This document shows positions 1-64,000 of a stretch of DNA of 64,000 nucleotides, piece after piece; the first letter of the stretch is position 1; each line of letters starts with the position of its first letter. The notes beneath the pieces are model-generated. The model did no database searches. It was not told the DNA's origin and saw only the letters and a list, made by a program, of their open reading frames with translations. The DNA is from Arcobacter sp. CECT 8985 (GTDB lineage Bacteria > Campylobacterota > Campylobacteria > Campylobacterales > Arcobacteraceae), in contig NZ_PDKC01000001.1 of NCBI RefSeq assembly GCF_004116495.1, positions 1 to 64,000 of the forward strand, given 5' to 3'. Both the position numbers and the translations under genes were made by a program.

Positions 1-151
1 AGTATTAGCTTATTTTAATAATTAATAAAATTATTTAGAGGAGATATATAAATGCAAATAAAGATTATTTGAACTGAAAAAAGAGCCATTTACTCTAAAC
101 TAGTTAGTTTTCAAAGTAATATCTTTTGTGAGTAGTAAATATCAATCTATT
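1..151. other. Window edge, no gene seen
   Basis: AT-rich DNA with no reading frame longer than a few codons. GGAGATATATAAATG at 41-55 gives a six-codon frame only. It may be the downstream flank of the effector-binding gene at 152-598. Confidence 0.5.
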
Positions 152-598
152 TTATTTAATAGAAATATAAATCTCTATTTCATCTTCTTTCTCATATTTT
201 TCAAAATCAAAATTATAAGATCTTTCATATTCACAATTTTCAGATGCAAAATAATTCCATATATCTTTCCATGTTTCAATTACTACTTCTGGAATCTCAC
301 CTTCTTTTGAAAATACTAAATATTTATCTTTTGGTATTGTTATTGCATTTTTAGGTTTTGTAACTTCTACACCAATTGTATAATCATAATCTGAATTTAC
401 ATCATTTTCATACTTATTATAAACTCCGTACATTGCCATTGATTTTGCTTTATTAAAAGTCTTTTTTTCAATATTTTCATCTAAATATTTTTGGCATAAA
501 TCTGGAATTTTTGCTTCTTGTTCATCTAATTCTATTTTATTATTTGTTCTTACTGTAAGACCTGATACATAAAATTTGTCTACATATTTTACTTTCAT
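152..598 (-). CDS. GyrI-like / AraC effector-binding domain protein
   Basis: A stand-alone 148-aa protein resembling the small-molecule-binding domain found in GyrI-like proteins, integron-associated Cass2 proteins and the C-terminus of some AraC/MerR regulators. There is no DNA-binding region. The N-terminal sequence and the YGVYNKYENDVNSDYDYTIG segment (about residues 58-77) fit the family pattern, in which a conserved acidic/aromatic stretch lines the ligand pocket; the C-terminal part carries the KYLVFSKEGEIPE strand and an acidic tail. The start is supported by AAGGAATTAAT directly before ATG. It lies 17 nt downstream of the transglutaminase-GNAT gene on the same strand, so the two are probably co-transcribed. 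The ligand is unknown. Confidence 0.72.
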   Translation of the reverse strand: MKVKYVDKFYVSGLTVRTNNKIELDEQEAKIPDLCQKYLDENIEKKTFNKAKSMAMYGVYNKYENDVNSDYDYTIGVEVTKPKNAITIPKDKYLVFSKEGEIPEVVIETWKDIWNYFASENCEYERSYNFDFEKYEKEDEIEIYISIK

Positions 599-615
599 AT
601 TAATTCCTTTTATTC

Positions 616-1611
616 CTATATTTTATATTGCATTGGCTGATAATCCAAGCTTTTAAAATGCTTTTGTTTACCACTTTTTTCAAAACCCAAATTTTCATAA
701 AAAGGTATTGCATATAAAGAAGCATTGATTTTCATATTTGTTATATCCATATTTGTTTTTACACATTCAAAAAGTTTTTTTGCAATTCCTTTTTTATGAA
801 ATGATTCATCAACAAAAAGATGAAAAAGTTTGTTTTTTTCTTTTATAGTTATAAATCCTACAATTTTTTCATTTATTGTATAAATATAATGTTTATAACT
901 CTTATCTTTTAATCTTTCTTCAAAAGTATTTTCGCTAATTTCGTCTTTAAACCAAGAAGGAGTAATATCTTCAAAAAGATATGATAATAAACTTGTAACT
1001 AAGATGCTTAACTCTTTTGCATCTTTTAATTTTGGTCTTCTTATAAACTCATTAGTTAAAGGAAGATTTTTTGACATTTGACTAAAACCTTCAAAAGATT
1101 GTAAATTATTTATTACAACTTCCAGTGGTTTATCATATATTTGGGCTAAGTCATATTCGTTATCTTTTAATTCAAAAGCTAATTTTTCAATAGGTGGATT
1201 AAATTGTGCATCAACACCTTTTTTATTTCCTCTTGGATCAATACGATACCAACCATATTTTTTTAGATATACTGCATTTAATCCATGCAAACCATATATA
1301 TTGTTAAAACTAACAATTTGATAACAAAATCCAGTGGGAATATTATTTGCTCTTAAAAGTGCTGCTAAAAGATGAGATTTTGCATAACACCATCCTGTTT
1401 TATATTTTAAAACCTCACTTGCTTTGCATGTTGTCACTTCTGCTTTTATATCACCACTGTGAGCTATTTCATCTCTTACGTATTTAAAACAATTTTCAAT
1501 AATTTGTTCATCTGTTGTACAATCTTTTGATAAAATTTTAGCTAATTTTTCTATCTTTTCATTTTTATAATCAACTATAAGAGTCTGTTCTAAATAGTTT
1601 TTAAAATCCAT
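616..1611 (-). CDS. Transglutaminase-like domain fused to GNAT acetyltransferase
   Basis: A 331-aa two-domain protein. Residues about 1-190 are a transglutaminase-like (papain-fold) domain with the full catalytic triad visible: Cys75 in GWCYAKS, His109 in GLHGLNAVYL and Asp125 in YRIDPRG. Residues about 195-331 are a GNAT N-acetyltransferase domain: FVDESFHKKGIAKKLF is the acetyl-CoA pyrophosphate loop region and AIPFYENLGFEKSG is the usual C-terminal motif. Transglutaminase-like domains of this type act as cysteine peptidases or amidases, so the protein could cut and acetylate related amine-bearing substrates; that pairing is inference. The 172-nt gap upstream suggests its own promoter. It probably forms an operon with the downstream effector-binding gene. 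Confidence 0.8.
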   Translation of the reverse strand: MDFKNYLEQTLIVDYKNEKIEKLAKILSKDCTTDEQIIENCFKYVRDEIAHSGDIKAEVTTCKASEVLKYKTGWCYAKSHLLAALLRANNIPTGFCYQIVSFNNIYGLHGLNAVYLKKYGWYRIDPRGNKKGVDAQFNPPIEKLAFELKDNEYDLAQIYDKPLEVVINNLQSFEGFSQMSKNLPLTNEFIRRPKLKDAKELSILVTSLLSYLFEDITPSWFKDEISENTFEERLKDKSYKHYIYTINEKIVGFITIKEKNKLFHLFVDESFHKKGIAKKLFECVKTNMDITNMKINASLYAIPFYENLGFEKSGKQKHFKSLDYQPMQYKI

Positions 1612-1673
1612 TAATATTTTTCCTTTTAATAAAAAATTATTCTATTATTATTTTTTTAATCTTCACAAAATAT

Positions 1674-1763
1674 CATTTTAGTAAAATTATTTCACTTTTA
1701 GTAGTTTTATTATTTGCTATTGCAATTGTAATTTTTGCAACAAAAGTAGCAATGGGACAATAA
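1674..1763 (+). other. Short hydrophobic reading frame without a normal start
   Basis: In the gap between two minus-strand genes, the plus strand reads a clean hydrophobic run (ISLLVVLLFAIAIVIFATKV) and stops after MGQ at 1761. It looks like a single transmembrane segment of a very small membrane protein. No ATG, GTG or TTG, and no Shine-Dalgarno sequence, precedes the hydrophobic part. It is therefore either a decayed small gene or chance. Confidence 0.25.
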
Positions 1764-1783
1764 CTTAAAAGTATTGCCCTATT

Positions 1784-2263
1784 TTATTCATACCTTATAT
1801 TAAAACCTTCCTCTTCTTTTGGTTCTTGAAAATATTTTGTAATCGCATCAAAAGTTGCTTCATCTATTAAAGGGGCATCTTTTGGTAAATTTTTATTTCT
1901 TTTTTTTAACTGCTCTTTACACACATCATCACTTCTTTTAACATAATACATAATATGCTCAACATTTGCTGTTTCAAATATATCTTTAAACCATTGCCTT
2001 TGTGAAATAGTATTTGCAGGAAAATCTAAAACAACTTCATTTCCTTTTTTTAAAAGTTCTATAATATATTCATACATCATATCTTTTAATCTTTTTGAAT
2101 ACTTTACATAATCTTCAATGTTTTTTATTTCATCTGGATATAACTTTTTCAAAAGTTCATCTTCACTTAAAAAAATTGCATTATTTTCATTTGATATTTT
2201 TGTTGATAGTGTTGATTTACCTGCTGCCATTTTTCCACACATAAAATGTAATCTATTATTCAT
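1784..2263 (-). CDS. AAA-type P-loop kinase-like protein
   Basis: A 159-aa cytoplasmic P-loop protein. The Walker A motif GKMAAGKS (residues 10-17) sits right at the N-terminus. It is followed by the short kinase-like pattern seen in zeta-toxin/chloramphenicol-phosphotransferase-like proteins: an acidic LSEDELL segment, EVVLDFPANT as a Walker B-like strand, and an Arg/Lys-rich lid (KEQLKKRNKNLP) that would close over ATP. The substrate cannot be told. It starts 10 nt after the TetR gene with a good AAGGAATT ribosome site, so both are probably on one mRNA. No antitoxin-like partner is visible, which argues against a zeta toxin. Confidence 0.72.
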   Translation of the reverse strand: MNNRLHFMCGKMAAGKSTLSTKISNENNAIFLSEDELLKKLYPDEIKNIEDYVKYSKRLKDMMYEYIIELLKKGNEVVLDFPANTISQRQWFKDIFETANVEHIMYYVKRSDDVCKEQLKKRNKNLPKDAPLIDEATFDAITKYFQEPKEEEGFNIRYE

Positions 2264-2273
2264 ATAATTCCTT

Positions 2274-2846
2274 TTATAAACGAAATGACAAAATATAAGA
2301 TGAAAGTATATCTATAACATCTATATAATCTTTTACATTTCCTGTTGCTTTTGCAGAAAGTATAGCACCTTCTAAAGTTGAAACAATATAAAGTGCTAAC
2401 TTTGCAGTATCACATTGTTTCATCTCATTTTTTTCAACTGCTTTATCTAAAATATTATTTATATTTTTTCTAAAAGTTTGATATATCTCTTTCATCAATA
2501 TTTTAAAATCATCATCTAAATTTGACATCTCTTGAATTACAGTTGCAATTGGACAACCTAAATTAAAATCTCTTTGTTTAACATCTTTTATACTTTTTAT
2601 AAAAGCTTCTAAATAGTTTGATTCTAATTGTAAAATTGCACTATATCTTTGAGAAAACCTTTCATATATTTTCTCTTTTATTGAAACAAGTGCTAACTCT
2701 TTTTTATTTGCAAAGAAGTGATACATTGAACCTTTATGTACTTTTGCATTTTTTAAAATTGTTGTAAGAGAAGCTCCTTGATATCCTTTTTTATATATTT
2801 CGTCAAATGATGAATTAATTAGATTTATTCTTGTATTATTTTCCAT
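2274..2846 (-). CDS. TetR/AcrR family transcriptional regulator
   Basis: A 190-aa TetR-family repressor. The N-terminal helix-turn-helix is at residues about 8-55 (GASLTTILKNAKVHKGSMYHFF is close to the family signature). The remainder is the helical ligand-binding and dimerisation domain. A TATAAT box (2853-2858) ends only 6 nt before the ATG and there is no ribosome binding site, so the mRNA may be leaderless. An inverted repeat TTGAC-N6-GTCAA lies just upstream of this box (2870-2885). Copies of the repeat occur before the neighbouring methyltransferase and AhpD-like genes, so I infer autoregulation plus control of those genes. The ligand is unknown. Confidence 0.88.
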   Translation of the reverse strand: MENNTRINLINSSFDEIYKKGYQGASLTTILKNAKVHKGSMYHFFANKKELALVSIKEKIYERFSQRYSAILQLESNYLEAFIKSIKDVKQRDFNLGCPIATVIQEMSNLDDDFKILMKEIYQTFRKNINNILDKAVEKNEMKQCDTAKLALYIVSTLEGAILSAKATGNVKDYIDVIDILSSYILSFRL

Positions 2847-2852
2847 AAATTA

Positions 2853-2858
2853 ATTATA
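2853..2858 (-). promoter_or_regulatory. -10 box of the tetR gene
   Basis: TATAAT read on the minus strand. Transcription would begin at or next to the ATG at 2846, predicting a leaderless or near-leaderless tetR message. Confidence 0.5.
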
Positions 2859-2869
2859 GCATGTTAGAG

Positions 2870-2885
2870 TTGACAAAACAGTCAA
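2870..2885. promoter_or_regulatory. TetR operator-like site 1 (TTGAC-N6-GTCAA)
   Basis: A perfect 5-bp inverted repeat, TTGAC AAAACA GTCAA, immediately upstream of the tetR -10 box and just past the 3' end of the methyltransferase gene. The same spacing and arms recur at 3902-3917 and, with one mismatch, at 3868-3883. Confidence 0.6.
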
Positions 2886-2892
2886 GTAAAAA

Positions 2893-3831
2893 TTATATTA
2901 TTACTTTTCTAATCTCACTTATCTCATCAGGAGTAGTCTCACAACATCCTCCAATAACTCTAGCACCTTTTTCATACCAAAGATATGCTAGCTTTGAAAA
3001 CTCTTTTGATGATAATTCACCTTTTTCCCACTCTTTAGTTATAGGATTATATCTAGAGCCTCCATTTGGATAAATTACAATTGGTTTAGTTGATACTTCT
3101 TTTATATTTTTTATTAATTTTAAAATATATTGAGGTGCAGTACAATTCACTCCTAAAGCATGTATAAATTTATGATTTTGCAAATAACTCATGCATTTTT
3201 TTATGTCATCATTTGCATTAGTTTTAAAGCCATCTTTTGCACTAAATGTCACCCATGCAGGAATTTTACAATCAAGTTCTTCTAATAAATCGCAAATAAC
3301 ACTGGCTTCATAAAAAGAAGGAATTGTCTCTATTGCTAAAATATCTGGATTTGTTTTTATTATTATTATTTCTAATCTTTTTTTATGAAACTCTTTTAGA
3401 CTCTCTTTTGAGATTTTATAATCACCACTATATTCAGAACCATCTGCAAGATATGCACCATAAGGTCCTATTGAAGCAGCTACAATTGGCTTAATTCTAG
3501 TGTTTTTATTTTGAGTATTTTGCCAAAATTCATCTACTGTTTCTTTTGCTATTTCTATTGATTTTTTTATAAGTTCTTTTGCTCTTTGAGAAGTGAAGCC
3601 TTTTTGTATAAAACCTTCAATACTTGCTTGATAAGATGAAGTAATAATACAATCTGCACCAGCTTCTAAATATTGTCTATGCACTTGCGATATAACTTCT
3701 ATATTTTCATCCAAATATTTTGCAGACCATAATTTATCATTTACATCATATCCATTTTTTTGAATTTGTGTGCCTAAAGCACCATCAAGAATAACTGCTT
3801 TTTGTGTTTTTAAAATTTCATCAATTATCAT
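2893..3831 (-). CDS. Homocysteine S-methyltransferase family protein (MmuM-like)
   Basis: A 312-aa cytoplasmic zinc-dependent methyltransferase. The family transfers a methyl group (for example from S-methylmethionine) to homocysteine to give methionine. The three zinc/thiol ligands are in place: Cys230 in GVNCTAP and Cys296-Cys297 in GGCCETTP near the C-terminus. The N-terminal VILDGALGTQ motif is also typical. The length matches MmuM-type enzymes rather than the large MetH. The methyl donor cannot be told from sequence. It is transcribed divergently from the AhpD-like gene across a short region holding two TetR-like operators, which suggests control by the TetR regulator encoded just downstream. 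Confidence 0.85.
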   Translation of the reverse strand: MIIDEILKTQKAVILDGALGTQIQKNGYDVNDKLWSAKYLDENIEVISQVHRQYLEAGADCIITSSYQASIEGFIQKGFTSQRAKELIKKSIEIAKETVDEFWQNTQNKNTRIKPIVAASIGPYGAYLADGSEYSGDYKISKESLKEFHKKRLEIIIIKTNPDILAIETIPSFYEASVICDLLEELDCKIPAWVTFSAKDGFKTNANDDIKKCMSYLQNHKFIHALGVNCTAPQYILKLIKNIKEVSTKPIVIYPNGGSRYNPITKEWEKGELSSKEFSKLAYLWYEKGARVIGGCCETTPDEISEIRKVII

Positions 3832-3867
3832 ATTTTTCTCTCCTTTTTAGATTATATCATTTTGAAC

Positions 3868-3883
3868 TTGACAAATTATTCAA
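3868..3883. promoter_or_regulatory. TetR operator-like site 2 (one mismatch)
   Basis: TTGAC AAATTA TTCAA: same arms and spacing as sites 1 and 3 except one base in the right arm. It sits about 37 nt upstream of the methyltransferase start. Confidence 0.4.
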
Positions 3884-3901
3884 TATATTGTAATATTTTA
3901 T

Positions 3902-3917
3902 TTGACCTATAAGTCAA
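3902..3917. promoter_or_regulatory. TetR operator-like site 3 (TTGAC-N6-GTCAA)
   Basis: TTGAC CTATAA GTCAA, 19 nt upstream of the AhpD-like start codon, with the same arms and spacing as the site in front of tetR. Confidence 0.6.
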
Positions 3918-3936
3918 GTAATAACAAGGAGTTATA

Positions 3937-4473
3937 ATGCCACTAATAAAAACATATGAAAAAGAAGAAGCAACGGGACAACTTCTTGAACTATATGAAG
4001 AACTTATAAAAGTAAGAGGGAATGTAGGGAATAATGCTAAATTATTTAGTTCTAGTCCTGAATTATTAAGACAACAATTGGATTTTATCAAATATTATGC
4101 AACACATGAAACTTTGTCTATGGCTTTACTTGCAAGTATAAGAGTATGTGTTTCAAATCAAGAACAGTGTAGATTTTGTATTGATTTTAATTCTGCACTT
4201 CTTATAAATAAAGCTGATTGGACAGAGGAAGATATTGATAGCTTAAGAAATAATACTTATAGTAAAAAACTATCAAAAGAAGAAAATACACTTTTAAAAT
4301 TTGTAGTTGATTCTGTAAAAGATTCTCATTCAGTTGATGAAGATATTATAAATGAACTAAAAATGCAAGGTTGGAGTGACAAAGATATGTTAGATGCACT
4401 AAACCATGGTGCTAGAATGTATGCAACAGATATACTTTTTAATAGCTTTAAAATAGAAGATTATCAAGGCTAA
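3937..4473 (+). CDS. Carboxymuconolactone decarboxylase / AhpD-like protein
   Basis: A 178-aa all-helical protein of the CMD/AhpD superfamily. The redox Cys pair is visible (Cys78 and Cys81 in EQCRFC). Classical AhpD proteins carry ExxCxxCxxxH; here the His position is Asn85 and the Glu is shifted by one, so the active site is atypical. AhpD-like proteins act as thiol peroxidase or disulfide reductase partners. The gene has an AAGGAG ribosome site and a TetR-like operator just upstream, and ends in a strong terminator. Its regulator is probably the TetR protein at 2274-2846. The physiological role (oxidative or electrophile stress) is inference. Confidence 0.8.
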   Translation: MPLIKTYEKEEATGQLLELYEELIKVRGNVGNNAKLFSSSPELLRQQLDFIKYYATHETLSMALLASIRVCVSNQEQCRFCIDFNSALLINKADWTEEDIDSLRNNTYSKKLSKEENTLLKFVVDSVKDSHSVDEDIINELKMQGWSDKDMLDALNHGARMYATDILFNSFKIEDYQG

Positions 4474-4497
4474 TGAGTAAATTCATTAGCTTTTTTT
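4469..4497. terminator. Bidirectional rho-independent terminator
   Basis: An 8-bp perfect stem GCTAATGA / TCATTAGC with a 6-nt loop followed by seven T. It overlaps the stop codon of the AhpD-like gene and the last codon of the convergent GNAT gene, so it can end both transcripts. Confidence 0.8.
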
Positions 4498-4957
4498 AGA
4501 ATATCTGTTTTTCCATACTAAAATTTACTAACTCTATATTATTTCTTTCAACTTTATTCTTTTTTATTTGTTTAAAACCAAACTTCTCAAAAAATGGTTT
4601 TGCAGTGATACTTGCATCTACTCTTAATAAAGTTTGTTCATTCTCTTTTGCTATTTTAAAAATATTATTTAAAAGCATTTTTCCTACACCACAACCTTGA
4701 TATTCGTGGTGTACATAAAAACAATCAATATAATCCTCATAAAACTCAGCAAAGCCTACAAGTTTTTCATCCATTATCGCTAAATAAGGTCTTGTTTTAC
4801 TTAATCTTTCTTCCCAAGCTTTATAATCAATATTTAAATTTGCCCAAGCATTTAACTGTTCACAAGTATAGTCTTTGTTGCATGTTTTATGAATGGTATT
4901 TGTAAATAGCAAGGGGAGCTCTTTTTTATATTTTTCATTATATTTAATTATTTGCAT
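4496..4957 (-). CDS. GNAT family N-acetyltransferase
   Basis: A 153-aa acetyl-CoA-dependent acetyltransferase. The acetyl-CoA loop is visible as YVHHEYQGCGVGKMLL (about residues 83-98), followed by the C-terminal ITAKPFFEKFGFKQIKK motif. The substrate is not predictable. Its start codon lies inside the end of the KAP NTPase gene (14-nt overlap), so the two are translationally coupled. It is the last gene of the ORF6N-KAP-GNAT cassette before a strong terminator. Paralogous GNAT proteins are common, so the family call is firm but the role in the cassette is unknown. Confidence 0.85.
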   Translation of the reverse strand: MQIIKYNEKYKKELPLLFTNTIHKTCNKDYTCEQLNAWANLNIDYKAWEERLSKTRPYLAIMDEKLVGFAEFYEDYIDCFYVHHEYQGCGVGKMLLNNIFKIAKENEQTLLRVDASITAKPFFEKFGFKQIKKNKVERNNIELVNFSMEKQIF

Positions 4958-6794
4958 TTTTTATTTTTTCTATATTACTCAGTGCGATTTTTAAATTTTT
5001 AACTATTTGTTCTTTTAAATTATATGAACTTACTTTCCCTCTATTTTTAGATACATAATCTTCAAGTCTTTTTATTAGTTCTTTTAAAAAAATTTCTTCT
5101 TCAAATAATATTTCTTTTCCTTGGTAATATCTATCTTTTAAAATTCCACCAAAATAATGCATAGTTAAACCATCTGTTTTTATAAGTGCATTAAATAAGT
5201 CATCAATATTTATATAATTTAATATTGGTATATTTTTATAATCAATAAATCTAACATCATTTTTACTTTCTAATAAATCAAGAAGTATTTGTGTATCTTT
5301 TTCTTTTATTGCTAAAATGATTTTTTCTGAATCTTCTTTTTGCTTTAAAATCTTTTTTTCTTCCAAAACTTCATTTATATAACTTTTCAATCTTTCAAAA
5401 TTTTCACTTTCAAAATATGCAATATTTTCATAATTCCTATCTGTATTTGCTCTATTCTTTATAAAATATATTTTTTCTAGATTGAGACTCTTTTCATCAA
5501 ATAATACATTAAAATTTGTATTTATTAAATCAAAAAGTTTTTCAATTTCAATATCTAATAACCCTTTTTCTTGAAAAAATAACAACAATGATGATACAAA
5601 TTTAAAATGTTTATAATCCTTATATTCATTAGATTTAAATCTTTCAAATACATCTTCTAATAAGAATTTAAACTCATCATCTGTTAAATTATAAAAGTAG
5701 CTTAATTTTTTCCATGAAGGAGTGTTTTTATCAATATAATATTTACTATTTTTTAAAGCTTTTTCAAGTTTATCTTTTTGAATATTTGAATTAATCAATA
5801 TTTCTTTCCATTGACAAATAGGAATAATTACATAACAATTATCATCAAGTTCATATTTTTTTAAAGAGGGTAATTCTTCTTTCTTTTTAACAGAAAAAAA
5901 TAATAAAGAATTAGAGTTTTTTTCATCATTAAACAAATCTAAAACTTCTTTATTTCCTTGTTTAATTTCAAATGAAAATAGAAAAAACCAATATAAAATA
6001 TCATTAATCATCTCTTCTTTTTCATAATATTTTTTTAAAACTTCATCATAAAACCTCTCAAAATCAAATAAGCTTTGTCTTAAGATTCTTAAATTATTAG
6101 ACTTTGATTTTTTAAAAAGTTCTAATATTTTTGATTTTTCTTTTTCTAAAACATCTTCTTTTACTCTTATTTCTTTTTTAAGCTCACTTAAAAAACTATC
6201 ATAAGCTAAATCAGAATTTGTTTTAAATTCAAAAGTTTTTCCAATAAGTTTTTCTTTTATATTTTTATATTTGTCTATTTTTTCAAGTTCTTCTTCATTT
6301 GCTATTAATATTACTTTGTATGATTGATGTTCAACAAAAAAGTTTATGTACCCAAGCAAATCAATAATATTTATACCACTTCTTTCCAAGTCATCAAATA
6401 TTAAAATATAATCTTTAGTATTTAATAAATCTTCAGGCTTAAAATTAGGTATTTGAACACTTACATTTCCATCAGCTTTCCCATCATCATCTAAATCAAT
6501 TTTTAATGTACCTTTTAAAAGTTGTTTAGCAATCTTTCCTGCAAAAATAGTCTTTTTATTGTAAAGTTTTGGATGTATAGTTTCTAAAAACTTAGTCTCA
6601 ATTTCATCATACGAAGTTACTCCATATAAACTAACATAAATATATTTTTGTTCACTATTATCTAATTGATTTTTATATTTATTAATAAAATGTGTTTTCC
6701 CACTTCCCCATTTTCCTTTTAAAAGAACTGCGTATTGGGGATTTGTAAGTTTTATATAATAATCTAAAAATTCATTAATGTGTTTATTGGGCAT
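4944..6794 (-). CDS. KAP family P-loop NTPase
   Basis: A 616-aa P-loop NTPase. Walker A GKWGSGKT is at residues 27-34, Walker B YILIFDDLER at about 129-138, and a sensor strand (VILIANEEE) follows near residue 165. The architecture fits the KAP family, named after Kidins220/ARMS and the F-plasmid phage-exclusion protein PifA. Unlike many KAP proteins, no obvious transmembrane helices are seen; the C-terminal 400 residues are charged and helical. A DxDxDGxxD stretch at residues 100-108 resembles an EF-hand-type calcium loop between the Walker motifs. It follows the ORF6N gene by 11 nt and overlaps the GNAT gene by 14 nt. A defence-type role is plausible but is inference only. Confidence 0.75.
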   Translation of the reverse strand: MPNKHINEFLDYYIKLTNPQYAVLLKGKWGSGKTHFINKYKNQLDNSEQKYIYVSLYGVTSYDEIETKFLETIHPKLYNKKTIFAGKIAKQLLKGTLKIDLDDDGKADGNVSVQIPNFKPEDLLNTKDYILIFDDLERSGINIIDLLGYINFFVEHQSYKVILIANEEELEKIDKYKNIKEKLIGKTFEFKTNSDLAYDSFLSELKKEIRVKEDVLEKEKSKILELFKKSKSNNLRILRQSLFDFERFYDEVLKKYYEKEEMINDILYWFFLFSFEIKQGNKEVLDLFNDEKNSNSLLFFSVKKKEELPSLKKYELDDNCYVIIPICQWKEILINSNIQKDKLEKALKNSKYYIDKNTPSWKKLSYFYNLTDDEFKFLLEDVFERFKSNEYKDYKHFKFVSSLLLFFQEKGLLDIEIEKLFDLINTNFNVLFDEKSLNLEKIYFIKNRANTDRNYENIAYFESENFERLKSYINEVLEEKKILKQKEDSEKIILAIKEKDTQILLDLLESKNDVRFIDYKNIPILNYINIDDLFNALIKTDGLTMHYFGGILKDRYYQGKEILFEEEIFLKELIKRLEDYVSKNRGKVSSYNLKEQIVKNLKIALSNIEKIKNANN

Positions 6795-6805
6795 AATTCA
6801 CCTCT

Positions 6806-7369
6806 TTATTCAAGTTTTTTATTATATCTAATTCTTTTTTTCAACCCTAAACCCATAACTTTATCATCTGTCTTTTTTGTATCTTCAAGTATTTGAGTGA
6901 GTAGTTCAAAGGCTGTTTTGATATGTTTAGTATTTTCTATTGTTTGATTTTTATTTAGTTTCAAATCTTCTTTTAGATTTTTTAACTCTATTACTATATC
7001 TTTGTAAGTAAGTGCAAACTCTCTAAGCTTTGTAAAGGTTCGCATGATATTTATAGTTACATCTGTGGCAACTTTGCTTTTTAGTACAGTTGCAAGCATA
7101 TAGACGCCTTGCTCGGTAAAAGCGTATGGTATAGCTCTTGTTTTAGAAAACTTTGTGGTCACAAATTGTGACCGCAAAACTTCAAGCTCTTCTTTTGTAA
7201 GTTGAAACATAAAATCATATGGAAAGCGATCGATGTTTCTTTTTACAGCTTGGTTTAAAACTTTTGTTTCAACTTCATAAAGTGAAGCCAAATCACTATC
7301 TAGCATCACTTTTAAACCTCTTATCTCATATATTTTATTTTCTATAAAATTAGTTGGTAAGTTTTCCAT
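6806..7369 (-). CDS. ORF6N domain protein (phage-type DNA-binding protein)
   Basis: A 187-aa protein with an N-terminal ORF6N domain: IYEIRGLKVMLDSDLASLYE, then NRFPYDFMFQLT-type and AFTEQGVYMLATVLKS-type segments (residues about 10-110). The C-terminus is a coiled-coil helix (about 120-175). ORF6N domains are known from phages and mobile elements, often as antirepressor-like DNA-binding modules. The gene heads a three-gene unit with the KAP NTPase and GNAT genes. An 11-bp perfect inverted repeat overlaps its start codon, suggesting autorepression. There is no neighbouring phage structural gene, so this is a domesticated or cassette-borne copy. Confidence 0.85.
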   Translation of the reverse strand: MENLPTNFIENKIYEIRGLKVMLDSDLASLYEVETKVLNQAVKRNIDRFPYDFMFQLTKEELEVLRSQFVTTKFSKTRAIPYAFTEQGVYMLATVLKSKVATDVTINIMRTFTKLREFALTYKDIVIELKNLKEDLKLNKNQTIENTKHIKTAFELLTQILEDTKKTDDKVMGLGLKKRIRYNKKLE

Positions 7370-7404
7370 AGAATTACTCCATAATGAATATAAAGTAATT
7401 CTAT
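7368..7404. promoter_or_regulatory. Inverted repeat over the ORF6N start codon
   Basis: Perfect 11-bp arms ATAGAATTACT (7368-7378) and AGTAATTCTAT (7394-7404) separated by 15 nt. The left arm overlaps the ATG of the ORF6N gene. Position and length suggest an operator for autoregulation. Confidence 0.6.
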
Positions 7405-7431
7405 CAATATTTTTTATAAATAATAAAAAAT

Positions 7432-7446
7432 ATTACATAATGTAAT
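7432..7446. promoter_or_regulatory. Second palindrome upstream of ORF6N
   Basis: ATTACAT A ATGTAAT, a 15-bp palindrome sharing the ATTAC/GTAAT core with the larger inverted repeat 30 nt away. It lies between dapE and the ORF6N gene. Confidence 0.45.
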
Positions 7447-7451
7447 TAAAT

Positions 7452-8552
7452 CTAAAAGTTCTTAATCAAGTCCATATAAACATCAGCTAAGCCCTCTACT
7501 TCTTTAACTGTTGTTCTTTCCCCTACACTATGAATAGTATCATTTATAACACCAAATTCAATAGCTTCTATTCCAAATGCTCCGAAATATCTAGCATCAC
7601 TTGTTCCACCTGCTGTTGAGTGTTTTGTAGTTACGTTAAGGATTTTTTCAATAGAGTTTTCCATAGCTTTTACCACTTTTGATTCTTTATTTGTTACAAA
7701 AGGAAATGAGCCTTGTGTAGTTCTAAAGTCATACTCTAAACCTTCTAAGTTTTTATGTATGAAGTTTTCTACATCTTCTCTTTTTGTATTTGTTGAGTTT
7801 CTTACATTGAACATAAGTTTTAAATCTGGTGGTGTTACATTTGTTACTTGCATTCCACCTCTAATATCTGTGATTACCATCTTGCTTGGTGCAAAATATT
7901 CATCACCATTATCAAGATTATGTCCTGCTAGTTTTGGTAAAATTTCTGCAAAATTGTGTACTGGATTTATACATTTTTCTGGATATGCTGCGTGACCTTG
8001 CTTACCTTTTATAGTGATATATCCGTTTATACTTCCTCTTCGCCCTACTTTAATAGCATCACCAAAAACATCTTCACAAGTAGGTTCTGCAACTACTGCA
8101 TATTGAGGAATAAAATCTATCTCTTTTAAGTGTTCAAGCATTTTGATAGTTCCATAAGTTCCTTCGCCCTCTTCGTCACTTGTCATCAAAATACTTAGCG
8201 TTCCATCAAAATCAACGGCGTGTTTACAAGCATATAAAAAAGCAGCATCTCCACTTTTCATATCTTGTGTTCCACGTGCTGTAATTACTCCATCTATAAT
8301 ATCAGCAGCAAAAGGATCAACATCCCATCCTTCACCTACTGGAACTACATCAATATGTCCGGCAAAACATAAGTGTTGCTTTTTGTCATTGAATTTTTTA
8401 TAAAAAAATCTATTTTTTACACCTTCCATATCAACTTTGATACAATTCCAAGTATCTCCAAGATACTCCTCAATAAAATCAAAAGCTCCATCATCATCTG
8501 GTGTAAGCGATTTAAATCGTAATAATTTTTGAAATAACTCTATAACTGTCAA
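7452..8552 (-). CDS. dapE: Succinyl-diaminopimelate desuccinylase
   Basis: A 366-aa M20-family zinc metallohydrolase that removes succinate from N-succinyl-LL-diaminopimelate in lysine and peptidoglycan-precursor synthesis. Diagnostic motifs: FAGHIDVVPVGEGW (metal-binding His and Asp), ARGTQDMKSG, TSDEEGEGTYGT (the catalytic Glu pair), VAEPTCEDVFG, and near the C-terminus GGTSDARYFGAFGIEAIEFG with the last metal ligand His in NDTIHSVGE. The length is normal for bacterial DapE. It is the upstream neighbour of the ORF6N cassette but has no functional link to it. The TSUP transporter lies upstream, 35 nt away, on the same strand. Confidence 0.96.
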   Translation of the reverse strand: MTVIELFQKLLRFKSLTPDDDGAFDFIEEYLGDTWNCIKVDMEGVKNRFFYKKFNDKKQHLCFAGHIDVVPVGEGWDVDPFAADIIDGVITARGTQDMKSGDAAFLYACKHAVDFDGTLSILMTSDEEGEGTYGTIKMLEHLKEIDFIPQYAVVAEPTCEDVFGDAIKVGRRGSINGYITIKGKQGHAAYPEKCINPVHNFAEILPKLAGHNLDNGDEYFAPSKMVITDIRGGMQVTNVTPPDLKLMFNVRNSTNTKREDVENFIHKNLEGLEYDFRTTQGSFPFVTNKESKVVKAMENSIEKILNVTTKHSTAGGTSDARYFGAFGIEAIEFGVINDTIHSVGERTTVKEVEGLADVYMDLIKNF

Positions 8553-8587
8553 ATCCTCTCCTTTTATCTGCGCAATTCTATCAAATA

Positions 8588-9391
8588 CTAGATAAAAGAA
8601 AAAAGCATTTTAACACTTAAAGATACTAAAAGTAGAGAAAAAACTCTTTTTACAATCCCAACAGGTAAACTATGAGCAAGTTTTACTCCAATTGGTGCAG
8701 TAAAATAACTACAAATTGCAACAAAGAAAAAAGCTGGTAGTGAAACATATCCTAAAGTATAATTTGATAAATCTGTGTTACTCCAGCCATTTATAATAAA
8801 TCCTATTGTTCCACTAACAGCTATAGGAAAACCTATCGAAGCACTTGTTCCTATTGCTTTTCGAATATCAACATTTTGCCAAATAAGATATGGAACAGTC
8901 AAAGAACCACCACCTATTGAAACCATTGCAGAGATTGCACCAATAATTGTTCCTGCAGTGAATTGACCCTTTGAATCAAGAAGTTTTCTGCTTGGTTTTG
9001 GTTTTTTATTTATAAACATTTGAATTGATACATATGCCATAAATATGGAAAAGAAAATAGCTAAATAAAATGAGCTTAGAAGTGAAGCTAAAAAAGTAGC
9101 CAAAAAAGTACCTATGATTATTCCTGGAGTCATCATTTTAAATACACTCCAAAGAACAGCACCTTTTTTATGATGTGCTCTAAAACTTGAGAATGAAGTA
9201 ACAATAATTGTAGCCATTGATGTTCCAAGAGCTAAATGGATTATATTTTCAGAATCCATTCCTTGCATTGCAAAAATTGTAACAAGAGAAGGCACGATAA
9301 TACCTCCTCCACCAATTCCAAGAAGTCCTGCTGCGATGCCAACAAAACAACCAAGAAGAATATAAAGTAAAAGTGATTCAATTCCTATCAT
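8588..9391 (-). CDS. TSUP family sulfite/sulfonate-type permease (TauE/SafE)
   Basis: A 267-aa inner-membrane protein with about eight hydrophobic helices in two repeats. Each half carries the family glycine-rich motif: GLLGIGGGGIIVPSL near residue 25 and AMVSIGGGSLTVPYL near residue 155. TSUP proteins are thought to export or import sulfur-containing organic anions or sulfite. It lies directly downstream of a YeiH-type exporter gene (48-nt gap) that is divergent from a LysR regulator, so the pair may handle a toxic sulfur compound. The substrate is not determined by sequence. Confidence 0.88.
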   Translation of the reverse strand: MIGIESLLLYILLGCFVGIAAGLLGIGGGGIIVPSLVTIFAMQGMDSENIIHLALGTSMATIIVTSFSSFRAHHKKGAVLWSVFKMMTPGIIIGTFLATFLASLLSSFYLAIFFSIFMAYVSIQMFINKKPKPSRKLLDSKGQFTAGTIIGAISAMVSIGGGSLTVPYLIWQNVDIRKAIGTSASIGFPIAVSGTIGFIINGWSNTDLSNYTLGYVSLPAFFFVAICSYFTAPIGVKLAHSLPVGIVKRVFSLLLVSLSVKMLFSFI

Positions 9392-9439
9392 AATTAGTCC
9401 TGTAAATTATAAAGAAATTTTATCACTTCGTTTCTTACA

Positions 9440-10474
9440 TTATGCTACAACTGCATTAGCAAATTTTACAATATAAAAACCACCGACCATTAACCATGCA
9501 AAAAGAATAATTGCTAAATATACAGGTTTTGCTCCAACATTTTTAAATTTATCAATGCTTGTTTCCATACCAAGTGCTGACATTGCCATTGTTAATGCAA
9601 AAGTATCTAAACTATTGATTGTAGATACTGCTTCTTGAGGTAAAAAACTAAAAGAATTAAAACCAACAACTACAATAAACATAACTGCAAACCATGGTAT
9701 TGTAATTTTTGATGCTTTATTTTTAGTTTTATCTTTTACGCTTTTTGCTAACCAAATTGATAAGAAAATTAAAAATGGTGCAATCATCATCACTCTTATC
9801 ATTTTTACAACAATAGCATTTGAACTTGCAACAGGTCCAACTGCATTACCTGCAGCAACAACATGTGCAACTTCATGTATAGTTCCACCAATATATATTC
9901 CCATTGATGCTTCATCTAAAGGAATAAAACCAGCTTTAAATAAAAATGGATATAAAAACATTGCAATTGTTCCAAATAGTACAACAGTTGATACTGCAAT
10001 TGCACTTTTGTATGGTTTTGCATTGATTACAGGTTCTGTTGCTAAAACTGCTGCAGCACCACAAATAGAGCTACCTGCTGTTGTTAAGATAGTTGTATCT
10101 CTATCAAGTTTAAGTATTTTTGTTCCAACTATATAACCAATAATAAAAGTTAATGATACTATTAATGCACTAACTAAAATACCTCTTAATCCAACTGTTT
10201 CAATACTTTGAAATGTAAGTCTAAACCCATAAAAAACGATACCAGTTCTTAAAATTGTTTTAGTAGAAAATATTATTCCTGGTTGCCACTCTTTAGGTAA
10301 TTTATTTCTTAATGTATTTGCATATATCATCCCTAAAACAATACCAATAATTAAGGGACTTATTCCTATAGATTTAAATACGTGAAAATCAGAAAGAAAA
10401 GTTGCAGCACATGAAAATAAGGCTACAAATAAAATACCACTTAAAGTATTTGCTCTATTATCTTTTGTAAACAT
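9440..10474 (-). CDS. YeiH/UPF0324 family putative sulfate or sulfite exporter
   Basis: A 344-aa inner-membrane protein with about ten transmembrane helices. Family landmarks are GIVFYGFRLTFQSI, TTAGSSICGAAAVLATEPVI (the conserved SICG motif) and GGTIHEVAHVVAAGNAVG (the HEV-H pocket motif). It is transcribed divergently from a LysR-type gene, the same arrangement as yeiH and yeiE in Escherichia coli, where YeiE responds to sulfite. The TSUP gene follows it. I infer a sulfite-detoxification module; the transported ion is not proven. Confidence 0.87.
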   Translation of the reverse strand: MFTKDNRANTLSGILFVALFSCAATFLSDFHVFKSIGISPLIIGIVLGMIYANTLRNKLPKEWQPGIIFSTKTILRTGIVFYGFRLTFQSIETVGLRGILVSALIVSLTFIIGYIVGTKILKLDRDTTILTTAGSSICGAAAVLATEPVINAKPYKSAIAVSTVVLFGTIAMFLYPFLFKAGFIPLDEASMGIYIGGTIHEVAHVVAAGNAVGPVASSNAIVVKMIRVMMIAPFLIFLSIWLAKSVKDKTKNKASKITIPWFAVMFIVVVGFNSFSFLPQEAVSTINSLDTFALTMAMSALGMETSIDKFKNVGAKPVYLAIILFAWLMVGGFYIVKFANAVVA

Positions 10475-10579
10475 ATTAGTCCTTCTTTAAATATGAATTG
10501 AAGTATAGCACTCTGCTTTTAATTTGTAAAATATATTATTTTTATTATAATAATAAATATTTTTAATAAGGAGTATATT

Positions 10580-11464
10580 TTGACACTTAAAGAACTTAAC
10601 TTTTTTTATAAATTATGTGAAAACCCATCAGTTGGTCAAGTGGCTAAACAGATGAATATCAGCCAATCAGCAGTATCGTTAGCTATCAAATCACTTGAAA
10701 ATGACTTAGAAGAAGTGTTATTTGATAGAGTAGGAAAAAAATTAATATTAAATGAAAGAGGAAGATATTTCAAAAATATGACACATGAACATTTTTTATA
10801 TCTATATGATTCTAAAAATATATTCCAAAAAAACAAAATTGCTGGTACTTTAAATATTGCAGCTAGTAAAACAATTGCAAACTTTATAATGCCAAATATT
10901 TATTTTAAATTTTTATCAAAATATAAAAATGTATCATTAAATATAAATTCAGTAAACTCTTCAATAATTATAAACAAAATATTAAATGGGGAGTTAGATA
11001 TAGGTCTTATTGAAGCACCGTGTGACAATGCAAATATAATAAAAGAAAAGATAATTGAAGATGAACTTATAATTGTAACAAGTGATAAAGATGCTAAAAA
11101 AGAAGCTTATATCGATACAATAAATAAAAAATGGATATTAAGAGAGAGTGGCTCAGGAACAAGAGATACTTTTATAAAAAGATTAGGCAATTTAGCAAAT
11201 AACTTAGATATTTTTATGGAACTTTATGAATTTGATGAAATAAAAAAAATTTTAGTAAAAAATAAAGATACGGTAACTGCTATTTCAAAAGTTGCAGTAG
11301 AAGAAGAGTTAAGAAATAAAACACTTTTTCAGATCAAATTAATAAACATAGATTTTAAAAGAGAGTTTCATTTAATTTATCACAAAAGCAAGACTACAAA
11401 TTTTCTTTTTTCAACATTTAAAAAATTTATTTTAGCTGAGATAGTTAATAATAAATTCAAATAG
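10580..11464 (+). CDS. LysR family transcriptional regulator (YeiE/CysB-like position)
   Basis: A 294-aa LysR-type regulator. The N-terminal winged helix (residues 1-60) shows VAKQMNISQSAVSLAIKSLE. A periplasmic-binding-like effector domain follows from about residue 90 (SSIIINKILNGELDIGLIEAP). Translation starts at a TTG codon with AAGGAG 6 nt upstream; no ATG fits better. It is divergent from the YeiH-type exporter across 105 nt of very AT-rich DNA, the usual place for a LysR box, and likely controls that exporter. A hairpin ends the gene. Confidence 0.9.
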   Translation: MTLKELNFFYKLCENPSVGQVAKQMNISQSAVSLAIKSLENDLEEVLFDRVGKKLILNERGRYFKNMTHEHFLYLYDSKNIFQKNKIAGTLNIAASKTIANFIMPNIYFKFLSKYKNVSLNINSVNSSIIINKILNGELDIGLIEAPCDNANIIKEKIIEDELIIVTSDKDAKKEAYIDTINKKWILRESGSGTRDTFIKRLGNLANNLDIFMELYEFDEIKKILVKNKDTVTAISKVAVEEELRNKTLFQIKLINIDFKREFHLIYHKSKTTNFLFSTFKKFILAEIVNNKFK

Positions 11465-11473
11465 ACATTATAA

Positions 11474-11495
11474 ATATCACATTTTTATGTGATAT
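11474..11495 (+). terminator. Hairpin after the LysR gene overlapping a -10 box
   Basis: A 9-bp perfect stem ATATCACAT / ATGTGATAT with a 4-nt loop, just past the LysR stop. The right arm runs into TATAAT (11493-11498), a likely -10 box for the DUF748 gene whose ATG is at 11522. There is no long T-run. Confidence 0.45.
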
Positions 11496-11521
11496 AATTT
11501 ATATAAATAAAAGGATTATTT

Positions 11522-14398
11522 ATGAAAAATAAAAAACTACTTATTATTCTTTTTTCAATTTTGTCTATCTATTCAATTATTGGTTTTATTGCTATTCCAA
11601 TGATTTTAAAGCCTAAACTTATTGAAATTATAAATCAAAATATTACAAAAAAAGCAACTCTAGAAAAAATTAGATTTAACCCTTTTACTTTTCATGTTAC
11701 ATTAAGAAATTTTAAGATTAAAGACAAAGATAAAACTATCATATCATTTGGTAAACTTTATGTAGATTTTTCTTTGTTTAAATCAATTGATAAAAAGCAC
11801 ATAAGATTTGCATATATTGAGCTTGAAGATCCAGTAATCAACATAATAGAAAATGAAGACTCAAAAATAAATATAATCAATATGATAAAAACAACTTCTA
11901 AAAAACAAAAAGAAACAAATACTAAAGATGATAATTCAAATATTATAAATTTTCTAATTTCAAAGACAGAACTAGAAAATGCAACAATAAACTATACAAA
12001 ACTTAGTAAAACAGAACCATTTTCAATAAAATTAAAAAATCTAAATTACATTTTATATGACTTAGGTAGTTTTAAAAATATGACAGCTTCTCAAACTTTG
12101 CATACAATAATAAATGAAAATACATCTTTAGATATGAAAGGTGGATTTAGATTAACTCCATTACAAATCTATGGAAATATTAGTTTAAAACAGTTAAAAC
12201 CATATGAAATACTTCCATATAAAAAAAACATGTTAAATTTTCAAATAAATAAAGATGCAAATATAGATTTAAATCTTGGATATCAAGTTAATATGAACAA
12301 AGAACTAAAAGTTAAAATCCAAAAACTAAATTTAGATGTAAAAAATATAAATATTACTCAAAATAATAAATCACAAATTAAATTAAAAAATTTCAATCTA
12401 AAAAATTTAGCACTTTATTATCCACAACAAAAAGTAAATATAAATAGTGTAAATCTTAATGATTTTTATTCAAATGTAATCATTAATAAAGATAAATCAA
12501 TTAATCTTCAAACTTTAGTAAAAGAACAAGAAAGTAAACTAAAAAAGAAAAAAGAAACAACAACAACAAAAACAAAACCTTGGAATATAAATATTAAAAA
12601 TATTAATCTTAATAATACAAATTTGGCGTATTCAAATAAAATAAGTAGTGATAATCTAGAAATTGCCAATTTAAATATAAATACTAAAAATCTAGAATTT
12701 AAAAATAATAACTTGTATCTAAAATCATTTAATATTAAAGATCCTAAAATTACATATAAAAATAAAAAAAACTTACTTTATGCTACTATAGATAAAGCAA
12801 ACTTAGACATTAACAACTTCAATTTTAAAAATAATAATATATACTTAGATAAAGCATTTTTAAACAACAAAAGTCTAAATTTTAATGATAAAAAAAATCA
12901 TCTAAAAGCAAATATATCAAATCTAAACATTTCTGCAAATAATATATCTAAACAAAACAATGATATTGATATAAAACAACTAACTTTAAATAAAAAATTC
13001 TTTGCATTTATTGATAAAAATAAAAATCAATTTCAAGCTAAAAACTTAAATGTTATAGTTAAAAATCTTGCTTATAAAAACAATATTCTTTCTTTAAAAG
13101 AATCAATTGTTAAAAATCCTTATGTATCAATATCACTTGCAAAAAAAGATAATACAAAACAAACTAATAACAAAACAAAAAAAGACTCTACACAAGTTAC
13201 TAAAAAAGATTCAAAAGAGGGTCTAGTATTAAACTTAGGACCAATGAAAATATCAAATGCTAAGTTGCTTTTTGAAGATAAAAACTTGCCAATTCCATTT
13301 AAAACATTGATTTCAAAATTAAATGGAGCATTTAGTGAACTTAATTCATCAAATCTAAAACCAGCAACTTTTAATGTCGAAGGAAAAGTTAATAAGTATG
13401 GTTATACAAAAATAACAGGTTTAATAAATGAACAAAATATCAAAGAGCTTACAGATGTAAATATGATATTTAAAAATATTGCAATCAAAAATTTTACACC
13501 ATATTCTAGCAAATTCGTAGGTAGAGAGATTGCAAATGGTAAGTTGGATTTAGATTTAAAATATAACATCAAAAAATCTAATTTAAAAGCAAAAAATAAA
13601 ATCATAATAAGTAATATAAGATTAGGTAAAGAAGTAAAAAGTAAAGACGCAGTATCTTTACCACTTGAACTTGCAATTGCGCTACTTGAAAACAAAGATG
13701 GTGTAATTGATTTAGATATTCCAATTACAGGAAATGTAGATGATCCTCAGTTTGCAATTGCACCTATTGTGTGGCATGCTTTTACAAACTTAATAATCAA
13801 AGCGGTAAGTTCACCTTTTAATTTATTAGCTTCATTACTTGGTATAGAACCAGATAAAATAAAATCAATCGATTTTATTTTTGCTGAGCATAGACTTCTT
13901 GACTCAGAAAAAGAAGCATTAGATAATATTGCAAAAATATTAATAAAAAGACCAAATCTTGCAATAAAAATAAACCCAGCAATTACAAAAGAAGATAAAG
14001 CTAAATTACAAGAATTAAAAGCAGAAAAATTAATCAATGATAAAATGAAAAATTCCGTTGAAAAAAACAAATATCAAGTAGCTCTTGAAAGTATTTATTT
14101 ATCATATAAAGACTCAAAAAATTTAGATGAAATAAAAAAACTATTCATTAACGATGATGAAAAATTAGATATAACAGAATATCTAAAATATCTAAAAAAT
14201 AAAATCTCTTTAAAACAAAACATAACAAAGGAATCTATACAAGAACTTACAAATGCTAGAATAAAAAATATAAAAGATTATCTAATAATTGGCAAAAAAA
14301 TATCAAATAATAAGATAATTATTGAAAAACAAAAAACAAATGATACAAATAAAAACTTTACAAAATATGAACTTGAAGTTAGTGTTGCTAAGAAGTAA
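11522..14398 (+). CDS. DUF748 / AsmA-like envelope protein
   Basis: A 958-aa protein with one N-terminal transmembrane anchor (residues about 5-28), followed by a long periplasmic region rich in Asn, Lys and Leu with short beta-strand repeats (NLNIxxKNLxFKNNNLYLK-type units). This is the hallmark of AsmA-like/DUF748 proteins. The C-terminal third contains the conserved KLDLDLKYNIKKS, GVIDLDIPITGNVDDPQF and VWHAFTNLIIKAVSSPFNLL segments. AsmA-family proteins are linked to phospholipid transport or outer-membrane homeostasis in Gram-negative bacteria. A TATAAT box lies upstream and AAGGA precedes the ATG. The composition is even more AT-rich than its neighbours, as expected for a lysine/asparagine-rich protein. 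Confidence 0.88.
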   Translation: MKNKKLLIILFSILSIYSIIGFIAIPMILKPKLIEIINQNITKKATLEKIRFNPFTFHVTLRNFKIKDKDKTIISFGKLYVDFSLFKSIDKKHIRFAYIELEDPVINIIENEDSKINIINMIKTTSKKQKETNTKDDNSNIINFLISKTELENATINYTKLSKTEPFSIKLKNLNYILYDLGSFKNMTASQTLHTIINENTSLDMKGGFRLTPLQIYGNISLKQLKPYEILPYKKNMLNFQINKDANIDLNLGYQVNMNKELKVKIQKLNLDVKNINITQNNKSQIKLKNFNLKNLALYYPQQKVNINSVNLNDFYSNVIINKDKSINLQTLVKEQESKLKKKKETTTTKTKPWNINIKNINLNNTNLAYSNKISSDNLEIANLNINTKNLEFKNNNLYLKSFNIKDPKITYKNKKNLLYATIDKANLDINNFNFKNNNIYLDKAFLNNKSLNFNDKKNHLKANISNLNISANNISKQNNDIDIKQLTLNKKFFAFIDKNKNQFQAKNLNVIVKNLAYKNNILSLKESIVKNPYVSISLAKKDNTKQTNNKTKKDSTQVTKKDSKEGLVLNLGPMKISNAKLLFEDKNLPIPFKTLISKLNGAFSELNSSNLKPATFNVEGKVNKYGYTKITGLINEQNIKELTDVNMIFKNIAIKNFTPYSSKFVGREIANGKLDLDLKYNIKKSNLKAKNKIIISNIRLGKEVKSKDAVSLPLELAIALLENKDGVIDLDIPITGNVDDPQFAIAPIVWHAFTNLIIKAVSSPFNLLASLLGIEPDKIKSIDFIFAEHRLLDSEKEALDNIAKILIKRPNLAIKINPAITKEDKAKLQELKAEKLINDKMKNSVEKNKYQVALESIYLSYKDSKNLDEIKKLFINDDEKLDITEYLKYLKNKISLKQNITKESIQELTNARIKNIKDYLIIGKKISNNKIIIEKQKTNDTNKNFTKYELEVSVAKK

Positions 14399-14425
14399 AA
14401 ATTGCTAGAATTATAATTTTTACTT
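14393..14425 (+). terminator. Hairpin at the end of the DUF748 gene
   Basis: An 11-bp perfect stem AAGTAAAAATT / AATTTTTACTT with an 11-nt loop overlapping the stop codon. It is AT-only apart from two G-C pairs and is not followed by a clear T-run, so it is a moderate terminator candidate. Confidence 0.4.
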
Positions 14426-14509
14426 ATTTATGTATTATTTGATTGACTTATATTATTTTTTAGGTTATTATTCTAAATCGCTTTTATAATATCTATTATA
14501 AGGAAGTTT

Positions 14510-15061
14510 ATGAATAAAATTTTATATATATTTATTGCATTATTTATAAGTGCAATATCATATGGAGTATATAAAGAAGTTACTAAAGTAAAAACAAAAA
14601 TTATAAGATTAGATTGCCAAAAGAAAACCACTACGTTTGAAAAATTATATGATAATCAACAATTAAAAAAAGCCCAAAAATTACTTTTTAATAATTCATA
14701 TAACTTAATTACACAAATAGAATATTCAAAATATATGAAAAGCAAGTTAATAAATCATTTTTCAAAAGATAATTTTATAAAAATCATAAATAATTCAATA
14801 AAAGAACAAATAAAATCTCAAAAAAAACCAACTGAACAAAAGCTTACGATTAAAGCATATTTATATGAAAATGATAAAAAAGATATAAATAAAAAAAGTG
14901 CCAAATCAAAACTTTTTGAAGGATATGTACTTATTGAATTTATCTTAAATAATAAAACATTATATAAAATTCAAACTGATTATATGAATAATAGTTCAAC
15001 GGATATAAAACAAAGAATTGATTGTGCTATTAAGTCATTTATCACGTTAAATAGTCATTGA
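14510..15061 (+). CDS. Small anchored or secreted protein, unknown function
   Basis: I do not recognise this 183-aa protein. It begins with a hydrophobic helix (residues 4-21, ILYIFIALFISAISYGVY) that is either a signal peptide or a membrane anchor, followed by a lysine-rich extracytoplasmic region. One Cys lies soon after the anchor (LDCQKK) and one near the C-terminus (RIDCAIKSF), which could pair as a disulfide in the periplasm. AAGGAAG precedes the ATG. It follows the DUF748 gene by 111 nt on the same strand, and could serve the same envelope process, but no domain supports that. It converges with the MscS gene. Confidence 0.7.
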   Translation: MNKILYIFIALFISAISYGVYKEVTKVKTKIIRLDCQKKTTTFEKLYDNQQLKKAQKLLFNNSYNLITQIEYSKYMKSKLINHFSKDNFIKIINNSIKEQIKSQKKPTEQKLTIKAYLYENDKKDINKKSAKSKLFEGYVLIEFILNNKTLYKIQTDYMNNSSTDIKQRIDCAIKSFITLNSH

Positions 15062-15065
15062 ACTT

Positions 15066-15887
15066 TTAATCTTTTTTTATTAAATTATATGTAGGGAAAG
15101 GAATACTAATATTATGCTTTTTGAAAGCTTCATAAATAGCTAAGTTTACTTTATATTGTGTTTCAAAATATACTTTTGTATAAACCCAATATCTAACTTC
15201 AATATTAATAGAAAAATCACCAAACTCTTTGATTCCTATTTGTGCTTTTGCTTCTTGAGAAACATCATCTTTAAAATCATTTAATACTTTTGTTATTACT
15301 TCAATTGCTTCTTTTGGATCACAAGAATAATCAATTCCTACAACACTTTCAACAACTCTATATTCAAAAGAATTTACTAAAACTTCACCAATAATATGTT
15401 TGTTTGGAATTGTTATAATCTCACCATCTTCTGTTGAAAGAACTGTATATGCAAGTTTAATTTCTTCTACAACACCACTAACACCCTCAACACTTATTGT
15501 ATTTCCAACAACAAATGTTCTTCCAATTATTATAGAAATACCTGCTCCATAATTTGACAAAGTTCCTTGCAAGGCTAATCCAGCTCCAAGTGATGCAGCA
15601 CCAATACCTGCAATAAATGGAGTTAATGTAATACCTAATTTTCCAACTGCAATTATTGTAACACCTATAATCAAACCAAATTTAACTATATTTACAATAA
15701 ATTTAGTCAATGTCACATCAAGATCATTTCTTTTACACAAAGAATCAACTGCATTTGAAATTTTAATTGAGAAAAACCATCCAATAACAAATACAATAAT
15801 TGCACCAAGTATTTGAAAACTATAATTAACAAAAAATTCAATAATTATATTATAAAACTGTTGCAAACTTTGTAATTGTTGTTCCAT
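15066..15887 (-). CDS. MscS-type mechanosensitive ion channel (small)
   Basis: A 273-aa inner-membrane channel of near-minimal MscS size. It has three transmembrane segments (about residues 15-40, 60-85 and 88-112). The third is the pore helix, rich in Gly and Ala: GIGAASLGAGLALQGTLSNYGAG. A soluble beta domain follows (VGNTISVEGVSGVVEEI... ITIPNKHIIGEVLVN), then the C-terminal alpha/beta cage. It opens under membrane tension to release solutes during osmotic downshock. A second, larger MscS-like protein is encoded at 33473-35149. The gene converges with the anchored-protein gene, only 4 nt apart. Confidence 0.93.
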   Translation of the reverse strand: MEQQLQSLQQFYNIIIEFFVNYSFQILGAIIVFVIGWFFSIKISNAVDSLCKRNDLDVTLTKFIVNIVKFGLIIGVTIIAVGKLGITLTPFIAGIGAASLGAGLALQGTLSNYGAGISIIIGRTFVVGNTISVEGVSGVVEEIKLAYTVLSTEDGEIITIPNKHIIGEVLVNSFEYRVVESVVGIDYSCDPKEAIEVITKVLNDFKDDVSQEAKAQIGIKEFGDFSINIEVRYWVYTKVYFETQYKVNLAIYEAFKKHNISIPFPTYNLIKKD

Positions 15888-15919
15888 TATTTTTCCTTAC
15901 AATTAAAATACTTTTATGC

Positions 15920-15944
15920 CACATCCATTATAAAAAAGGATGTG
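15920..15944. other. Hairpin between the ankyrin operon and mscS
   Basis: A 7-bp perfect stem CACATCC / GGATGTG with an 11-nt loop, about 85 nt past the end of the last ankyrin gene and 33 nt before the mscS start. It could end the ankyrin operon or form in the mscS leader; no T-run decides it. Confidence 0.35.
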
Positions 15945-16027
15945 ATAAAGTATATCTTTTTATCCATAAGATTTAAATTTAATAGACACTTTATAAGCAG
16001 TAATAAAATATAATAATCATTAAAAAA

Positions 16028-19000
16028 TTAATTGTTTTTAAGCTTTTCTAAATAATTTATAATATCTTTAGCCTCATTTTGTTGTTTTGCAATTTCTAAA
16101 CATAAAGAAACATCTGCACCATTTTCTATAAAAATTTCTACTTTTTTGTGTTCTATTTCTCTAGGTTTTTTTTCATATGAAATAAAACCAACTTGTCTTT
16201 CACCAACAAATTCCATTGTTTTTATATACATTAAAAGCGCAGGTTCAATATTTTTATGATAATTTATATCTAAGCCCATTTCAACAAGTTTTATAAGCAT
16301 ATTTTTAAACACTTCATTAGGTATATCTAAGTTTACAATTTGATGTAAAACTGTAAAATTAAATTCATTTACTTTATTTGGTTCAAGATTTCCTGAATTA
16401 TATAGTTTATTTACAAAATATCTATCGCTTGATAGGCTTGCATAATAAAGAGGTAAATTTCCTTTTGAACAAGCCTGATTAACATCAGCATCAAAATTAA
16501 TTAAAGTATCAAAGATTTCCCTATATCCATAATCTATGGCATATATAAGAGCTGTTGCTCCATCATCGCTTACTAAATTTATGTCTGCTTTTGCATTTAC
16601 TAAATCAGTAATTATTTTACTTTTTATTGTCTCAAATCTAAAATCCAAATCATAACTATATTTACCTAATACAGCAAAATGTATTGCACTTTCATTGTTT
16701 TCATTAACATGATTTACATCAGCACCTCTTTGTAATAATTCTTTTAATACATGAGTTGTTCCCACATTTGCAGCAACCATCAAAGGTGTCATTTGATCAC
16801 TATCAAACTGTTCTATATCTACACCTAAGTCAAGTAATGTTTTTATACTATCAAGTCTTTGCAATGGATCAATAAAAGAGTAATTGGCGATTGCTTTATG
16901 TAAAGCAGGACAATTATCAAAACCACCTACAATATGAATATTTGCACCTTTATTAGCAAGCCATCTTAAAACTTTTGCATGACAACTCATAGCAGCATTT
17001 AATAAGATAGTAGAATTCATACTATTTTTATACTCTAAATCAAAAGGTTCTTTTTCCCAACAATAGTCTAAATATTCAACAATAAGTTTATCATCATGCA
17101 AAAATCTAACTATTGAATGAATAGAAAATTCATTAAAACACTCTTTTACTGGTTTTATCAAACTTCCACCATATTTATAAAATAAATCATATAACTCTTT
17201 ATTTAATCTATTTTCATTTTTTGCTCGAATGAAAATAGAATGTCCTTTGGCATATCTTTTATCATTATGTTCAAATTTATAAGCCAAATTAATATCAGCA
17301 CCATTTTCTAAAAGAATTTGTATAGCTTTAAAATATTTATTATTTTTATCTAAATCTTTAGCTAATTCGGCAAGACATAATAATAATGTTCCTTTTGATA
17401 AATATTCCCCTAGAGTATCATCTTCTATTTCAAAAATATAATATCTATTTATATTATTATCTTTTTTAATGATTTTTTCAAAAATCTCTAAAGAATAGAA
17501 TCTTGACTTAACAATATCTAAAGTAATAGGTTCAATCTCATTGTATGCTTTTATAGTAGGATAAGTTTCTAAAACATAATAAATAAACTCTTCAGATAAA
17601 TAATTTTCAAAAGCTAAATGTATAATATTTGCATTTGATTTTTCACCAAATCTTTCATAATAATCTTTTCTTTCATAATATGGATTTATTTTAATGATCT
17701 CTTTTAATAAAATATCTTTTTTAAGATATTTTATTGCATAATAAATAGACTCTTCATCTTTAATTTCAATATTATTTTCAAAAATATAATCAATAAGTCT
17801 AAACTCATTTTCAATACAAAAAATAGCAAAAAAAGAAATAAGTTCATCTTCAAATTTTTTATCTTTTGTTTCATATTTAACTTGAGTATTAATATTTAAA
17901 CCTGAATTAATAAGCAGTTGTAAGACTTCTCTTTTTTTAACTACACTATTTAAATTTATATGTTCTTTATAAAAATAATTAATTACCCCTTCTTTTTCAT
18001 TATTTACAAAATTTGTATTTGCATTAAATGATAAAAGAAGTTCTATTAAAGGAATATTATATTCACTAATTGCATGAAATAGAGCACTATTTCCACCATA
18101 TTCAATCTTTGCACCATTTTCTAATAAAAATTTGGCAACACAAATATCTTTTCCTATAAATAAATTTTTACAAACTATAAATAGTGTATTTTTATCATCA
18201 CTCACAGTAAAATTTATATCAGCTTTTTTTGAAAGAGCTATTTGTAATAATTCAACCTTTTCATTCTCTTTTAATCTAGTATTTATAACAATCTGATATA
18301 CAATATTTTTATGACTTAAATCATCATACTCTTGCATATAACTTTCTATTCTTGATTTTACAAATAAACATAAAAAGTCATCTATATTTTTACCTTGGCT
18401 TTTAATAGAATCTATAATATATTCTAAATCTTTTATAGTTAGCATATTATTTATTATATAAGTATAATCAGAAAAATCTGCTCCTAATAAAATCAACTCT
18501 TTTAAAGATCTAGTATCACCAACATTAATAGCTTGTTTTACTAAATTATTCCCTTCTTCATCTTTTATATTTAAATCTAATTTATTTAACCTATTTAACA
18601 GATGTAAAGTTTTTGCTTTCGTAGAAGGACTAAGACTAGTGTTTATTAATCTTGAAACAAAATTGATATTTTTTTCTTCATTTAAAGGGCATCCAGCTTG
18701 GATTAAAACTTCTAAAACTTCATATTCTCTATTATTAAATACTGCAAATTCTAAAGGTGTGTATTTTTCATACTGCTCTTTTGTATCTTCGTCAATTAAA
18801 TCTTTTGATATTTTTCTTTCTAAACTATCCATAGGAATATCAAGTTCAATCAAATATTCTATAAAATCTAATGGTGCATTTTCAACTGAGATTGCCATAA
18901 CAGCACTTTTCCCTGAGATTACTTTATATCCAACGTCAATAAAAGTTTTTAAAACTTCTTTATTACCTGTATTTATGATAGTACTTATTGCACTACCTCC

Positions 19001-19300
19001 AAGCATCTCTTTTGCATCTTCAAAATCACAACCTAATTCAAAAAGATATTTTATAACTTCAATTCTTTTATTAATCGTTGCATAATATAAAGGCATCTTA
19101 AAATTATCATCTGCTTGCCTACAATTAGAACTATTGATTTTTGTTTTTAAAATATTAAAATCATTATATTTTATGATCTCTTCTATAGTTTCTGTATCTT
19201 TTATATTATCAATATCAAAAAAGTTTGTACTCTCTTGTTCATTTGAGGTAAGTCCTTTTCCCTCTTTATTTTCTCCAAATAACTTATCTAAAAAGGACAT
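16028..19300 (-). CDS. Giant ankyrin-repeat protein 1
   Basis: A 1,090-aa protein made almost entirely of degenerate ankyrin repeats. Clear units include TPLMVAANVGTTHVLKELLQ, then RGADVNHVNENNESAIHFAV, and NLPLYYASLSSDRYFVNKLY. There is no signal peptide and no transmembrane helix. The first 25 residues are a short charged leader beginning MSFLDKLFG, like the MSFFKNFM leader of the next paralogue. The central block around NIHIVGGFDN-PALHKAI is nearly identical to the same block in the second protein, which proves recent common origin. Its ATG overlaps the stop codon of the upstream paralogue (TAATG), so translation is coupled. Ankyrin repeats bind proteins; the partner is unknown. Confidence 0.85.
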   Translation of the reverse strand: MSFLDKLFGENKEGKGLTSNEQESTNFFDIDNIKDTETIEEIIKYNDFNILKTKINSSNCRQADDNFKMPLYYATINKRIEVIKYLFELGCDFEDAKEMLGGSAISTIINTGNKEVLKTFIDVGYKVISGKSAVMAISVENAPLDFIEYLIELDIPMDSLERKISKDLIDEDTKEQYEKYTPLEFAVFNNREYEVLEVLIQAGCPLNEEKNINFVSRLINTSLSPSTKAKTLHLLNRLNKLDLNIKDEEGNNLVKQAINVGDTRSLKELILLGADFSDYTYIINNMLTIKDLEYIIDSIKSQGKNIDDFLCLFVKSRIESYMQEYDDLSHKNIVYQIVINTRLKENEKVELLQIALSKKADINFTVSDDKNTLFIVCKNLFIGKDICVAKFLLENGAKIEYGGNSALFHAISEYNIPLIELLLSFNANTNFVNNEKEGVINYFYKEHINLNSVVKKREVLQLLINSGLNINTQVKYETKDKKFEDELISFFAIFCIENEFRLIDYIFENNIEIKDEESIYYAIKYLKKDILLKEIIKINPYYERKDYYERFGEKSNANIIHLAFENYLSEEFIYYVLETYPTIKAYNEIEPITLDIVKSRFYSLEIFEKIIKKDNNINRYYIFEIEDDTLGEYLSKGTLLLCLAELAKDLDKNNKYFKAIQILLENGADINLAYKFEHNDKRYAKGHSIFIRAKNENRLNKELYDLFYKYGGSLIKPVKECFNEFSIHSIVRFLHDDKLIVEYLDYCWEKEPFDLEYKNSMNSTILLNAAMSCHAKVLRWLANKGANIHIVGGFDNCPALHKAIANYSFIDPLQRLDSIKTLLDLGVDIEQFDSDQMTPLMVAANVGTTHVLKELLQRGADVNHVNENNESAIHFAVLGKYSYDLDFRFETIKSKIITDLVNAKADINLVSDDGATALIYAIDYGYREIFDTLINFDADVNQACSKGNLPLYYASLSSDRYFVNKLYNSGNLEPNKVNEFNFTVLHQIVNLDIPNEVFKNMLIKLVEMGLDINYHKNIEPALLMYIKTMEFVGERQVGFISYEKKPREIEHKKVEIFIENGADVSLCLEIAKQQNEAKDIINYLEKLKNN

Positions 19301-22300
19301 TATAAGCTACTTTCAAGATATGATATTGCTTCAGGAGCTATACCTTCTACATTTTTTACACTATTTAATGCTACTTGAACATCAGAACCTAAATTTATTA
19401 ATTCATCTGCTAAATCTTTAAGTCCTGCTAAAACAGCAAAAGCTAAAGCATTTCCTCCATCTGGATGTCTTTCATTTATATTAGCACCATTTTCAATCAA
19501 AAATTTTGCTACTTCAATTCTTTTGCTTTGATCAATATCTAAATTACTATAACAAGCCCAATGTAAAGGGGTGAAACCAGTTAAATCTTTTTGATTAAAA
19601 TCATCAAACATATCTTTTATTACATATAAAGCTTTAAGATTTACATAATAAGCTGAAATATGAAGAAGGTCTCTATTATTATATCCTTTTCCTATTTCTA
19701 TATTTTGAGAAAGGAAGTATTTAAGCATTTTTATACTCTCATCTTCATTTTCTCTTCTAATTGCATAATAATGTATAGATTCATTATATGAATCTATAAT
19801 ATCAATTTTTACACCTTTACTCATTAAACTATTTACATAATACATATCAGCATAACAAATTGCAAGCATAAGAGGTGTTCTACCTTGCATATCTTTTGCA
19901 TTTAAATCAAGTTCTAATTGTAACAATACATCATAAATCTCTTTTTTACCATAAAGAATACTTAAATGTAAGGCAGGTACAACTTCAGCAGAAGATTTAT
20001 TTAAATCTAATCCTGCATCTTTTAATAAAGCTAATATTTTTGAATATACTAAATTAGAATTATCTTTATCATCATATGCTTCAACATCAGTCATAATAGC
20101 CCTATGAGCAATACCCTCACCTGCTTCATTATAAAAGTTTATATTTGCTCCTGCATCTACTAAAACTCTTGCTACTTCAAAACAACCATAATTTGCAGCA
20201 CTCATTAAAGGTGTAAACTGTTCAGAATCTATTTGTTCTATATCACAACCTGCATCTATTAAGACTTTTACTGTTTGAGCTCTTAATAATGGATCTATAA
20301 AATGAGAATAATTTGAAATTGATTTATGTAAAGCTGGAGAATTATCAAAACCACCTATTACATGAATGTTTGCACCTTTATCAATAATCCATTTTAAAGT
20401 TTTTGGTCTATTCATCATACAAGCACCAAGTAAAATATCTGTACCCATTGTATTTTTATGTTCTAAATCTACTTTGTAACCTTTTTGGTCTAAATATTCT
20501 AAATATTGTAAACATTTTTCATCACTAATTTGTGTATATCTGTTTATAATAGAATGCATTTGAGATTCATTTAGATTTGAAACAGGTGCATAAGGATCAA
20601 CATTATTTTGAAGTAAGAAATCTACTACTTTAGATTCAAAATGTTTTGAATATATAGCGTGATTAAGAAATATTCCTCTAGAGCCTAGAGATTTATTTTC
20701 ATAGTTTAATTTTGTAAAAGGAATTGATAAATCAGCTCCACATTCAACCATTAAAGATAATAACTCTATTTTTTCATCTTCATTAAAACGATTATGATAA
20801 GCATCTAATAAAAATATTGGCAAAGAACAAGTTTCAATACCATCTGGTTCACAATAATATAATCTATTTATATTTTTATCAAAAGAAATTATCTTTTTTA
20901 TTGTATCTATGTTAAACTCTACATTTATTGCTTTTAAAGCCAAAGGATAAGTATCAGAATAAGATTTTACATCAGGAAAATTATCCATAATAAAATTTGT
21001 TAAATCTTCTTTATAATTTAAAATAGATAGTTCAAAAATTCCTGCATTAAAACTTTTTTTTCTAACATTACAATATACTTCATTTTCAAATACTACATTT
21101 GGATTTTTACAAATAACTTTTTTTGATGTTTCAAAATCTAAATCTCGTTCAATTGCAAATTTCACAACTCTATTGGTTATTTCAAGTTCAGGAAATTTTT
21201 CTAAAAGATATTCTATAAACTCTGATTGACATACATCAACAGCAGCTTCCAAAATAGGTGTATAATTTGTACTTGAATTCTGATAATGAGAACTTTTAAG
21301 ATTAATATCAAGACCATTATCTAATAATAATTCTAACATTGCAATACGTTCTTTTTCATTTGCAAACTTTGCATCTGGTAAAATAATAGAATTTATTGCA
21401 GTATTTTCAAAATAATTTACATAATTTACATCAGCACCCTTTTCTAAAAGATGTTTAACTAAATCAATATCATTATCTACAATTGGCACAAAAAGTGCTG
21501 ATTGTTTTTCACACTCAATCTTACAACCACAATCAATTAAAAAGTCCAATAAAAGTGTATTTTTACCAATTACAAAGTTAGCAGTAAAAGCCCAAAGAGC
21601 ATTTGTAGGATGTTCTTTATTACTTAACTCATTTATATCTGCACCTTTTTCTAATACAAGTTTTATTAACTCGATTTTTTCTTTATCATGAAATAAATGA
21701 CTTAATGAGATAGAATGAATAAGCCCTTTTCCTTTTGTATTATCAAGCCCTTGAATATACTCTTTATATGATTTAAAATCTAAAATAGGGCTAATGTATT
21801 CCATTTTATTTTGAGGTGATTTTAAGATATATGGAAGAAGTTTTTTAACTTCTCTTTCTCCTAATTTATTAACTAAATGTTCTGCAATTGAATTTACTCT
21901 TGCACCTAATTTTATTACAACTTTTAAAAGTTCATAATCTTCTTTATTAAAAAGTCTTGTTGATATGTGAAGCACTTTCTCTTCTTCATTTATATCAAAA
22001 TCATATTCTTCTACTAATAAAGTTAGAAGTTTTCCTTTTGTTTTAGTATCAATAGTTTCACTATCTGCTATTTCATGAATTAAATAATCATTATTTTGGG
22101 GTCTTGATGTTCCAAAATTTCTAAATAAGTATTCAAATACCTCGAAAGAACTTCCTTTGTTTAGTGCCATATTTAAGGGAGTTGTACCATAATCAGATTC
22201 TATACTTGCTCCAAATTCATGTAAATATTTAATTATTTCCAACGATGCATTATAAGAAATCACATAAGATAAAATACTTTCACTATCTATAGTCTCTTCT

Positions 22301-22518
22301 AAAATAGCACCATTTTCTAATAAATATTTTGTTACATCTAAACTTGAAAATTGTAATGCAAAATCAATTGGTCTTTGAAAATTATTATCTTCTTTATTAA
22401 TATCTTCCATTGGCAATATTTTTTTAACTTTTTTTACATTATTTTTTTTGATAGCTTCTATTAATTCGTCACTTGTTGGCTCTGAATTACTATTCATAAA
22501 ATTTTTAAAAAATGACAT
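19300..22518 (-). CDS. Giant ankyrin-repeat protein 2
   Basis: A 1,072-aa ankyrin-repeat protein, the middle gene of three tandem paralogues. It contains many 33-residue units with the ankyrin core, for example TPLMSAANYGCFEVARVLVD then AGANIN, and TPLHWACYSN near the C-terminus followed by FLIENGANINERHPDGGNAL. It lacks signal peptide, membrane helices and any catalytic domain I can see. It shares a non-ankyrin-like linker (the NINRLYYCEPDG segment, about residue 540) with both neighbours. The stop codon shares one base with the start of ankyrin gene 1, while 85 nt separate it from ankyrin gene 3 upstream. A cytoplasmic scaffold role is possible; secretion by an unusual route cannot be excluded. 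Confidence 0.85.
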   Translation of the reverse strand: MSFFKNFMNSNSEPTSDELIEAIKKNNVKKVKKILPMEDINKEDNNFQRPIDFALQFSSLDVTKYLLENGAILEETIDSESILSYVISYNASLEIIKYLHEFGASIESDYGTTPLNMALNKGSSFEVFEYLFRNFGTSRPQNNDYLIHEIADSETIDTKTKGKLLTLLVEEYDFDINEEEKVLHISTRLFNKEDYELLKVVIKLGARVNSIAEHLVNKLGEREVKKLLPYILKSPQNKMEYISPILDFKSYKEYIQGLDNTKGKGLIHSISLSHLFHDKEKIELIKLVLEKGADINELSNKEHPTNALWAFTANFVIGKNTLLLDFLIDCGCKIECEKQSALFVPIVDNDIDLVKHLLEKGADVNYVNYFENTAINSIILPDAKFANEKERIAMLELLLDNGLDINLKSSHYQNSSTNYTPILEAAVDVCQSEFIEYLLEKFPELEITNRVVKFAIERDLDFETSKKVICKNPNVVFENEVYCNVRKKSFNAGIFELSILNYKEDLTNFIMDNFPDVKSYSDTYPLALKAINVEFNIDTIKKIISFDKNINRLYYCEPDGIETCSLPIFLLDAYHNRFNEDEKIELLSLMVECGADLSIPFTKLNYENKSLGSRGIFLNHAIYSKHFESKVVDFLLQNNVDPYAPVSNLNESQMHSIINRYTQISDEKCLQYLEYLDQKGYKVDLEHKNTMGTDILLGACMMNRPKTLKWIIDKGANIHVIGGFDNSPALHKSISNYSHFIDPLLRAQTVKVLIDAGCDIEQIDSEQFTPLMSAANYGCFEVARVLVDAGANINFYNEAGEGIAHRAIMTDVEAYDDKDNSNLVYSKILALLKDAGLDLNKSSAEVVPALHLSILYGKKEIYDVLLQLELDLNAKDMQGRTPLMLAICYADMYYVNSLMSKGVKIDIIDSYNESIHYYAIRRENEDESIKMLKYFLSQNIEIGKGYNNRDLLHISAYYVNLKALYVIKDMFDDFNQKDLTGFTPLHWACYSNLDIDQSKRIEVAKFLIENGANINERHPDGGNALAFAVLAGLKDLADELINLGSDVQVALNSVKNVEGIAPEAISYLESSL

Positions 22519-22603
22519 CTAAAACCTTTTTAATTAATTATTTTTGCTAAAATACTAGCTTTTATTGACTTTTAGTATAGTTAAATCACACAATTATATT
22601 TCC

Positions 22604-25600
22604 TTATGAAAAAGGTTTTAACTTTGATTGTAAATATTCAATTTCCTCATCAAAGTCATTTAATTGCTTTAATATACTTATACTTACTTGAATATCAGTA
22701 CCTAAATCTATTAATCGATTTTGTAAATCAAAATGCGCCTTATACATTGCAAGAATTAAAGCATTCTTTCCATCAACTGTTCGTAAATTTACATCTGCAC
22801 CATTTTCAATAAATAGCTCTAATAGCTTCATTCTATCTTTTTCATAAGCATATGTATTAGAATAACAAACCTCATGTAAAGGAGTAAAACCTCTAATATC
22901 TTTTATATTCATATTTGTAATATATGGTTTGATTACAGAAAATAGTTCTACTTTTACATCAGATGCTATATGATGAAGTAAAGAAAATCCATCTTTACCA
23001 CTTGCTATTTCAATATCTTGTGATAAAAAATATTTTAATAGCATTACAGACTCTTGAGTATTATTCCTATTCAAAACATAAAAATGGATTGACTTATTGT
23101 CATTATCAATTAAATCAATCCTAACTTTTTTAGTAATAAGAGCATTTACATAATAAATATTTGCATAAGCTACTGCTACCATTAAAGCTGTTCTTCCTTG
23201 AGAATCAAGAACATTTAAATCAATATCTAAATTTAATAAAGTGTTAAAAATTACTTTTTTATTTTTTAGTATACTTTGATGTAAAATAGGATAAATATGT
23301 TCTGAATAATAATTTAAATTAGCCCCATAATCTTTTAGCAAAGCTAAAATTTTAGAACGATAAAGTTCAGATTCTTCACTATTTTCATGCATTGTCATAA
23401 TAGTATTTAATACAACTGTAACTGCACACTCTCCTCTTTCATTACAAAAGTTTACATTAGCACTTGCTTCTAAAAGTGTTTTTACAATTTCAAAAGATGC
23501 ATATTGACAAGCATACATTAATGCAGTGTATTGATTTGAATCTACTTTTTCAATATCACATCCAAGTTCAATTAAAGTATTTACAGTTTGGGCTCTTTTT
23601 ATTGGATTTAATTTATCATAATGACTTACAGCATAATGTAAAAGTGTAAAACCATTAATCTCATTTACAATATTAATTTTAGCACCCTTTGAAGCTAAAT
23701 ATTTTATACATAAAGCCTTATTCACCATAGAAAGACCAATTAAAATATTTCTAGAATCAATACTTTCTGATTCAAAATCTATAGTAAAACCTTTTTCATC
23801 GAAATATTTCAAATATTTTAAGCCTAATTCATCAGATACAGAATAAAATCTAGTTAACAAAGTTACTAATTGAGATTCATTTTGATTAGATGTAGCTTCA
23901 AAAGGGTCTTGATTTTGTTCCAATAAAACATCCATAATTTTTGGTTCAAATTTATTACAATAGATTCCATGAATTGCAATAGAACCCAATTCTGTGATTG
24001 CATCTTTACTATCATCAAGATATTTATAAGGGATTGAAACATCAGCACCATTTTTTATCATCTGTTTTAATAACATCGCCTTATCATCTTCATTTAAAAC
24101 TTCTGCACAATTTTTAAGTAAGCCTATTACACTAGTAAACTTTGCATTAGTTTCACTATTTTCTGGTGATTCATAATATATCTTATTTAAATCAGGGTCT
24201 ATATCAATTAATTTCTTTACAGTATCAAGAGTAAAACCTTTATTTATTGCATATAAAGATAAAACATAAAATTCACTATCTTTTTTTATATCAGGATAAT
24301 TATCTATTAAATAATTTGTCAACTCCTCATTTTTATGATGTAAAGTAAGTTCTAATAAACCAGAGTCAAACCTTTGCTTTCTAACAGGACAAAATACCCA
24401 TCTTTCAAAAATCATATAAGGGTTTTTAGAAACAATTTTTTTAAGAAGGTCTATGCTTAATTTTTTACTCAAAGCTATATAAACACTAGTAGTATTTATC
24501 TTAATATCTGGTATTTTTTCTAAAATATATTCTATTAATTTTTCTTTTTGCGTATTCACAATTGCTTCAAAAAGATTTGTTGTATTTGAACTAGAATTAA
24601 TATAAAAAGTTGTTTTTAACTCTGTATCAAGTTTATTATTTAATAAAAGCTCAAACATTTGTATTTGTTCATCTTCATTTTTATATTTTGATTGTGGATT
24701 TAAAATATGATTAATAATAGTTGCTCCATTATAATCAATAAAATTAATGTTTGCGCCATTTTCTATTAAATATTTTACCAATTCAATATCATTGTTTGAA
24801 ACAGCACTAAAAAGTGCTGATTGTTCTTCTTGTTCTATTTTTGCACCATTTTTTATCAAAAATTGTAAATACTCAAATGAGTTTTCTTTTTTATAATATT
24901 TTGTAATAAACTGCCAAAAAATATTAGTAGGATTATCTAATTCTACTATTTCATTTATATTTGCACCCTTTTGCAAAATTATTTGAGATAGAGTTATCTT
25001 TTCTTTTTCATTTAAAAATTGATTTATAATTATTGGAATGAAAAAATTTTCATCTTTTACTTTGTCTAAGCCTATTAAGTATCTTTCAAAAGTATCAAAA
25101 TCGTAAATACAAAGACAATCATTTATATTATTTATTTCATATTTTTTCATATAAAAAACTAACTCTTTTACCTTTGCTTCAGTAAAAAATTCAGGTAGTG
25201 CAAAAGCAACTTTATTTACACATAAACCTAGTTTTACTAACTCTTCAAATAAGTAAAACTCATTATTTCCCAAAAGCTTTGAAGCTAAATCAATTACTTC
25301 TTCATTTTCATTAATATCATAATTATGTTCATTAATTAAAAAGTTAATTATCTTAATCTTTACATTATCACCGATAACTTCAGAATCAATTACCTCTTCT
25401 ATTACTCCCCTTGCACTCTCATACCTTTTAATTCCAAAATTATTAACTACAAATTTGAAAGTTTCGAAATCAGTTCCATTTTCTAAAAGTTGATCTAAAG
25501 GTAAAGAATCTCTTTCTTTATTAAATTCATCCATATCTTTCATAAATTCAAGTAATTCAAGGGAAACATTCCTACTTAAAAGATATGATAGCTTACTACT

Positions 25601-25816
25601 ACCATTTAAAATAAAATCAAAGCTAATTTTATTTTCTAATAAATACTTAGTAATATTTATACTTGAGAACTCAATAGCATAAACAATAGGCATAAAAAAA
25701 TTTGAATTTTGTTTTTTTAAATATTCTTCATTTATCAAATTTTTAAACTCTTGAATATTATCTTTTTGGATTATATTAATTAATTCGGGGTTATTAAAAT
25801 CTATGGAATCTAACAC
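22604..25816 (-). CDS. Giant ankyrin-repeat protein 3
   Basis: A 1,070-aa ankyrin-repeat protein and the promoter-proximal gene of the array. It parallels protein 2 along its length: the C-terminal units LNVLDSQGRTALMVAVAYAN and GFTPLHEVCYSNTYAYEKDR match positions in protein 2. It has no signal peptide or membrane helix. The N-terminus lacks the MSFF/MSFL leader of the other two and starts directly with a repeat-like segment (MLDSIDFNNPELINIIQKDN). Divergence from proteins 1 and 2 is larger than between those two, so this copy probably split off first. The promoter must lie in the 98 nt between it and mutS2. Function unknown. Confidence 0.85.
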   Translation of the reverse strand: MLDSIDFNNPELINIIQKDNIQEFKNLINEEYLKKQNSNFFMPIVYAIEFSSINITKYLLENKISFDFILNGSSKLSYLLSRNVSLELLEFMKDMDEFNKERDSLPLDQLLENGTDFETFKFVVNNFGIKRYESARGVIEEVIDSEVIGDNVKIKIINFLINEHNYDINENEEVIDLASKLLGNNEFYLFEELVKLGLCVNKVAFALPEFFTEAKVKELVFYMKKYEINNINDCLCIYDFDTFERYLIGLDKVKDENFFIPIIINQFLNEKEKITLSQIILQKGANINEIVELDNPTNIFWQFITKYYKKENSFEYLQFLIKNGAKIEQEEQSALFSAVSNNDIELVKYLIENGANINFIDYNGATIINHILNPQSKYKNEDEQIQMFELLLNNKLDTELKTTFYINSSSNTTNLFEAIVNTQKEKLIEYILEKIPDIKINTTSVYIALSKKLSIDLLKKIVSKNPYMIFERWVFCPVRKQRFDSGLLELTLHHKNEELTNYLIDNYPDIKKDSEFYVLSLYAINKGFTLDTVKKLIDIDPDLNKIYYESPENSETNAKFTSVIGLLKNCAEVLNEDDKAMLLKQMIKNGADVSIPYKYLDDSKDAITELGSIAIHGIYCNKFEPKIMDVLLEQNQDPFEATSNQNESQLVTLLTRFYSVSDELGLKYLKYFDEKGFTIDFESESIDSRNILIGLSMVNKALCIKYLASKGAKINIVNEINGFTLLHYAVSHYDKLNPIKRAQTVNTLIELGCDIEKVDSNQYTALMYACQYASFEIVKTLLEASANVNFCNERGECAVTVVLNTIMTMHENSEESELYRSKILALLKDYGANLNYYSEHIYPILHQSILKNKKVIFNTLLNLDIDLNVLDSQGRTALMVAVAYANIYYVNALITKKVRIDLIDNDNKSIHFYVLNRNNTQESVMLLKYFLSQDIEIASGKDGFSLLHHIASDVKVELFSVIKPYITNMNIKDIRGFTPLHEVCYSNTYAYEKDRMKLLELFIENGADVNLRTVDGKNALILAMYKAHFDLQNRLIDLGTDIQVSISILKQLNDFDEEIEYLQSKLKPFS

Positions 25817-25889
25817 ACAATGCCTTGTAAAATTATTTTTTTGATTTTAATATTATCAATTTAATTATTTTATACATATTAAAATTATT

Positions 25890-25917
25890 AAAGATTAATA
25901 CATAAGTATTAATCTTT
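25890..25917 (-). terminator. Terminator of mutS2
   Basis: A 12-bp perfect stem AAAGATTAATAC / GTATTAATCTTT with a 4-nt loop at the mutS2 stop codon, followed on the minus strand by a T-rich stretch (TAATAATTTT). It insulates mutS2 from the ankyrin array. Confidence 0.65.
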
Positions 25918-28135
25918 ATAGTTTAATAATCTTGGCACCAAATCCACCCTGACTTGGATGAGCATCAGTGTAACCCTTTATTTTAGGATGTTTATCTAAA
26001 AATGTTTTTACTGCAAAAGATAATTTACCTGTTCCAATGCCATGGTAAACAAGAACTTCATCAAATCCTGCAATAAGTGCATCTGATAAAAATTTATCTA
26101 AGTTTTCAATTGCCTCATCTGCTCTTTGTCCATGTAAATCAAGTGTAACATGTCCACTCTCGGGTTTTGAAACTGTAACAGTAGCTTTTTGTTTAACTTG
26201 TGGTTTTGGAATATTACCACTTCGTGATAACTCTTCCAATGGTACTTTCATTTTCATTCCAGAATCATTTTCAAAAAAAGCTTGTTTACCTTTTATAGAT
26301 ACTAAAATACCTTTTGAACTTCTATATTTTACTCTATCACCTACTTTTAAATCTTCATGCTCTTTTACTTTTTCTGTTTTAATATTTGAAGCCTTTGAGT
26401 GTGCAGTATTTAAATGCCTATGACCTTCTTGATAAATTTTTGCTTTTATTGCTTTTTTAGCTTCATCTCTTGCATCTTTATACTCTTTTTGTAATTTAGA
26501 TTTTTCCGAATAAATCAATTCATCTAAACTCTCTCTTTGATCTTTTAAACCTCTTTGTAATCTTTTTGTCTTTTCTAACTCTTCATCAAGTTTTTGTATC
26601 TTTTGTTTATATTCTCTTTCTAAATCGCTACTTCTTTCAATAAGTTCATTTAATTTATCTTTATCTTCACCATAAACTTTTTTAGCTAGTTTTACAATAT
26701 TATGGGGAATCCCATATCTACTTGCAGTTTCAAAAGCATATGACTTTCCAATAGTACCTTGTAAGAAATCATATGTTGGTCTTTGGTTTGCTTCGTCGTA
26801 AAGTGCAGCAATTAACTCTACATCATCATTTGAAGCAAGAAGTGCAGCCAATCTTTTATGGTGAGTTGTTATGATAATTTTAATATCTTTTTTTATTAAC
26901 TCTTCGATTATTACTTTAAATAAACTTGCAGCTTCATCTGAATCAGTTCCTAATTCAATCTCATCAACACCAACTATTGCATTTCTTTGTGTGAATAAAG
27001 TTGAAAATTCCACCATTCTACCAGCAAAAGTAGAAATATCATTTTTAACACTTTGTGGATCATCTAAAACTGCTAATATGTTTTTGAAATTTCCTATTTG
27101 AGATGATTTATCTGCATAGTAAGGAATTAAATATTTTGACATAAATACTGAAGCTAAAATTGATTTTAGCATCATTGTTTTACCACCTGCATTTACACCA
27201 GTAATCATAATAACTGATTTGGAAAAATCAACATTTATTGGTTTTGCTCCACGTAATGCGGGATGTTTAAAATCAATCAATTTACAACTATTTTTTTTAC
27301 TTGGTATTAAAAAGTTTTTATCATCTGCTTTAGCAAAAAATAACCTTGCTTGATAATGATCAAATCTATCAAACTCTTTATTTACAAATTTTAGAAATAA
27401 TAGATGTTTTTCAAACATTGTTGAAATTTGTTTACAAAGTTTTAAAACTATTTCTTCTTGTTTGTTTATTAAGTCACTTCTTTTTTGCTTCAATTCACTA
27501 ATTGAGTGAGGAACAATATAGAAAAATCCAGAATTAGATCTATGTATTACTGTTGCTTTTAAAACATGATTAAAACCACCTCTTACTAAAATTGCCTCTT
27601 GGTCATTTACTAAGTGAACTTGAGAATCAACTAAATATGGTTTTAGCTTTGATGAATTTATTGTTTTATGTAGATTTTGTCTAATTAACTCTTTGTTTTT
27701 ATAGATTGCATTTTGAATATTATCAAAATCATCATCTACACCCTCTTTTAAATTCCCCTTTGAATCAAAAAAATCATCTAAACTTAGAATATCATCTGGA
27801 ATTACTATTTTATCAATCCACTCTTTTAATTTTCCCTCAAAATTAAACTTTTTTAAGTATAAGAAATATCTAATTATTTTTGTAAATTCATAGATATCAT
27901 CAAGTTTTAAAACACCTTGTTTTTGAATATGAACTAAGCATTTATCTAAATTTGCAACCTGCTTTGGTGCAGTAAAATCATACTTTGAAAGTTCATTTAT
28001 AAGTTTATAATGTAAATTTATATCACCTTCAAGAATAATATTTTTTCTTCTTGAAAAAAGCTCTTGAAATGTCTCTAAATATTCTGTTAAGTCTAGTTTT
28101 TTTATTATATCTTGCATAACGCGTATTATAGCCAA
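25916..28135 (-). CDS. mutS2: Endonuclease MutS2
   Basis: A 739-aa MutS2 protein. The MutS-type ATPase core shows Walker A GVNAGGKT (about residue 314-321) and a Walker B strand AIVGVDEIELGTDSDEAASL. A long coiled coil follows (about 480-590, rich in Glu, Lys and Arg). The C-terminus is an Smr domain with VTLDLHGQRADEAI and YHGIGTGKL, the nuclease-associated motifs. MutS2 lacks the mismatch-recognition domain of MutS. It acts on branched DNA (recombination suppression) or on stalled ribosomes, depending on the species. It sits 15 nt downstream of the DASS transporter and ends in a strong hairpin. Confidence 0.95.
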   Translation of the reverse strand: MAIIRVMQDIIKKLDLTEYLETFQELFSRRKNIILEGDINLHYKLINELSKYDFTAPKQVANLDKCLVHIQKQGVLKLDDIYEFTKIIRYFLYLKKFNFEGKLKEWIDKIVIPDDILSLDDFFDSKGNLKEGVDDDFDNIQNAIYKNKELIRQNLHKTINSSKLKPYLVDSQVHLVNDQEAILVRGGFNHVLKATVIHRSNSGFFYIVPHSISELKQKRSDLINKQEEIVLKLCKQISTMFEKHLLFLKFVNKEFDRFDHYQARLFFAKADDKNFLIPSKKNSCKLIDFKHPALRGAKPINVDFSKSVIMITGVNAGGKTMMLKSILASVFMSKYLIPYYADKSSQIGNFKNILAVLDDPQSVKNDISTFAGRMVEFSTLFTQRNAIVGVDEIELGTDSDEAASLFKVIIEELIKKDIKIIITTHHKRLAALLASNDDVELIAALYDEANQRPTYDFLQGTIGKSYAFETASRYGIPHNIVKLAKKVYGEDKDKLNELIERSSDLEREYKQKIQKLDEELEKTKRLQRGLKDQRESLDELIYSEKSKLQKEYKDARDEAKKAIKAKIYQEGHRHLNTAHSKASNIKTEKVKEHEDLKVGDRVKYRSSKGILVSIKGKQAFFENDSGMKMKVPLEELSRSGNIPKPQVKQKATVTVSKPESGHVTLDLHGQRADEAIENLDKFLSDALIAGFDEVLVYHGIGTGKLSFAVKTFLDKHPKIKGYTDAHPSQGGFGAKIIKL

Positions 28136-28150
28136 AGGGCTATAATACTT

Positions 28151-29485
28151 TTATAAATAGTATTGCCAATATACTAAGGCAACTAATGTAATAGATATAA
28201 TTCCTAAGAAATTAAATATTAATCCAAATTTTGCCATATCTTTTACTTTTACTGCACCACTACTCATAGCAATAGCATTTGGTGGTGTTGCAATAGGAAG
28301 CATAAAGGCATATGAAGCACAGATTGTTGATACAAATAAGATAAGATTCACATCGATATTTGCAGCTTTTCCTAACGAATAAATAATTGGTAAAGCAATT
28401 GAAATCAATGCAGTATTTGATGTAACTTCAGTTGTAAAAGTAATTAATGAAGCAACAAGTAAAATTAATAAAATAACAGGCATATGAGTTAACGCAAGTA
28501 AATAGTTTGCAATTTCATTTGCAAGACCTGTTGATGAAAATGCTGATGCAATTGAAAAACCAGCACCAAATAAGAAAATAATTTCATATGGAATTTTCTT
28601 TGTATCTTCCCAATTTAAAAAACCAAATTTAGGCATAAACATCAATAATCCATACCCAAGTAAGATTCCTTTTTCATTTAATCCTAAACCTGAATAATAA
28701 GGTTCTATTTTTGAATTTACAAACAGTAATAGAACTAAACTACCCAAAATATAAAGTAATCTTCTTTGATCTTTTGTCAAATGTTCTCTTTGTTCTAAAT
28801 GTGTATCAAATTTAAGATGATTAACACCTAATGAAAGAACATATGGAATTAAAATTAGCATAACCACTACAAGTGGCAATGAAAGAACAATCCATTGTAC
28901 AAAGGCAATAGGTTCAATATTATTTTCTTCCATAAACCCTAATAATATAAGGTTAGGAGGTGTTCCAATTGGAGTTAAAATACCTCCAATACTTGCACCA
29001 TATGCAATAGCAAGAACTAGTCTAATTTTTAATTTTATATCTTTTGTTAAAAACATTGCAATTGGAATTAATAATAAAGCAGTTGTAGTATTTGAAATAA
29101 GCGAACTTAATACAGCAGATGTAATTGCTAATGAAAAAATAATCCCTCTTGGAGTATTAGGGAAAAGAGTTAATAGTTTATTTGAAACATATTTATGTAA
29201 ATCTGTTTTTTGAGTTGCAATTGCAATCATAAAACCACCCAAAAATAAAAAAACAATTGATTTTGAATAGTTTGCAGTTGTTGCACTTGTACTCATAATA
29301 TCAAATGAGGGGAATAAAAGTATTGGAAATAAAGAAACAACACCCAATGGTAAAGCTTCATTTGTCCATAATGTAACTAGAAAAACTATAATTGCTAATA
29401 AGATTGAATGTTGAGTATTAAATGCAAAACTAGCAATCAAAAAAGTAGCTAATGTTAAAATCAATGTAGTCAATAATTTTTTCAA
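28151..29485 (-). CDS. DASS/SLC13 family sodium-anion symporter
   Basis: A 444-aa inner-membrane transporter with about eleven hydrophobic helices. Both halves show the substrate/sodium motif of the divalent anion-sodium symporter family: LISNTTTALLLIPIAMF and TSNTALISIALPI. These are followed by the TPPN motifs (GTPPNLILLGFM and ATPPNAIAMSSG). Likely substrates are dicarboxylates, phosphate or sulfate; the sequence does not choose between them. The gene precedes mutS2 on the same strand. Its 5' region holds four TTACAT repeats (29598-29653) that may be regulatory. Confidence 0.92.
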   Translation of the reverse strand: MKKLLTTLILTLATFLIASFAFNTQHSILLAIIVFLVTLWTNEALPLGVVSLFPILLFPSFDIMSTSATTANYSKSIVFLFLGGFMIAIATQKTDLHKYVSNKLLTLFPNTPRGIIFSLAITSAVLSSLISNTTTALLLIPIAMFLTKDIKLKIRLVLAIAYGASIGGILTPIGTPPNLILLGFMEENNIEPIAFVQWIVLSLPLVVVMLILIPYVLSLGVNHLKFDTHLEQREHLTKDQRRLLYILGSLVLLLFVNSKIEPYYSGLGLNEKGILLGYGLLMFMPKFGFLNWEDTKKIPYEIIFLFGAGFSIASAFSSTGLANEIANYLLALTHMPVILLILLVASLITFTTEVTSNTALISIALPIIYSLGKAANIDVNLILFVSTICASYAFMLPIATPPNAIAMSSGAVKVKDMAKFGLIFNFLGIISITLVALVYWQYYL

Positions 29486-29669
29486 AATATTCCTTTAAAA
29501 TAAATTTTACTTATAATCTAATGTCAATATATTTTAGTTCCAAGAAACTAATATAGCTTTTATTTCATAAAAAAATTTTTTCTTAATTATTGGATTATTA
29601 CATATAGTTACATAAAAAAAATTGTTTACATAATAAACACATAACTGTTACATTTTTATAACATTTGAA

Positions 29670-29685
29670 AGGAGCATATGCTCCT
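29670..29685 (-). terminator. Palindromic hairpin after mogA
   Basis: AGGAGCATATGCTCCT is a perfect 16-bp palindrome 6 nt past the mogA stop. As RNA it forms a 6-bp stem with an ATAT loop, followed on the minus strand by TTTC. It is a plausible end of the aroB-to-mogA transcript, though the T-run is weak. Confidence 0.5.
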
Positions 29686-29691
29686 AAAACC

Positions 29692-30231
29692 CTATTTTTT
29701 CTTAGGTCTAAATGGTTTTATTACGTCCTCATTACAGTCTAAATATGGTCCTTCCATTAAATCAATACAATATGGAATTGCAGGAAAAACTGCATCTAAA
29801 CATTCTCTAATTGATTTAGGTTTTCCAGGTAAATTAACAATTAAAGAACTGCCTCTTAATCCAGCAGTTTGTCTTGATAAAATTGCAGTTGGAACAAACT
29901 TTAAAGACTCTGCTCTCATAAGTTCACCAAAACCTGGCATCATTCTATCACATACAGCTTCTGTAGCCTCAGGAGTTACATCTCTTGCAGCTGGACCAGT
30001 TCCTCCTGTTGTAACAACAAGACAACAACCCTCTTTATCCACAAGTTCTTTAAGTGTATCTTCAATAGTTTTTTGATCATCTTCTATACATCTATATACA
30101 GGTTCCCAAGGTGACTTTAAATAATCATTCATTGTATCAACTATTGCTTTTCCACTAATATCTTCGTAAATACCTTTGCTTGCTCTATCACTTGCAGTTA
30201 CTATTCCAATTTTTGCTAAATTTTCTGCCAT
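29692..30231 (-). CDS. mogA: Molybdopterin adenylyltransferase
   Basis: A 179-aa MogA-type protein that adenylylates molybdopterin before molybdenum insertion. Diagnostic motifs are IGIVTASDRASKGIYED at the N-terminus, LVVTTGGTGPAARDVTPEAT (the nucleotide-binding GGTG loop) and SLIVNLPGKPKSIRECLDAV near the C-terminus. The length matches stand-alone MogA rather than the two-domain gephyrin type. It is the last gene of the dense cluster that starts with aroB, 9 nt after bioV. Molybdenum cofactor is needed for nitrate and formate enzymes in these bacteria. The link to biotin and tRNA genes is one of position only. Confidence 0.93.
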   Translation of the reverse strand: MAENLAKIGIVTASDRASKGIYEDISGKAIVDTMNDYLKSPWEPVYRCIEDDQKTIEDTLKELVDKEGCCLVVTTGGTGPAARDVTPEATEAVCDRMMPGFGELMRAESLKFVPTAILSRQTAGLRGSSLIVNLPGKPKSIRECLDAVFPAIPYCIDLMEGPYLDCNEDVIKPFRPKKK

Positions 30232-30240
30232 TTAAATCCT

Positions 30241-30753
30241 TTATAAAATATGTCCATCATTATTAAAAAAATATACTGTTGCAAAATCTTTAAAAAACTC
30301 TTTTGCTTCACTAGCATTAATTATTTTATCTTTTGCACCTAAATAAACCTCTATTTTTGTTCCTTTATTTACTAACTGTTGCAACTCTTGTTTATTCCAC
30401 TCATAATTTAATAACTCTTCTAATTGTGAAGCTGTTCCTAAATTAAAATATTTTGAAATATCAATTTTTTTAGGAAATATTACATTTTTCAAAAAAGTAT
30501 CACAATATGTATTTGCATCTTTTTTAAAGTACATAACTTGAGTTCTTTTAAATTTTTTTTCTTGAGTTTGGAAAAATGCAGGAGAAAACAGTTGTAATAA
30601 ATCAACTCTTGTATCATTATTTAATACAGATTCAAAAGCTTTAATAGCACCATAAGAAAATCCACTTACTGTGAAATCATTTTCTATTAAGTACTCTTTA
30701 AAAAGCTCTTTTTCATCCTTTAAACAAAATCCACTATAAAAGTTAGAAATCAT
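30241..30753 (-). CDS. bioV: Pimeloyl-ACP methyl ester esterase BioV
   Basis: A 170-aa alpha/beta-hydrolase. BioV is the esterase used in Helicobacter and relatives, instead of BioH, to cleave pimeloyl-ACP methyl ester in biotin synthesis. The catalytic triad can be placed: Ser33 in GFSYG, Asp142 in GAKDKI and His168 in NNDGHIL, two residues from the C-terminus. The small size (170 aa, no lid domain) is typical of BioV. The start overlaps the end of the FtsH-like gene by 11 nt. I assign it by motif, size and context; a search should confirm it. Confidence 0.82.
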   Translation of the reverse strand: MISNFYSGFCLKDEKELFKEYLIENDFTVSGFSYGAIKAFESVLNNDTRVDLLQLFSPAFFQTQEKKFKRTQVMYFKKDANTYCDTFLKNVIFPKKIDISKYFNLGTASQLEELLNYEWNKQELQQLVNKGTKIEVYLGAKDKIINASEAKEFFKDFATVYFFNNDGHIL

Positions 30754-32227
30754 CTTCTGTTATAACCTCATTTTTTTTCATTATCTCTTTTAATTCATTT
30801 ATCTCATCAGCATTATGAGACAACTCTGAACGAAGTTCATTTTTAACTCGTGTTATTAGTTCATTAGCATCATTTGCCATTTTATATTTTTCAACCATAT
30901 TAGTTGCTATTTTTAACGCATTTTTTAAATCATCACTATTTACAGCATATTGTTGTCTTTTTATAACTTCTACACCAATATTACCAGCTAAATATCTTCT
31001 AATATTCTCTACTAATTCATTGTATGAAGGATAAGTTGAAGATAACAAAGGAATCCCCTCATCAAACAATGCAACTTTACTTTTACAAATAAATGCTTTA
31101 CTAGCTTGATAAATACATAAAATCTCTTTTTGTCTTTCATCAAGTATTTTCATCTGTTTTTTACCAAATTGAAGTTTGTTTTTTGCGATTTCAATATCTT
31201 CTTGTTGTAAAACTTTTGCATCACGTTTTATCATATTTAATAAAGCTTCATTTACTAAAGTTGCAAGTGCTGCTGAAGAAAAACCTGCAGTATTATCTGC
31301 TAGTTTACTAACATCAAAATCTATTTTTTTATTTTTTAAATATAAAGATAAAATATGTTTTCTATCTTCAATATTTGGTAAATTTAAAAATACTCTTCTA
31401 TCAAATCTTCCTGCTCTTAAAAGTGCATCATCAAGTACATCAATTTTATTTGTTGCAGCAATAACAATTACACCATTATCACCTTCAAAACCATCCATTT
31501 GAGTCAATAATTCGTTTAGTGTAGCTTCTCTTTCATCATTTGAAGTTCCTGTTCTTTTTTTACCAATAGCATCAATTTCATCAATAAATATAATTGCAGG
31601 AGCACTTGCTTTTGCTTTTATAAAAAGCTCTCTTACTTTTTTTGCACCCATTCCTACATATATTTGAACAAAACTAGCTCCACTTTGATAAAAAAATGGA
31701 ACATCTGCTTCACCTGCAACGGCTCTTGCAATTAAAGTTTTACCAACACCTGGAGGTCCAACTAAAAGTACACCTTTTGGTAGCTTTACATCATGAGAAA
31801 TATATTTTTTAGGAGAATTTAAAAAGTCAACTATCTCTTCAAGTTCCTCTTTAACTTCTGAAATCCCAGCAACATCTTTAAAAGTTATATTTGAAGTTAC
31901 TGCTTTTATATTTGAGTTTTCTATCTCATGATTTTGTGTATTAGATTCTTCTTTTACTTGTTGTTTTTGAAGCTCAGTTTCAAAACCACTTTTAGTTTTA
32001 ATTCCTTTTTTATCAAAGTATGCTTTAATTTTATCTTGCTTTAATTTAAGAAAAATTGCAACTACTAATAATAAAAATAAAAAAAGAAGCCCCATATAAT
32101 ATGAGCCTCCTTGAATTTGGGTACTACTTTTATACATAGTATATATAAACAATACAACTAAAATAGTTGCAGAAAGTATCATTAATTTTAAATTTTTGTC
32201 TAAATTTTTATTTGAATTTTGCGACAT
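30743..32227 (-). CDS. FtsH-like membrane AAA ATPase lacking the protease active site
   Basis: A 494-aa FtsH homologue with two N-terminal transmembrane helices (about 15-31 and 44-62). A complete AAA module follows: Walker A GPPGVGKT (157-164), Walker B IIFIDEID (212-219) and RAGRFDRR (second region of homology, about 271-278). Where FtsH has the zinc protease motif HEAGH, this protein reads YQASK (373-377), so both His ligands and the catalytic Glu are gone. The remaining C-terminal domain is shortened. It should unfold or remodel membrane proteins without degrading them, or help an active FtsH encoded elsewhere. It overlaps mtaB (20 nt) and bioV (11 nt). Confidence 0.9.
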   Translation of the reverse strand: MSQNSNKNLDKNLKLMILSATILVVLFIYTMYKSSTQIQGGSYYMGLLFLFLLLVVAIFLKLKQDKIKAYFDKKGIKTKSGFETELQKQQVKEESNTQNHEIENSNIKAVTSNITFKDVAGISEVKEELEEIVDFLNSPKKYISHDVKLPKGVLLVGPPGVGKTLIARAVAGEADVPFFYQSGASFVQIYVGMGAKKVRELFIKAKASAPAIIFIDEIDAIGKKRTGTSNDEREATLNELLTQMDGFEGDNGVIVIAATNKIDVLDDALLRAGRFDRRVFLNLPNIEDRKHILSLYLKNKKIDFDVSKLADNTAGFSSAALATLVNEALLNMIKRDAKVLQQEDIEIAKNKLQFGKKQMKILDERQKEILCIYQASKAFICKSKVALFDEGIPLLSSTYPSYNELVENIRRYLAGNIGVEVIKRQQYAVNSDDLKNALKIATNMVEKYKMANDANELITRVKNELRSELSHNADEINELKEIMKKNEVITEDDF

Positions 32228-33476
32228 TTATATCTTGCCTCACTTCGTAATCGTCTAGAAAAATCCAATCACCAGTCAAGTCAACATCACTTTCAACTTC
32301 AATATGATTAAAGAACTGATCAAGTCCAACATATTTTCCATTTTTTTGTTGTTCAATCAAAACTTCTAGTGTTTGTTTATTGTCTTTTCTAAACTTATAA
32401 TTTTTATCTTCTATTATAGATACAAGTTCTTTATATCTCTCTTTTGCGACATCACCTTTTACAATATCTTTCATAGATGCACTTGGTGTTCCATCTCTTC
32501 TTGAATAAGTAAATGCATGAATATGAGTCAATGGAAAATTGTGTAAATTATCCATAGCTTCTTTCCAAAGTTGATTTGTTTCACCAGGATGACCTACAAT
32601 AAAATCTGTTCCTAATGCATATCCATTATCTCTTAAAAATTCAAAAAGTTCTAAATCTTTTAATACTTTATTTCTTCTATTCATTATCTTTAACATCTCT
32701 TTTGAAGTATGTTGTAATGCAATATGAAGATGTTTTGCCATAAAAGGTTCATTTATTATTTCTTTAAATTCATCATCAATTTGAATAGGCTCAATACTTC
32801 CCATTCTAATTCTTCTAACACCTTTTATCAAAGACATTTTTTTTAAAAGTTTTGCTAAAGAAGTATGTTGTTTTTTACCATAACTTCCTACATTTGTTCC
32901 TGTTAAAATAAATTCCCCAAAACCATTACTTGCTAGTTTTTCAACTTGCTGTAATATTTTTGTTTCATTATAACTTCTAGCATCACCTCTTACATGAGGA
33001 ATAATACAATAACTACATCTAAAGTCACAGCCCTCTTGTATTTTAATAAATGCTCTACTTTTCCCGATGAATTCTTCGACTATTGTATCATCAATATGCT
33101 CTAAATCACCTGCTTTAAAAAATCTATTTTCATCTTTTAATAAATCATTGATTTTCTCTTTTTCACTATGACCAAACAATGAATCAACTTTATTTTCATT
33201 AAATAAACTCTCACCCTTTGTCCAAACTCCACAGCCAGTAAATACTACTCTTGGTTTTTTAGGTAGCTTATTTAGCTGATTTATATAACCTCTTGCAGTA
33301 GAATCTGCACTATTTGTAACAGTACATGAATTTATTACAACAACATCTGCTTGTTTTTCATCTTTTGTAACTTCAAAATCTTTTAAATTACTCATCATAA
33401 CTTGTGTATCAAATACATTAGTTCTACAGCCAAAAGTTTTAAAAAATACTTTTGGTTTTTCATTTGAAAATATCAT
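32208..33476 (-). CDS. mtaB: tRNA t6A37 methylthiotransferase MtaB
   Basis: A 422-aa radical-SAM methylthiotransferase that adds a methylthio group to t6A at position 37 of tRNAs reading ANN codons. The N-terminal MTTase domain carries its three cluster cysteines (FGCRTN, INSCTVTN and FTGCGVW). The radical-SAM core has the CxxxCxxC cluster in GCDFRCSYCIIPHVRG. A C-terminal TRAM-like domain begins near residue 360 (LEVLIEQQKNGKYVGLDQFF). It is distinguished from MiaB by FGCRTN in place of YGCQMN. Its start overlaps the end of the mechanosensitive-channel gene by 4 nt. RimO is less likely on motif grounds. Confidence 0.9.
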   Translation of the reverse strand: MIFSNEKPKVFFKTFGCRTNVFDTQVMMSNLKDFEVTKDEKQADVVVINSCTVTNSADSTARGYINQLNKLPKKPRVVFTGCGVWTKGESLFNENKVDSLFGHSEKEKINDLLKDENRFFKAGDLEHIDDTIVEEFIGKSRAFIKIQEGCDFRCSYCIIPHVRGDARSYNETKILQQVEKLASNGFGEFILTGTNVGSYGKKQHTSLAKLLKKMSLIKGVRRIRMGSIEPIQIDDEFKEIINEPFMAKHLHIALQHTSKEMLKIMNRRNKVLKDLELFEFLRDNGYALGTDFIVGHPGETNQLWKEAMDNLHNFPLTHIHAFTYSRRDGTPSASMKDIVKGDVAKERYKELVSIIEDKNYKFRKDNKQTLEVLIEQQKNGKYVGLDQFFNHIEVESDVDLTGDWIFLDDYEVRQDINVAKFK

Positions 33477-35149
33477 ATAATTTTGCCTTCTTCTACATCT
33501 GGTAAGTCTGCTGGTTTTTCTCTTGTAGTATTAAGATTAATACTTTGAGTAGGATAAGCAATATGAATATCATCTTCTTCCATAAATGCTTTTAAAATTT
33601 CTGGAGACATTGTACTTCTTAATACAAGTGCCGCATATGAATTTGTAAGATACCATGAAGATATTACAATTCCATACGGTTCAACAAAAGTATAAACTCT
33701 TGGTTCAACTCCTGTTGCTCTTAGTTGATATTTATTTCTCATCTTTGACAACTGTTTTCTAGTTATATCTGTATAACCTTTTGAATAATGTTTTAAAATC
33801 TCTTTAGAAATATGTTGCGCTTTTTTATAATTTGAATCAAAAGTAATTGTAATATCAATGCCATCCCAAACTGTTCTCAATCCAGAATGTGTATAATTTG
33901 CAATCATTTCTGAAAAAATATAGTTATTAGGAATAAAAAATATTCTTCCTGTTCTTCTATTTACAGTATAAGAAGTTAAAGTAATATCTTCTCTAACTGT
34001 CATTTTAAATAATGATATATCAAGAACATCTCCAACTACTTGCAATCCATTTCTAGTAACTTTAATTCTATCTCCTACTTGAATAGAACCAGAAGTAACA
34101 ATTACCATCCACCCAAATATAGACATAAACCAATCTTTTAGAGCAATTGCGATACCAGCTGATGCAAACCCTAAGATTGTAACTACATAAGATACATTGT
34201 CTATATAAGAAAATAGTACGATAAATACCACTGTCAATACAACTAAAAAATTTATTATTTTATTAGTAAAATAGTAATTTTCATTTTGAGAAAAATACTT
34301 TTTTAAAGCTAATTTAATTAAAAAAGAAATAAAGAAAAGTAAAAATATAAAAATTAATAAACCAAATATTTTTTCAACTTGACTTGTTATTTGTGATTTT
34401 ATTTCTAGTGTTACTTGCTCTACTTTTCTAGTATATACTTCTTCTGTTGTAGATACTATTTCTAGTACCATATTAAAATCTTTTTTTTGTTTATCTAAGA
34501 ATGTTAAAGTATCTTTATACTGTTTTTTTTGATCTAAATTATATAATTCTAGATATAAAAAGACTTTTTCCTCTAATTGCCCAACAAGTTTTCTTAAACT
34601 TTTTTCAACTTCAATAAACTCTTTTTTATTGTTTTCCAATTTTTTAATATATGAAAGTGCATTTATAATCCCAAATGGATTTGTTATTTCTTCATATTTT
34701 TCAATTTCAGGAGGTGTTAAAAGACTTCCTATTGGTGAGCCTTTGTATTCTGAAATTAACTCAAGTTCATTTTGTTTGATTCTTATCTTATTATTTAATT
34801 GCGAATAAATTTCATCTGATTTTTTCTTTTTTCTTTTTATACTTTTTTTTAAAAACTCTAACTCATTAGAAATTTTTCTATATGCAATATAATTGCTATA
34901 TCTTTTTAGTAATATATTATCTTTTAGTTTTTCATCTAAACTTTTAATTTTTTCTTTTAATATACCAATTTGAGCTAAATCTTGCATACTTCTTTTTTCT
35001 AAAGCTTTTTGTTTTTCAACAATTTGTTTATTCTTTTTTTCTTGTATGCTAATATTATTATCTGATATTTGAGTATCTTCTTTTTGTGCAAATACACAGA
35101 TATTAAAAATTAATAAAAGTAATAATACTTTAGAAAAAGTTTTTTCCAT
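33473..35149 (-). CDS. MscS-type mechanosensitive channel with long periplasmic coiled coil
   Basis: A 558-aa channel of the large MscS class. An N-terminal signal sequence (residues 1-21, ending FAQ) is followed by about 200 residues of charged coiled coil in the periplasm. Next come several transmembrane helices (about 255-350) with a pore helix near GFASAGIAIALKDWFMSIFGW, then the conserved beta domain (VGDRIKVTRNGLQVVGDVLD) and the cytoplasmic cage. It lies between aroB (1-nt overlap) and mtaB (4-nt overlap), so it is strictly co-translated with housekeeping enzymes. Its domain plan is unlike the short MscS at 15066-15887. The coiled coil could sense or contact the cell wall (inference). 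Confidence 0.9.
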   Translation of the reverse strand: MEKTFSKVLLLLLIFNICVFAQKEDTQISDNNISIQEKKNKQIVEKQKALEKRSMQDLAQIGILKEKIKSLDEKLKDNILLKRYSNYIAYRKISNELEFLKKSIKRKKKKSDEIYSQLNNKIRIKQNELELISEYKGSPIGSLLTPPEIEKYEEITNPFGIINALSYIKKLENNKKEFIEVEKSLRKLVGQLEEKVFLYLELYNLDQKKQYKDTLTFLDKQKKDFNMVLEIVSTTEEVYTRKVEQVTLEIKSQITSQVEKIFGLLIFIFLLFFISFLIKLALKKYFSQNENYYFTNKIINFLVVLTVVFIVLFSYIDNVSYVVTILGFASAGIAIALKDWFMSIFGWMVIVTSGSIQVGDRIKVTRNGLQVVGDVLDISLFKMTVREDITLTSYTVNRRTGRIFFIPNNYIFSEMIANYTHSGLRTVWDGIDITITFDSNYKKAQHISKEILKHYSKGYTDITRKQLSKMRNKYQLRATGVEPRVYTFVEPYGIVISSWYLTNSYAALVLRSTMSPEILKAFMEEDDIHIAYPTQSINLNTTREKPADLPDVEEGKII

Positions 35150-36186
35150 TAACTAAAACCCTTTAGTACTTCTATAACAGTAGCTTTATTTACTTCATTT
35201 GTAATTAAACAATCACCAATTGATTTAGGAAGAATAAATTTAATTTTATTATCTAATGATTTTTTATCTAAAAAGAAATGAGAATAAAAATCTTCAACAT
35301 CTTTTATTTTATATGAAATTGGAATATCATATTTTTCAAGTAAATCTTTTACTCTTTTTTCTTCATCTTTACTCATAAGATTTAATTTCACTGCAAGTGC
35401 ATTTGCCATAACCATACCAATTCCAACTGCTTCGCCATGCAAATATGTATCATAGTTTGTTTCATTTTCTATTACATGACCAAATGTATGTCCATAATTT
35501 AAAGCTGCTCTTATGCCATTTTCTTTTTCATCTTTTATTACAACATCAGCTTTTGTTTCAACAGATTTTTTAATAGCAATTTTAATATTTTCTTCTTTTG
35601 TTAAATCATTTTGTTCTAACCATTCAAAAAACTCTTTATTAAAAGTAACTGCCATTTTAACTATCTCTGCAATACCTGCACCAAACTCTCTTTTTGGTAG
35701 AGTTGATAAAAAACTTGGGTCAATATAAACAGCTTTTGGTTGATGAAATGCACCAATAAGATTTTTACCATATTTATTATTTATACCTGTTTTACCTCCA
35801 ACACTTGCATCTACTTGAGAAAGTAAAGTTGTTGGTATTTGAACAAAAGATATTCCCCTTTGATAAATTGATGCAGCAAAACCAGTCATATCTCCAATTA
35901 CTCCACCACCAAAAGCCACAAGAAGAGATTTTCTATCAAGTCTATGTTCAAAACAGTGATCAAGTATCATATCAATAGTACTCATATTTTTATATTGTTC
36001 ACCATCTGGGATTGTTACAATACTTAACTGTTTTGCATTTAATTTATTTTTTAAATAATCCAAGTGAAATCCACTTACAGTTGGGTTTGTTACAACAACC
36101 ACTTTTGTATCAAAATATATATTATTTAACTGCTCAATAGTTATATCATACATCGTTTTATCGGGTAAAGTTATATTTACTATCAT
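35149..36186 (-). CDS. aroB: 3-dehydroquinate synthase
   Basis: A 345-aa NAD- and zinc-dependent enzyme of the shikimate pathway. It converts DAHP to 3-dehydroquinate. Typical motifs: VVTNPTVSGFHLDYL, VAFGGGVIGDMTGFAASIYQRG (the NAD-binding glycine loop and DxxGF), IPTTLLSQVDASVGGKTGIN, and the metal-site His in ALNYGHTFGHVIEN and LHGEAVGIGM. The length is normal. It is the first gene of a six-gene cluster ending with mogA. The promoter must lie in the 211-nt region shared with the divergent BCCT gene. Confidence 0.96.
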   Translation of the reverse strand: MIVNITLPDKTMYDITIEQLNNIYFDTKVVVVTNPTVSGFHLDYLKNKLNAKQLSIVTIPDGEQYKNMSTIDMILDHCFEHRLDRKSLLVAFGGGVIGDMTGFAASIYQRGISFVQIPTTLLSQVDASVGGKTGINNKYGKNLIGAFHQPKAVYIDPSFLSTLPKREFGAGIAEIVKMAVTFNKEFFEWLEQNDLTKEENIKIAIKKSVETKADVVIKDEKENGIRAALNYGHTFGHVIENETNYDTYLHGEAVGIGMVMANALAVKLNLMSKDEEKRVKDLLEKYDIPISYKIKDVEDFYSHFFLDKKSLDNKIKFILPKSIGDCLITNEVNKATVIEVLKGFS

Positions 36187-36397
36187 TAAAAATCCATTTA
36201 GTGTAATTTGCTTGATTTTATCTAAAATTTTCTAATGAATGTATTAAATTTTTTCATATAAAATCTAATTAATTTATCTAATAATTATATAGCTCATAAA
36301 TTATAAAATTTGTTTAACTATTCTTTTATAGTTTAGTAAAAAACAAAACTTTTTATGTTATTTTTACATATTATTCACATAACTGCAAGGAGAAAAG

Positions 36398-38047
36398 ATG
36401 AAAGTAGCCAGCAGTGGAATGTTTAAAGGTATGAATAGAAAAATGTCAATTATTAGTATGTTACTTATACTAATAAGTGTATTTTTAACCGGATATTTTC
36501 CATCAAAAAGTTCAGAAATTTTAAAAAAAACAAGGGAAATATTAAATCCATTTTTAGAATGGTATTATGTACTTTTAGTAGCATTTTTATTAGTTCTAAT
36601 GATATGGTTAGGAATGGGAAGATATAAAAATGTAAGACTTGGAGGAGATTTAGAACAACCAGAATTTACATTTTTTACTTGGGTATCTATGCTTTTTGCA
36701 GCAGGAACGGGAGTTGGGATACTTTTTTGGTCTGTTGCACAACCAATCTTACAATTTCAAAACAACCCTTTTACTGGTTCACAAATGACACCTGAAGCTG
36801 CAACAATGGCTATGAGCCTTAGTTTTTTCCATTGGGGATTAAATGGTTGGGCAATTTTTTCATTTATTGCAATTACTATGGCATACTTCTCATTTAGACA
36901 TAATTACCCACTAACTATTCGTTCTGCACTCTATCCTATTTTTGGTAATAAAATGGATGGAATATTAGGTGATACTATTGATATACTTGCTGTATTTGCC
37001 ACTGTTTTTGGTATTGCAACAACCCTTGGATTAGGTGTAGAACAAATGAATGCAGGACTTAAAGAAGTAATAGGATTAAATATATCTTTAACATTACAAT
37101 TAACTGTTACTATCATAATAATGATAATAGCAACTGTTTCTGTTGTATCAGGAGTAAGTAAAGGAGTAAAACTTTTATCTCAAGGAAATTTTTGGTTAAG
37201 TATTGTTGCTTTGTTATTTTTACTTTTTTTTGGACCTACGCAATATTTAATTGGATTAACTTTAGAAGCAACTGGAAACTATATACAAAATATAATCAAA
37301 CTAACTTTTCTTACAAATGTAAATCATAATTCTGATTGGCAGGCTACTTGGACTGTTTTCTTTTGGGGATGGTGGATAGCTTGGTCTCCTTTTGTTGGTA
37401 TGTTTATAGCAAGAATATCAAGAGGTAGAACTTTTGGTGAATTTATTGCAGGTGTATTATTAACACCAACATTAATAACAATAATTTGGATTGGTCTTTT
37501 TGGAGGAACTGCTTTTTATCAAGAGTTATTTATGAACCAAAATATTATTGAAGCAGTAAATAACAATATCCCTTCAGCAGTATTTATAATTCTTGAAAAT
37601 CTAAATATGGGTATTTTAGGTAATATTATGTCTTTTCTCATGATTATTCTAATTGCTACTTATTTAATAACTTCTGCTAATGCAGGAACATTAGTAATTA
37701 CCACTATTTTATCATCAGGTTCAACAACTCCTCCATCAATGCACAGAGTCATTTGGGGAATTATACTTACTTTATTGACAGTTGTACTTATCATAGCAGG
37801 TGGTTTAGAGATACTTCAATCAGCAGTTATAGCCGCAGCATTACCTTTTTCAATTGTTATGATTGCAATGATATCTGGATTATTAAAAAGTTTAAGTTTA
37901 GAAGATACTGCAGCTCGTTCTGGTAATGAAAAACAAAATGTAAGAGAACCTTGGATTTTAGATGAAGATACAGGGGAAGAAGCAACAATTATTGATGAAT
38001 TAAATCCAAATATAAAAAAATTAGAGGAACTACCTGAATATAGGTAG
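36398..38047 (+). CDS. BCCT family betaine/choline/carnitine transporter
   Basis: A 549-aa inner-membrane transporter with 12 predicted helices. The BCCT hallmarks are present: GGDLEQPEFTFFTWVSMLFAAGTGVGILFW near residues 81-110 and the Trp-rich substrate segment FFWGWWIAWSPFVGMFIARISRGRT around 320. An acidic C-terminal tail (DEDTGEEATIIDELN) is typical of osmo-regulated members. The sodium-binding GAGTG region is replaced by AAGTGVG, so the coupling ion should not be assumed. CAAGGAG precedes the ATG. Likely substrates are glycine betaine or related compatible solutes. Confidence 0.93.
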   Translation: MKVASSGMFKGMNRKMSIISMLLILISVFLTGYFPSKSSEILKKTREILNPFLEWYYVLLVAFLLVLMIWLGMGRYKNVRLGGDLEQPEFTFFTWVSMLFAAGTGVGILFWSVAQPILQFQNNPFTGSQMTPEAATMAMSLSFFHWGLNGWAIFSFIAITMAYFSFRHNYPLTIRSALYPIFGNKMDGILGDTIDILAVFATVFGIATTLGLGVEQMNAGLKEVIGLNISLTLQLTVTIIIMIIATVSVVSGVSKGVKLLSQGNFWLSIVALLFLLFFGPTQYLIGLTLEATGNYIQNIIKLTFLTNVNHNSDWQATWTVFFWGWWIAWSPFVGMFIARISRGRTFGEFIAGVLLTPTLITIIWIGLFGGTAFYQELFMNQNIIEAVNNNIPSAVFIILENLNMGILGNIMSFLMIILIATYLITSANAGTLVITTILSSGSTTPPSMHRVIWGIILTLLTVVLIIAGGLEILQSAVIAAALPFSIVMIAMISGLLKSLSLEDTAARSGNEKQNVREPWILDEDTGEEATIIDELNPNIKKLEELPEYR

Positions 38048-38050
38048 CTC
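38027..38050. terminator. Hairpin between convergent BCCT and RND genes
   Basis: Arms GAACTACCT and AGGTAGCTC (8 of 9 pairs) with a 6-nt loop spanning the BCCT stop codon. The following sequence is AT-rich without a clean T-run. Confidence 0.4.
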
Positions 38051-38065
38051 TCTAATATTTATAAT

Positions 38066-41000
38066 TTATTTATTGTGTTTTTTACTTAGTTTAGATACTA
38101 AGATATAAAATAGTGGAATAAATAAAATTGCTAAGAATGTTGCTGATAGCATACCACCAATAACACCCGTACCAATTGAATGTCTACTTCCTGCACCAGC
38201 TCCACTACTAATTGCAAGAGGAATAACTCCTAAAGTAAAGGCTAAAGAAGTCATAATAATAGGTCTTAATCTAATCTTAGCAGCAGTAACTGCAGCTTCT
38301 TTTAGACTTAATCCCTCTTTTTGTTTTTGTATTGCAAACTCAACAATTAAAATAGCATTTTTAGCTGCAAGTCCTGCAAGAACTAAAAGTCCTACTTGGA
38401 AATAAATATCATTTTCCAAGCCTCTTAAAAGAGTTGCCAAAATAGCTCCAAATATAGCAAATGGAACGGCTAAAACAACTGAAATTGGCATTAACCATCT
38501 TTCATATTGTGCTGCAAGAATTAAGAATAATAATACAACACCAAAAACAAAGGCTTTTAAACTACTACTAGAGATTTGTTTCTCTTGATAAGCTGTACCA
38601 ACCCAACTAATAGTATAACCTTCAGGTAATACCTCTTTTGAAACTTCTTCTATAGCTTTTAAAGCATCCCCTGAACTATAACCAAGTGCTGGCTGACCAG
38701 AAACTTTTGCCGCAGGGAAAAGGTTAAATCTTTCTACTACATCAGAACCAACTGTTGGTACAACTTTTACAAGAGAACTAATTGGAATTAGTTCACCTTT
38801 ATTTGATTTTACAAGTATAAATTTTAAATCTTGAGGACTTTTTCTAAAGTCAGCTTTTGCTTGTAAATCAACTTTATAAGTTCTTCCATATAAATTGAAA
38901 TCATTAACGTAATATGTTCCAAATGATGCACTTAATGTATTATAAATATCTGCAACATTAATACCTTTTGCTTTAGCTTTATCAACATCAACTGTTACTT
39001 TGAACTGAGGAATATTTACATTTAATGTTGTTCTTACTCCTTGTAATTCAGGTCTTTTGTTTGCTTTAGCAATGATTTTATTAACATATTTACTTAAGTC
39101 TTGAACTGTACCACCTGTTCTATCTTGTACATACATATCAAATCCACCAGAAATACTCATACCCATAATTGGTGGTGGTAATACTCCAAAAGTAAATCCG
39201 TCAGATGTAGCACCCATTAATTGACCATTGAACTTATTTGCAATTACAGTAGCATGTTGATCTGGTCTTTTTCTTTCACTCCAATCATTAAGTCTAATAA
39301 ATGAAGTAGCTGCATATGTTCTACTTGCTGAAGTTACTAAATCTAAACCTGCTAATGTAATAATATCACTAACATTTTCATTACTTGTTACAACATTTGT
39401 AATCTCTTTTACTAATTTATCAGTTCTTGATAAAGATGAACCAGGAGGGTTATAACTAAATAAAATTATATATCCCTTATCTTCTTGTGGTACAAGACCT
39501 GTTTTCATATCTTTGAATAAATCATATGATATAAAAATCAATCCACCAAATAATAATATACTTATTAAAGAGTATCTAATTGTTTTTTGAACAACAAAAG
39601 AGTAACCATGAGTTATTTTTTCAAACATATCATTAAACCATTTGAAGAAACCTTTTGGTTTTACATGGTCATCTTTTAATATTGTTGCACATAATGATGG
39701 TGTTAATGTTAATGCCACAAATCCAGAAACAATAATAGATATAACAATAGTAATTGCAAATTGTCTATACATTTCCCCTGTTAATCCACCCATAAATGCA
39801 ACTGGGATAAATACAGAACATAATACAAGAACAATAGCAATTAAAGCCCCTGATACTTCTTTCATCGCTTTAAAAGAAGCATCCCTTGGACTCATACCTT
39901 CACTCATGTGCCTCTCGACATTTTCAATTACAATAATTGCATCATCAACAACAATACCAATAGCAAGTACAAGCCCAAATAATGTTAGTAAGTTAATACT
40001 AAATCCTAAAGCATACATACCTGCAAATGCACCAATAATTGATACAGGAACTGCTAAAATAGGAATTAATGTCGCTCTCCAGTTTTGTAAAAATAAAAAT
40101 ATAATTGCAATAACTAAAATAATAGCTTCAATAAATGTTTTAACAACTTCTTTAATAGAAATTTTTACGAAACTTGTCGTATCATAAGGAATTTTATATG
40201 TAACCCCTTGTGGAAAACTTTTTTTAGCTTTTTCTAAAACTTTATCTATTGCATTTGCAGTATCTAACGCATTTGCACCATTTTGTAAAAATATACCTAT
40301 TGGAATAGATGGATTACCATTTAAAGCAGTTTTCATATCATAACTTTGTGAACCAAGTTCTATAGTTGATACATCTTTTAATCTTAATGAACTTCCATCT
40401 TCATTTGCTCTAATTACAATATTCCCAAACTCTTTGGGATTTGATAATCTTGTTGGAGTTTGTATAGTATATGTAAACATTTGTTTATTTACAAGTGGTT
40501 CTGCTGCAAATTTACCTGCTGCATATTGTTCGTTTTGATCTTTAATTGCATTAACAACTTCTTTTGTTGTAAGTTTTTGTTTTGCTAATTTTTGAGGATC
40601 AATCCAAACTCTAATTGCATAATCTTTTTGCCCAAAAATTGTGGCATCACCAACACCTTGAACTCTTTTTAGATCATCAGCAACATTAATAAGCGCATAA
40701 TTAGAAAGATAAGTAATATCTCTTGAATTATCAGGAGAATAAAGCATAATAACTTCTAGCATACTTGGAGATCTTTCTCTTACAGTTACACCTTGTCTTT
40801 GTACTTCTTCTGGTAATTTAGCTAATGCTGCTTGAACTCTATTATTTACATCAATTTTTGCATTATTCGCATCTTTTCCAACTTTAAAAAATACATTAAT
40901 AGAAATTTTTCCATTATCAGCAGAAGTAGAACTCATATAAATCATATCATTGGCACCATTGATTTGCTCTTCTAAAGGAGCAGCAACAGTTTTTGATATT

Positions 41001-41170
41001 GTATCTGCACTCGCACCTGGATAATTCGTAGAAACGATAATCTGTGGAGGAATTACTCTTGGATACTCTTCAATTGGTAAATTTATCATTGAAGCAAGCC
41101 CTGTAAGTAAAATAACTATTGAAGTTACTGCAGAGAAAACTGGTCTTTTTATAAAAAATTCAGAAAACAT
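38066..41170 (-). CDS. RND multidrug efflux permease (HAE1 family)
   Basis: A 1,034-aa inner-membrane pump of the AcrB/MexB type, exporting hydrophobic and amphiphilic compounds using the proton gradient. It begins MFSEFFIKRPVFSAVTSIVI, the family start, and has 12 helices with two large periplasmic loops. The proton-relay Asp pair is present in VVDDAIIVIENVERHMSEG, and the C-terminal RPIIMTSLAFTLGVIPLAIS segment is intact. It is the third gene of an operon TolC-like, adaptor, pump, starting 1 nt after the adaptor gene. The divergent MarR-type gene with two operator palindromes is the obvious local regulator. Confidence 0.96.
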   Translation of the reverse strand: MFSEFFIKRPVFSAVTSIVILLTGLASMINLPIEEYPRVIPPQIIVSTNYPGASADTISKTVAAPLEEQINGANDMIYMSSTSADNGKISINVFFKVGKDANNAKIDVNNRVQAALAKLPEEVQRQGVTVRERSPSMLEVIMLYSPDNSRDITYLSNYALINVADDLKRVQGVGDATIFGQKDYAIRVWIDPQKLAKQKLTTKEVVNAIKDQNEQYAAGKFAAEPLVNKQMFTYTIQTPTRLSNPKEFGNIVIRANEDGSSLRLKDVSTIELGSQSYDMKTALNGNPSIPIGIFLQNGANALDTANAIDKVLEKAKKSFPQGVTYKIPYDTTSFVKISIKEVVKTFIEAIILVIAIIFLFLQNWRATLIPILAVPVSIIGAFAGMYALGFSINLLTLFGLVLAIGIVVDDAIIVIENVERHMSEGMSPRDASFKAMKEVSGALIAIVLVLCSVFIPVAFMGGLTGEMYRQFAITIVISIIVSGFVALTLTPSLCATILKDDHVKPKGFFKWFNDMFEKITHGYSFVVQKTIRYSLISILLFGGLIFISYDLFKDMKTGLVPQEDKGYIILFSYNPPGSSLSRTDKLVKEITNVVTSNENVSDIITLAGLDLVTSASRTYAATSFIRLNDWSERKRPDQHATVIANKFNGQLMGATSDGFTFGVLPPPIMGMSISGGFDMYVQDRTGGTVQDLSKYVNKIIAKANKRPELQGVRTTLNVNIPQFKVTVDVDKAKAKGINVADIYNTLSASFGTYYVNDFNLYGRTYKVDLQAKADFRKSPQDLKFILVKSNKGELIPISSLVKVVPTVGSDVVERFNLFPAAKVSGQPALGYSSGDALKAIEEVSKEVLPEGYTISWVGTAYQEKQISSSSLKAFVFGVVLLFLILAAQYERWLMPISVVLAVPFAIFGAILATLLRGLENDIYFQVGLLVLAGLAAKNAILIVEFAIQKQKEGLSLKEAAVTAAKIRLRPIIMTSLAFTLGVIPLAISSGAGAGSRHSIGTGVIGGMLSATFLAILFIPLFYILVSKLSKKHNK

Positions 41171-41171
41171 A

Positions 41172-42287
41172 TTATTTACCTATCACTTGTACTTTAGTAT
41201 CAGGTTTAGTTTTCGCTATATTACTAATAATAACTTTTTCATCAGATTTAAGTCCATCTGTAATTACAAGTCCCCTATCAAGAAGTTGTCCTACTTTTAC
41301 TGGTCTAATTTTTGCTTTTGAATTTTTAATAACATAAACAAAATCTCCATCTACAGTTTTCATAACTGCACTTTCAGGAATAATAAATACATTTTTCATT
41401 TTAATATTATTTATTTTTACTTTTGTAAATTGACCAACAATTAAATCATTTGTATCATTTTTAAATTTTGCTCTTAATAATAAAGTATCAGTATTTACAT
41501 CTAATTTTGGTGAGATATAATCAATTTTACCTGTATATGTTTTTCCCATAGCATCTAAAGTAATTGTTGTTTTTCCTTTTTTAATTTGAGGTAAAACATC
41601 TTCTATATCATCTTTTCTTAATGAAAATTCTACATGAATAGGATTAATTGAAGTAATAGTTACTAAAAGTGAATTATCTTGAGTCGTTCCAACATAATCA
41701 CCAATATCTCTTTTTTTAATACCTACAATACCACTTATTGGAGCTTCAACTGTAGTATAATCATATTCAATTTGTGCTTTTTGTAAACTAGCTTTATTAC
41801 TTTCATACTGTGCTAATGCATCTTGGTAAGAAAATACATAATCATCATAACTTTGTTGACTAATTGCTTTATTTTTGAAAAGTTTTTGTGCTCTATGATA
41901 ATCTTTTAATGTTTTATCATAATTTGCTTTTGCTTTTCTTACATTTGCTTTTGCCATATCTAAATTTGATTTATATACATCTTGCTCAATCTTGTATAAA
42001 AGTTTACCTTTTTTTACAAATTCACCTTCTTTAAAATATTTATTTTCTAAAGTTCCTGAAACTCTTGCAATTACATTTACATCTTCAACTGCTTTTATTA
42101 AACCAGGATATTCTTTTGTAATTACTGGAGTTTCACTTTTTGTTGTATAGGCTTTTACTGGTAAAGCTGGCCTTTCTTGTTGTGTTTTTTGTGCTTGTTT
42201 TTTAGAACTGTCATCACTACAAGCACTAAATGCTAAAGCAGCAACTACTGCTAAAGCAACGATTTTTTTATTTGAAAATCTTATCAT
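41172..42287 (-). CDS. RND efflux periplasmic adaptor lipoprotein
   Basis: A 371-aa membrane fusion protein. A lipoprotein signal (residues 1-22) ends in a lipobox, FSAC, so the mature protein is anchored by Cys23. It contains a lipoyl-like half (KEGEFVKKGKLLYKIEQ), a coiled-coil hairpin (about 105-175), the second lipoyl half (EAPISGIVGIKKRDIGDYVG) and a beta-barrel/membrane-proximal region. It bridges the RND pump and the outer-membrane channel. It overlaps the TolC-like gene by 4 nt and precedes the pump gene by 1 nt. Confidence 0.95.
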   Translation of the reverse strand: MIRFSNKKIVALAVVAALAFSACSDDSSKKQAQKTQQERPALPVKAYTTKSETPVITKEYPGLIKAVEDVNVIARVSGTLENKYFKEGEFVKKGKLLYKIEQDVYKSNLDMAKANVRKAKANYDKTLKDYHRAQKLFKNKAISQQSYDDYVFSYQDALAQYESNKASLQKAQIEYDYTTVEAPISGIVGIKKRDIGDYVGTTQDNSLLVTITSINPIHVEFSLRKDDIEDVLPQIKKGKTTITLDAMGKTYTGKIDYISPKLDVNTDTLLLRAKFKNDTNDLIVGQFTKVKINNIKMKNVFIIPESAVMKTVDGDFVYVIKNSKAKIRPVKVGQLLDRGLVITDGLKSDEKVIISNIAKTKPDTKVQVIGK

Positions 42288-43513
42288 TTAATATAATCCT
42301 TGATATCTTTCCCGCTGTTATAAATTACATTGGCTCTTTTTACTTGTAAATCATATTCTGCTTCTTTTAACACACTAATAGCATCATATTTTTCACTTAA
42401 AGCTTCTAAAAAAGCCACATTATCGATTAATCCATTTTGATATTTTGATTTAATTACTCTATATGCACTATTTGCAGCAACTAACCCAGCTTTTGCAGAT
42501 TTTATTTTTAATTTAGCTATATCATATGATTTTCTTGCTAATTCTAAATCAACATCGGCTTTATTTTTTTCATATTGATAATTTGATTTTGCACTTAAAT
42601 ATTTTTTATATTTAGATTCATAATTATTTTTAGTTTTTCCAAATGAAAATACATTCCATTTTAAATTAACTGATAAAATATTTTGATCATCATAAGGCTG
42701 AGTAAAAGCACTATTATCAAAATCCATATCATAATGAGAATATGTGTTATTTAGACTAATTGTTGGAAAATAATCACTTTTGGCAATACTTGCATTTTCT
42801 AATTTTGCTTTCATTGAGTATTTTAATGCTTCAATATCATCTCTTTCATCTTTTGACTCATCAGAACTAAACACTTTTATTTCAGAACCATTTTGTATAT
42901 CAACTTTTTTACCAGTAATATACTCTAAGTTATGAAGAACAGTTTGCAAATTTAGTTCAATTTCATGTAAATCTACATTTGAACTTTCTAATCTTGATAT
43001 AATTTTTTGAACTTCATCTTCTGTTGTAGTACCAACATCTAGAAATTTGCTCAATCTTTTATATTCAGCTTTTAATTGTTCAATTTCTTTTAATTTTGCA
43101 TCTTTTTTTGCTAATTCTGTTAAATATTCATAATAGTATTTTGTTACGTCTAGTGAAATTTGATTTTTTACAGACTCTAAAGTCTTTTTACTACTCTTGA
43201 TATTCATTTTATAACTATCAAATGTATTCTCTCTTTTGCCTCCATCATAAACTGTAAAATCAACTGAAGCTGAAACAGTAGTATCTTTATCTGGTCTTGA
43301 TTGAGTTTCATGATTTGCTTTTGAATAACTTGCACTTACATCAAAAGATGGCAAATAACCTCTTTTTACACTAGTATATTCATCTTTTAAAGACTTTAAA
43401 TCTTCTTTGTACGAATCAACTAATTTATTCTTTATTGATAAATCTATTAATTCATTTAAATTCTCTCCCATTAATAAAATTGGGATAAAGAAAATAAAAA
43501 ATAATTTTTTCAA
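42284..43513 (-). CDS. TolC family outer membrane efflux protein
   Basis: A 409-aa outer-membrane channel. A signal peptide (residues 1-16, ending LMG) is followed by the two-fold repeated helical/beta-strand pattern of TolC/OprM: first repeat about 17-205, second from about 225. The second repeat contains NNTYSHYDMD, DQNILSVNLKWNVFSFGKTKNNYESK and KSKYQNGLIDNVAFLEA segments. It forms the exit duct for the pump encoded downstream. It is the first gene of the efflux operon; its 5' region is shared with the divergent MarR-type gene and holds two palindromic operators. Confidence 0.93.
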   Translation of the reverse strand: MKKLFFIFFIPILLMGENLNELIDLSIKNKLVDSYKEDLKSLKDEYTSVKRGYLPSFDVSASYSKANHETQSRPDKDTTVSASVDFTVYDGGKRENTFDSYKMNIKSSKKTLESVKNQISLDVTKYYYEYLTELAKKDAKLKEIEQLKAEYKRLSKFLDVGTTTEDEVQKIISRLESSNVDLHEIELNLQTVLHNLEYITGKKVDIQNGSEIKVFSSDESKDERDDIEALKYSMKAKLENASIAKSDYFPTISLNNTYSHYDMDFDNSAFTQPYDDQNILSVNLKWNVFSFGKTKNNYESKYKKYLSAKSNYQYEKNKADVDLELARKSYDIAKLKIKSAKAGLVAANSAYRVIKSKYQNGLIDNVAFLEALSEKYDAISVLKEAEYDLQVKRANVIYNSGKDIKDYIK

Positions 43514-43529
43514 TGTTACTCCTTTTCTT

Positions 43530-43545
43530 ATCTTGCCGGAAAGAT
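43530..43545. promoter_or_regulatory. MarR operator-like palindrome A
   Basis: ATCTTGCCGGAAAGAT, an imperfect 16-bp palindrome (one mismatched pair) 17 nt upstream of the TolC-like start. Shares ATCTT..AAGAT ends with palindrome B. Confidence 0.65.
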
Positions 43546-43566
43546 AACATTATTTAACTTAATATT

Positions 43567-43582
43567 ATCTTTCTAGAAAGAT
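43567..43582. promoter_or_regulatory. MarR operator-like palindrome B
   Basis: ATCTTTCTAGAAAGAT, a perfect 16-bp palindrome 36 nt upstream of the marR-type start codon. Its centre is 37 bp from the centre of palindrome A, so both could be bound by dimers of the same repressor. Confidence 0.7.
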
Positions 43583-43617
43583 TTAATTTTTAAAGTTTTT
43601 TATGATACTATTTTACT

Positions 43618-44142
43618 ATGGAAAAACGACATTTAGATAAATTTTACAAGGATATTTTAAAAAATCCTTTATATAAACAATATGGTTTAATTTTACCAAT
43701 AACAGTAATTTATAAAAACCTTTTTAATGATGCAGAGTGTTTTACTAAAAAAACTTATGATTTAATACACTCTGACATTGATGTGTTAGCAGCATTATAT
43801 TTCAATGGAGAACCACTTACATCTGAAGAATTGTATGATTCAACGACGTGTTTAAAAAAGACACTTACTCCAACTGATTTATATGCAGCGACTGTTTTCT
43901 CTTCTGGTGGAATGACTAAAATTCTTAAAAAACTAGAAGACAAAGAACTAATTTCAAGATGTGCCTGTCCCAATGATAAGAGAAGTCTTTTAGTCTCTCT
44001 TGAAAAAAAAGGTGAAGACATAATACTTGATTGTTTAGAAAAACTTGTCTTAAGAAGAGAAGAATTTTTCAGTATATTAAGTGACTCAGAGAAACAAACA
44101 CTAGAAAATATATTAAAAAAACTAACATATCAACTTTTTTAG
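43618..44142 (+). CDS. MarR family transcriptional regulator of the efflux operon
   Basis: A 174-aa winged-helix regulator. The DNA-binding part is residues about 80-135: LTPTDLYAATVFSSGGMTKILKKLEDKELISR, then the wing CPNDKRSLLVSLEKKG. The N-terminal extension (about 45 residues) and C-terminal helices form the dimer and ligand site. It is divergent from the RND operon. A TATGAT box lies 11 nt before the ATG, with no evident ribosome site, so the leader is very short. The two palindromes in the shared region make repression of both directions likely; drug or electrophile release is inferred from the family. Confidence 0.88.
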   Translation: MEKRHLDKFYKDILKNPLYKQYGLILPITVIYKNLFNDAECFTKKTYDLIHSDIDVLAALYFNGEPLTSEELYDSTTCLKKTLTPTDLYAATVFSSGGMTKILKKLEDKELISRCACPNDKRSLLVSLEKKGEDIILDCLEKLVLRREEFFSILSDSEKQTLENILKKLTYQLF

Positions 44143-44260
44143 AAATTATTTATATATAATATTATAATTTCTTTATGGTTATTAAGTATAATAATTAAAT
44201 ATATCGAATTTATTATATTACTAAGAAAATTAAGTAAACATTAACTTAAAGGATTTTGTA

Positions 44261-44641
44261 ATGCTTAATATAAAAAGACTTGATCATTTAGTTTTAACAG
44301 TAAAAAATGTAGAAAAAACTGTAAAATTTTATGAAGTATTAGGAATGAAAAAAGAGATATTTAAAAACTCTAGAATTGCTTTAAAATTTGGTAATCAAAA
44401 AATAAACCTTCATAAATTAGGAAATGAGTTTGAACCTAAAGCACAAAATGTAAAAGAAGGTAGTGCTGATTTATGTTTTATTATTGAACAAAAATTAGAA
44501 GATATTATTGATTATTTAAAAGAAAATAATATAAATATAGAAGAAGGTATAGTTTCAAGAACTGGAGCAAATGGTAATATAAAATCTATTTATATTAGAG
44601 ATCCAGATAAAAACTTAATAGAATTATCAAATTATTTATAA
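44261..44641 (+). CDS. VOC family (glyoxalase/bleomycin-resistance-like) protein
   Basis: A 126-aa protein of the vicinal oxygen chelate superfamily. The beta-alpha-beta-beta-beta pattern is clear: RLDHLVLTVKNVEKTVKFYEVLGM at the N-terminus and IKSIYIRDPDKNLIELSNY at the C-terminus. Metal ligands are plausible at His8, His52 and Glu121 (family positions). Such proteins detoxify or isomerise small molecules or bind antibiotics; the substrate is not predictable. The gene stands alone, converging with the UvrA-like gene and overlapping its end by 6 nt. Confidence 0.88.
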   Translation: MLNIKRLDHLVLTVKNVEKTVKFYEVLGMKKEIFKNSRIALKFGNQKINLHKLGNEFEPKAQNVKEGSADLCFIIEQKLEDIIDYLKENNINIEEGIVSRTGANGNIKSIYIRDPDKNLIELSNYL

Positions 44642-46882
44642 AAATTCTTTTAAATACTTAGCAGTAAATGAGTTTTCATTATTTAAAAAGTTTTTTAAAT
44701 AGCCTTGATATAATAGTTTACCTCCAAGACTTCCACCTTTTAAGCCAAGGTCAATAATCCAATCAGCTTGGCTTATTATTGATAAATTATGCTCTAATAC
44801 AATTAAAGTATGCCCTTGTTTTATTAAAACATTAAATAGTTTTATCAAGTTTTCTATATCTGCTTCATGTAAACCTGTACTTGGTTCATCTAAGATTATT
44901 ATTTCATCTGTGTTTTCACTTAACATTTTGGCTATTTTTAATCTTTGTAATTCTCCACCAGAAAAAGTATCAAGGGTTTGCCCTAATTTAATATAATCTA
45001 AGTTTGCATTAACTATAGATTCTAATTTATTTCTGATAAGTGTATTATCAAAAAATAGCTCTAATGCTTCTTGAACAGATAAGTCAAAAATCTCACTTAT
45101 ATTTTTATTTTTATAATAATACGAAAGAGCTGTATCATTAAATCTTTTGCCTTTACACTTTTCACATACTTGCGTAGAATCTCCCAAATAAGCTAAATCA
45201 AGTTTTATAAACCCCTTGCCTTTACAAACCAAACAAGCACCTTTTCCTGTAGCAGAAAACATATTTGCATTTACAGAGTTTGCTTTTGCAAATAGTTTTT
45301 TTATTTCATTGTATATATTTATGTATGTTGTTATATTTGAACGAACACTTGTATGGGGTAAACTTTGATCTAAAATTGCAGCTTTTGGGTATTTATTTTT
45401 AAAAAGATATCTGATTAGTGTACTTTTACCAGAACCAGCAACTCCTGTTACTAAAGTTAGTGCATTTTTAGGTATCTTTACTGAAAGATTTTTGATATTA
45501 TTTTTTGAGACATTATCAAGTGTATAAAAAGATGAAAAATCTTTTTCTTTTTCATTGATATTGTGCTTTTTTAAAAAAGCTTTGGCTGTTATTGTATTTG
45601 AGTTTAGTAACTCTTCATATATACCATAAAAAGTGATATTCCCACCATTTATTCCAGCTTTTTCTCCAAAATTTATTACTTTATCACAAATTGATATTAT
45701 ATCTTTGTCATGATCAACAAATAAAATAGAATTTCCATTATTTTTAATCTCTTTAAATATATTGACAATCCCTTTTATATCATGTGGATGTAAACCTATA
45801 GTTGGTTCATCAAAAATATATAATACATCTGATAATGAACTATTAAGATATTTTGTCATTTTAATACGTTGTGATTCCCCACCTGATAAAGTATTTGTAT
45901 TTCTATTTAAAGATAAATAATCAAGTCCCACAATTTGCAGACTTTTTAATTTCTTTTTTAAATCATTTATAATAATACTTACTTTTTCATCATCTATTTT
46001 ATTTATAAAATCAAATAGTTCATTAATAGACATAGAAGAACAATCTGCAATAGACTTATTCATAATCTTTGCACTTAAAGCTTTGTTGTTTAATCTTGTT
46101 CCTTTACATTGAGGACATACCTTTACATCTAAAATATTATTTAATTCTTTTTTGTATTTAGTTGTTTCAGAGTTAATAAATACATTTTCTATTCTAGGCA
46201 CTACACCAAGGTATGTGGCAGTTTTATGCCATTTTGTAGTTGGATTTACAGGTTTTATCTCTTTTGAATATAAAAGTAAATCAAGTTCTTCTTTTGAATA
46301 TTGGGATATTTTTTTATCATTGTTGAAAAAACCAGATTCAGTATATCTTGATAATCTCCAGCCATTATTTTGAAAAGTTGGAAATAAAATTGCTCCTTGA
46401 TTTAATGACTTATCAAAATCAATCAATCTTTTAATATTCATCTGTTTTATTTCTCCTAAACCTTTGCAAATAGAACACATCCCTTCAGTATTATTAAAAG
46501 AATAATTCATCGAATATCCAATAAATGGCACTGCAATTCTAGAAAAAAGTAATCTAAGGTTTGTATAAATATCAGTGATAGTTCCAACTGTAGATCTTGA
46601 ATTACCTTCAATTCTTTTTTGATTTATTACTAAAGATACTGGAAGATTAGAAATAGAATCAAAAGTAGGTTTTTTATATTTTGGTAATAAATCTTGAATA
46701 TAACTTGAATAAGTTTCATTTAACAAGCGTTGGGATTGGCTTGCGATTGTATCAAATACAAAAGAAGACTTTCCAGAACCAGATACTCCTGTAACTGCAA
46801 TTATTTTGTTTTTTGGAATATCTATAGATATATTTTTAAGATTATTAGTTGTTGCATTTTTAATAACTATATTTTTATTCAT
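44636..46882 (-). CDS. Short UvrA paralogue (UvrA2/DrrC-like ABC ATPase)
   Basis: A 748-aa cytoplasmic protein with two ABC ATPase modules. Walker A GVSGSGKSS (about 32-40) and GVAGSGKST (about 480) are present, with signature motifs LSGGESQRI and FSGGELQRL. Zinc-finger cysteines occur in CSICKGLGEI, CPQCKGTRLN, CLVCKGKGFI and CEKCKGKRF. It is some 190 residues shorter than the repair UvrA, consistent with loss of the UvrB-binding insert. Family members of this size (for example the daunorubicin-resistance protein DrrC) protect DNA from intercalators. It is co-transcribed with a MarR-type gene (8-nt overlap), which supports a drug-response role rather than housekeeping repair. Confidence 0.88.
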   Translation of the reverse strand: MNKNIVIKNATTNNLKNISIDIPKNKIIAVTGVSGSGKSSFVFDTIASQSQRLLNETYSSYIQDLLPKYKKPTFDSISNLPVSLVINQKRIEGNSRSTVGTITDIYTNLRLLFSRIAVPFIGYSMNYSFNNTEGMCSICKGLGEIKQMNIKRLIDFDKSLNQGAILFPTFQNNGWRLSRYTESGFFNNDKKISQYSKEELDLLLYSKEIKPVNPTTKWHKTATYLGVVPRIENVFINSETTKYKKELNNILDVKVCPQCKGTRLNNKALSAKIMNKSIADCSSMSINELFDFINKIDDEKVSIIINDLKKKLKSLQIVGLDYLSLNRNTNTLSGGESQRIKMTKYLNSSLSDVLYIFDEPTIGLHPHDIKGIVNIFKEIKNNGNSILFVDHDKDIISICDKVINFGEKAGINGGNITFYGIYEELLNSNTITAKAFLKKHNINEKEKDFSSFYTLDNVSKNNIKNLSVKIPKNALTLVTGVAGSGKSTLIRYLFKNKYPKAAILDQSLPHTSVRSNITTYINIYNEIKKLFAKANSVNANMFSATGKGACLVCKGKGFIKLDLAYLGDSTQVCEKCKGKRFNDTALSYYYKNKNISEIFDLSVQEALELFFDNTLIRNKLESIVNANLDYIKLGQTLDTFSGGELQRLKIAKMLSENTDEIIILDEPSTGLHEADIENLIKLFNVLIKQGHTLIVLEHNLSIISQADWIIDLGLKGGSLGGKLLYQGYLKNFLNNENSFTAKYLKEFL

Positions 46883-47306
46883 TAGTATTAACTCTTTTTT
46901 CTTTTAGAGCATTTGAGACTTTATTTGCAAGTTCTTCAAATTTGATTTGTTCTTCTTTGCTTAAAGATTGAAGTGTAGTTTCATATAAATAGTTATGTTT
47001 TTTTGATATATTATCTAATAAATCTTTACCTTTTTTAGTGATTGATGTATATAACTCTCTACCATCTAATTTATTAGGGTATTGGCAAATATAATCTAAT
47101 ATTTTTAGCTCTTTTAATGCTTTTGATAATTTAGTACGTGATGTACCTATTGTAGTACTTAAAGCAGAAGGCAATATCTGTTTTTGTTTATTTAATTGAT
47201 ATAAAATATCATATTGTAACCATGAAATATTATCAGGATTAACGATGTTTCTTTGGGCAACCATTTCACATTGTAAATCAATTAAAGCTGTTTTTAGTTT
47301 TTCCAT
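46875..47306 (-). CDS. MarR family transcriptional regulator
   Basis: A 143-aa winged-helix regulator. The recognition helix region is STTIGTSRTKLSKALKELKIL (about 51-71), followed by the wing YPNKLDGRELYTSITKKG. It overlaps the UvrA-like gene by 8 nt and leads it, so it very probably controls that gene in response to a DNA-binding drug or toxic ligand. A palindrome TTTCTATATGGAAA lies 20 nt upstream of its ATG and could be its operator. It is not a close copy of the MarR-type regulator at 43618-44142. Confidence 0.87.
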   Translation of the reverse strand: MEKLKTALIDLQCEMVAQRNIVNPDNISWLQYDILYQLNKQKQILPSALSTTIGTSRTKLSKALKELKILDYICQYPNKLDGRELYTSITKKGKDLLDNISKKHNYLYETTLQSLSKEEQIKFEELANKVSNALKEKRVNTNE

Positions 47307-47325
47307 TTATTACTCTTAATAATAG

Positions 47326-47339
47326 TTTCTATATGGAAA
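47326..47339. promoter_or_regulatory. Palindrome upstream of marR-uvrA pair
   Basis: TTTCTATATGGAAA, a 14-bp near-palindrome (one mismatched pair), 20 nt before the MarR start codon. Position fits an autoregulatory operator. Confidence 0.4.
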
Positions 47340-47408
47340 TTATATTATTTTATATATTATATCTACTTTAAAAATATATTCTTGATTATAAATACCTTGA
47401 TTTAACTT

Positions 47409-48071
47409 TTACCAAAAATCTAACACATTATTTTTTTTAAATTTATATCCTGTTTTTTCAATCAATGGTAAAGAAGATATTTTTTTACCAATAGGATTGT
47501 CATCTAAAAATGAGGTTTTTTCAAAACCAAATCTATTTGCATTCAATGAAAAAATCTCTTTTTGTGTTGATTGTATAGGAGCAACTACATCAAAGATTTC
47601 ATTTTCTATTTGTTTTTTAATTAGAGTTTCAATAACACTTACAACATCATCTCTATGAACATAATTAGTTACTGTATTATTATCTAAAGTTTTTCCTGCT
47701 GTATATTTACCTGATATTCTATCATAGCCCATAAGTCCGCCTAAACGTAAAATAACATATTTACTAGACTCTTTTTGTATTAACTTTTCAGCATCTACAA
47801 CTATGGTTCTATTCTTATAAAAAGAGATTGAACTAAGTAGTATAATATAAGTATTTTTATGTGTTTTTTGTAATGTTTGTTTTAATACTTCTAAATAGTT
47901 ATTTTTAGGAGGAATAGCAATAACTAAAACATCTACATCATAAAAACCACATCTATCATTTTCTTCAATATCTTTACATAAACAGTTTACTTCATACTTT
48001 GATATAAGTTTTTTATATAAAGCATTGCCTGTCCATCCACATCCTAATATTGATACTTTTTTCTTATTCAT
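47409..48071 (-). CDS. NAD(P)-binding SDR/epimerase-like protein
   Basis: A 220-aa Rossmann-fold protein. VSILGCGWTGNALYKKL at the N-terminus is a dinucleotide-binding loop (GxGxxG). It is followed by DVLVIAIPP, YIILLSSISFY (the substrate strand of extended SDRs) and VTNYVHRDDVVSVIETLI, a typical epimerase/YeeZ-type segment. The usual YxxxK catalytic pair is not obvious, so it may bind a nucleotide sugar or cofactor without classic SDR catalysis. It is divergent from the SPFH gene and 102 nt upstream of the marR-type gene. Function unknown. Confidence 0.75.
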   Translation of the reverse strand: MNKKKVSILGCGWTGNALYKKLISKYEVNCLCKDIEENDRCGFYDVDVLVIAIPPKNNYLEVLKQTLQKTHKNTYIILLSSISFYKNRTIVVDAEKLIQKESSKYVILRLGGLMGYDRISGKYTAGKTLDNNTVTNYVHRDDVVSVIETLIKKQIENEIFDVVAPIQSTQKEIFSLNANRFGFEKTSFLDDNPIGKKISSLPLIEKTGYKFKKNNVLDFW

Positions 48072-48147
48072 ATTTTATTCCTTGAAAGAATATTATGTTA
48101 TTATATATTTATATAGAAAAACTCAAACTTAAAACAAAGGATAATTT

Positions 48148-49059
48148 ATGAATGAATTAACAGATGCAATTTTAGTAGTATTGATATTTGTTCTAATTGC
48201 TTGGACACCAACTTTTTTTGTAATTGTAAGACAAAAAAAAGCAAAAGTAGTTGAGTTATTGGGTAAGTTTTATACGATTAAAAGAGCAGGTTTAGGACTT
48301 AAACCTCCATTTCCATTTGGTTCAGTAGTAGGAGAGATAAGTTTACAAATTCAAGAACTAGCAGTTGATATTAGTGCAAAGACTTCTGATAATTCTTTTA
48401 TAGAAATGCCAGTTAAAGTGCAATATAAAGTTATTGAAGAAAAAGTACAAGAGGCTTTTTATGAATTAGACAATCCAAGACAACAAATCAAGTCTTATAT
48501 TTTCAATATAATAAGAAGTAAAGCTTCAGATAAAACTCTTGATGAATTATATAAATCTAAAAATGATTTTGAAGATAGTATAAAAGAGACACTAGAAGAG
48601 AAGTTCAATCACTATGGATATGAAGTAGTTAATGTACTTGTTGATGAACCACAACCAAGTGAAGAAATTGTAAATGCATACAACAGAGTTCTAACTGCAC
48701 AAAAACTAAAAGAAGCTATGCAAAATGAAGCAGAAGCAGAAAAAATCAAAGTAGTTAAAGAAGCAGAAGCACAAGCAGAAAGTAAAGAGTTACAAGGTAT
48801 AGGTATTGCAAATCAAAGAAAAGCAATTATTGCAGGGTTTCAAGAAAGTATTGATGATATGAAAAAAATCGAAGGTATAAATACAACAGATGTATTATCA
48901 TTGATTTTATTAACACAATATTTTGATACATTAAAAGATGTTGCACAATCTGAATCAAATACAATTATGTTACCAAATAGTCCTTCTGGATTTACTGATA
49001 TTTCTGAACAAATTAGAAATGCTGTTATAAGTGGTAATCTAGTTAAAGAAAAAAGTTAG
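48148..49059 (+). CDS. SPFH/Band 7 (stomatin-like) membrane protein
   Basis: A 303-aa protein with one N-terminal transmembrane helix (about 5-27), then the SPFH domain (VVELLGKFYTIKRAGLGLKPPFPFG to about residue 185) and a long alanine/glutamate-rich coiled coil (QNEAEAEKIKVVKEAEAQAESKELQG). SPFH proteins form large ring-like scaffolds that organise membranes and often regulate membrane proteases such as FtsH. The length and plan match the HflK/stomatin-like group; there is no adjacent NfeD-type gene. AAAGGATAATTT precedes the ATG. Confidence 0.92.
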   Translation: MNELTDAILVVLIFVLIAWTPTFFVIVRQKKAKVVELLGKFYTIKRAGLGLKPPFPFGSVVGEISLQIQELAVDISAKTSDNSFIEMPVKVQYKVIEEKVQEAFYELDNPRQQIKSYIFNIIRSKASDKTLDELYKSKNDFEDSIKETLEEKFNHYGYEVVNVLVDEPQPSEEIVNAYNRVLTAQKLKEAMQNEAEAEKIKVVKEAEAQAESKELQGIGIANQRKAIIAGFQESIDDMKKIEGINTTDVLSLILLTQYFDTLKDVAQSESNTIMLPNSPSGFTDISEQIRNAVISGNLVKEKS

Positions 49060-49091
49060 ATATTTTTATTATAGACAAACTTCAAGGATAT

Positions 49092-49124
49092 AGAAATAAT
49101 ATGGATTTAATCCATACTATTTCT
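49092..49124. terminator. Strong hairpin after the SPFH gene
   Basis: 15-nt arms, 14 pairs, with a 3-nt loop (AGAAATAATATGGAT / ATCCATACTATTTCT). It separates the SPFH gene from the convergent oxygenase remnant. It lacks a T-run, so it may act through RNA processing rather than classic termination. Confidence 0.45.
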
Positions 49125-49146
49125 GTATTATCAAATAAGAAATTAT

Positions 49147-49420
49147 TTAAAGTTCAAATAATACATCAGTTCTTATAATATATTTAACTCCAGAGTTTAT
49201 AGTATTTGAGCTATGTAAACAATGTAATGGATGAAGACCATGAGGGAAACATAACACTCCACCTTTAGGTATTCTTACATTTACTAACTCTTTTTTACCA
49301 TTATTATTTACAAAAAATTGTGTTTCACCACCTTCAAAATCTTCACTTAAAAGAATTAAAAAAGTCATTTGACTATATCTATCATTATAGTAATTAGAAC
49401 TTTTTTTATGATTTTTTTAA
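49147..49420 (-). pseudogene. Remnant of a 2OG-Fe(II) oxygenase (prolyl 4-hydroxylase-like)
   Basis: The minus strand encodes only the C-terminal half of a 2-oxoglutarate/iron oxygenase. FEGGET, the metal-binding region around LCFPHGLHPLHCLHSS, and SGVKYIIRTDVLF (the Arg/Lys that binds 2-oxoglutarate) are all recognisable. The matching frame continues upstream of the first ATG (49368) to a stop at 49417-49419, inside or next to a run of seven T. The missing N-terminal half is not found in good condition in any frame, though a short compatible piece (YLSCIRCNNSLNINL) occurs in the next frame. I read this as a decayed gene, not a functional 73-aa protein. Confidence 0.65.
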
Positions 49421-49742
49421 ATTTATATTTAGAGAGTTATTACAACGAATACAACTTAAATACTCGACCAGTTTTTTTAATTGCATAATATAACAAGATA
49501 ATCATTTTCTGTACTATTAGAAATTATTTAAATTGGAATAATACATTTATACTTATATTATATTTAAGGCTGTATGAAATAATGGTTGAAACTAATCATA
49601 AAACATATTTAGAGTTAATTATCTAATCAATGGGTAATTTTAAAGTTTAGCACATTAAAATATTTGAAAAAGTATCACCCAAAAGGACACCCAAAGCAAT
49701 TTTCAGCTTTTTAAAAAGTTCACCAAAGTACCATAAAATGGT
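49421..49742. other. Degenerate gene-free stretch beside the tRNA
   Basis: About 320 nt without a credible gene. It holds the frame-broken upstream part of the oxygenase remnant (to about 49490) and, nearer the tRNA, two direct copies of CACCCAAA (49676-49683 and 49688-49695) 12 bp apart. Repeats of this kind next to a tRNA 3' end recall arm sites of an integrated element, but no integrase is present. Confidence 0.4.
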
Positions 49743-49818
49743 TGGCGACCCCGATAAGATTTGAACTTATGTCATCTGGAGGAAATCCAGAGGTCCTTGG
49801 CCACTAGACGACAGGGTC
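49743..49818 (-). tRNA. tRNA-Glu (UUC), unusual anticodon loop
   Basis: A 76-nt cloverleaf with encoded CCA: acceptor GACCCTG / CGGGGTC with discriminator G, D arm GTC..GAC, anticodon stem TCTGG / CCAGA, and T arm ATAAG-TTCAAAT-CTTAT. The 7-nt anticodon loop is ATTTCCT, giving anticodon TTC. Base 37 is C instead of the purine almost always found there, and A32-T38 could pair and shrink the loop. The body closely matches tRNA-Glu. It may be a divergent second copy. Confidence 0.85.
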
Positions 49819-49904
49819 ATTGTAAGAGTGAAATTATAGTTTAGATTCTATTTTATTTTGCTTAAAGTTTCCAAGTTTTAATTATTTTCTTTATTAAATA
49901 ATAA

Positions 49905-50348
49905 TTATCTTATTTTTTTGAATTTTTTCTTTTTTAATAAATAAATTGATGAAGATATTGTTTCACTAAATCCATTTTTATCTTCTACTATTACATCTGC
50001 ATTTTTTGTAGCAAATTCTTCATCAAAGCTTTTTGTCGTAATATTTGCTGATGTTGAGTATATTTTTTTGAATTTTTTTACAAAATCATAAAATTTATCA
50101 TCTTTTGGTATTACTCTAAAGGAGTGTGTATTTGGATAAATAAAAGTACTTTTCTTTGCTCTTCTTACAAGTTTTCTATGTGCTTTTGGTACTCTTGCAT
50201 TTTGTTTTAATGTATTGAAACTATCAACAACTTGAAGTATTTTTTGAGTAGGAGGTCTTTTTTTTAGATTTGAAAGCTTCTCATCATTTGTTGATGAGAA
50301 GCCTACAGTTGTATCTGATTGTACTAAATATACAAGATTTGAGTTCAT
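49905..50348 (-). CDS. Sua5/YciO/YrdC family protein (short form)
   Basis: A 147-aa protein of the YrdC-like fold that binds RNA and nucleotides; the family includes the threonylcarbamoyl-AMP synthase TsaC/Sua5. Visible motifs: LVYLVQSDTTVGFSSTNDEKL at the N-terminus (the family KR-T-signature region), LKKRPPTQKIL, and IYSTSANITTKSF. It is about 40 residues shorter than TsaC and lacks part of the usual C-terminus, so it may not make t6A. It starts 2 nt after carB ends and is clearly co-transcribed with it. Confidence 0.8.
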   Translation of the reverse strand: MNSNLVYLVQSDTTVGFSSTNDEKLSNLKKRPPTQKILQVVDSFNTLKQNARVPKAHRKLVRRAKKSTFIYPNTHSFRVIPKDDKFYDFVKKFKKIYSTSANITTKSFDEEFATKNADVIVEDKNGFSETISSSIYLLKKKKFKKIR

Positions 50349-50350
50349 TC

Positions 50351-53300
50351 TTAGTTATGTAAAAATTCTTGAATTGATTTTACAGATATACCGTCTTTTT
50401 GTTTTAAAGCTTTCATTGCTTCAACGCATGCTAAAGCTGCTGCTGCTGTTGTAACATATGGTACGCTATTTTTAAGAACTGCTCTTCTTATGTTTATACC
50501 ATCATCTTTTGAAGACTCTTTTCCATCACTTGTATTAAATGCCAATGCTATTTCACCATTTGCAATTGAATCAGTAATATTTGGTCTTCCCTCAGAAATC
50601 TTAAGAACTTTTTCACAATCTATTCCAGCATCAGTGATAACTTTGTGTGTACCACTTGTAGCAACAACTGTAAATCCTTCGTTTACTAATCCTTGTGCTA
50701 TTTTTGGTGCAAAATCTTTATCTAAATCAGATAAAGAAATAAATACTTTTCCTTCTGTTGGTAAGTCATTTTTAGCTGCGCTTTGTGATTTTGCATAAGA
50801 TTCACCAAATGTTGAAGAAATACCCATTACTTCACCAGTTGATTTCATCTCTGGAGTTAAAATCATATCTGAACCACTTAATTTAGTAAATGGAAATACT
50901 GCTTCTTTAACTGCAACATGGTTTTTCAAAATTGGTTTTAAAACTCCATTATCTTCATATACAATATCTTTATCATATACATTCAATGCTTCTCTTAAAG
51001 TTTCACCCCACATAACTCTAGTTGCAACTTTTGCAAGTGGCATTCCTGTTGCTTTTGATACAAATGGAACTGTTCTAGATGCTCTTGGGTTTACTTCGAT
51101 TAAATAAATTTGCCCTTTATGAATCGCATATTGTGTATTCATAAGACCAATAACACCAAGTTCTAGTGCCATTTTTTTAGTTTTTTCTTCTAACTCTTTG
51201 ATAAGTTCATCATCAATAGAGATTGGAGGTAAAGAACAAGCTGAGTCACCTGAGTGAACACCTGCTTCTTCAATATGTTGCATGATTCCACCAATATAAA
51301 CCTCTTTACCATCACTAATACAATCTACATCAAGTTCTATTGCTCTATCAAGGAATTTGTCAATTAATACAGGTGCATCATTTGATACAGAAACTGCTTC
51401 GTCCATGTATTGTTTTAACTCATCTGTAGAATATACGATTTTCATACCTCTACCACCAAGAACAAATGATGGTCTAACTAACACTGGATATCCTATTTTT
51501 TCAGCGATTTGTATTGCTTCTTCAACTTCTACTGCTGTTCCATTATCAGGTTGTAAAAGCCCTGCTTTTTCTACAAATGTTGAGAATTTTTTTCTATCTT
51601 CTGCTAAATCAATAACTTCAGCAGTTGTTCCTATTATTTTTGCTCCTGCATCTGTAAGTGCATTTGCAAGTTTTAGAGGTGTTTGTCCACCAAAGTGTAC
51701 AATCACACCATCTGGATTCTCTTTTTCAACTACACTTCTAACATGTTCAAAGTCAATTGGTTCAAAGTATAAAACATCAGATGTATCATAATCAGTTGAT
51801 ACTGTTTCTGGGTTACAGTTGTACATTATTGTTTCTATACCCATTTCATTAAGAGCAAAAGATGCATGAACACAACAATAATCAAACTCAATACCTTGTC
51901 CAATTCTATTTGGTCCACCACCAATAATAAGTACTTTTTTCTTGTCAGATTTTTCTTCTACTACATCTGGTAATTTATGTACATTTGTTGAAGAGTATAA
52001 ATATGGAGTAAGTGCTTTAAATTCTGCCGCACAAGTATCTACTTCATTGTATTCAAACTCAACATTCATTGCTTTTCTTGCTTGATATACATCTTCTTCT
52101 GATTTGTTTAATAAATTAGCAATCATCTTATCAGAGAAACCATTTGATTTGATTTTTCTCATTTGTAATTCATCCGTTAAGATTGATTCATCAATTGATT
52201 TTTCTAGATTATATATCTCTCTAAATTTACTTAAGAACCATGGGTCAATTGAACACATTTCAAATATCTCTTCATTTGAAATACCATGTCTCATAGCATC
52301 CATTACATATCTTAATCTATTTTCATTTGGTCTTCTAATTTCTGCTTTTATTTTTTCTAAATTATCACTAATAGGATCAAACCCATCAAGACCTGTTTCC
52401 ATTGAACAAAGTGCTTTTTGAATTGATTCATTAAATGTTCTACCAATAGCCATAACTTCACCAACTGATTTCATCCCTGTTGATAATGTAGAATCTGCTT
52501 TTGGGAATTTTTCAAAAGTAAATCGAGGGATTTTAGTAACGATATAATCAATAACTGGCTCAAATGATGCAGCAGTTCCTGTAATATCATTTGTAATCTC
52601 ATCAAGTGTAAATCCAACTGCAAGTAATGTTGCAACTTTTGCAATAGGATAACCAGTAGCTTTAGATGCAAGTGCAGAACTTCTTGAAACTCTTGGATTC
52701 ATCTCAATAACAATCATTCTTCCTGTTTTTGGATCAATAGAGAATTGTACATTTGAACCACCTGTATCAACTCCGATTTCTCTAAGAATAGCAAAAGATG
52801 CATTTCTCATATCTTGATATTCTTTGTCTGTAAGTGTAAGTGCTGGAGCAATTGTAGTAGAATCACCTGTATGCACACCCATTGGGTCAAGATTTTCAAT
52901 TGAACATACGATAATACAGTTATCTTTATGGTCTCTGATAACTTCCATTTCGTACTCTTTCCATCCAAGCATTGATTCCATAATTTCAATTTCATTGATT
53001 GGAGATGCTTCAATTCCAGCTGCTGCTAAGTTTTTGAACTCTTCCATATTATAAGCAACACCAGAACCTCCACCTGCAAGTGTAAAAGATGCTCTACTAA
53101 TTACTGGAAACCCTATCTCTTTTGCAACTTCTACTGCTTCTTCAAGAGTATATGCATTTTTACTTTTTGGTAAATCCATACCAATTTTTACCATAGCTTC
53201 ATTAAACAAGTGTCTATCTTCACCTTTTTTAATAGCCTCTGGGTTTGCACCTAAAAATTTAACACCTTCTAACATACCTTTGTCGTACATTGTAGTAGCA

Positions 53301-53593
53301 ACATTTAGTGCAGTTTGTCCACCCATCGTTGGTAAAATAGCATCGATATTTTCTTTTTTAATAATTTTTGCAACAACTTCTTCTGTAATAGGCTCAATAT
53401 ATGTTTTGTCAGCAAACTCAGGGTCAGTCATAATAGTAGCTGGATTTGAATTGATTAATACAACTCTATATCCTAACTCTTTTAATGTTTTTGTAGCTTG
53501 TGTTCCTGAATAATCAAATTCGCATGCTTGACCAATAATAATTGGACCTGAACCGATAAGTAAAATAGATTTTATATCTTCTCTTTTTGGCAT
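50351..53593 (-). CDS. carB: Carbamoyl phosphate synthase large subunit
   Basis: A 1,080-aa enzyme that makes carbamoyl phosphate for arginine and pyrimidine synthesis together with CarA (not in this window). It starts [20 protein letters not shown] and shows both ATP-grasp halves: the first around [21 protein letters not shown] and [27 protein letters not shown], the second around [14 protein letters not shown] and [20 protein letters not shown]. The C-terminal MGS allosteric domain begins near residue 935. The length is standard. A Sua5-like gene follows directly. Confidence 0.97.
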
Positions 53594-53685
53594 AGTTTAT
53601 AGTTCCCCATTAGTATTATAAAAATTTGTGAAGTATATCCAAAAAGTACTTAAAAACTGGTTATTTGAAACGAAGTAGTGACAAA

Positions 53686-53718
53686 AAATCAATTTAGTTT
53701 TTTTCACTAAATTGATTT
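53686..53718 (-). terminator. Rho-independent terminator of the ThiF-like gene
   Basis: A 13-bp perfect stem AAATCAATTTAGT / ACTAAATTGATTT with a 7-nt loop, followed on the minus strand by TTTTTT. It lies 7 nt past the stop of the ThiF-like gene and shields carB from read-through. Confidence 0.8.
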
Positions 53719-53724
53719 TAATAT

Positions 53725-54405
53725 CTATTTTGTAGGTAAGTTAAACTTTTGGTTTTGCAAAACACCCTCATTATCAAAAGATAAATAGTATAATATATCT
53801 TTTTTAACTGGCAAACCTGTAAGATATCTAATAGCTAGGTTTGCTTGAAGTGATGCAATATGCATAACTATAGGACAAGCAATTCCATTTGGTTTTCTAT
53901 CATTTATTTGAAATACAGCTTCATATGATGCTTTTTCAAAAAAACAAACTTGTCCATGAAACTCTTCAACACTACCATAAATCCAAGGTTGATTGTGTTT
54001 TATACAATATTCATTTATCGCTGCTCTTGTTGGAAGATTATCCATTGCATCAATAATCAAATCAAACTCCAATCCTCTTTTTGCAAAGTCTTGAAAACTT
54101 TCATTATATGCAGTAACTTTAGTATAAGGACATCTTGACTCCATAAGTTCTTTTAAAACATCAACTTTATATTTACCATCGTCCCCTACTTTAAAACCTA
54201 TTTGTCTATGAATATTATGAACTCCTACCTCATCAAAATCAACAAGGGCAAATTCTCCAATCCCTGAAGCACCTAGTGCAATACCTAAAGAACAACCAAG
54301 TCCTCCACTACCAATAATTGCAACTTTTTTATTTTGTAAGCTATCTTGAGTTTCCTCACCCCATAGCTTTATTTGTCTATTAAAAAATTCGTGAATTTCG
54401 CTCAT
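53725..54405 (-). CDS. ThiF/MoeB/HesA family adenylyltransferase
   Basis: A 226-aa E1-like enzyme that adenylates the C-terminus of a small sulfur-carrier or ubiquitin-like protein. The ATP loop VAIIGSGGLGCSLGIALGASG (about 29-49), the DFDEVGVHNIHRQIGF motif (Asp and Arg that bind ATP) and IIDAMDNLPTRAAINEYC are all present. It is shorter than MoeB, and the paired CxxC zinc motifs are missing. Whether it serves thiamine, molybdopterin or another sulfur carrier is not clear; no partner gene is adjacent. Alone on its transcript with a strong terminator. Confidence 0.88.
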   Translation of the reverse strand: MSEIHEFFNRQIKLWGEETQDSLQNKKVAIIGSGGLGCSLGIALGASGIGEFALVDFDEVGVHNIHRQIGFKVGDDGKYKVDVLKELMESRCPYTKVTAYNESFQDFAKRGLEFDLIIDAMDNLPTRAAINEYCIKHNQPWIYGSVEEFHGQVCFFEKASYEAVFQINDRKPNGIACPIVMHIASLQANLAIRYLTGLPVKKDILYYLSFDNEGVLQNQKFNLPTK

Positions 54406-54487
54406 ATTTAATCCTTAGTAAATAAGTAAACATTATGTTTATAAATTTCTTACTGTAATGATAGCAAAAATAGTTTAAAAAGTCATG

Positions 54488-54512
54488 ACTCAAATCAATT
54501 TTAATCTTGAGT
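54488..54512 (-). terminator. Hairpin downstream of hsdR
   Basis: ACTCAA and TTGAGT arms with an AT-rich interior, followed on the minus strand by CATGACTTTTT. A weak to moderate terminator candidate for the hsd operon, just before the ThiF-like promoter region. Confidence 0.4.
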
Positions 54513-54529
54513 ATTTTAGTTGATTTTAA

Positions 54530-57457
54530 CTAACTATATTCTGGTTTTGACTGGGCTACTTTTAACTCTTTTTGATTGTTTATATAATTTGTGTCATTTA
54601 TTGATTTTGTTTGTGTTCCTATGTCATCATAGAATTTCTCTACAAAATTTACAATCTTATCTAAAACTCTTGGTATCACTTTTTTTCGTTCAAGTAATTT
54701 GGGTTTTATTTTTAGTGTACTTGCTATATCATCTTTTAAAGGTAATCTTTGCTCATATATATATTTATCTACAACTCTTCTCACCTTTTTACAATCAAGA
54801 TTTTCATCACTACATAATTCTTTGTAGGCTTTATCTTTTTGTTCTTCCCAATATTTATCAAACTCTTCTTCTATATCATCTTCGTTTATTGCATATAGAT
54901 TTTCATTGATAAACTTTTCTATAAGTTCTTTTTTACTTCTTAGTTGTGGATTGTTTGTCAAGATGTTTGAGATATTTTCTTTTTGTTTTTTCTGTTCTTC
55001 TTCATCTGAATCTTTGTATTTAGCTAAGAGTTTTAAAATATAGGCTACATTTATCTCATCTTTATGTATAAGTTCTAGTTCAAAATCAACATCTTCTAAA
55101 ATAGATACTTTTTCGCCTTGTTCACCTCTTTTGGGTTTCATATCTAAGTATTTTGATAAGTAGTTATTAAACATCTGTTCACTCATAGATAAATCAGACC
55201 ATTTAAAATCACTAAAGCCTTCTAAGATATTTTTTATTCTCATTATCTCTCTAAAAGCTTTGATAAATTCTAGTTTATCATCTTCACTTATCAAAGTATC
55301 TACACTAGCAACTGTTGGAGCTATTTTAATTAGAACTTTAAAAGCTTCATTGAACTTTTTAACATACTCTTCGTATGGTTCCATCAAAATAATATCTTTT
55401 GCATCACTTTGTGAGAAAAGTGCTATTGCATCATCGCAAGCTTTTTTGATGTTTCTAAAACATACTATATTTCCTTGAGATTTCACTTCATCAAGTATTC
55501 TATTTGTTCTACTAAAAGCTTGTATAAGTCCGTGGTATTTTAAATTTTTATCTACATACAAAGTATTTAATCTTTTGCTATCAAATCCAGTTAAGAACAT
55601 ATTTACTACAAGAAGAATATCAACCTCACCTCTTTTAACTCTTTTTGAGAGTTCATTGTAGTAGTTATAAAAAGTCTTGCTATCTTTGGTACTGTATTTT
55701 GTACCAAACATTTTATTATAATCTTTGATATATTCATCTAGCTTTTCACGGCTGTGTTTGTTTATATGTTCTTCATCGATATGTGCACCGTCTGATTCAT
55801 ATAAACCATCTGCACTTTTGTCCTCTTCATTATCTGCATATGAAAATATTGTAGCTATTTTTAAATTGTGTTGTTTTTTCTTAAAAATCTCATAATATTT
55901 CGTAAGCATATCTACAGAACTTACTGTCATCATTGCAGTAAAATCTTTGTTGTGAGTTTTTCTGCTATGATTTGCTATAATATAGTCAACTATCTTTTCA
56001 ACTCTATCATCACTTTCTAGTAGTTCTTGTGTGTCTATGTCTTCTACTTCTATATCTATATTTGTAGCACTGTTTTCTTTCTCTTTATATCTTCCTATAT
56101 ATTCAACGGAAAATTTTAAAACATTGTCATCACTTATAGCATCTGTTATCACATATCTATGAAGTCTATCATCAAATAAATCTGCAGTTGTTCTTTTGCC
56201 TAACTTATTTCCCATAGCATTTTCAGGGAATATTGGTGTTCCTGTGAAACCTATCATTTGATTGTTTGTAAAAAACTTGTTTATATTTAGGTGTGTTTCT
56301 CCAAACTGACTTCTATGACACTCATCAAAGATAAAAACTATATGTTTATCTTTTTGTTTTGACATCTTTTCTATATATTTTCTTTTTTTGATTGCTGTGT
56401 TTAGTTTCTGAATTGTTGTAACTATTAACTTTGTATCATCACTAAATTGTCTAACTAAAGTAGCAGTATTGTCTGTACCATCTACACTTCCATCACTAAA
56501 AGAGTTAAACTCTTTTGTAGTTTGAAAGTCTAAGTCTTTTCTATCTACTACAAAAACTACCTTATCTACTTTTGGAAGTTTCATAAGAATTTGTGCTGTT
56601 TTAAAAGAGGTCAAAGTTTTACCACTTCCAGTTGTATGCCAAATATAGCCATTTCTTTTTGAAGTATTTACTTGCTCTATAATAGCTTCAACAGCATAAA
56701 ACTGATAAGGTCTTAGCACCATAAGTATCTTATCAACTTCAGCCAAAACTATATACTTACATATCATTTTTGAGATGTGGCATCGCTCTAAAAAGAAAGA
56801 GGTAAACTCTTCAATATTTGTGATGTTTTTATTATCTTTATCTGCCCAAAAGAATGTTTGCTTGAAGGTTTGTTTTTTATTGTTTGCATAATACTTTGTA
56901 TTTACTCCATTACTTATAACAAAGATTTGAATATATTGAAACAAAGCACTGTTTGCTCCATAAGAGTGTTTTTGATAACGATTGATTTGATTAAAGGCTT
57001 CTTTTAGCTCTAATCCTCTTCTTTTAAGTTCAATTTGTACTAGTGGAAAACCATTTATCAAAATAGTTACATCGTATCTGTTTGCATAAGTACCATTTAC
57101 ACTTATTTGATTTGTTACTTGAAATAGATTTTGACACCAGTGTTCAGAGTCTAAAAACTCCATATAAAAGTTTGTACCATCATCTTTGTTTAGAACATAC
57201 TTATCTCTTAGTTTTTTTGATTTTTCAAAGACACTTCCACTTTGTAGATGGTTTAGTATCTTTTTAAACTCATTATTTGAAAAAGTAGTTTTATTGTGTT
57301 TTTCTAACTGTCTTTTTAGATTTTGTTCTAGCTGTTCATCATCTTTTATAGATACTCTTTGGTATTTTAAAGATTCAAGTTGTTTGATAAGATTTTCTTC
57401 TAGTATTGCTTCGCTTTGGGTACTCAATTTTCTATTCCTACTTCTATTTATAATCAA
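54530..57457 (-). CDS. hsdR: Type I restriction endonuclease R subunit
   Basis: A 975-aa motor/nuclease subunit. The N-terminal endonuclease site reads RYDVTILINGFPLVQIELKRRG, with Asp129 and the Glu143-x-Lys145 pair of the PD-(D/E)xK fold. The superfamily 2 translocase follows: Walker A HTTGSGKT (274-281), motif II FIFDECHRSQFG, motif III GFTGTPIF, and motif VI around LIQAFSRTNRIL. A helical C-terminal domain contacts HsdM/HsdS. The reading frame is intact. It cuts DNA lacking the methylation specified by HsdS. A 223-nt gap separates it from hsdS and contains a counter-oriented small gene. Confidence 0.95.
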   Translation of the reverse strand: MIINRSRNRKLSTQSEAILEENLIKQLESLKYQRVSIKDDEQLEQNLKRQLEKHNKTTFSNNEFKKILNHLQSGSVFEKSKKLRDKYVLNKDDGTNFYMEFLDSEHWCQNLFQVTNQISVNGTYANRYDVTILINGFPLVQIELKRRGLELKEAFNQINRYQKHSYGANSALFQYIQIFVISNGVNTKYYANNKKQTFKQTFFWADKDNKNITNIEEFTSFFLERCHISKMICKYIVLAEVDKILMVLRPYQFYAVEAIIEQVNTSKRNGYIWHTTGSGKTLTSFKTAQILMKLPKVDKVVFVVDRKDLDFQTTKEFNSFSDGSVDGTDNTATLVRQFSDDTKLIVTTIQKLNTAIKKRKYIEKMSKQKDKHIVFIFDECHRSQFGETHLNINKFFTNNQMIGFTGTPIFPENAMGNKLGKRTTADLFDDRLHRYVITDAISDDNVLKFSVEYIGRYKEKENSATNIDIEVEDIDTQELLESDDRVEKIVDYIIANHSRKTHNKDFTAMMTVSSVDMLTKYYEIFKKKQHNLKIATIFSYADNEEDKSADGLYESDGAHIDEEHINKHSREKLDEYIKDYNKMFGTKYSTKDSKTFYNYYNELSKRVKRGEVDILLVVNMFLTGFDSKRLNTLYVDKNLKYHGLIQAFSRTNRILDEVKSQGNIVCFRNIKKACDDAIALFSQSDAKDIILMEPYEEYVKKFNEAFKVLIKIAPTVASVDTLISEDDKLEFIKAFREIMRIKNILEGFSDFKWSDLSMSEQMFNNYLSKYLDMKPKRGEQGEKVSILEDVDFELELIHKDEINVAYILKLLAKYKDSDEEEQKKQKENISNILTNNPQLRSKKELIEKFINENLYAINEDDIEEEFDKYWEEQKDKAYKELCSDENLDCKKVRRVVDKYIYEQRLPLKDDIASTLKIKPKLLERKKVIPRVLDKIVNFVEKFYDDIGTQTKSINDTNYINNQKELKVAQSKPEYS

Positions 57458-57490
57458 GTAAAAACACTTAATTATTTATACTCTTTTTAG

Positions 57491-57496
57491 TATAAT
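57491..57496 (+). promoter_or_regulatory. -10 box of the 58-aa gene
   Basis: TATAAT on the plus strand, 28 nt before the ATG at 57525, with AGGAG (57511-57515) in between. It gives the small gene its own promoter, opposite to the hsd operon. Confidence 0.6.
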
Positions 57497-57524
57497 ATAA
57501 GATACTTAAAAGGAGTATATTTTT

Positions 57525-57701
57525 ATGAAAAAAACTATTGCAAATAGCAACAAACACTTCTCTTCTGTTACTAAAAAAAGAAAAATGATTGTAAACTCTG
57601 TTTATAATTCTGCTAAAGTGGAAGGTTCTAAAATCACAAAAAAAGAACTTATAGCATACTATAACAATATTCATTTTAACTCACACAAACATCTTTTGTA
57701 A
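57525..57701 (+). CDS. 58-aa basic protein with a Fic-inhibitor-like motif
   Basis: A small gene oriented against the hsd operon, with its own TATAAT box, AGGAG ribosome site at good spacing, and ATG. The protein is basic and helical. Its middle, VYNSAKVEGSKITKKEL (residues 26-42), matches the start of class II Fic proteins, where (S/T)xxxE(G/N) forms the inhibitory helix (compare YNSNAIEGNTLT-type sequences). Here the motif is Ser29-Ala-Lys-Val-Glu33-Gly34. No Fic catalytic domain (HxFx[D/E]GNGRxxR) follows, so this is either a stand-alone antitoxin-like peptide or a leftover. The last 21 nt overlap the end of hsdS. Fic genes are known inside hsd loci of related Campylobacter, which makes the link plausible. 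Confidence 0.65.
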   Translation: MKKTIANSNKHFSSVTKKRKMIVNSVYNSAKVEGSKITKKELIAYYNNIHFNSHKHLL

Positions 57702-58853
57702 AAGTGCTTTTTTGAACTTTTGAGTCTCTTCTAGGACTTTTTTATTTTGTGATATTTTTGTATCAAGAGAAGATAATAAGTTTGCTATTTTTGTTTGTTC
57801 TTCTACACAAGGTAATTTTATTTTTAAATAAGAATATTCAGAAATCCAATACCGTTTATGTTCACCTAATGGAAAATGTAATCTTTGTATAAATTCATAA
57901 ACAAATTTTAAATTAACATTTTTATTTTTTTCTTTTAGCAGTTTCATTGCAGATGATTTAATTTTAAAATCAAAATCTACATAATGATTTGTCGTTGTGA
58001 AATCATCAAAAATTATCACTGAACCTTTAGAATAAATTCCTTCTTTTTCATTTGTATAACCTAAAATAAAAGTTTTCCCTGCTGTTAAAACTGGAATATC
58101 ATAGCTATCACTGTATTCTGTACTCCTAACAATATAATTTGTAGGCTGTTCATAATCTAAAACTTCTTTTAATTTAATTTCTTCCCATTTAGGATAATCA
58201 CTTCCATCTGCTTTTTTAAATCTAAGCTTTTGTGAAAATATCTTTTGCATCATAGCTTTTTTATAGTTTTGTAGTAACTCATCTTTTTTTGATAGTTGAT
58301 TTATCTTTTTATCAATAGAGGATAAAAAAGAGGCAATTTTTTCTTGCTCTTGTTTGGAAGGGAAAAGAATAGGTGTATTTTTTATTGTTCTTAAGGATAA
58401 GTTTTTAATAGTAGAGCCAGTTAATTCTGATGTATAAAAATACTGTATTTTATTAGATAAAAGTTGATTACTAATAAAATATTTGTTGGTTTTAGATGTC
58501 TCTATATTAATATAAGATGCACTTTTCCCAAGCATTATTTTCTCATTTTTATAAAAAGCAATATTACCTATCGTACCATTTATTGACATAAGTATAGTAT
58601 TATCATTTAGTTCCCTATAATGTTTTTCATATTCTTCTTTTGACACCCTCTTTGTTTTCTCATCTAAAATAATTTCACCATTTTTAAGATTATTCCCATT
58701 TACAAAATAATATTCTCCTAACTCATCATATACTGGTGTACTGTGAATACCATCACTAATTTTTATACAAAGCTTTTCTAAACTTTTCTCTTCCCACTCC
58801 CCAGAAAATTCTTTAAACCTAAGCTTTGGTACTCGTAATTTTTCATTTTTCAT
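57681..58853 (-). CDS. hsdS: Type I restriction-modification specificity subunit S
   Basis: A 390-aa DNA-recognition subunit with two target-recognition domains. TRD1 spans about residues 8-170 (LRFKEFSGEWEEKSLEKLC... NTPILFPSKQEQEKIASFLSSID). A coiled-coil spacer with KKINQLSKKDELLQNYKKAMMQKIF follows. TRD2 starts at KRFKKADGSDYPKWEEIKL-type sequence near 205 and ends with the second EEQTKIANLLSSLDTKISQNK repeat and coiled coil. The two TRDs define a bipartite target I cannot predict. It starts 15 nt after hsdM. The reading frame is complete and shows no inversion-type repeats, so phase variation by shuffling is not evident here. Confidence 0.94.
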   Translation of the reverse strand: MKNEKLRVPKLRFKEFSGEWEEKSLEKLCIKISDGIHSTPVYDELGEYYFVNGNNLKNGEIILDEKTKRVSKEEYEKHYRELNDNTILMSINGTIGNIAFYKNEKIMLGKSASYINIETSKTNKYFISNQLLSNKIQYFYTSELTGSTIKNLSLRTIKNTPILFPSKQEQEKIASFLSSIDKKINQLSKKDELLQNYKKAMMQKIFSQKLRFKKADGSDYPKWEEIKLKEVLDYEQPTNYIVRSTEYSDSYDIPVLTAGKTFILGYTNEKEGIYSKGSVIIFDDFTTTNHYVDFDFKIKSSAMKLLKEKNKNVNLKFVYEFIQRLHFPLGEHKRYWISEYSYLKIKLPCVEEQTKIANLLSSLDTKISQNKKVLEETQKFKKALLQKMFV

Positions 58854-58868
58854 TATTCACTCTTCATT

Positions 58869-60425
58869 TTAAAAGGGAGTTTTAATACCAAGCTCATCAC
58901 AAAAGCTTTTTATCAATAAGTCATTTTCAATTATCTCTTTATCAAGTTCTTTAAGTTCACTTGAAACCTCATCTAAGTCTATTTCCTCTTCTTCTTCAAA
59001 AGTATCTACATATCTTGGAATATTTAGATTGTAGTCGTTTTCTTTTATCTCTTCTAGGCTTGCTTTGTATGAGTATTTATCTTCTTGGATTCTTTGTTTG
59101 TATGTTGTTACTATTTTTTCTATATCTTTAGCTCTTAGATAATTTTGATTTTTCATCTTTTCAAAATGTTTTGAAGAGTCTATAAAAAGTACATCATCAC
59201 TATCTTCTCTGCACTTTTTAAATACCAATATACAAGTAGGTATTGAAGTTCCATAAAAGATATTTGCAGGCAATCCTATAACTGCGTCAAGATAGTTTCT
59301 ATCTTCAATCAAGTATTGTCTTATATGTCCTTCTGCACTTCCTCTAAATAAAACTCCATGAGGTAGTACAACTGCCATAGTTCCATTGTCATCAAGATGG
59401 TGTATCATATGCTGTACAAAAGCAAAATCAGCTTTTGTCTTAGGTGCTAGCTTTCCATATTGGGAAAATCTATCATCACTTAGGTGTAGTGGATTTGCCG
59501 ACCAGTGAGCAGAAAATGGTGGATTTGCAACTATTGCTTCAAACTTCATATTTTCGTGCTGTGGTCGTTCTAGGGTGTCTTCTTGTTTTAAGTCAAACTT
59601 TCTATAATGAACATCATGCATAATCATATTCATACGAGCAAGGTTGTATGTGGTTCTGTTTAACTCTTGTCCATAGAAGTTTGATACATCTTTTACCTCT
59701 TTTGCAACCCTTAAAAGAAGTGAGCCAGAACCACAAGTTGGGTCATATACTGATTTTAGTTTTTCTTTGTTTGTTGTAACTATTTTTGCTAAGATTTTTG
59801 AGACACTTTGAGGAGTATAAAACTCACCTGCTTTTTTACCAGCTCCCGCTGCAAATTTTGAGATAAGATATTCATAAGCATCACCAAGTACATCTCTATC
59901 GTGGTTTTTTAGTTCAAAGTTTATCTCATCAAGATGAGCTAATACTTTTGAAATAAGAGTATTTTTTTGCTCTTCTGTTCTTCCTAATTTTTTAGAAGTA
60001 AGGTCAATATCTGAAAACAAATCCTCAAAATCATCTTCACTTTCGTGCCCCATAGTTGAAGCTTCAATATTTCGTAAAATCTTTGTCAAATCATCTAAGA
60101 TAAAATTGTCTTCGTCACTGTTTCCTCTTTTTGCAATAGCAGAAAAAAGTTCACTTGGTTTTAGAAAATATCCAAGTTGTTCTAGTGCATCTTCTTTAAT
60201 AGCTTCAAGATATTCTATATCTTTTTTCTCATCAAGGTTTGTATATATAAGTTTGTCTTCTTCTAAAAGCTCATTTGCATAAGTTTCCATCTTTTCAGAT
60301 AGGTATTTAAAAAAGATAAATCCAAGGATATAATCCCTAAATTCATCTGCATCCATTTTACCTCTTAGGGTATTTGCTATATTCCATAATTGTTGTTCTA
60401 ATCTTCGTTTATTTTCTTCGCCCAT
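58869..60425 (-). CDS. hsdM: Type I restriction-modification methyltransferase subunit M
   Basis: A 518-aa adenine-N6 methyltransferase. The N-terminal helical domain (HsdM-N, residues 1-150) is followed by AGEFYTPQSVSKILAKIV, the SAM-binding motif YDPTCGSGSLLLRV and the catalytic NPPF motif in IVANPPFSAHW. The length is typical. It methylates the target chosen by HsdS, protecting host DNA. It is the first gene of the hsdM-hsdS-(58-aa)-hsdR block. The 210 nt upstream contain a decayed radC 3' end and the hairpin after the PemK-like gene, so its promoter is embedded in that remnant. Confidence 0.95.
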   Translation of the reverse strand: MGEENKRRLEQQLWNIANTLRGKMDADEFRDYILGFIFFKYLSEKMETYANELLEEDKLIYTNLDEKKDIEYLEAIKEDALEQLGYFLKPSELFSAIAKRGNSDEDNFILDDLTKILRNIEASTMGHESEDDFEDLFSDIDLTSKKLGRTEEQKNTLISKVLAHLDEINFELKNHDRDVLGDAYEYLISKFAAGAGKKAGEFYTPQSVSKILAKIVTTNKEKLKSVYDPTCGSGSLLLRVAKEVKDVSNFYGQELNRTTYNLARMNMIMHDVHYRKFDLKQEDTLERPQHENMKFEAIVANPPFSAHWSANPLHLSDDRFSQYGKLAPKTKADFAFVQHMIHHLDDNGTMAVVLPHGVLFRGSAEGHIRQYLIEDRNYLDAVIGLPANIFYGTSIPTCILVFKKCREDSDDVLFIDSSKHFEKMKNQNYLRAKDIEKIVTTYKQRIQEDKYSYKASLEEIKENDYNLNIPRYVDTFEEEEEIDLDEVSSELKELDKEIIENDLLIKSFCDELGIKTPF

Positions 60426-60485
60426 AAAAAACCTATTGTATTATTTTAAAGGTGTTTATTTTACTAAAGATTTGCAATATATAAG

Positions 60486-60554
60486 CTAAAAGCAAACTCT
60501 TTGATTTTTCAAACTTACAAAATCATCTTTTGTAAATATCACATGGTCAAATTG
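60486..60554 (-). pseudogene. Duplicated 3' end of radC (remnant)
   Basis: The minus strand reads FDHVIFTKDDFVSLK before running to a stop at 60486. This matches the last part of RadC (LDHVIFSKDGFISLK). By my own count, 42 of 48 bases at 60507-60554 equal 61052-61099. The two copies are exactly 545 bp apart and flank the PemK-like gene. No upstream part of radC accompanies the remnant. Confidence 0.7.
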
Positions 60555-60616
60555 TTTCAAATTGACAAAACAAATATTCTTAGATATAATACTTTTACAA
60601 ATATCCTTCGGGACGA

Positions 60617-60634
60617 CTCACCTTTTTAGGTGAG
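60617..60634 (-). terminator. Hairpin after the PemK-like gene
   Basis: A 7-bp perfect stem CTCACCT / AGGTGAG with a 4-nt loop 1 nt past the stop of the PemK-like gene. It is followed on the minus strand by TCGTCCCGAAGGATATTTG, including a small TCC-TTCG-GGA hairpin. No clear T-run. Confidence 0.5.
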
Positions 60635-60635
60635 G

Positions 60636-61037
60636 TTACTTTATTAGTTCCATAAATTTTTTCTTCATATTTTCAAAATCATTCTTATTTATAACTCCAA
60701 TTTTATTTAATAGTCTATTTGAACTATATAATTTCAATTGAGATAATAAAGCTATATTCTTGCTAATAGTTTTACCTTTTTTAAATTCAAAATAGTAATA
60801 AAATTGTTCTTCTTTTATTTGTGTTGATAAAGGTATTCCAAAAAACATATTTTTATTAAACTTTTTAAAAATTATAACAGGTCGAACAAAATTATCTCCC
60901 TTGCCATTTTGCTCAAATCCAATATTTTGTCCCATTTTTATATAAAAAATATCTCTATTTCGAAAGCCTACAAGAACTTTTTCCTTATGAGCTTCTTTTT
61001 TAACTTTATTCCATTTGTCAAAATCATTTTCTATCAT
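60636..61037 (-). CDS. PemK/MazF-like toxin-family protein
   Basis: A 133-aa protein. The core NFVRPVIIFKKFNKNMFFGIPLSTQIKEE and ALLSQLKLYSSNRLLNKIGVI follow the PemK/MazF endoribonuclease fold (arginine in RPVII, then the PLS/T strand and the QLR-type motif QLKLYSSNRL). Family toxins cut mRNA at short sequences and are neutralised by a small partner. No antitoxin gene is adjacent: the upstream gene is radC, whose stop overlaps its ATG (ATGA). An N-terminal extension of about 45 residues (WNKVKKEAHKEKV...) precedes the core and could be part of self-inhibition or DNA binding. The gene sits between radC and a duplicated radC end. Confidence 0.75.
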   Translation of the reverse strand: MIENDFDKWNKVKKEAHKEKVLVGFRNRDIFYIKMGQNIGFEQNGKGDNFVRPVIIFKKFNKNMFFGIPLSTQIKEEQFYYYFEFKKGKTISKNIALLSQLKLYSSNRLLNKIGVINKNDFENMKKKFMELIK

Positions 61038-61711
61038 AAAACACCCTCTTCTTTCAAACTTATAAATCCATCTTTTGAAAATATCACATGGTCAAGTAGT
61101 TCTATACCTAAGATTTTTCCTGATTGTTTTAGTATTTCTGTTACTTCCATATCTTCATTACTTGGCTTTAGTATATTGCTTGGGTGATTGTGTGATACTA
61201 TTATACTTGCGCATCTTTTCTCTATTGCGTATGAAAAGACTTCTCTTGGATGAACTAAACTTTGATTTAGAGTTCCTATTGTTATTACTTTTTTATCTAC
61301 TATATAGTTTGCTCCATCAAGATATATAGCTATAAAATACTCTTGTTGTTTGTTTTTGTATGGTTTTAGCTCTTCATATATATCATTTGGTGATGTTATT
61401 TTTGTACTTTGATTTTGAATTAAGTATCTTTTACTTAAGTTTATTGCACTTACTATTTGACAAGCTTTTGCTTTACCTAAACCATGTATTTGAAGTAGAT
61501 TTTCTAAGCTTATATTTTCAAAGTCTGATTTAAATAGTTTGATTATCTCTTTTGATAAAGTAATGACATCTTTGCCTTTTACTCCACTTCCTAAAAGTAT
61601 TGCCATAAGTTCATAATCTTTAAGAGAATCTGCACTTTTTTTTAGTAGTTTTTCCCTTGGTTTATCTATAGAGTTTAGTGATTTTATTCTGTTTTGCATA
61701 AACTTCTCCAA
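61034..61711 (-). CDS. radC: RadC family JAMM-type protein
   Basis: A 225-aa protein with a helix-hairpin-helix near LLQIHGLGKAKACQI (residues 72-86) and the JAMM/MPN metalloprotease-type metal motif: His174 and His176 in VSHNHPS and Asp187 further on. Despite the name, RadC is not proven in DNA repair; such proteins are abundant on mobile elements and near restriction genes. The reading frame is complete. Its stop overlaps the start of the PemK-like gene. A copy of its 3' end lies 545 bp downstream, suggesting that something inserted or duplicated at this point. Confidence 0.9.
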   Translation of the reverse strand: MEKFMQNRIKSLNSIDKPREKLLKKSADSLKDYELMAILLGSGVKGKDVITLSKEIIKLFKSDFENISLENLLQIHGLGKAKACQIVSAINLSKRYLIQNQSTKITSPNDIYEELKPYKNKQQEYFIAIYLDGANYIVDKKVITIGTLNQSLVHPREVFSYAIEKRCASIIVSHNHPSNILKPSNEDMEVTEILKQSGKILGIELLDHVIFSKDGFISLKEEGVL

Positions 61712-61756
61712 AATTTACTTGGAAAAGTTTATCTAAGTTTCTATTAAATAATAATT

Positions 61757-61966
61757 TTAATTATTATCTTTTTCTTTAGTAGTAAATATTAGTTTTGCTT
61801 CATCAAGTAATTTTTGAGCTTCATCTAGTTGTTTTATACCTGATTTATATACTTCAATTGAGTTTTGAAGTGTTATATCTTGGTTATTTAATTTTTCTAA
61901 TAGCTCTTTTGCTTTTAATATCTTTTCTTCAAAAGCTAATGTTTCTTCTTTTTTTTCTTCGCTCAT
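61757..61966 (-). CDS. xseB: Exodeoxyribonuclease VII small subunit
   Basis: A 69-aa helical protein. The hallmark is LAFEEKILKAKELLEKLNNQDITLQNSIEVYKSGIKQLDEAQKLLDEAK, the XseB helical hairpin that forms the long arms of exonuclease VII with XseA. XseA is not in this window. Its start overlaps the end of metX by 4 nt (ATGA), so it is co-translated with that enzyme, a common arrangement by chance rather than function. Confidence 0.9.
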   Translation of the reverse strand: MSEEKKEETLAFEEKILKAKELLEKLNNQDITLQNSIEVYKSGIKQLDEAQKLLDEAKLIFTTKEKDNN

Positions 61967-63072
61967 TTTATTCCTTTTAGTATATTTCTTACGTGGTCTT
62001 CAAATTTTTCAACTTCTACAAGAAATGAGTCATGTCCTGATTCACTTTGTATTTTTTTGTATGTTACTTGATCTTTTTTCCCTATTTTACACATAATATC
62101 GTATATTTCTTCCATCTCTTCTGGGAAAAATAACATATCATCTGAAAAAGAGATAAGGTGAAGATTGCATTTTACTTTTGAAAAAACATCTTCTAGTGTA
62201 TCTTCATTTCTTGATACATCAAAAATATTCATTGTTTTACATATATACAAATAAGACAATGGATCAAATATTTTTGGAAAACTATATGAGTTATACTCTA
62301 AATATCTCTCAACTTCAAATCTTCCAAAAAGTTCATAAAGCCCATCTGTATGTGCATAGTTTCTACCAAATTTTTTATTAAAAAGTGTTGGGCTTAAGTA
62401 TGCAATTAATCCTGCCATTCGTCCTATTGCAAGTCCTGGCAAACCACTTGCTAATAAATCATCTTTTTTATAGTGTCCATTGTTAAATGCAGGGTCATGT
62501 CTTACAGCTTCCATTGCTATTTTGTTTATTGCTATTGCCCAAGGTCTTGTGTATGCTGTTGTTGCTAAAGCTATAACAGTATCAGCAAATCTTGTATGCT
62601 CAATTGAATAACACAGTGCTTGCATTCCACCCATAGAACCACCAATTACTGCTTTTACATGATGGATTCCAAGTGAATCAAAAAGAATTCTTTGTGCTTT
62701 TACAATATCAGAGATTGTAAGTACAGGAAATTTAAATCTATAAGGTTCACTACTTGGATAGTCAGGACTCAAAGGATTTGTTGAGCCAAAACATGAACCT
62801 ATATTATTTGTACAAATTACAAAATATTTCGTAGTATCTACTGCTTTTCCATCACCTATAAATTTGTCCCACCATCCAGGCTTTGCCTCATCTGCATATC
62901 TTCCTGCTGCATGATGACTTCCTGCTAGTGCATGACAAATAACTATTACATTTGATTTATCTTCGTTTAATTCTCCATATGTTTCATATATTATCTCAAA
63001 AGGTTCTAATATCCGACCACTCTCTAAATATAGAGGTGTTGTGAACCTTGCCGTTTTTGTCTCTATCTTCAA
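61963..63072 (-). CDS. metX: Homoserine O-acetyltransferase
   Basis: A 369-aa alpha/beta-hydrolase-fold acyltransferase that activates homoserine with acetyl-CoA (or succinyl-CoA) at the start of methionine synthesis. The nucleophile is in the VIGGSMGGMQAL motif, and NPLSPDYPSSEPYRFKFP, YLSPTLFNKKFGR and the C-terminal ESGHDSFLVE (catalytic His, near 348) complete the active site. The length fits MetX. Acyl-donor choice cannot be read with confidence. I see no SAM-type riboswitch in the 92 nt upstream. Confidence 0.94.
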   Translation of the reverse strand: MKIETKTARFTTPLYLESGRILEPFEIIYETYGELNEDKSNVIVICHALAGSHHAAGRYADEAKPGWWDKFIGDGKAVDTTKYFVICTNNIGSCFGSTNPLSPDYPSSEPYRFKFPVLTISDIVKAQRILFDSLGIHHVKAVIGGSMGGMQALCYSIEHTRFADTVIALATTAYTRPWAIAINKIAMEAVRHDPAFNNGHYKKDDLLASGLPGLAIGRMAGLIAYLSPTLFNKKFGRNYAHTDGLYELFGRFEVERYLEYNSYSFPKIFDPLSYLYICKTMNIFDVSRNEDTLEDVFSKVKCNLHLISFSDDMLFFPEEMEEIYDIMCKIGKKDQVTYKKIQSESGHDSFLVEVEKFEDHVRNILKGIK

Positions 63073-63164
63073 AATTCATCCCATAGTTTATTTATTTTTA
63101 AAAATATATTATTTAGTAATTTATTATAAGTGCAGTATTTTAACGAAAAGTATCATAAAATCTT

Positions 63165-63614
63165 TTAAGACTGTAACTCTTCAAAAGATATTTTCATCAA
63201 CTCTTGCCATTTTGGACTAGGAGTCCAAACATCTAATAATGATAAGTCAATTTGGTCAAATGGCGTTTTTAAAAAGTATTTGTGAAATACATACATAAAA
63301 GATGTAACTCTGTAGTTTTTTGCACAATGAATCCATATTTTTTGATTAGAAAAGCCATTCATTATGTTTAGAAAAAGTTTTAAGTTATCTATTTCTGGAT
63401 TTTGAAAATCCACTGGAATATGAATATAAGTAAGTCCTAACTTACTAACTATTTTATCTTCGTTTTCTAAAGCTAAAGATGAATCTATCAATGCAAGGTT
63501 AATAACAATTTTAAAATCGTTTTTTGCAATTTCTTCAAGTTCCTCTTTTGATGGTTGTCCAGAAGTTGAAATATTTTCATTTATTTTTATGTAGTTTAAA
63601 ATAGAATCAATCAT
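63165..63614 (-). CDS. Tyrosine-phosphatase-like (DSP/BLH-type) protein
   Basis: A 149-aa protein of the dual-specificity/beta-lactamase-hydrolase-like phosphatase group. ISTSGQPSKEELEEIA at the N-terminus is typical. The catalytic loop is IHCAKNYRVTSF with Cys97 and Arg102, a CX4R spacing instead of the canonical CX5R (HCxxGxxR). The general-acid Asp is not obvious. Related sequences in other proteobacteria share the HCAxNxRVS form, so it is a natural variant, but activity should not be assumed. It stands alone between metX and a divergent small gene. Confidence 0.8.
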   Translation of the reverse strand: MIDSILNYIKINENISTSGQPSKEELEEIAKNDFKIVINLALIDSSLALENEDKIVSKLGLTYIHIPVDFQNPEIDNLKLFLNIMNGFSNQKIWIHCAKNYRVTSFMYVFHKYFLKTPFDQIDLSLLDVWTPSPKWQELMKISFEELQS

Positions 63615-63693
63615 AGCTATTCCTTAATTATTACGAAGATAAAAAATTATAGCACATAAAGTAAGTAAAATCAATTTTTTTCTTTTGAGCGAA

Positions 63694-63699
63694 TATAAT
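63694..63699 (+). promoter_or_regulatory. -10 box upstream of the terminal small gene
   Basis: TATAAT on the plus strand, 42 nt before the TTG start. It lies inside the longer possible reading frame, so it argues for the downstream TTG as the true start. Confidence 0.5.
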
Positions 63700-63741
63700 A
63701 TTTATTTCGTTATACTTTTAAAAAATTATAAGGAACAGATT

Positions 63742-63993
63742 TTGAATGCAAAAATAAAACAGCTAAAAGATATTTTAGAAGATGATGCACTTCTTGAACT
63801 TGATGAAACGATAAAAGAAGTTTCAAAAAATATAAAAACAGAAGATGATAAAGAAGAATTACAATATTTAAAAGATTTAAAAAAATACTTTGAAGAAGTG
63901 TTAGTAGCTATTTCAAAAGATGAATTAGAAGTAGAACAAGCAGAAGATATATTAGCGGTTCTAAATGAGATGCAATTAGAAGATGATATTTAA
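63742..63993 (+). CDS. Small acidic helical protein, unknown function
   Basis: An 83-aa, strongly acidic, all-helical protein rich in Glu, Asp and Lys, probably a coiled coil, with no recognised domain. I choose TTG at 63742 because AAGGA (63730-63734) is well placed before it and TATAAT at 63694 would give a message starting near 63706. A longer frame from 63685 would put the promoter inside the gene. It is divergent from the phosphatase-like gene. The function cannot be stated. Confidence 0.65.
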   Translation: MNAKIKQLKDILEDDALLELDETIKEVSKNIKTEDDKEELQYLKDLKKYFEEVLVAISKDELEVEQAEDILAVLNEMQLEDDI

Positions 63994-64000
63994 TTTTTCA

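What the first reader, a model, noticed from the sequence alone, without database searches (positions are those of the whole stretch)
16028..25816. Tandem array of three giant ankyrin-repeat proteins
Three adjacent genes encode 1,090-, 1,072- and 1,070-aa proteins with no domain other than ankyrin repeats. Long blocks are nearly alignable between copies, and genes 1 and 2 are coupled by a TAATG overlap. Ankyrin-only proteins this long are rare in free-living bacteria and usual in host-associated ones. Together they occupy 15 percent of the window. They may act as a scaffold, effector or immunity set; no signal peptide shows how they would leave the cell.
Basis: partly seen in the sequence, partly recalled or inferred. 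Interest (0 to 1): 0.68.

Follow-up and report, generated by a model that had tools for sequence, protein, structure and literature searches.

The report
Paired giant ankyrin proteins, mosaically evolving
A genus of marine bacteria carries matched pairs of giant proteins made only of about 30 ankyrin repeats; one end of one partner diverges fast while the rest of the pair is copied between genes and species, a pattern that hints at an unknown recognition system inside the cell.

Summary
The three genes are real and all-ankyrin, but 'tandem array of three' misses the unit. The genome is a Malaciobacter (marine Campylobacterota). The unit is a conserved two-gene operon, B then A, joined by a 1-nt TAATG overlap; the third gene, B', is an extra, strongly diverged B seen only in this genome. 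All six Malaciobacter genomes held carry a B-A pair; three, including this one, carry a second cluster (B-B-A). No other Campylobacterota searched had one, but Fulvivirga sediminis (Bacteroidota) has the same B-A pair in the same order (B about 48% identical), so it has crossed phyla. AlphaFold models of A and B are continuous ankyrin solenoids with a disordered N-terminus.

Evolution is mosaic. In cluster II the C-terminal part of the two B copies is homogenised by gene conversion within each of three genomes. In cluster I, A and the C-terminal third of B were recently exchanged between two species, while the N-terminal two-thirds of B kept background synonymous divergence with 3-5 times the neighbours' dN/dS. 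I favour an intracellular two-subunit binder with a changing recognition face (phage or rival-toxin conflict) over a host effector or an internal scaffold. Function is inferred, not shown.

The parts
22604..25816 (-). B': extra B-type giant ankyrin gene (1070 aa, GTG start), first in the operon, without the amphipathic N-terminal peptide
   Evidence: ORF; Pfam; 41% identical to B; N-terminus; no counterpart in the other genomes
19300..22518 (-). B: giant ankyrin gene (1072 aa), about 30 ankyrin repeats, first gene of the conserved pair
   Evidence: AlphaFold mean pLDDT 87.5
16028..19300 (-). A: giant ankyrin gene (1090 aa), second gene of the conserved pair
   Evidence: AlphaFold mean pLDDT 84.5
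19298..19302 (-). TAATG: stop of B overlaps start of A by one base, likely translational coupling
   Evidence: the same one-base overlap at all eight Malaciobacter B-A junctions; 4-base gap in Fulvivirga
20509..22518 (-). Fast N-terminal part of B (residues 1-670): background dS 0.685, dN/dS 0.32 against the G005 orthologue
19303..20478 (-). Constant C-terminal part of B (residues 681-1072): dS 0.126 against the G005 orthologue, recently exchanged together with A
   Evidence: the matching part is gene-converted between B copies in cluster II
22492..22518 (-). N-terminal peptide of B, MSFFKNFMN: amphipathic, disordered in the model
19274..19300 (-). N-terminal peptide of A, MSFLDKLFG: MSFLDK invariant in all nine A proteins, two phyla
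25889..25917 (-). Hairpin directly after mutS2 (AAGATTAATAC TTAT GTATTAATCTT), possible end of the upstream transcript, so B' B A may be their own transcription unit
   Evidence: Read directly from the sequence printed; A+T-rich, so not caught by the terminator scan

Best explanation
B and A are the two subunits of one cytoplasmic binding machine, made together from a translationally coupled operon. Each is one long ankyrin groove with no catalytic domain, guided or tethered by a loose amphipathic N-terminal peptide. The C-terminal part of B and most of A are the common part, through which the subunits would meet. The N-terminal two-thirds of B is the part that meets a changing ligand, most likely a protein that enters the cell and changes fast, from a phage or a rival's toxin; binding neutralises or senses it. 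Extra B copies (B' here, the doubled B in cluster II) would widen the range served by one A. SHOWN: predicted ankyrin fold, conserved B-A order and overlap, narrow distribution plus cross-phylum presence, gene conversion of the C-terminal part, recent inter-species exchange of A and the C-terminal part of B, faster protein change in the N-terminal part of B. INFERRED: A-B contact, membrane tethering, kind of ligand, neutralisation.
For: Coupled pair kept in both clusters and in two phyla. A and B are separate old clades, each split into clusters I and II, so the partners kept together. Fulvivirga pair has its own genome's G+C and lies inside a 393-kb contig. C-terminal part of cluster II B copies homogenised in three genomes (dS 0.04-0.09 against 0.87-1.04 in the N-terminal part and 0.58-0.69 between genomes) with conflicting trees. 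Cluster I: dS 0.168 for A and 0.126 for the C-terminal part of B against 0.44-0.82 for eight neighbours; N-terminal part of B 0.685 with dN/dS 0.32 against 0.06-0.10. In the G000/G005 comparison changes are enriched in the inner helices of B (p 0.00085) and A (p 0.0021) in the N-terminal parts, the layer that makes most toxin contacts in the solved ankyrin immunity protein Tli (PMC11470151).
Against: No ligand, phenotype or A-B contact is known. dN/dS of 0.32 is below 1, so relaxed constraint also fits. Inner-helix enrichment is reversed in two other comparisons and is weak after allowing for some 30 tests. No toxin or defence gene is regularly next to the pair, and no phage or plasmid carrier was found. 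Presence in all six Malaciobacter genomes is more core-like than most defence systems.
Confidence: 0.4

Rival explanations
1. Genus-specific internal scaffold: A and B form a stable scaffold for the cell's own proteins (envelope, motility, division). Divergence of the N-terminal part of B is relaxed constraint on repeats, and homogenisation of the rest is ordinary gene conversion between neighbouring copies.
For: Every Malaciobacter genome held has at least one pair. dN/dS is below 1 throughout. Best fold matches are long animal ankyrin scaffolds. A and B have no catalytic domain.
Against: Absent from all other Campylobacterota searched, present in one lone Bacteroidota species, moved to different gaps, with extra copies; housekeeping scaffolds seldom behave so. 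Gene conversion alone does not explain the exchange between species of A and the C-terminal part of B.
Confidence: 0.25
2. Secreted effectors acting in cells of marine animals or protists, as ankyrin effectors of Legionella, Coxiella or Anaplasma do.
For: Ankyrin proteins are enriched in host-associated bacteria (PMC3932732); the NCBIfam hits are to Dot/Icm ankyrin effectors, though only through the repeat.
Against: No visible signal peptide; no fused catalytic domain; T4SS VirB4 in only two of six genus genomes; no T6SS VipB in G001, which has the pair; pair also in a Bacteroidota species named from sediment. T1SS export was not excluded: G001 has a type I export locus nearby, and other routes were not tested.
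Confidence: 0.12
3. No cell function of its own: a long-lived repetitive gene pair kept and spread by recombination between its many repeats.
For: Position shifts, extra copies and gene conversion; no phenotype known.
Against: Twenty-two intact frames of 1,044-1,209 codons across seven genomes without a stop, dN/dS well below 1, no transposase or integrase seen at the borders, and cluster I B kept at 1069-1073 residues even between phyla.
Confidence: 0.05

Closest known systems
Ankyrin-repeat immunity proteins of bacteria (Imm-ank, PMC3482391; Tli, partner of Tle6 lipases, PMC11470151; C. jejuni T6SS region, PMC8285248)
   Same: Ankyrin-only bacterial proteins that bind and neutralise a protein; in Tli the inner helical layer makes most contacts
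   Different: Tli has six repeats, against about 30 here; those are encoded next to a toxin, and no toxin gene sits regularly beside the B-A pair; those are not coupled giant pairs
Dot/Icm T4SS ankyrin effectors (AnkX, AnkY, AnkH and others)
   Same: Bacterial proteins with ankyrin repeats; weak matches through the repeat
   Different: Scores 35-95 bits against cut-offs of 500-1400; T4SS VirB4 missing in most bearers
Wolbachia and phage WO ankyrin genes
   Same: Prokaryotic ankyrin genes with known recombination; best phage-collection matches
   Different: Match only about a fifth of A at 27-33% identity; no coupled A-B pair
Long ankyrin scaffolds of animals (ankyrin-1/AnkB, NOMPC)
   Same: Long continuous ankyrin solenoid; best fold matches
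   Different: 15-17% identity, fold only; no operon, no spectrin, death or channel domain
Modular recombination systems (type I restriction HsdS, polymorphic toxins; from general knowledge)
   Same: A divergent recognition part joined to a homogenised common part
   Different: No homology; here the contrast runs along one continuous solenoid and no enzyme or toxin is attached

Membership tests
Ankyrin-repeat proteins | Repeated helix-turn-helix ankyrin units over the protein | tested here: met
   Pfam above cut-offs; AlphaFold solenoid of about 30 repeats in B and a similar one in A
Dot/Icm T4SS ankyrin effectors | Score above the NCBIfam cut-off of a named effector | tested here: not met
   Best 94.7 bits against a cut-off of 600
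Dot/Icm T4SS ankyrin effectors | Bearer has a T4SS | tested here: not met
   VirB4 family PF03135 absent from G000, G001, G002, G003 and Fulvivirga
Ankyrin immunity proteins (Imm-ank/Tli type) | Encoded beside the cognate toxin | tested here: not met
   Neighbours differ between genomes and include no regular toxin gene; a T1SS RTX locus lies near the pair in G001 only
Ankyrin immunity proteins (Imm-ank/Tli type) | Binds and neutralises a toxin | not testable with these tools
   Needs a binding assay
MZA anti-phage system (MzaA) | Score above the MzaA cut-off | tested here: not met
   38-66 bits against 800
Candidate phage defence PDC-M72A (PADLOC) | Match beyond the generic repeat and the partner gene present | tested here: inconclusive
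   Matches up to 159 bits, in several stretches, as expected of any ankyrin protein; partner genes not looked for
Anti-phage defence in general | Sits in a defence-rich neighbourhood | tested here: inconclusive
   In the window PDC-S49 and PDC-S05 lie 9-11 kb away and a type I restriction system 29-35 kb away; other loci were not scanned systematically

The most novel reading that the evidence does not exclude
The B-A pair is the founding member of an undescribed two-subunit recognition system inside bacterial cells: one ankyrin solenoid carries a diversifying binding face, a conversion-homogenised constant part docks to the partner, and extra B copies add specificities.
Probability: 0.15. Interest if true: 0.85.

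Novelty: new variant of a known kind. Interest (0 to 1): 0.55.

Why it matters
Bacterial ankyrin proteins are mostly discussed as host effectors or small immunity proteins. Here is a coupled pair of about 30-repeat solenoids, kept by a whole genus of marine bacteria, carried to another phylum, with a sharp border between a fast-changing and a homogenised part. If the N-terminal part of B is a recognition face, this is a natural system for studying how bacteria diversify a binding surface and a source of natural long ankyrin binders. The border gives a direct experiment: separate the parts and ask what each binds.

Tried and rejected
1) Single-protein scan of genome contigs found nothing; the alignment-based scan found Fulvivirga, M. 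halophilus and a Campylobacteraceae MAG. 2) Viral contigs with A and B profiles and phages and plasmids with the proteins: only generic ankyrin matches covering under 40%; no phage or plasmid carrier. 4) Contamination as the reason for the Fulvivirga hit: rejected; the pair is inside a 393-kb contig with G+C 0.39 like its neighbours, against 0.22-0.25 for the Malaciobacter genes. 5) Dependence on T6SS: VipB missing in G001. 6) Dependence on T4SS: VirB4 missing in four of six. 7) Groove diversification as a general rule: significant in three comparisons, reversed in two, kept only as a hint. 8) A-to-B gene conversion in the shared GGFDN segment: A and B are more alike around B residues 691-760 (27-70%) than elsewhere (19-36% over most of the rest), but not more within than between genomes, so not claimed. 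9) Promoter scan no better than shuffles. 10) B' as a recent duplicate of B: rejected, 41% identical with a long branch. 11) Literature: no held paper joins ankyrin repeats and Malaciobacter; searches for ankyrin anti-phage or paired giant ankyrins gave nothing on point.
Full report
WHAT IS THERE. The window holds three intact minus-strand genes at 16028-19300, 19300-22518 and 22604-25816. I call them A, B and B'; transcription runs B', B, A. All three match only ankyrin families in Pfam (one sub-threshold hit is also an ankyrin model). B and A were modelled with AlphaFold2 from alignments of their relatives (mean pLDDT 87.5 and 84.5). B has 61 helices, about 30 helix pairs. The first 16 residues of B and the first 35 of A have pLDDT under 50. 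No signal peptide is visible. The nearest solved structures are long animal ankyrin scaffolds at 15-17% identity, so only the fold is shared.

WHOSE GENOME. The window is part of contig C11 of a 2.79-Mb assembly. G002, placed in the same genus, has a 19,559-bp contig with the pair at 6847-10059; that contig is Malaciobacter halophilus DSM 18005. So the window is from a Malaciobacter, a genus of marine Campylobacterota. The species was not established.

THE UNIT IS A PAIR. All six Malaciobacter genomes held have at least one B-A pair; none of 94 other genomes of the order did in the first search, and among 397 genomes drawn across the phylum only Malaciobacter matched the A profile (these searches scored only the best few candidates per genome, so far relatives could be missed). 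G000, G004 and G005 have a second cluster, B-B-A, elsewhere; in G000 it is contig C45. Cluster I (B-A) is in G000, G001, G002, G003 and G005. At all eight Malaciobacter B-A junctions the genes overlap by one base. B' is found only in G000. In the joint tree A and B are two separate clades and each splits into clusters I and II, so the A/B split is older than the I/II split and the partners stayed together.

ANOTHER PHYLUM. Fulvivirga sediminis (Bacteroidota) has B (1072 aa, 48-49% identical) followed 4 bases later by A (1073 aa, 40%), inside a 393-kb contig and with the G+C of its own neighbours. Both fall with cluster I. No second case was found in draws of 291, 395 and 148 genomes from its order, phylum and family, which overlap in part. 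The pair has therefore moved as a pair; direction and age are unknown.

MOSAIC EVOLUTION, CLUSTER II. The two B copies of one genome are about 37-65% identical in the N-terminal two-thirds and 92-100% identical over residues 840-1000. Synonymous divergence there is 0.086 (G000), 0.043 (G005, residues 764-1000) and 0.064 (G004), against 0.96, 0.87 and 1.04 in the N-terminal part; between genomes the same C-terminal segment of the orthologues has 0.58-0.69. The N-terminal tree groups copies by type. In the C-terminal tree the two copies of G000 and of G004 pair within their genomes with support, and those of G005 are unresolved. This is gene conversion confined to one part of the gene, in three genomes separately.

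MOSAIC EVOLUTION, CLUSTER I. Between G000 and G005, eight neighbouring genes have dS 0.44-0.82 and dN/dS 0.06-0.10. A has dS 0.168 and B residues 681-1072 have 0.126, about a quarter to a fifth of background; B residues 1-670 have 0.685 with dN/dS 0.32. The change is sharp, near residue 640-690. The simplest reading is that a block from the last third of B through most of A was exchanged between the two lineages recently, while the first two-thirds of B was not replaced and changes fast as protein. The pair also lies at different places: between mutS2 and an mscS-like gene in G000, between the DASS transporter gene and mutS2 in G005. In G005 an imperfect repeat of about 30 bp around the transporter's terminator hairpin lies at both ends of the pair; the corresponding place in G000 is empty.

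WHERE THE CHANGES FALL. For B residues 1-670 of G000 against G005, inner helices differ at 59 of 140 positions and outer helices at 47 of 191 (p 0.00085); A residues 1-720 of the same genomes show the same (17/140 against 6/187, p 0.0021), and the first cluster II B of G004 against G005 weakly (p 0.027). The second cluster II B and the cluster II A of G004 against G005 show the reverse (p 0.012, 0.028). In the C-terminal part inner helices are the conserved ones (B of G000 against Fulvivirga 0.26 against 0.50, p 0.0013). With some 30 comparisons this is a hint of a changing groove, no more. It is noted because in the solved immunity protein Tli the inner helical layer makes most contacts with the toxin (PMC11470151).

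N-TERMINAL PEPTIDE. A begins MSFLDK in all nine sequences, including Fulvivirga; cluster I B proteins begin alike (MSFFKKF or similar). In these the first nine residues are more amphipathic than 93-100% of nine-residue stretches of the same protein. Cluster II B proteins are weaker and B' lacks it. A membrane-binding helix is a guess from general knowledge of such N-termini; it is not shown.

DELIVERY. T6SS sheath VipB is present in G000, G002, G003 and G004 and not found in G001 (G005 not tested). VirB4 was found only in G004 and G005. So neither system is common to the bearers. Matches to Dot/Icm effector models and to MzaA are far below cut-offs and follow from the repeat itself.

HOW IT PROBABLY WORKS. 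Coupled translation and co-transfer argue that A and B act together. A solenoid pair with no catalytic part acts by binding. Lateral spread, extra B copies, a homogenised common part and a fast N-terminal part together are what one expects of a binder in conflict with a changing partner, such as phage proteins or toxins of rivals. I give this 0.4, a scaffold for the cell's own proteins 0.25, a host effector 0.12, and no function of its own 0.05; the rest is for readings not thought of. The window also has a PADLOC candidate pair (KAP NTPase PDC-S49 and ORF6N PDC-S05, 4944-7369) and a type I restriction system (54530-60425), which is mild support only.

NOVELTY. Ankyrin proteins are a known kind, and their enrichment in host-associated bacteria is published (PMC3932732). 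I found no paper that joins ankyrin repeats and Malaciobacter and no description of a coupled giant pair in the held library, which lacks many subscription papers. I file it as a new variant of a known kind.

Noticed in passing
window 4944-7369 (-): KAP-family NTPase (full-length match to PADLOC candidate PDC-S49) next to an ORF6N protein (PDC-S05); a candidate defence pair upstream of a short ORF.
   Followed up: partly
window 54530-61711 (-): Type I restriction-modification genes HsdR, HsdS and HsdM, followed upstream by a PemK/MazF-like toxin gene (60636-61037) and a 225-aa partner.
   Followed up: partly
window 28100-28160 (-): The mutS2 start region overlaps a hairpin after the DASS gene; the likely start is the ATG of ATGCAAGATATAATA, some codons after the listed TTG.
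   Followed up: no
L022:14083-16265 (contig C11, about 78-80 kb, outside the window): SUKH-family protein and a 106-aa ankyrin protein side by side among small ORFs; looks like an immunity-gene cluster of a polymorphic toxin.
   Followed up: partly
L031:1090-18543 and L026:4559-6660 (G001): A 4,088-aa RTX-repeat protein with type I export genes lies near the B-A pair in G001, together with a short duplicate of its N-terminus and two related membrane-protein genes.
   Followed up: partly
L030:2359-4425 (G005): A 688-aa TPR/Sel1 protein with a hydrophobic N-terminus overlaps the end of the cluster II A gene in G005 only.
   Followed up: partly
L033:5232-7364 (G005): A 710-aa protein without Pfam match sits between mutS2 and the mscS-like gene in G005, the gap that holds the ankyrin genes in the window.
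   Followed up: no
L035:16540-19431 (Fulvivirga sediminis): Two further ankyrin genes (389 and 393 aa) and a 174-aa gene without Pfam match follow the B-A pair.
   Followed up: no

Follow-up and report, generated by a model that had tools for sequence, protein, structure and literature searches.

A solo PemK-like toxin gene and the conserved RNA facing its 3' end: a probable toxin-antitoxin cassette at the radC locus of Arcobacter sp. CECT 8985

The window, i.e., the whole stretch of 64,000 nucleotides analyzed here (Arcobacter sp. CECT 8985, contig NZ_PDKC01000001.1), carries on its minus strand metX, xseB, radC, pemK, a remnant of radC, hsdM, hsdS and hsdR, in this order (Table 1). The start of pemK lies within the stop codon of radC, so that the two genes overlap by 4 bp. 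The initial annotation had placed a PemK-like gene beside a type I restriction locus, and both the PF02452 match of the product and the presence of hsdM, hsdS and hsdR on the same strand bear this out. The direct repeat of the radC 3' end described there was reproduced with 42 of 48 identical bases at an offset of 545 bp, while the next best ungapped match of the 48-mer in the window reached 31/48 on the plus strand and 30/48 on the minus strand. The lower copy keeps the reading frame of radC but belongs to no gene, and it ends in ...NLKQFDHVIFTKDDFVSLKNQRVCF and a stop codon, as compared with ...ELLDHVIFSKDGFISLKEEGVL and a stop codon at the end of radC. Therefore, it was assigned as a radC 3'-end remnant, and its description as a gene remnant stands. 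The hairpin noted beside pemK is present as well, but the consensus promoter on the opposite strand and the convergent RNA had been missed.

Table 1. Features of the radC-hsdR region (positions refer to the window).
Feature	Position	Strand	Remarks
radC	61034..61711	-	PF04002, TIGR00608; last ~100 bp exchanged with the downstream block
pemK-like toxin gene	60636..61037	-	133 aa; PF02452; MazF fold with extra N-terminal helix
Predicted small RNA convergent to pemK	60597..60645	+	3' end a guess
RNA leader ACAAAUA	60597-60603	+	
Hairpin 1, UCC-UUCG-GGA	60604-60613	+	followed by linker CGA
Hairpin 2	60617-60634	+	terminator-like stem abutting the pemK stop
Sigma-70 promoter TTGACA-17-TATAAT of the predicted RNA	60562..60590	+	12/12 consensus; conserved in relatives
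radC 3'-end remnant	60507..60554	-	42/48 to 61052-61099; G107 has a counterpart at the same place
hsdM, type I restriction operon	58869..60425	-	adjoins the pemK-RNA unit
hsdS	57681..58853	-	
hsdR	54530..57457	-	

The pemK product matched PF02452 with an E-value of 2.4e-7 and 31.3 bits (cut-off 23.1). Its AlphaFold model (mean pLDDT 79.9) adopted the MazF fold, with an additional low-confidence helix at the N terminus. Foldseek with this model gave a best E-value of 6.6e-6, and a VIA comparison with MazF chains yielded Z 14.3 and an rmsd of 1.7 over 93 aligned positions; these chains are the matches listed in the fold searches, where the absence of ToxN is uninformative. A profile search reached MazF chains at an E-value of 4e-4. 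In the alignment with MazF, PemK has counterparts of the active-site RP and S/T positions. The toxin thus shares family and fold with the toxins of type II MazEF/PemIK systems, and as a 133-aa MazF-fold protein it differs from the small hydrophobic toxins that are usual, with exceptions, in type I systems.

The plus-strand promoter of the predicted RNA stood out: a search of 800 bases gave six promoter-like sites, with 5.8 expected, and the other five scored 9/12. The RNA model R1, which was built with a supplied structure and contains the -10 but not the -35 element, matched at 60585-60638 with 75.6 bits. Folding of the stretch was about equal on both strands (z of -2.3 and -2.8). Rfam returned no family at its cut-off for the element in the window or at 20 further loci, with chance-level matches only.

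Comparison with a genome of another genus (G107) was informative about the history of the locus. Identity to the window was 78% for metX, 77% for xseB, 79% for positions 1-500 of radC and 87% for positions 501-600, and it was 97% for the last 78 bp of radC. Downstream, it was 99% for the RNA with its promoter, 88% for the remnant, 100% for the spacer and 96-97% for hsdM; pemK is deleted in G107. The corresponding values for G003, from the genus of the window, were 87% for the radC body and 85% for the last 78 bp. Since the identity to G107 jumps from about 78% to 97% at the 3' end of radC and remains high through hsdM, an exchange between genera of the block from the radC 3' end to hsdM, with a crossover inside the radC end, is supported.

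A radC match was present in 23 of the 60 genomes searched, own genome included, and among five other genomes of the genus only in G003. G001, G002 and G004, of the same genus, carry neither radC nor the island; a 226-aa gene, which belongs to the ThiF family in G003, directly follows xseB with nothing between, i.e., the hotspot is empty. In G005, a different type I system is present, and of radC only a 5' scrap is left. In G007, radC is followed by a related hsdM (84.5% at the amino acid level), with one radC end and no pemK. An empty site of this kind, with a single radC end and no PemK-like gene, had been proposed as a check on the insertion idea, and G007 provides it with hsdM in place. Given this site and the three genomes without radC or island, the pattern named beforehand as speaking against insertion, i.e., both copies at the same divergence in all related genomes and no empty site, was not encountered. 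In the family, the interval after metX-xseB (window 61757-63072; L063-L073) was observed to be a hotspot that holds type I restriction systems of different kinds, some accompanied by radC and others not.

The remnant of G107 has the same place and edges as that of the window, and its interior resembles the functional radC end; the interior of the window's remnant resembles the radC end of G105. We infer conversion between the copies. A second, downstream radC-end match was found in G107 only, among nine radC-pemK or radC-RNA loci compared (G013, G093, G100, G104, G105, G106, G107, G111 and G112, with a run of N at this place in G093), and the remnant is therefore not private to the window genome. 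Of the proposed insertion of a toxin unit with a replacement radC end, the block exchange through the radC 3' end thus holds in view of the G107 identities, but the remnant is not simply the genome's own old end, as G107 has it too.

PemK relatives were found at 45 places in 32 of 104 genomes of the family Arcobacteraceae, in named genomes (133 stretches, 80 of them kept) and in 4 viral contigs, 46 plasmid records and 7 phage records. A promoter-RNA unit was visible 3' of most relatives inspected, in many contexts. Counts were made by R1; a regular expression and simple rules missed or misplaced some RNAs. The 104 family genomes yielded 48 R1 matches, 31 of them within 150 bp of a pemK match. 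All 31 were convergent and at the pemK 3' end. The 17 unpaired matches include a second copy 239 bp from a pemK match, one in G111 that follows a 175-aa PemK of another subfamily and one at a contig edge (G120). Conversely, every full-length pemK of the family had the RNA unit (31/31; 24 by R1 and 7 by eye), and none of these 31 copies was seen without it. The seven copies scored by eye show the promoter and two hairpins, four of them with weak R1 matches (E 0.003-0.05).

The association extends beyond the family. An RNA-first search in the order covered 298 genomes and found matches in 31, 25 of which lie outside the family. At 24 RNA loci outside the family, several of which are DNA already seen as judged by equal scores (L245 looks like seed L131), the PemK profile detected a PemK opposite the RNA at 21, of which 16 are full length and 5 are partial or broken, and none at L248, L254 and L268; in 21/21 cases the RNA was downstream and convergent. 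In the named genomes, 59 of 79 loci had an adjacent R1 match (11 of these supplied an R1 seed or duplicate the DNA of one), and all 69 matches were on the strand opposite PemK. The 20 loci with no adjacent R1 match include a contig end, divergent forms and several with a visible promoter and hairpins. R1 did not match the C. jejuni pVir, CJIE4 phage, H. suis, C. coli and Ligilactobacillus loci. By eye only, a similar convergent promoter and hairpins were seen at pVir, in CJIE4 prophages of Campylobacter and on a small plasmid of H. suis (L231, L232, L234), with weaker promoters of 10, 8 and 8 of 12, respectively. For pVir (NC_005012), the RNA is predicted to begin near position 31114, opposite pemK.

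The named loci are mostly from Campylobacterota, with metagenome-assembled genomes labeled as Patescibacteria, Alphaproteobacteria and one Halobeggiatoa. As L148 and L149 have the same sequence under different phylum labels, some labels are binning errors; L163, L175 and L181, with GC-rich hairpins followed by T runs, look native. Tandem arrays were also observed: L252 holds three pemK-RNA units and L258 two, and in G106 (L070) a unit lies on either side of radC. In G092 (L093:3668-6401), a unit lies between the genes for phosphoglycerate kinase and glyceraldehyde 3-phosphate dehydrogenase.

The convergent promoter scored at least 11/12 at 51 of 106 pemK 3' ends (a set that includes some DNA counted twice), as compared with 2 of 106 on the other strand and 2 of 279 at other genes; for a score of 12/12, the counts were 25, 1 and 0, respectively. 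Among 79 distinct RNAs found by R1, the -35 element was perfect in 29 and the spacer was 17 nt in 69, and a perfect -35 occurred at 34 of 1765 TATAAT of the R1 loci, the 79 RNAs included. Across 80 distinct sequences, 96.9% of cells were paired and 10 of 10 pairs had changes on both sides; none of 500 shuffles scored as high, and the best slid control reached 0.154 versus 0.548, all on an alignment fitted to the supplied structure, which flatters these figures. Free RNAalifold on an earlier alignment (A1) recovered 2 pairs only, because hairpin 2 was misaligned there.

On the convergent strand, the loop of hairpin 1 (n = 82) was UUCG in 55 cases, UACG in 6, UAAC in 5, UUAG in 3, UUUG in 3, GNRA in 4 and another sequence in 6. 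The single-stranded leader was near-invariant across relatives and UACAAUU-like (U 67, A 68, C/U 82, A 79, A 78, U/A 82 and U 80 of 82); in the window, UACAAAU follows the promoter. Wobble pairs compared with the opposite mismatch (21 versus 13) favored the convergent strand mildly. A T run after hairpin 2 was mostly absent (mean of 3.3 T in 12), and the 3' end of the RNA is therefore only a guess.

Palindromes that form hairpins also occur at DNA recombination or mobility ends, such as integron attC or REP-type elements, and the element could be such an end with pemK as its cargo. Its position between genes in unrelated operons and its tandem occurrence (L252, L258, G106) are in keeping with this. 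By reasoning, however, a mobility end needs neither a near-consensus promoter with a 17-nt spacer (69/79) nor stable RNA tetraloops on one strand, and we consider this explanation very unlikely.

Copies of the RNA were found where the toxin is lost. After radC in G107 and G105, only the first and last codons of pemK are left, with end points that differ between the two genomes, and the RNA matches R1 with 75.6 bits as in the window; the two deletions may be independent or successive. At G105:C2:214444, a broken C-terminal part of pemK stands beside a kept RNA. Only the last pemK codons were seen by eye beside the RNA in G000:C35, G100:C8 and G117, and other matches, e.g., in G060, G061 and G076, have no toxin trace. 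Loci with the RNA only, as against no full-length pemK of the family seen without the unit, form an asymmetry that fits an antitoxin role of the RNA; the RNA-only copies could also be slowly decaying remnants.

At two loci, L217 (G000:C35:4323-4374, in the window's own genome) and L225, the RNA lacks pemK and follows a 193-aa HEPN-like ORF. The relative in L080 of the gene after this RNA is a DUF2779 gene, and related genomes have pemK at the same place. The HEPN-like ORF (G000:C35, G100:C8) was considered as a second toxin and rejected. Its Pfam matches were below the cut-off, its last codons are those of pemK, and its relative in G117 lies on the other side of the RNA. These findings led us to read G000:C35 and G100:C8 as RNA-only remnants.

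Is there a protein antitoxin instead? The neighbors of pemK vary and include radC, hsdM/hsdS, helicase, DNA methylase, pgk, gapdh, DUF2779, phage terminase and relaxase genes. BLAST clustering of neighbors, which could miss very short or divergent antitoxins, showed that, PemK copies aside, no family recurs at more than 12 of the 97 loci: radC-like ORFs were near 12, HsdM-like and cytidylyltransferase-like ORFs near 10 each. An adjacent protein antitoxin gene, as in type II MazEF/PemIK systems, was thus not found across the 97 loci, although very short or divergent ORFs could escape this search. In the window and nine more loci (L068-L076), radC stands directly upstream of pemK with a 4-bp overlap, which is the position of an antitoxin gene. 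RadC, or another neighboring protein, might accordingly be the antitoxin and the RNA incidental. With radC-like ORFs near only 12/97 loci and the other neighbors varying, RadC was rejected as a candidate, and this explanation is scarcely credible.

Two kinds of gene fusion and a second subfamily were observed in addition. At 10 of 97 loci (L159, L132, L136, L148, L157, L158, L168, L170, L171 and L177), an in-frame fusion places PemK at the end of a cytidylyltransferase-like protein. In L094, PemK is joined to the start of an epimerase/dehydratase, and the reading frame contains the RNA. The second PemK subfamily (152 aa; PF02452 with E 6e-7; L063:2042-2640 in G003) also begins in the radC stop codon (G003, G102, G034). 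Its 3' side (L063, L237-L242) carries a different conserved unit that is co-directional; by eye, 6 of 7 loci show a promoter, a GGGCGGUCA...GGCGGGCUCG core and a strong terminator. Rfam gave no match at E<=1 for these six loci.

The system resembles type II MazEF/PemIK in its PF02452 toxin, MazF fold and aligned RP and S/T active-site positions, and differs by the lack of a recurrent protein antitoxin at 97 loci, the convergent RNA unit and the extra N-terminal helix. In type III systems (ToxIN, CptIN, TenpIN), a structured RNA inhibits an endoRNase whose fold belongs to the wider MazF/Kid group; the RNA is a repeat array upstream in the toxin operon with a terminator between (PMC5086642). RNA inhibition of such an endoRNase is also the mechanism proposed here. 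Type III systems differ in that the present RNA is downstream, convergent, driven by its own promoter and single-copy per toxin at most loci; rather than an upstream array, a downstream, convergent position was found in 31/31 family and 21/21 outside cases.

In AbiF systems, a toxic protein is neutralized by a directly bound ncRNA (PMC12373285), and direct neutralization is likewise proposed here. AbiF is a HEPN protein, unlike PemK, and its RNA (RF03085) is upstream, co-directional and made of two motif copies. RF03085 had no match in the window stretch or the 20 further loci scanned. The Rfam RNA RF02913 ('pemK', 61 positions) is tied to pemK genes by name and was reportedly first described by Weinberg et al. 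in 2017. It did not match in the window stretch, the 20 loci or 21 genomes; control genomes gave no match either. The RNA aMEF of E. coli mazEF is also antisense to a MazF-type locus; it differs in its stimulation of mazEF synthesis, in the presence of mazE and in the poor conservation of its promoter sequence (PMC8749433). A literature search, with thin coverage of subscription papers, did not find a solo PemK with a convergent RNA described.

Taken together, pemK and the RNA facing its end are best explained as a toxin-antitoxin pair of a MazF-fold RNase and a convergent two-hairpin RNA that moves as a cassette, a reading from sequence to which we assign a probability of about 0.7. The conserved RNA probably acts as the antidote to PemK. 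It could do so by type I-like control, in which the RNA pairs with the 3' end of the pemK mRNA, or transcription collides, so that toxin synthesis is lowered and the protein is left untouched. The RNA is convergent, and hairpin 2 abuts or overlaps the last pemK codons in most loci; a larger toxin is also known from a type I pair, SymE/SymR. However, the conserved parts are the structure and a single-stranded leader outside the gene, which plain antisense pairing does not need, and the overlap with the coding sequence is small; any overlap with the mRNA is limited to the region of the last codons and the 3' UTR. Neither of the two points is decisive, and type I-like control appears unlikely to us. 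Binding of the RNA to the toxin, by analogy type III-like but convergent and single-copy, is the probable mode, and it is preferred because structure and leader are conserved outside the gene.

In the proposed mechanism of RNA binding, the RNA would be transcribed from its own near-consensus promoter and would be in excess over the toxin, whose synthesis would here be coupled to radC translation. The RNA would bind PemK and block its active site. ACA and UACAU are sites of MazF enzymes. Since the leader resembles them, it may act as an uncut pseudo-substrate in the RNase active site. The pair would move as an addictive cassette. Here it probably came in together with the type I restriction operon, through recombination at the 3' end of radC, and the radC remnant would mark this history. 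A wider proposal is finely balanced between right and wrong. It holds that MazF-fold toxins swapped protein for RNA antitoxins at least twice, once for the ~45-nt convergent RNA with its UACAAUU leader as an uncut pseudo-substrate in the RNase active site and once for the unrelated co-directional downstream RNA of the second subfamily (PemK-B). Both would dock interchangeably at one and the same radC 3' end, ahead of restriction operons, and would give defense islands RNA-controlled addiction units.

Plasmid relatives are annotated as type II PemK/MazF toxins, though an antitoxin gene beside them is not evident. If they are RNA-controlled, these widely spread solo toxins would become a testable family of RNA-antitoxin systems. 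If true, this would link the type II MazF fold to type III-like RNA inhibition and provide an RNase inhibitor in the form of a minimal RNA. In addition, the locus illustrates how a single gene end can serve as the site where toxin cassettes and restriction operons are swapped.
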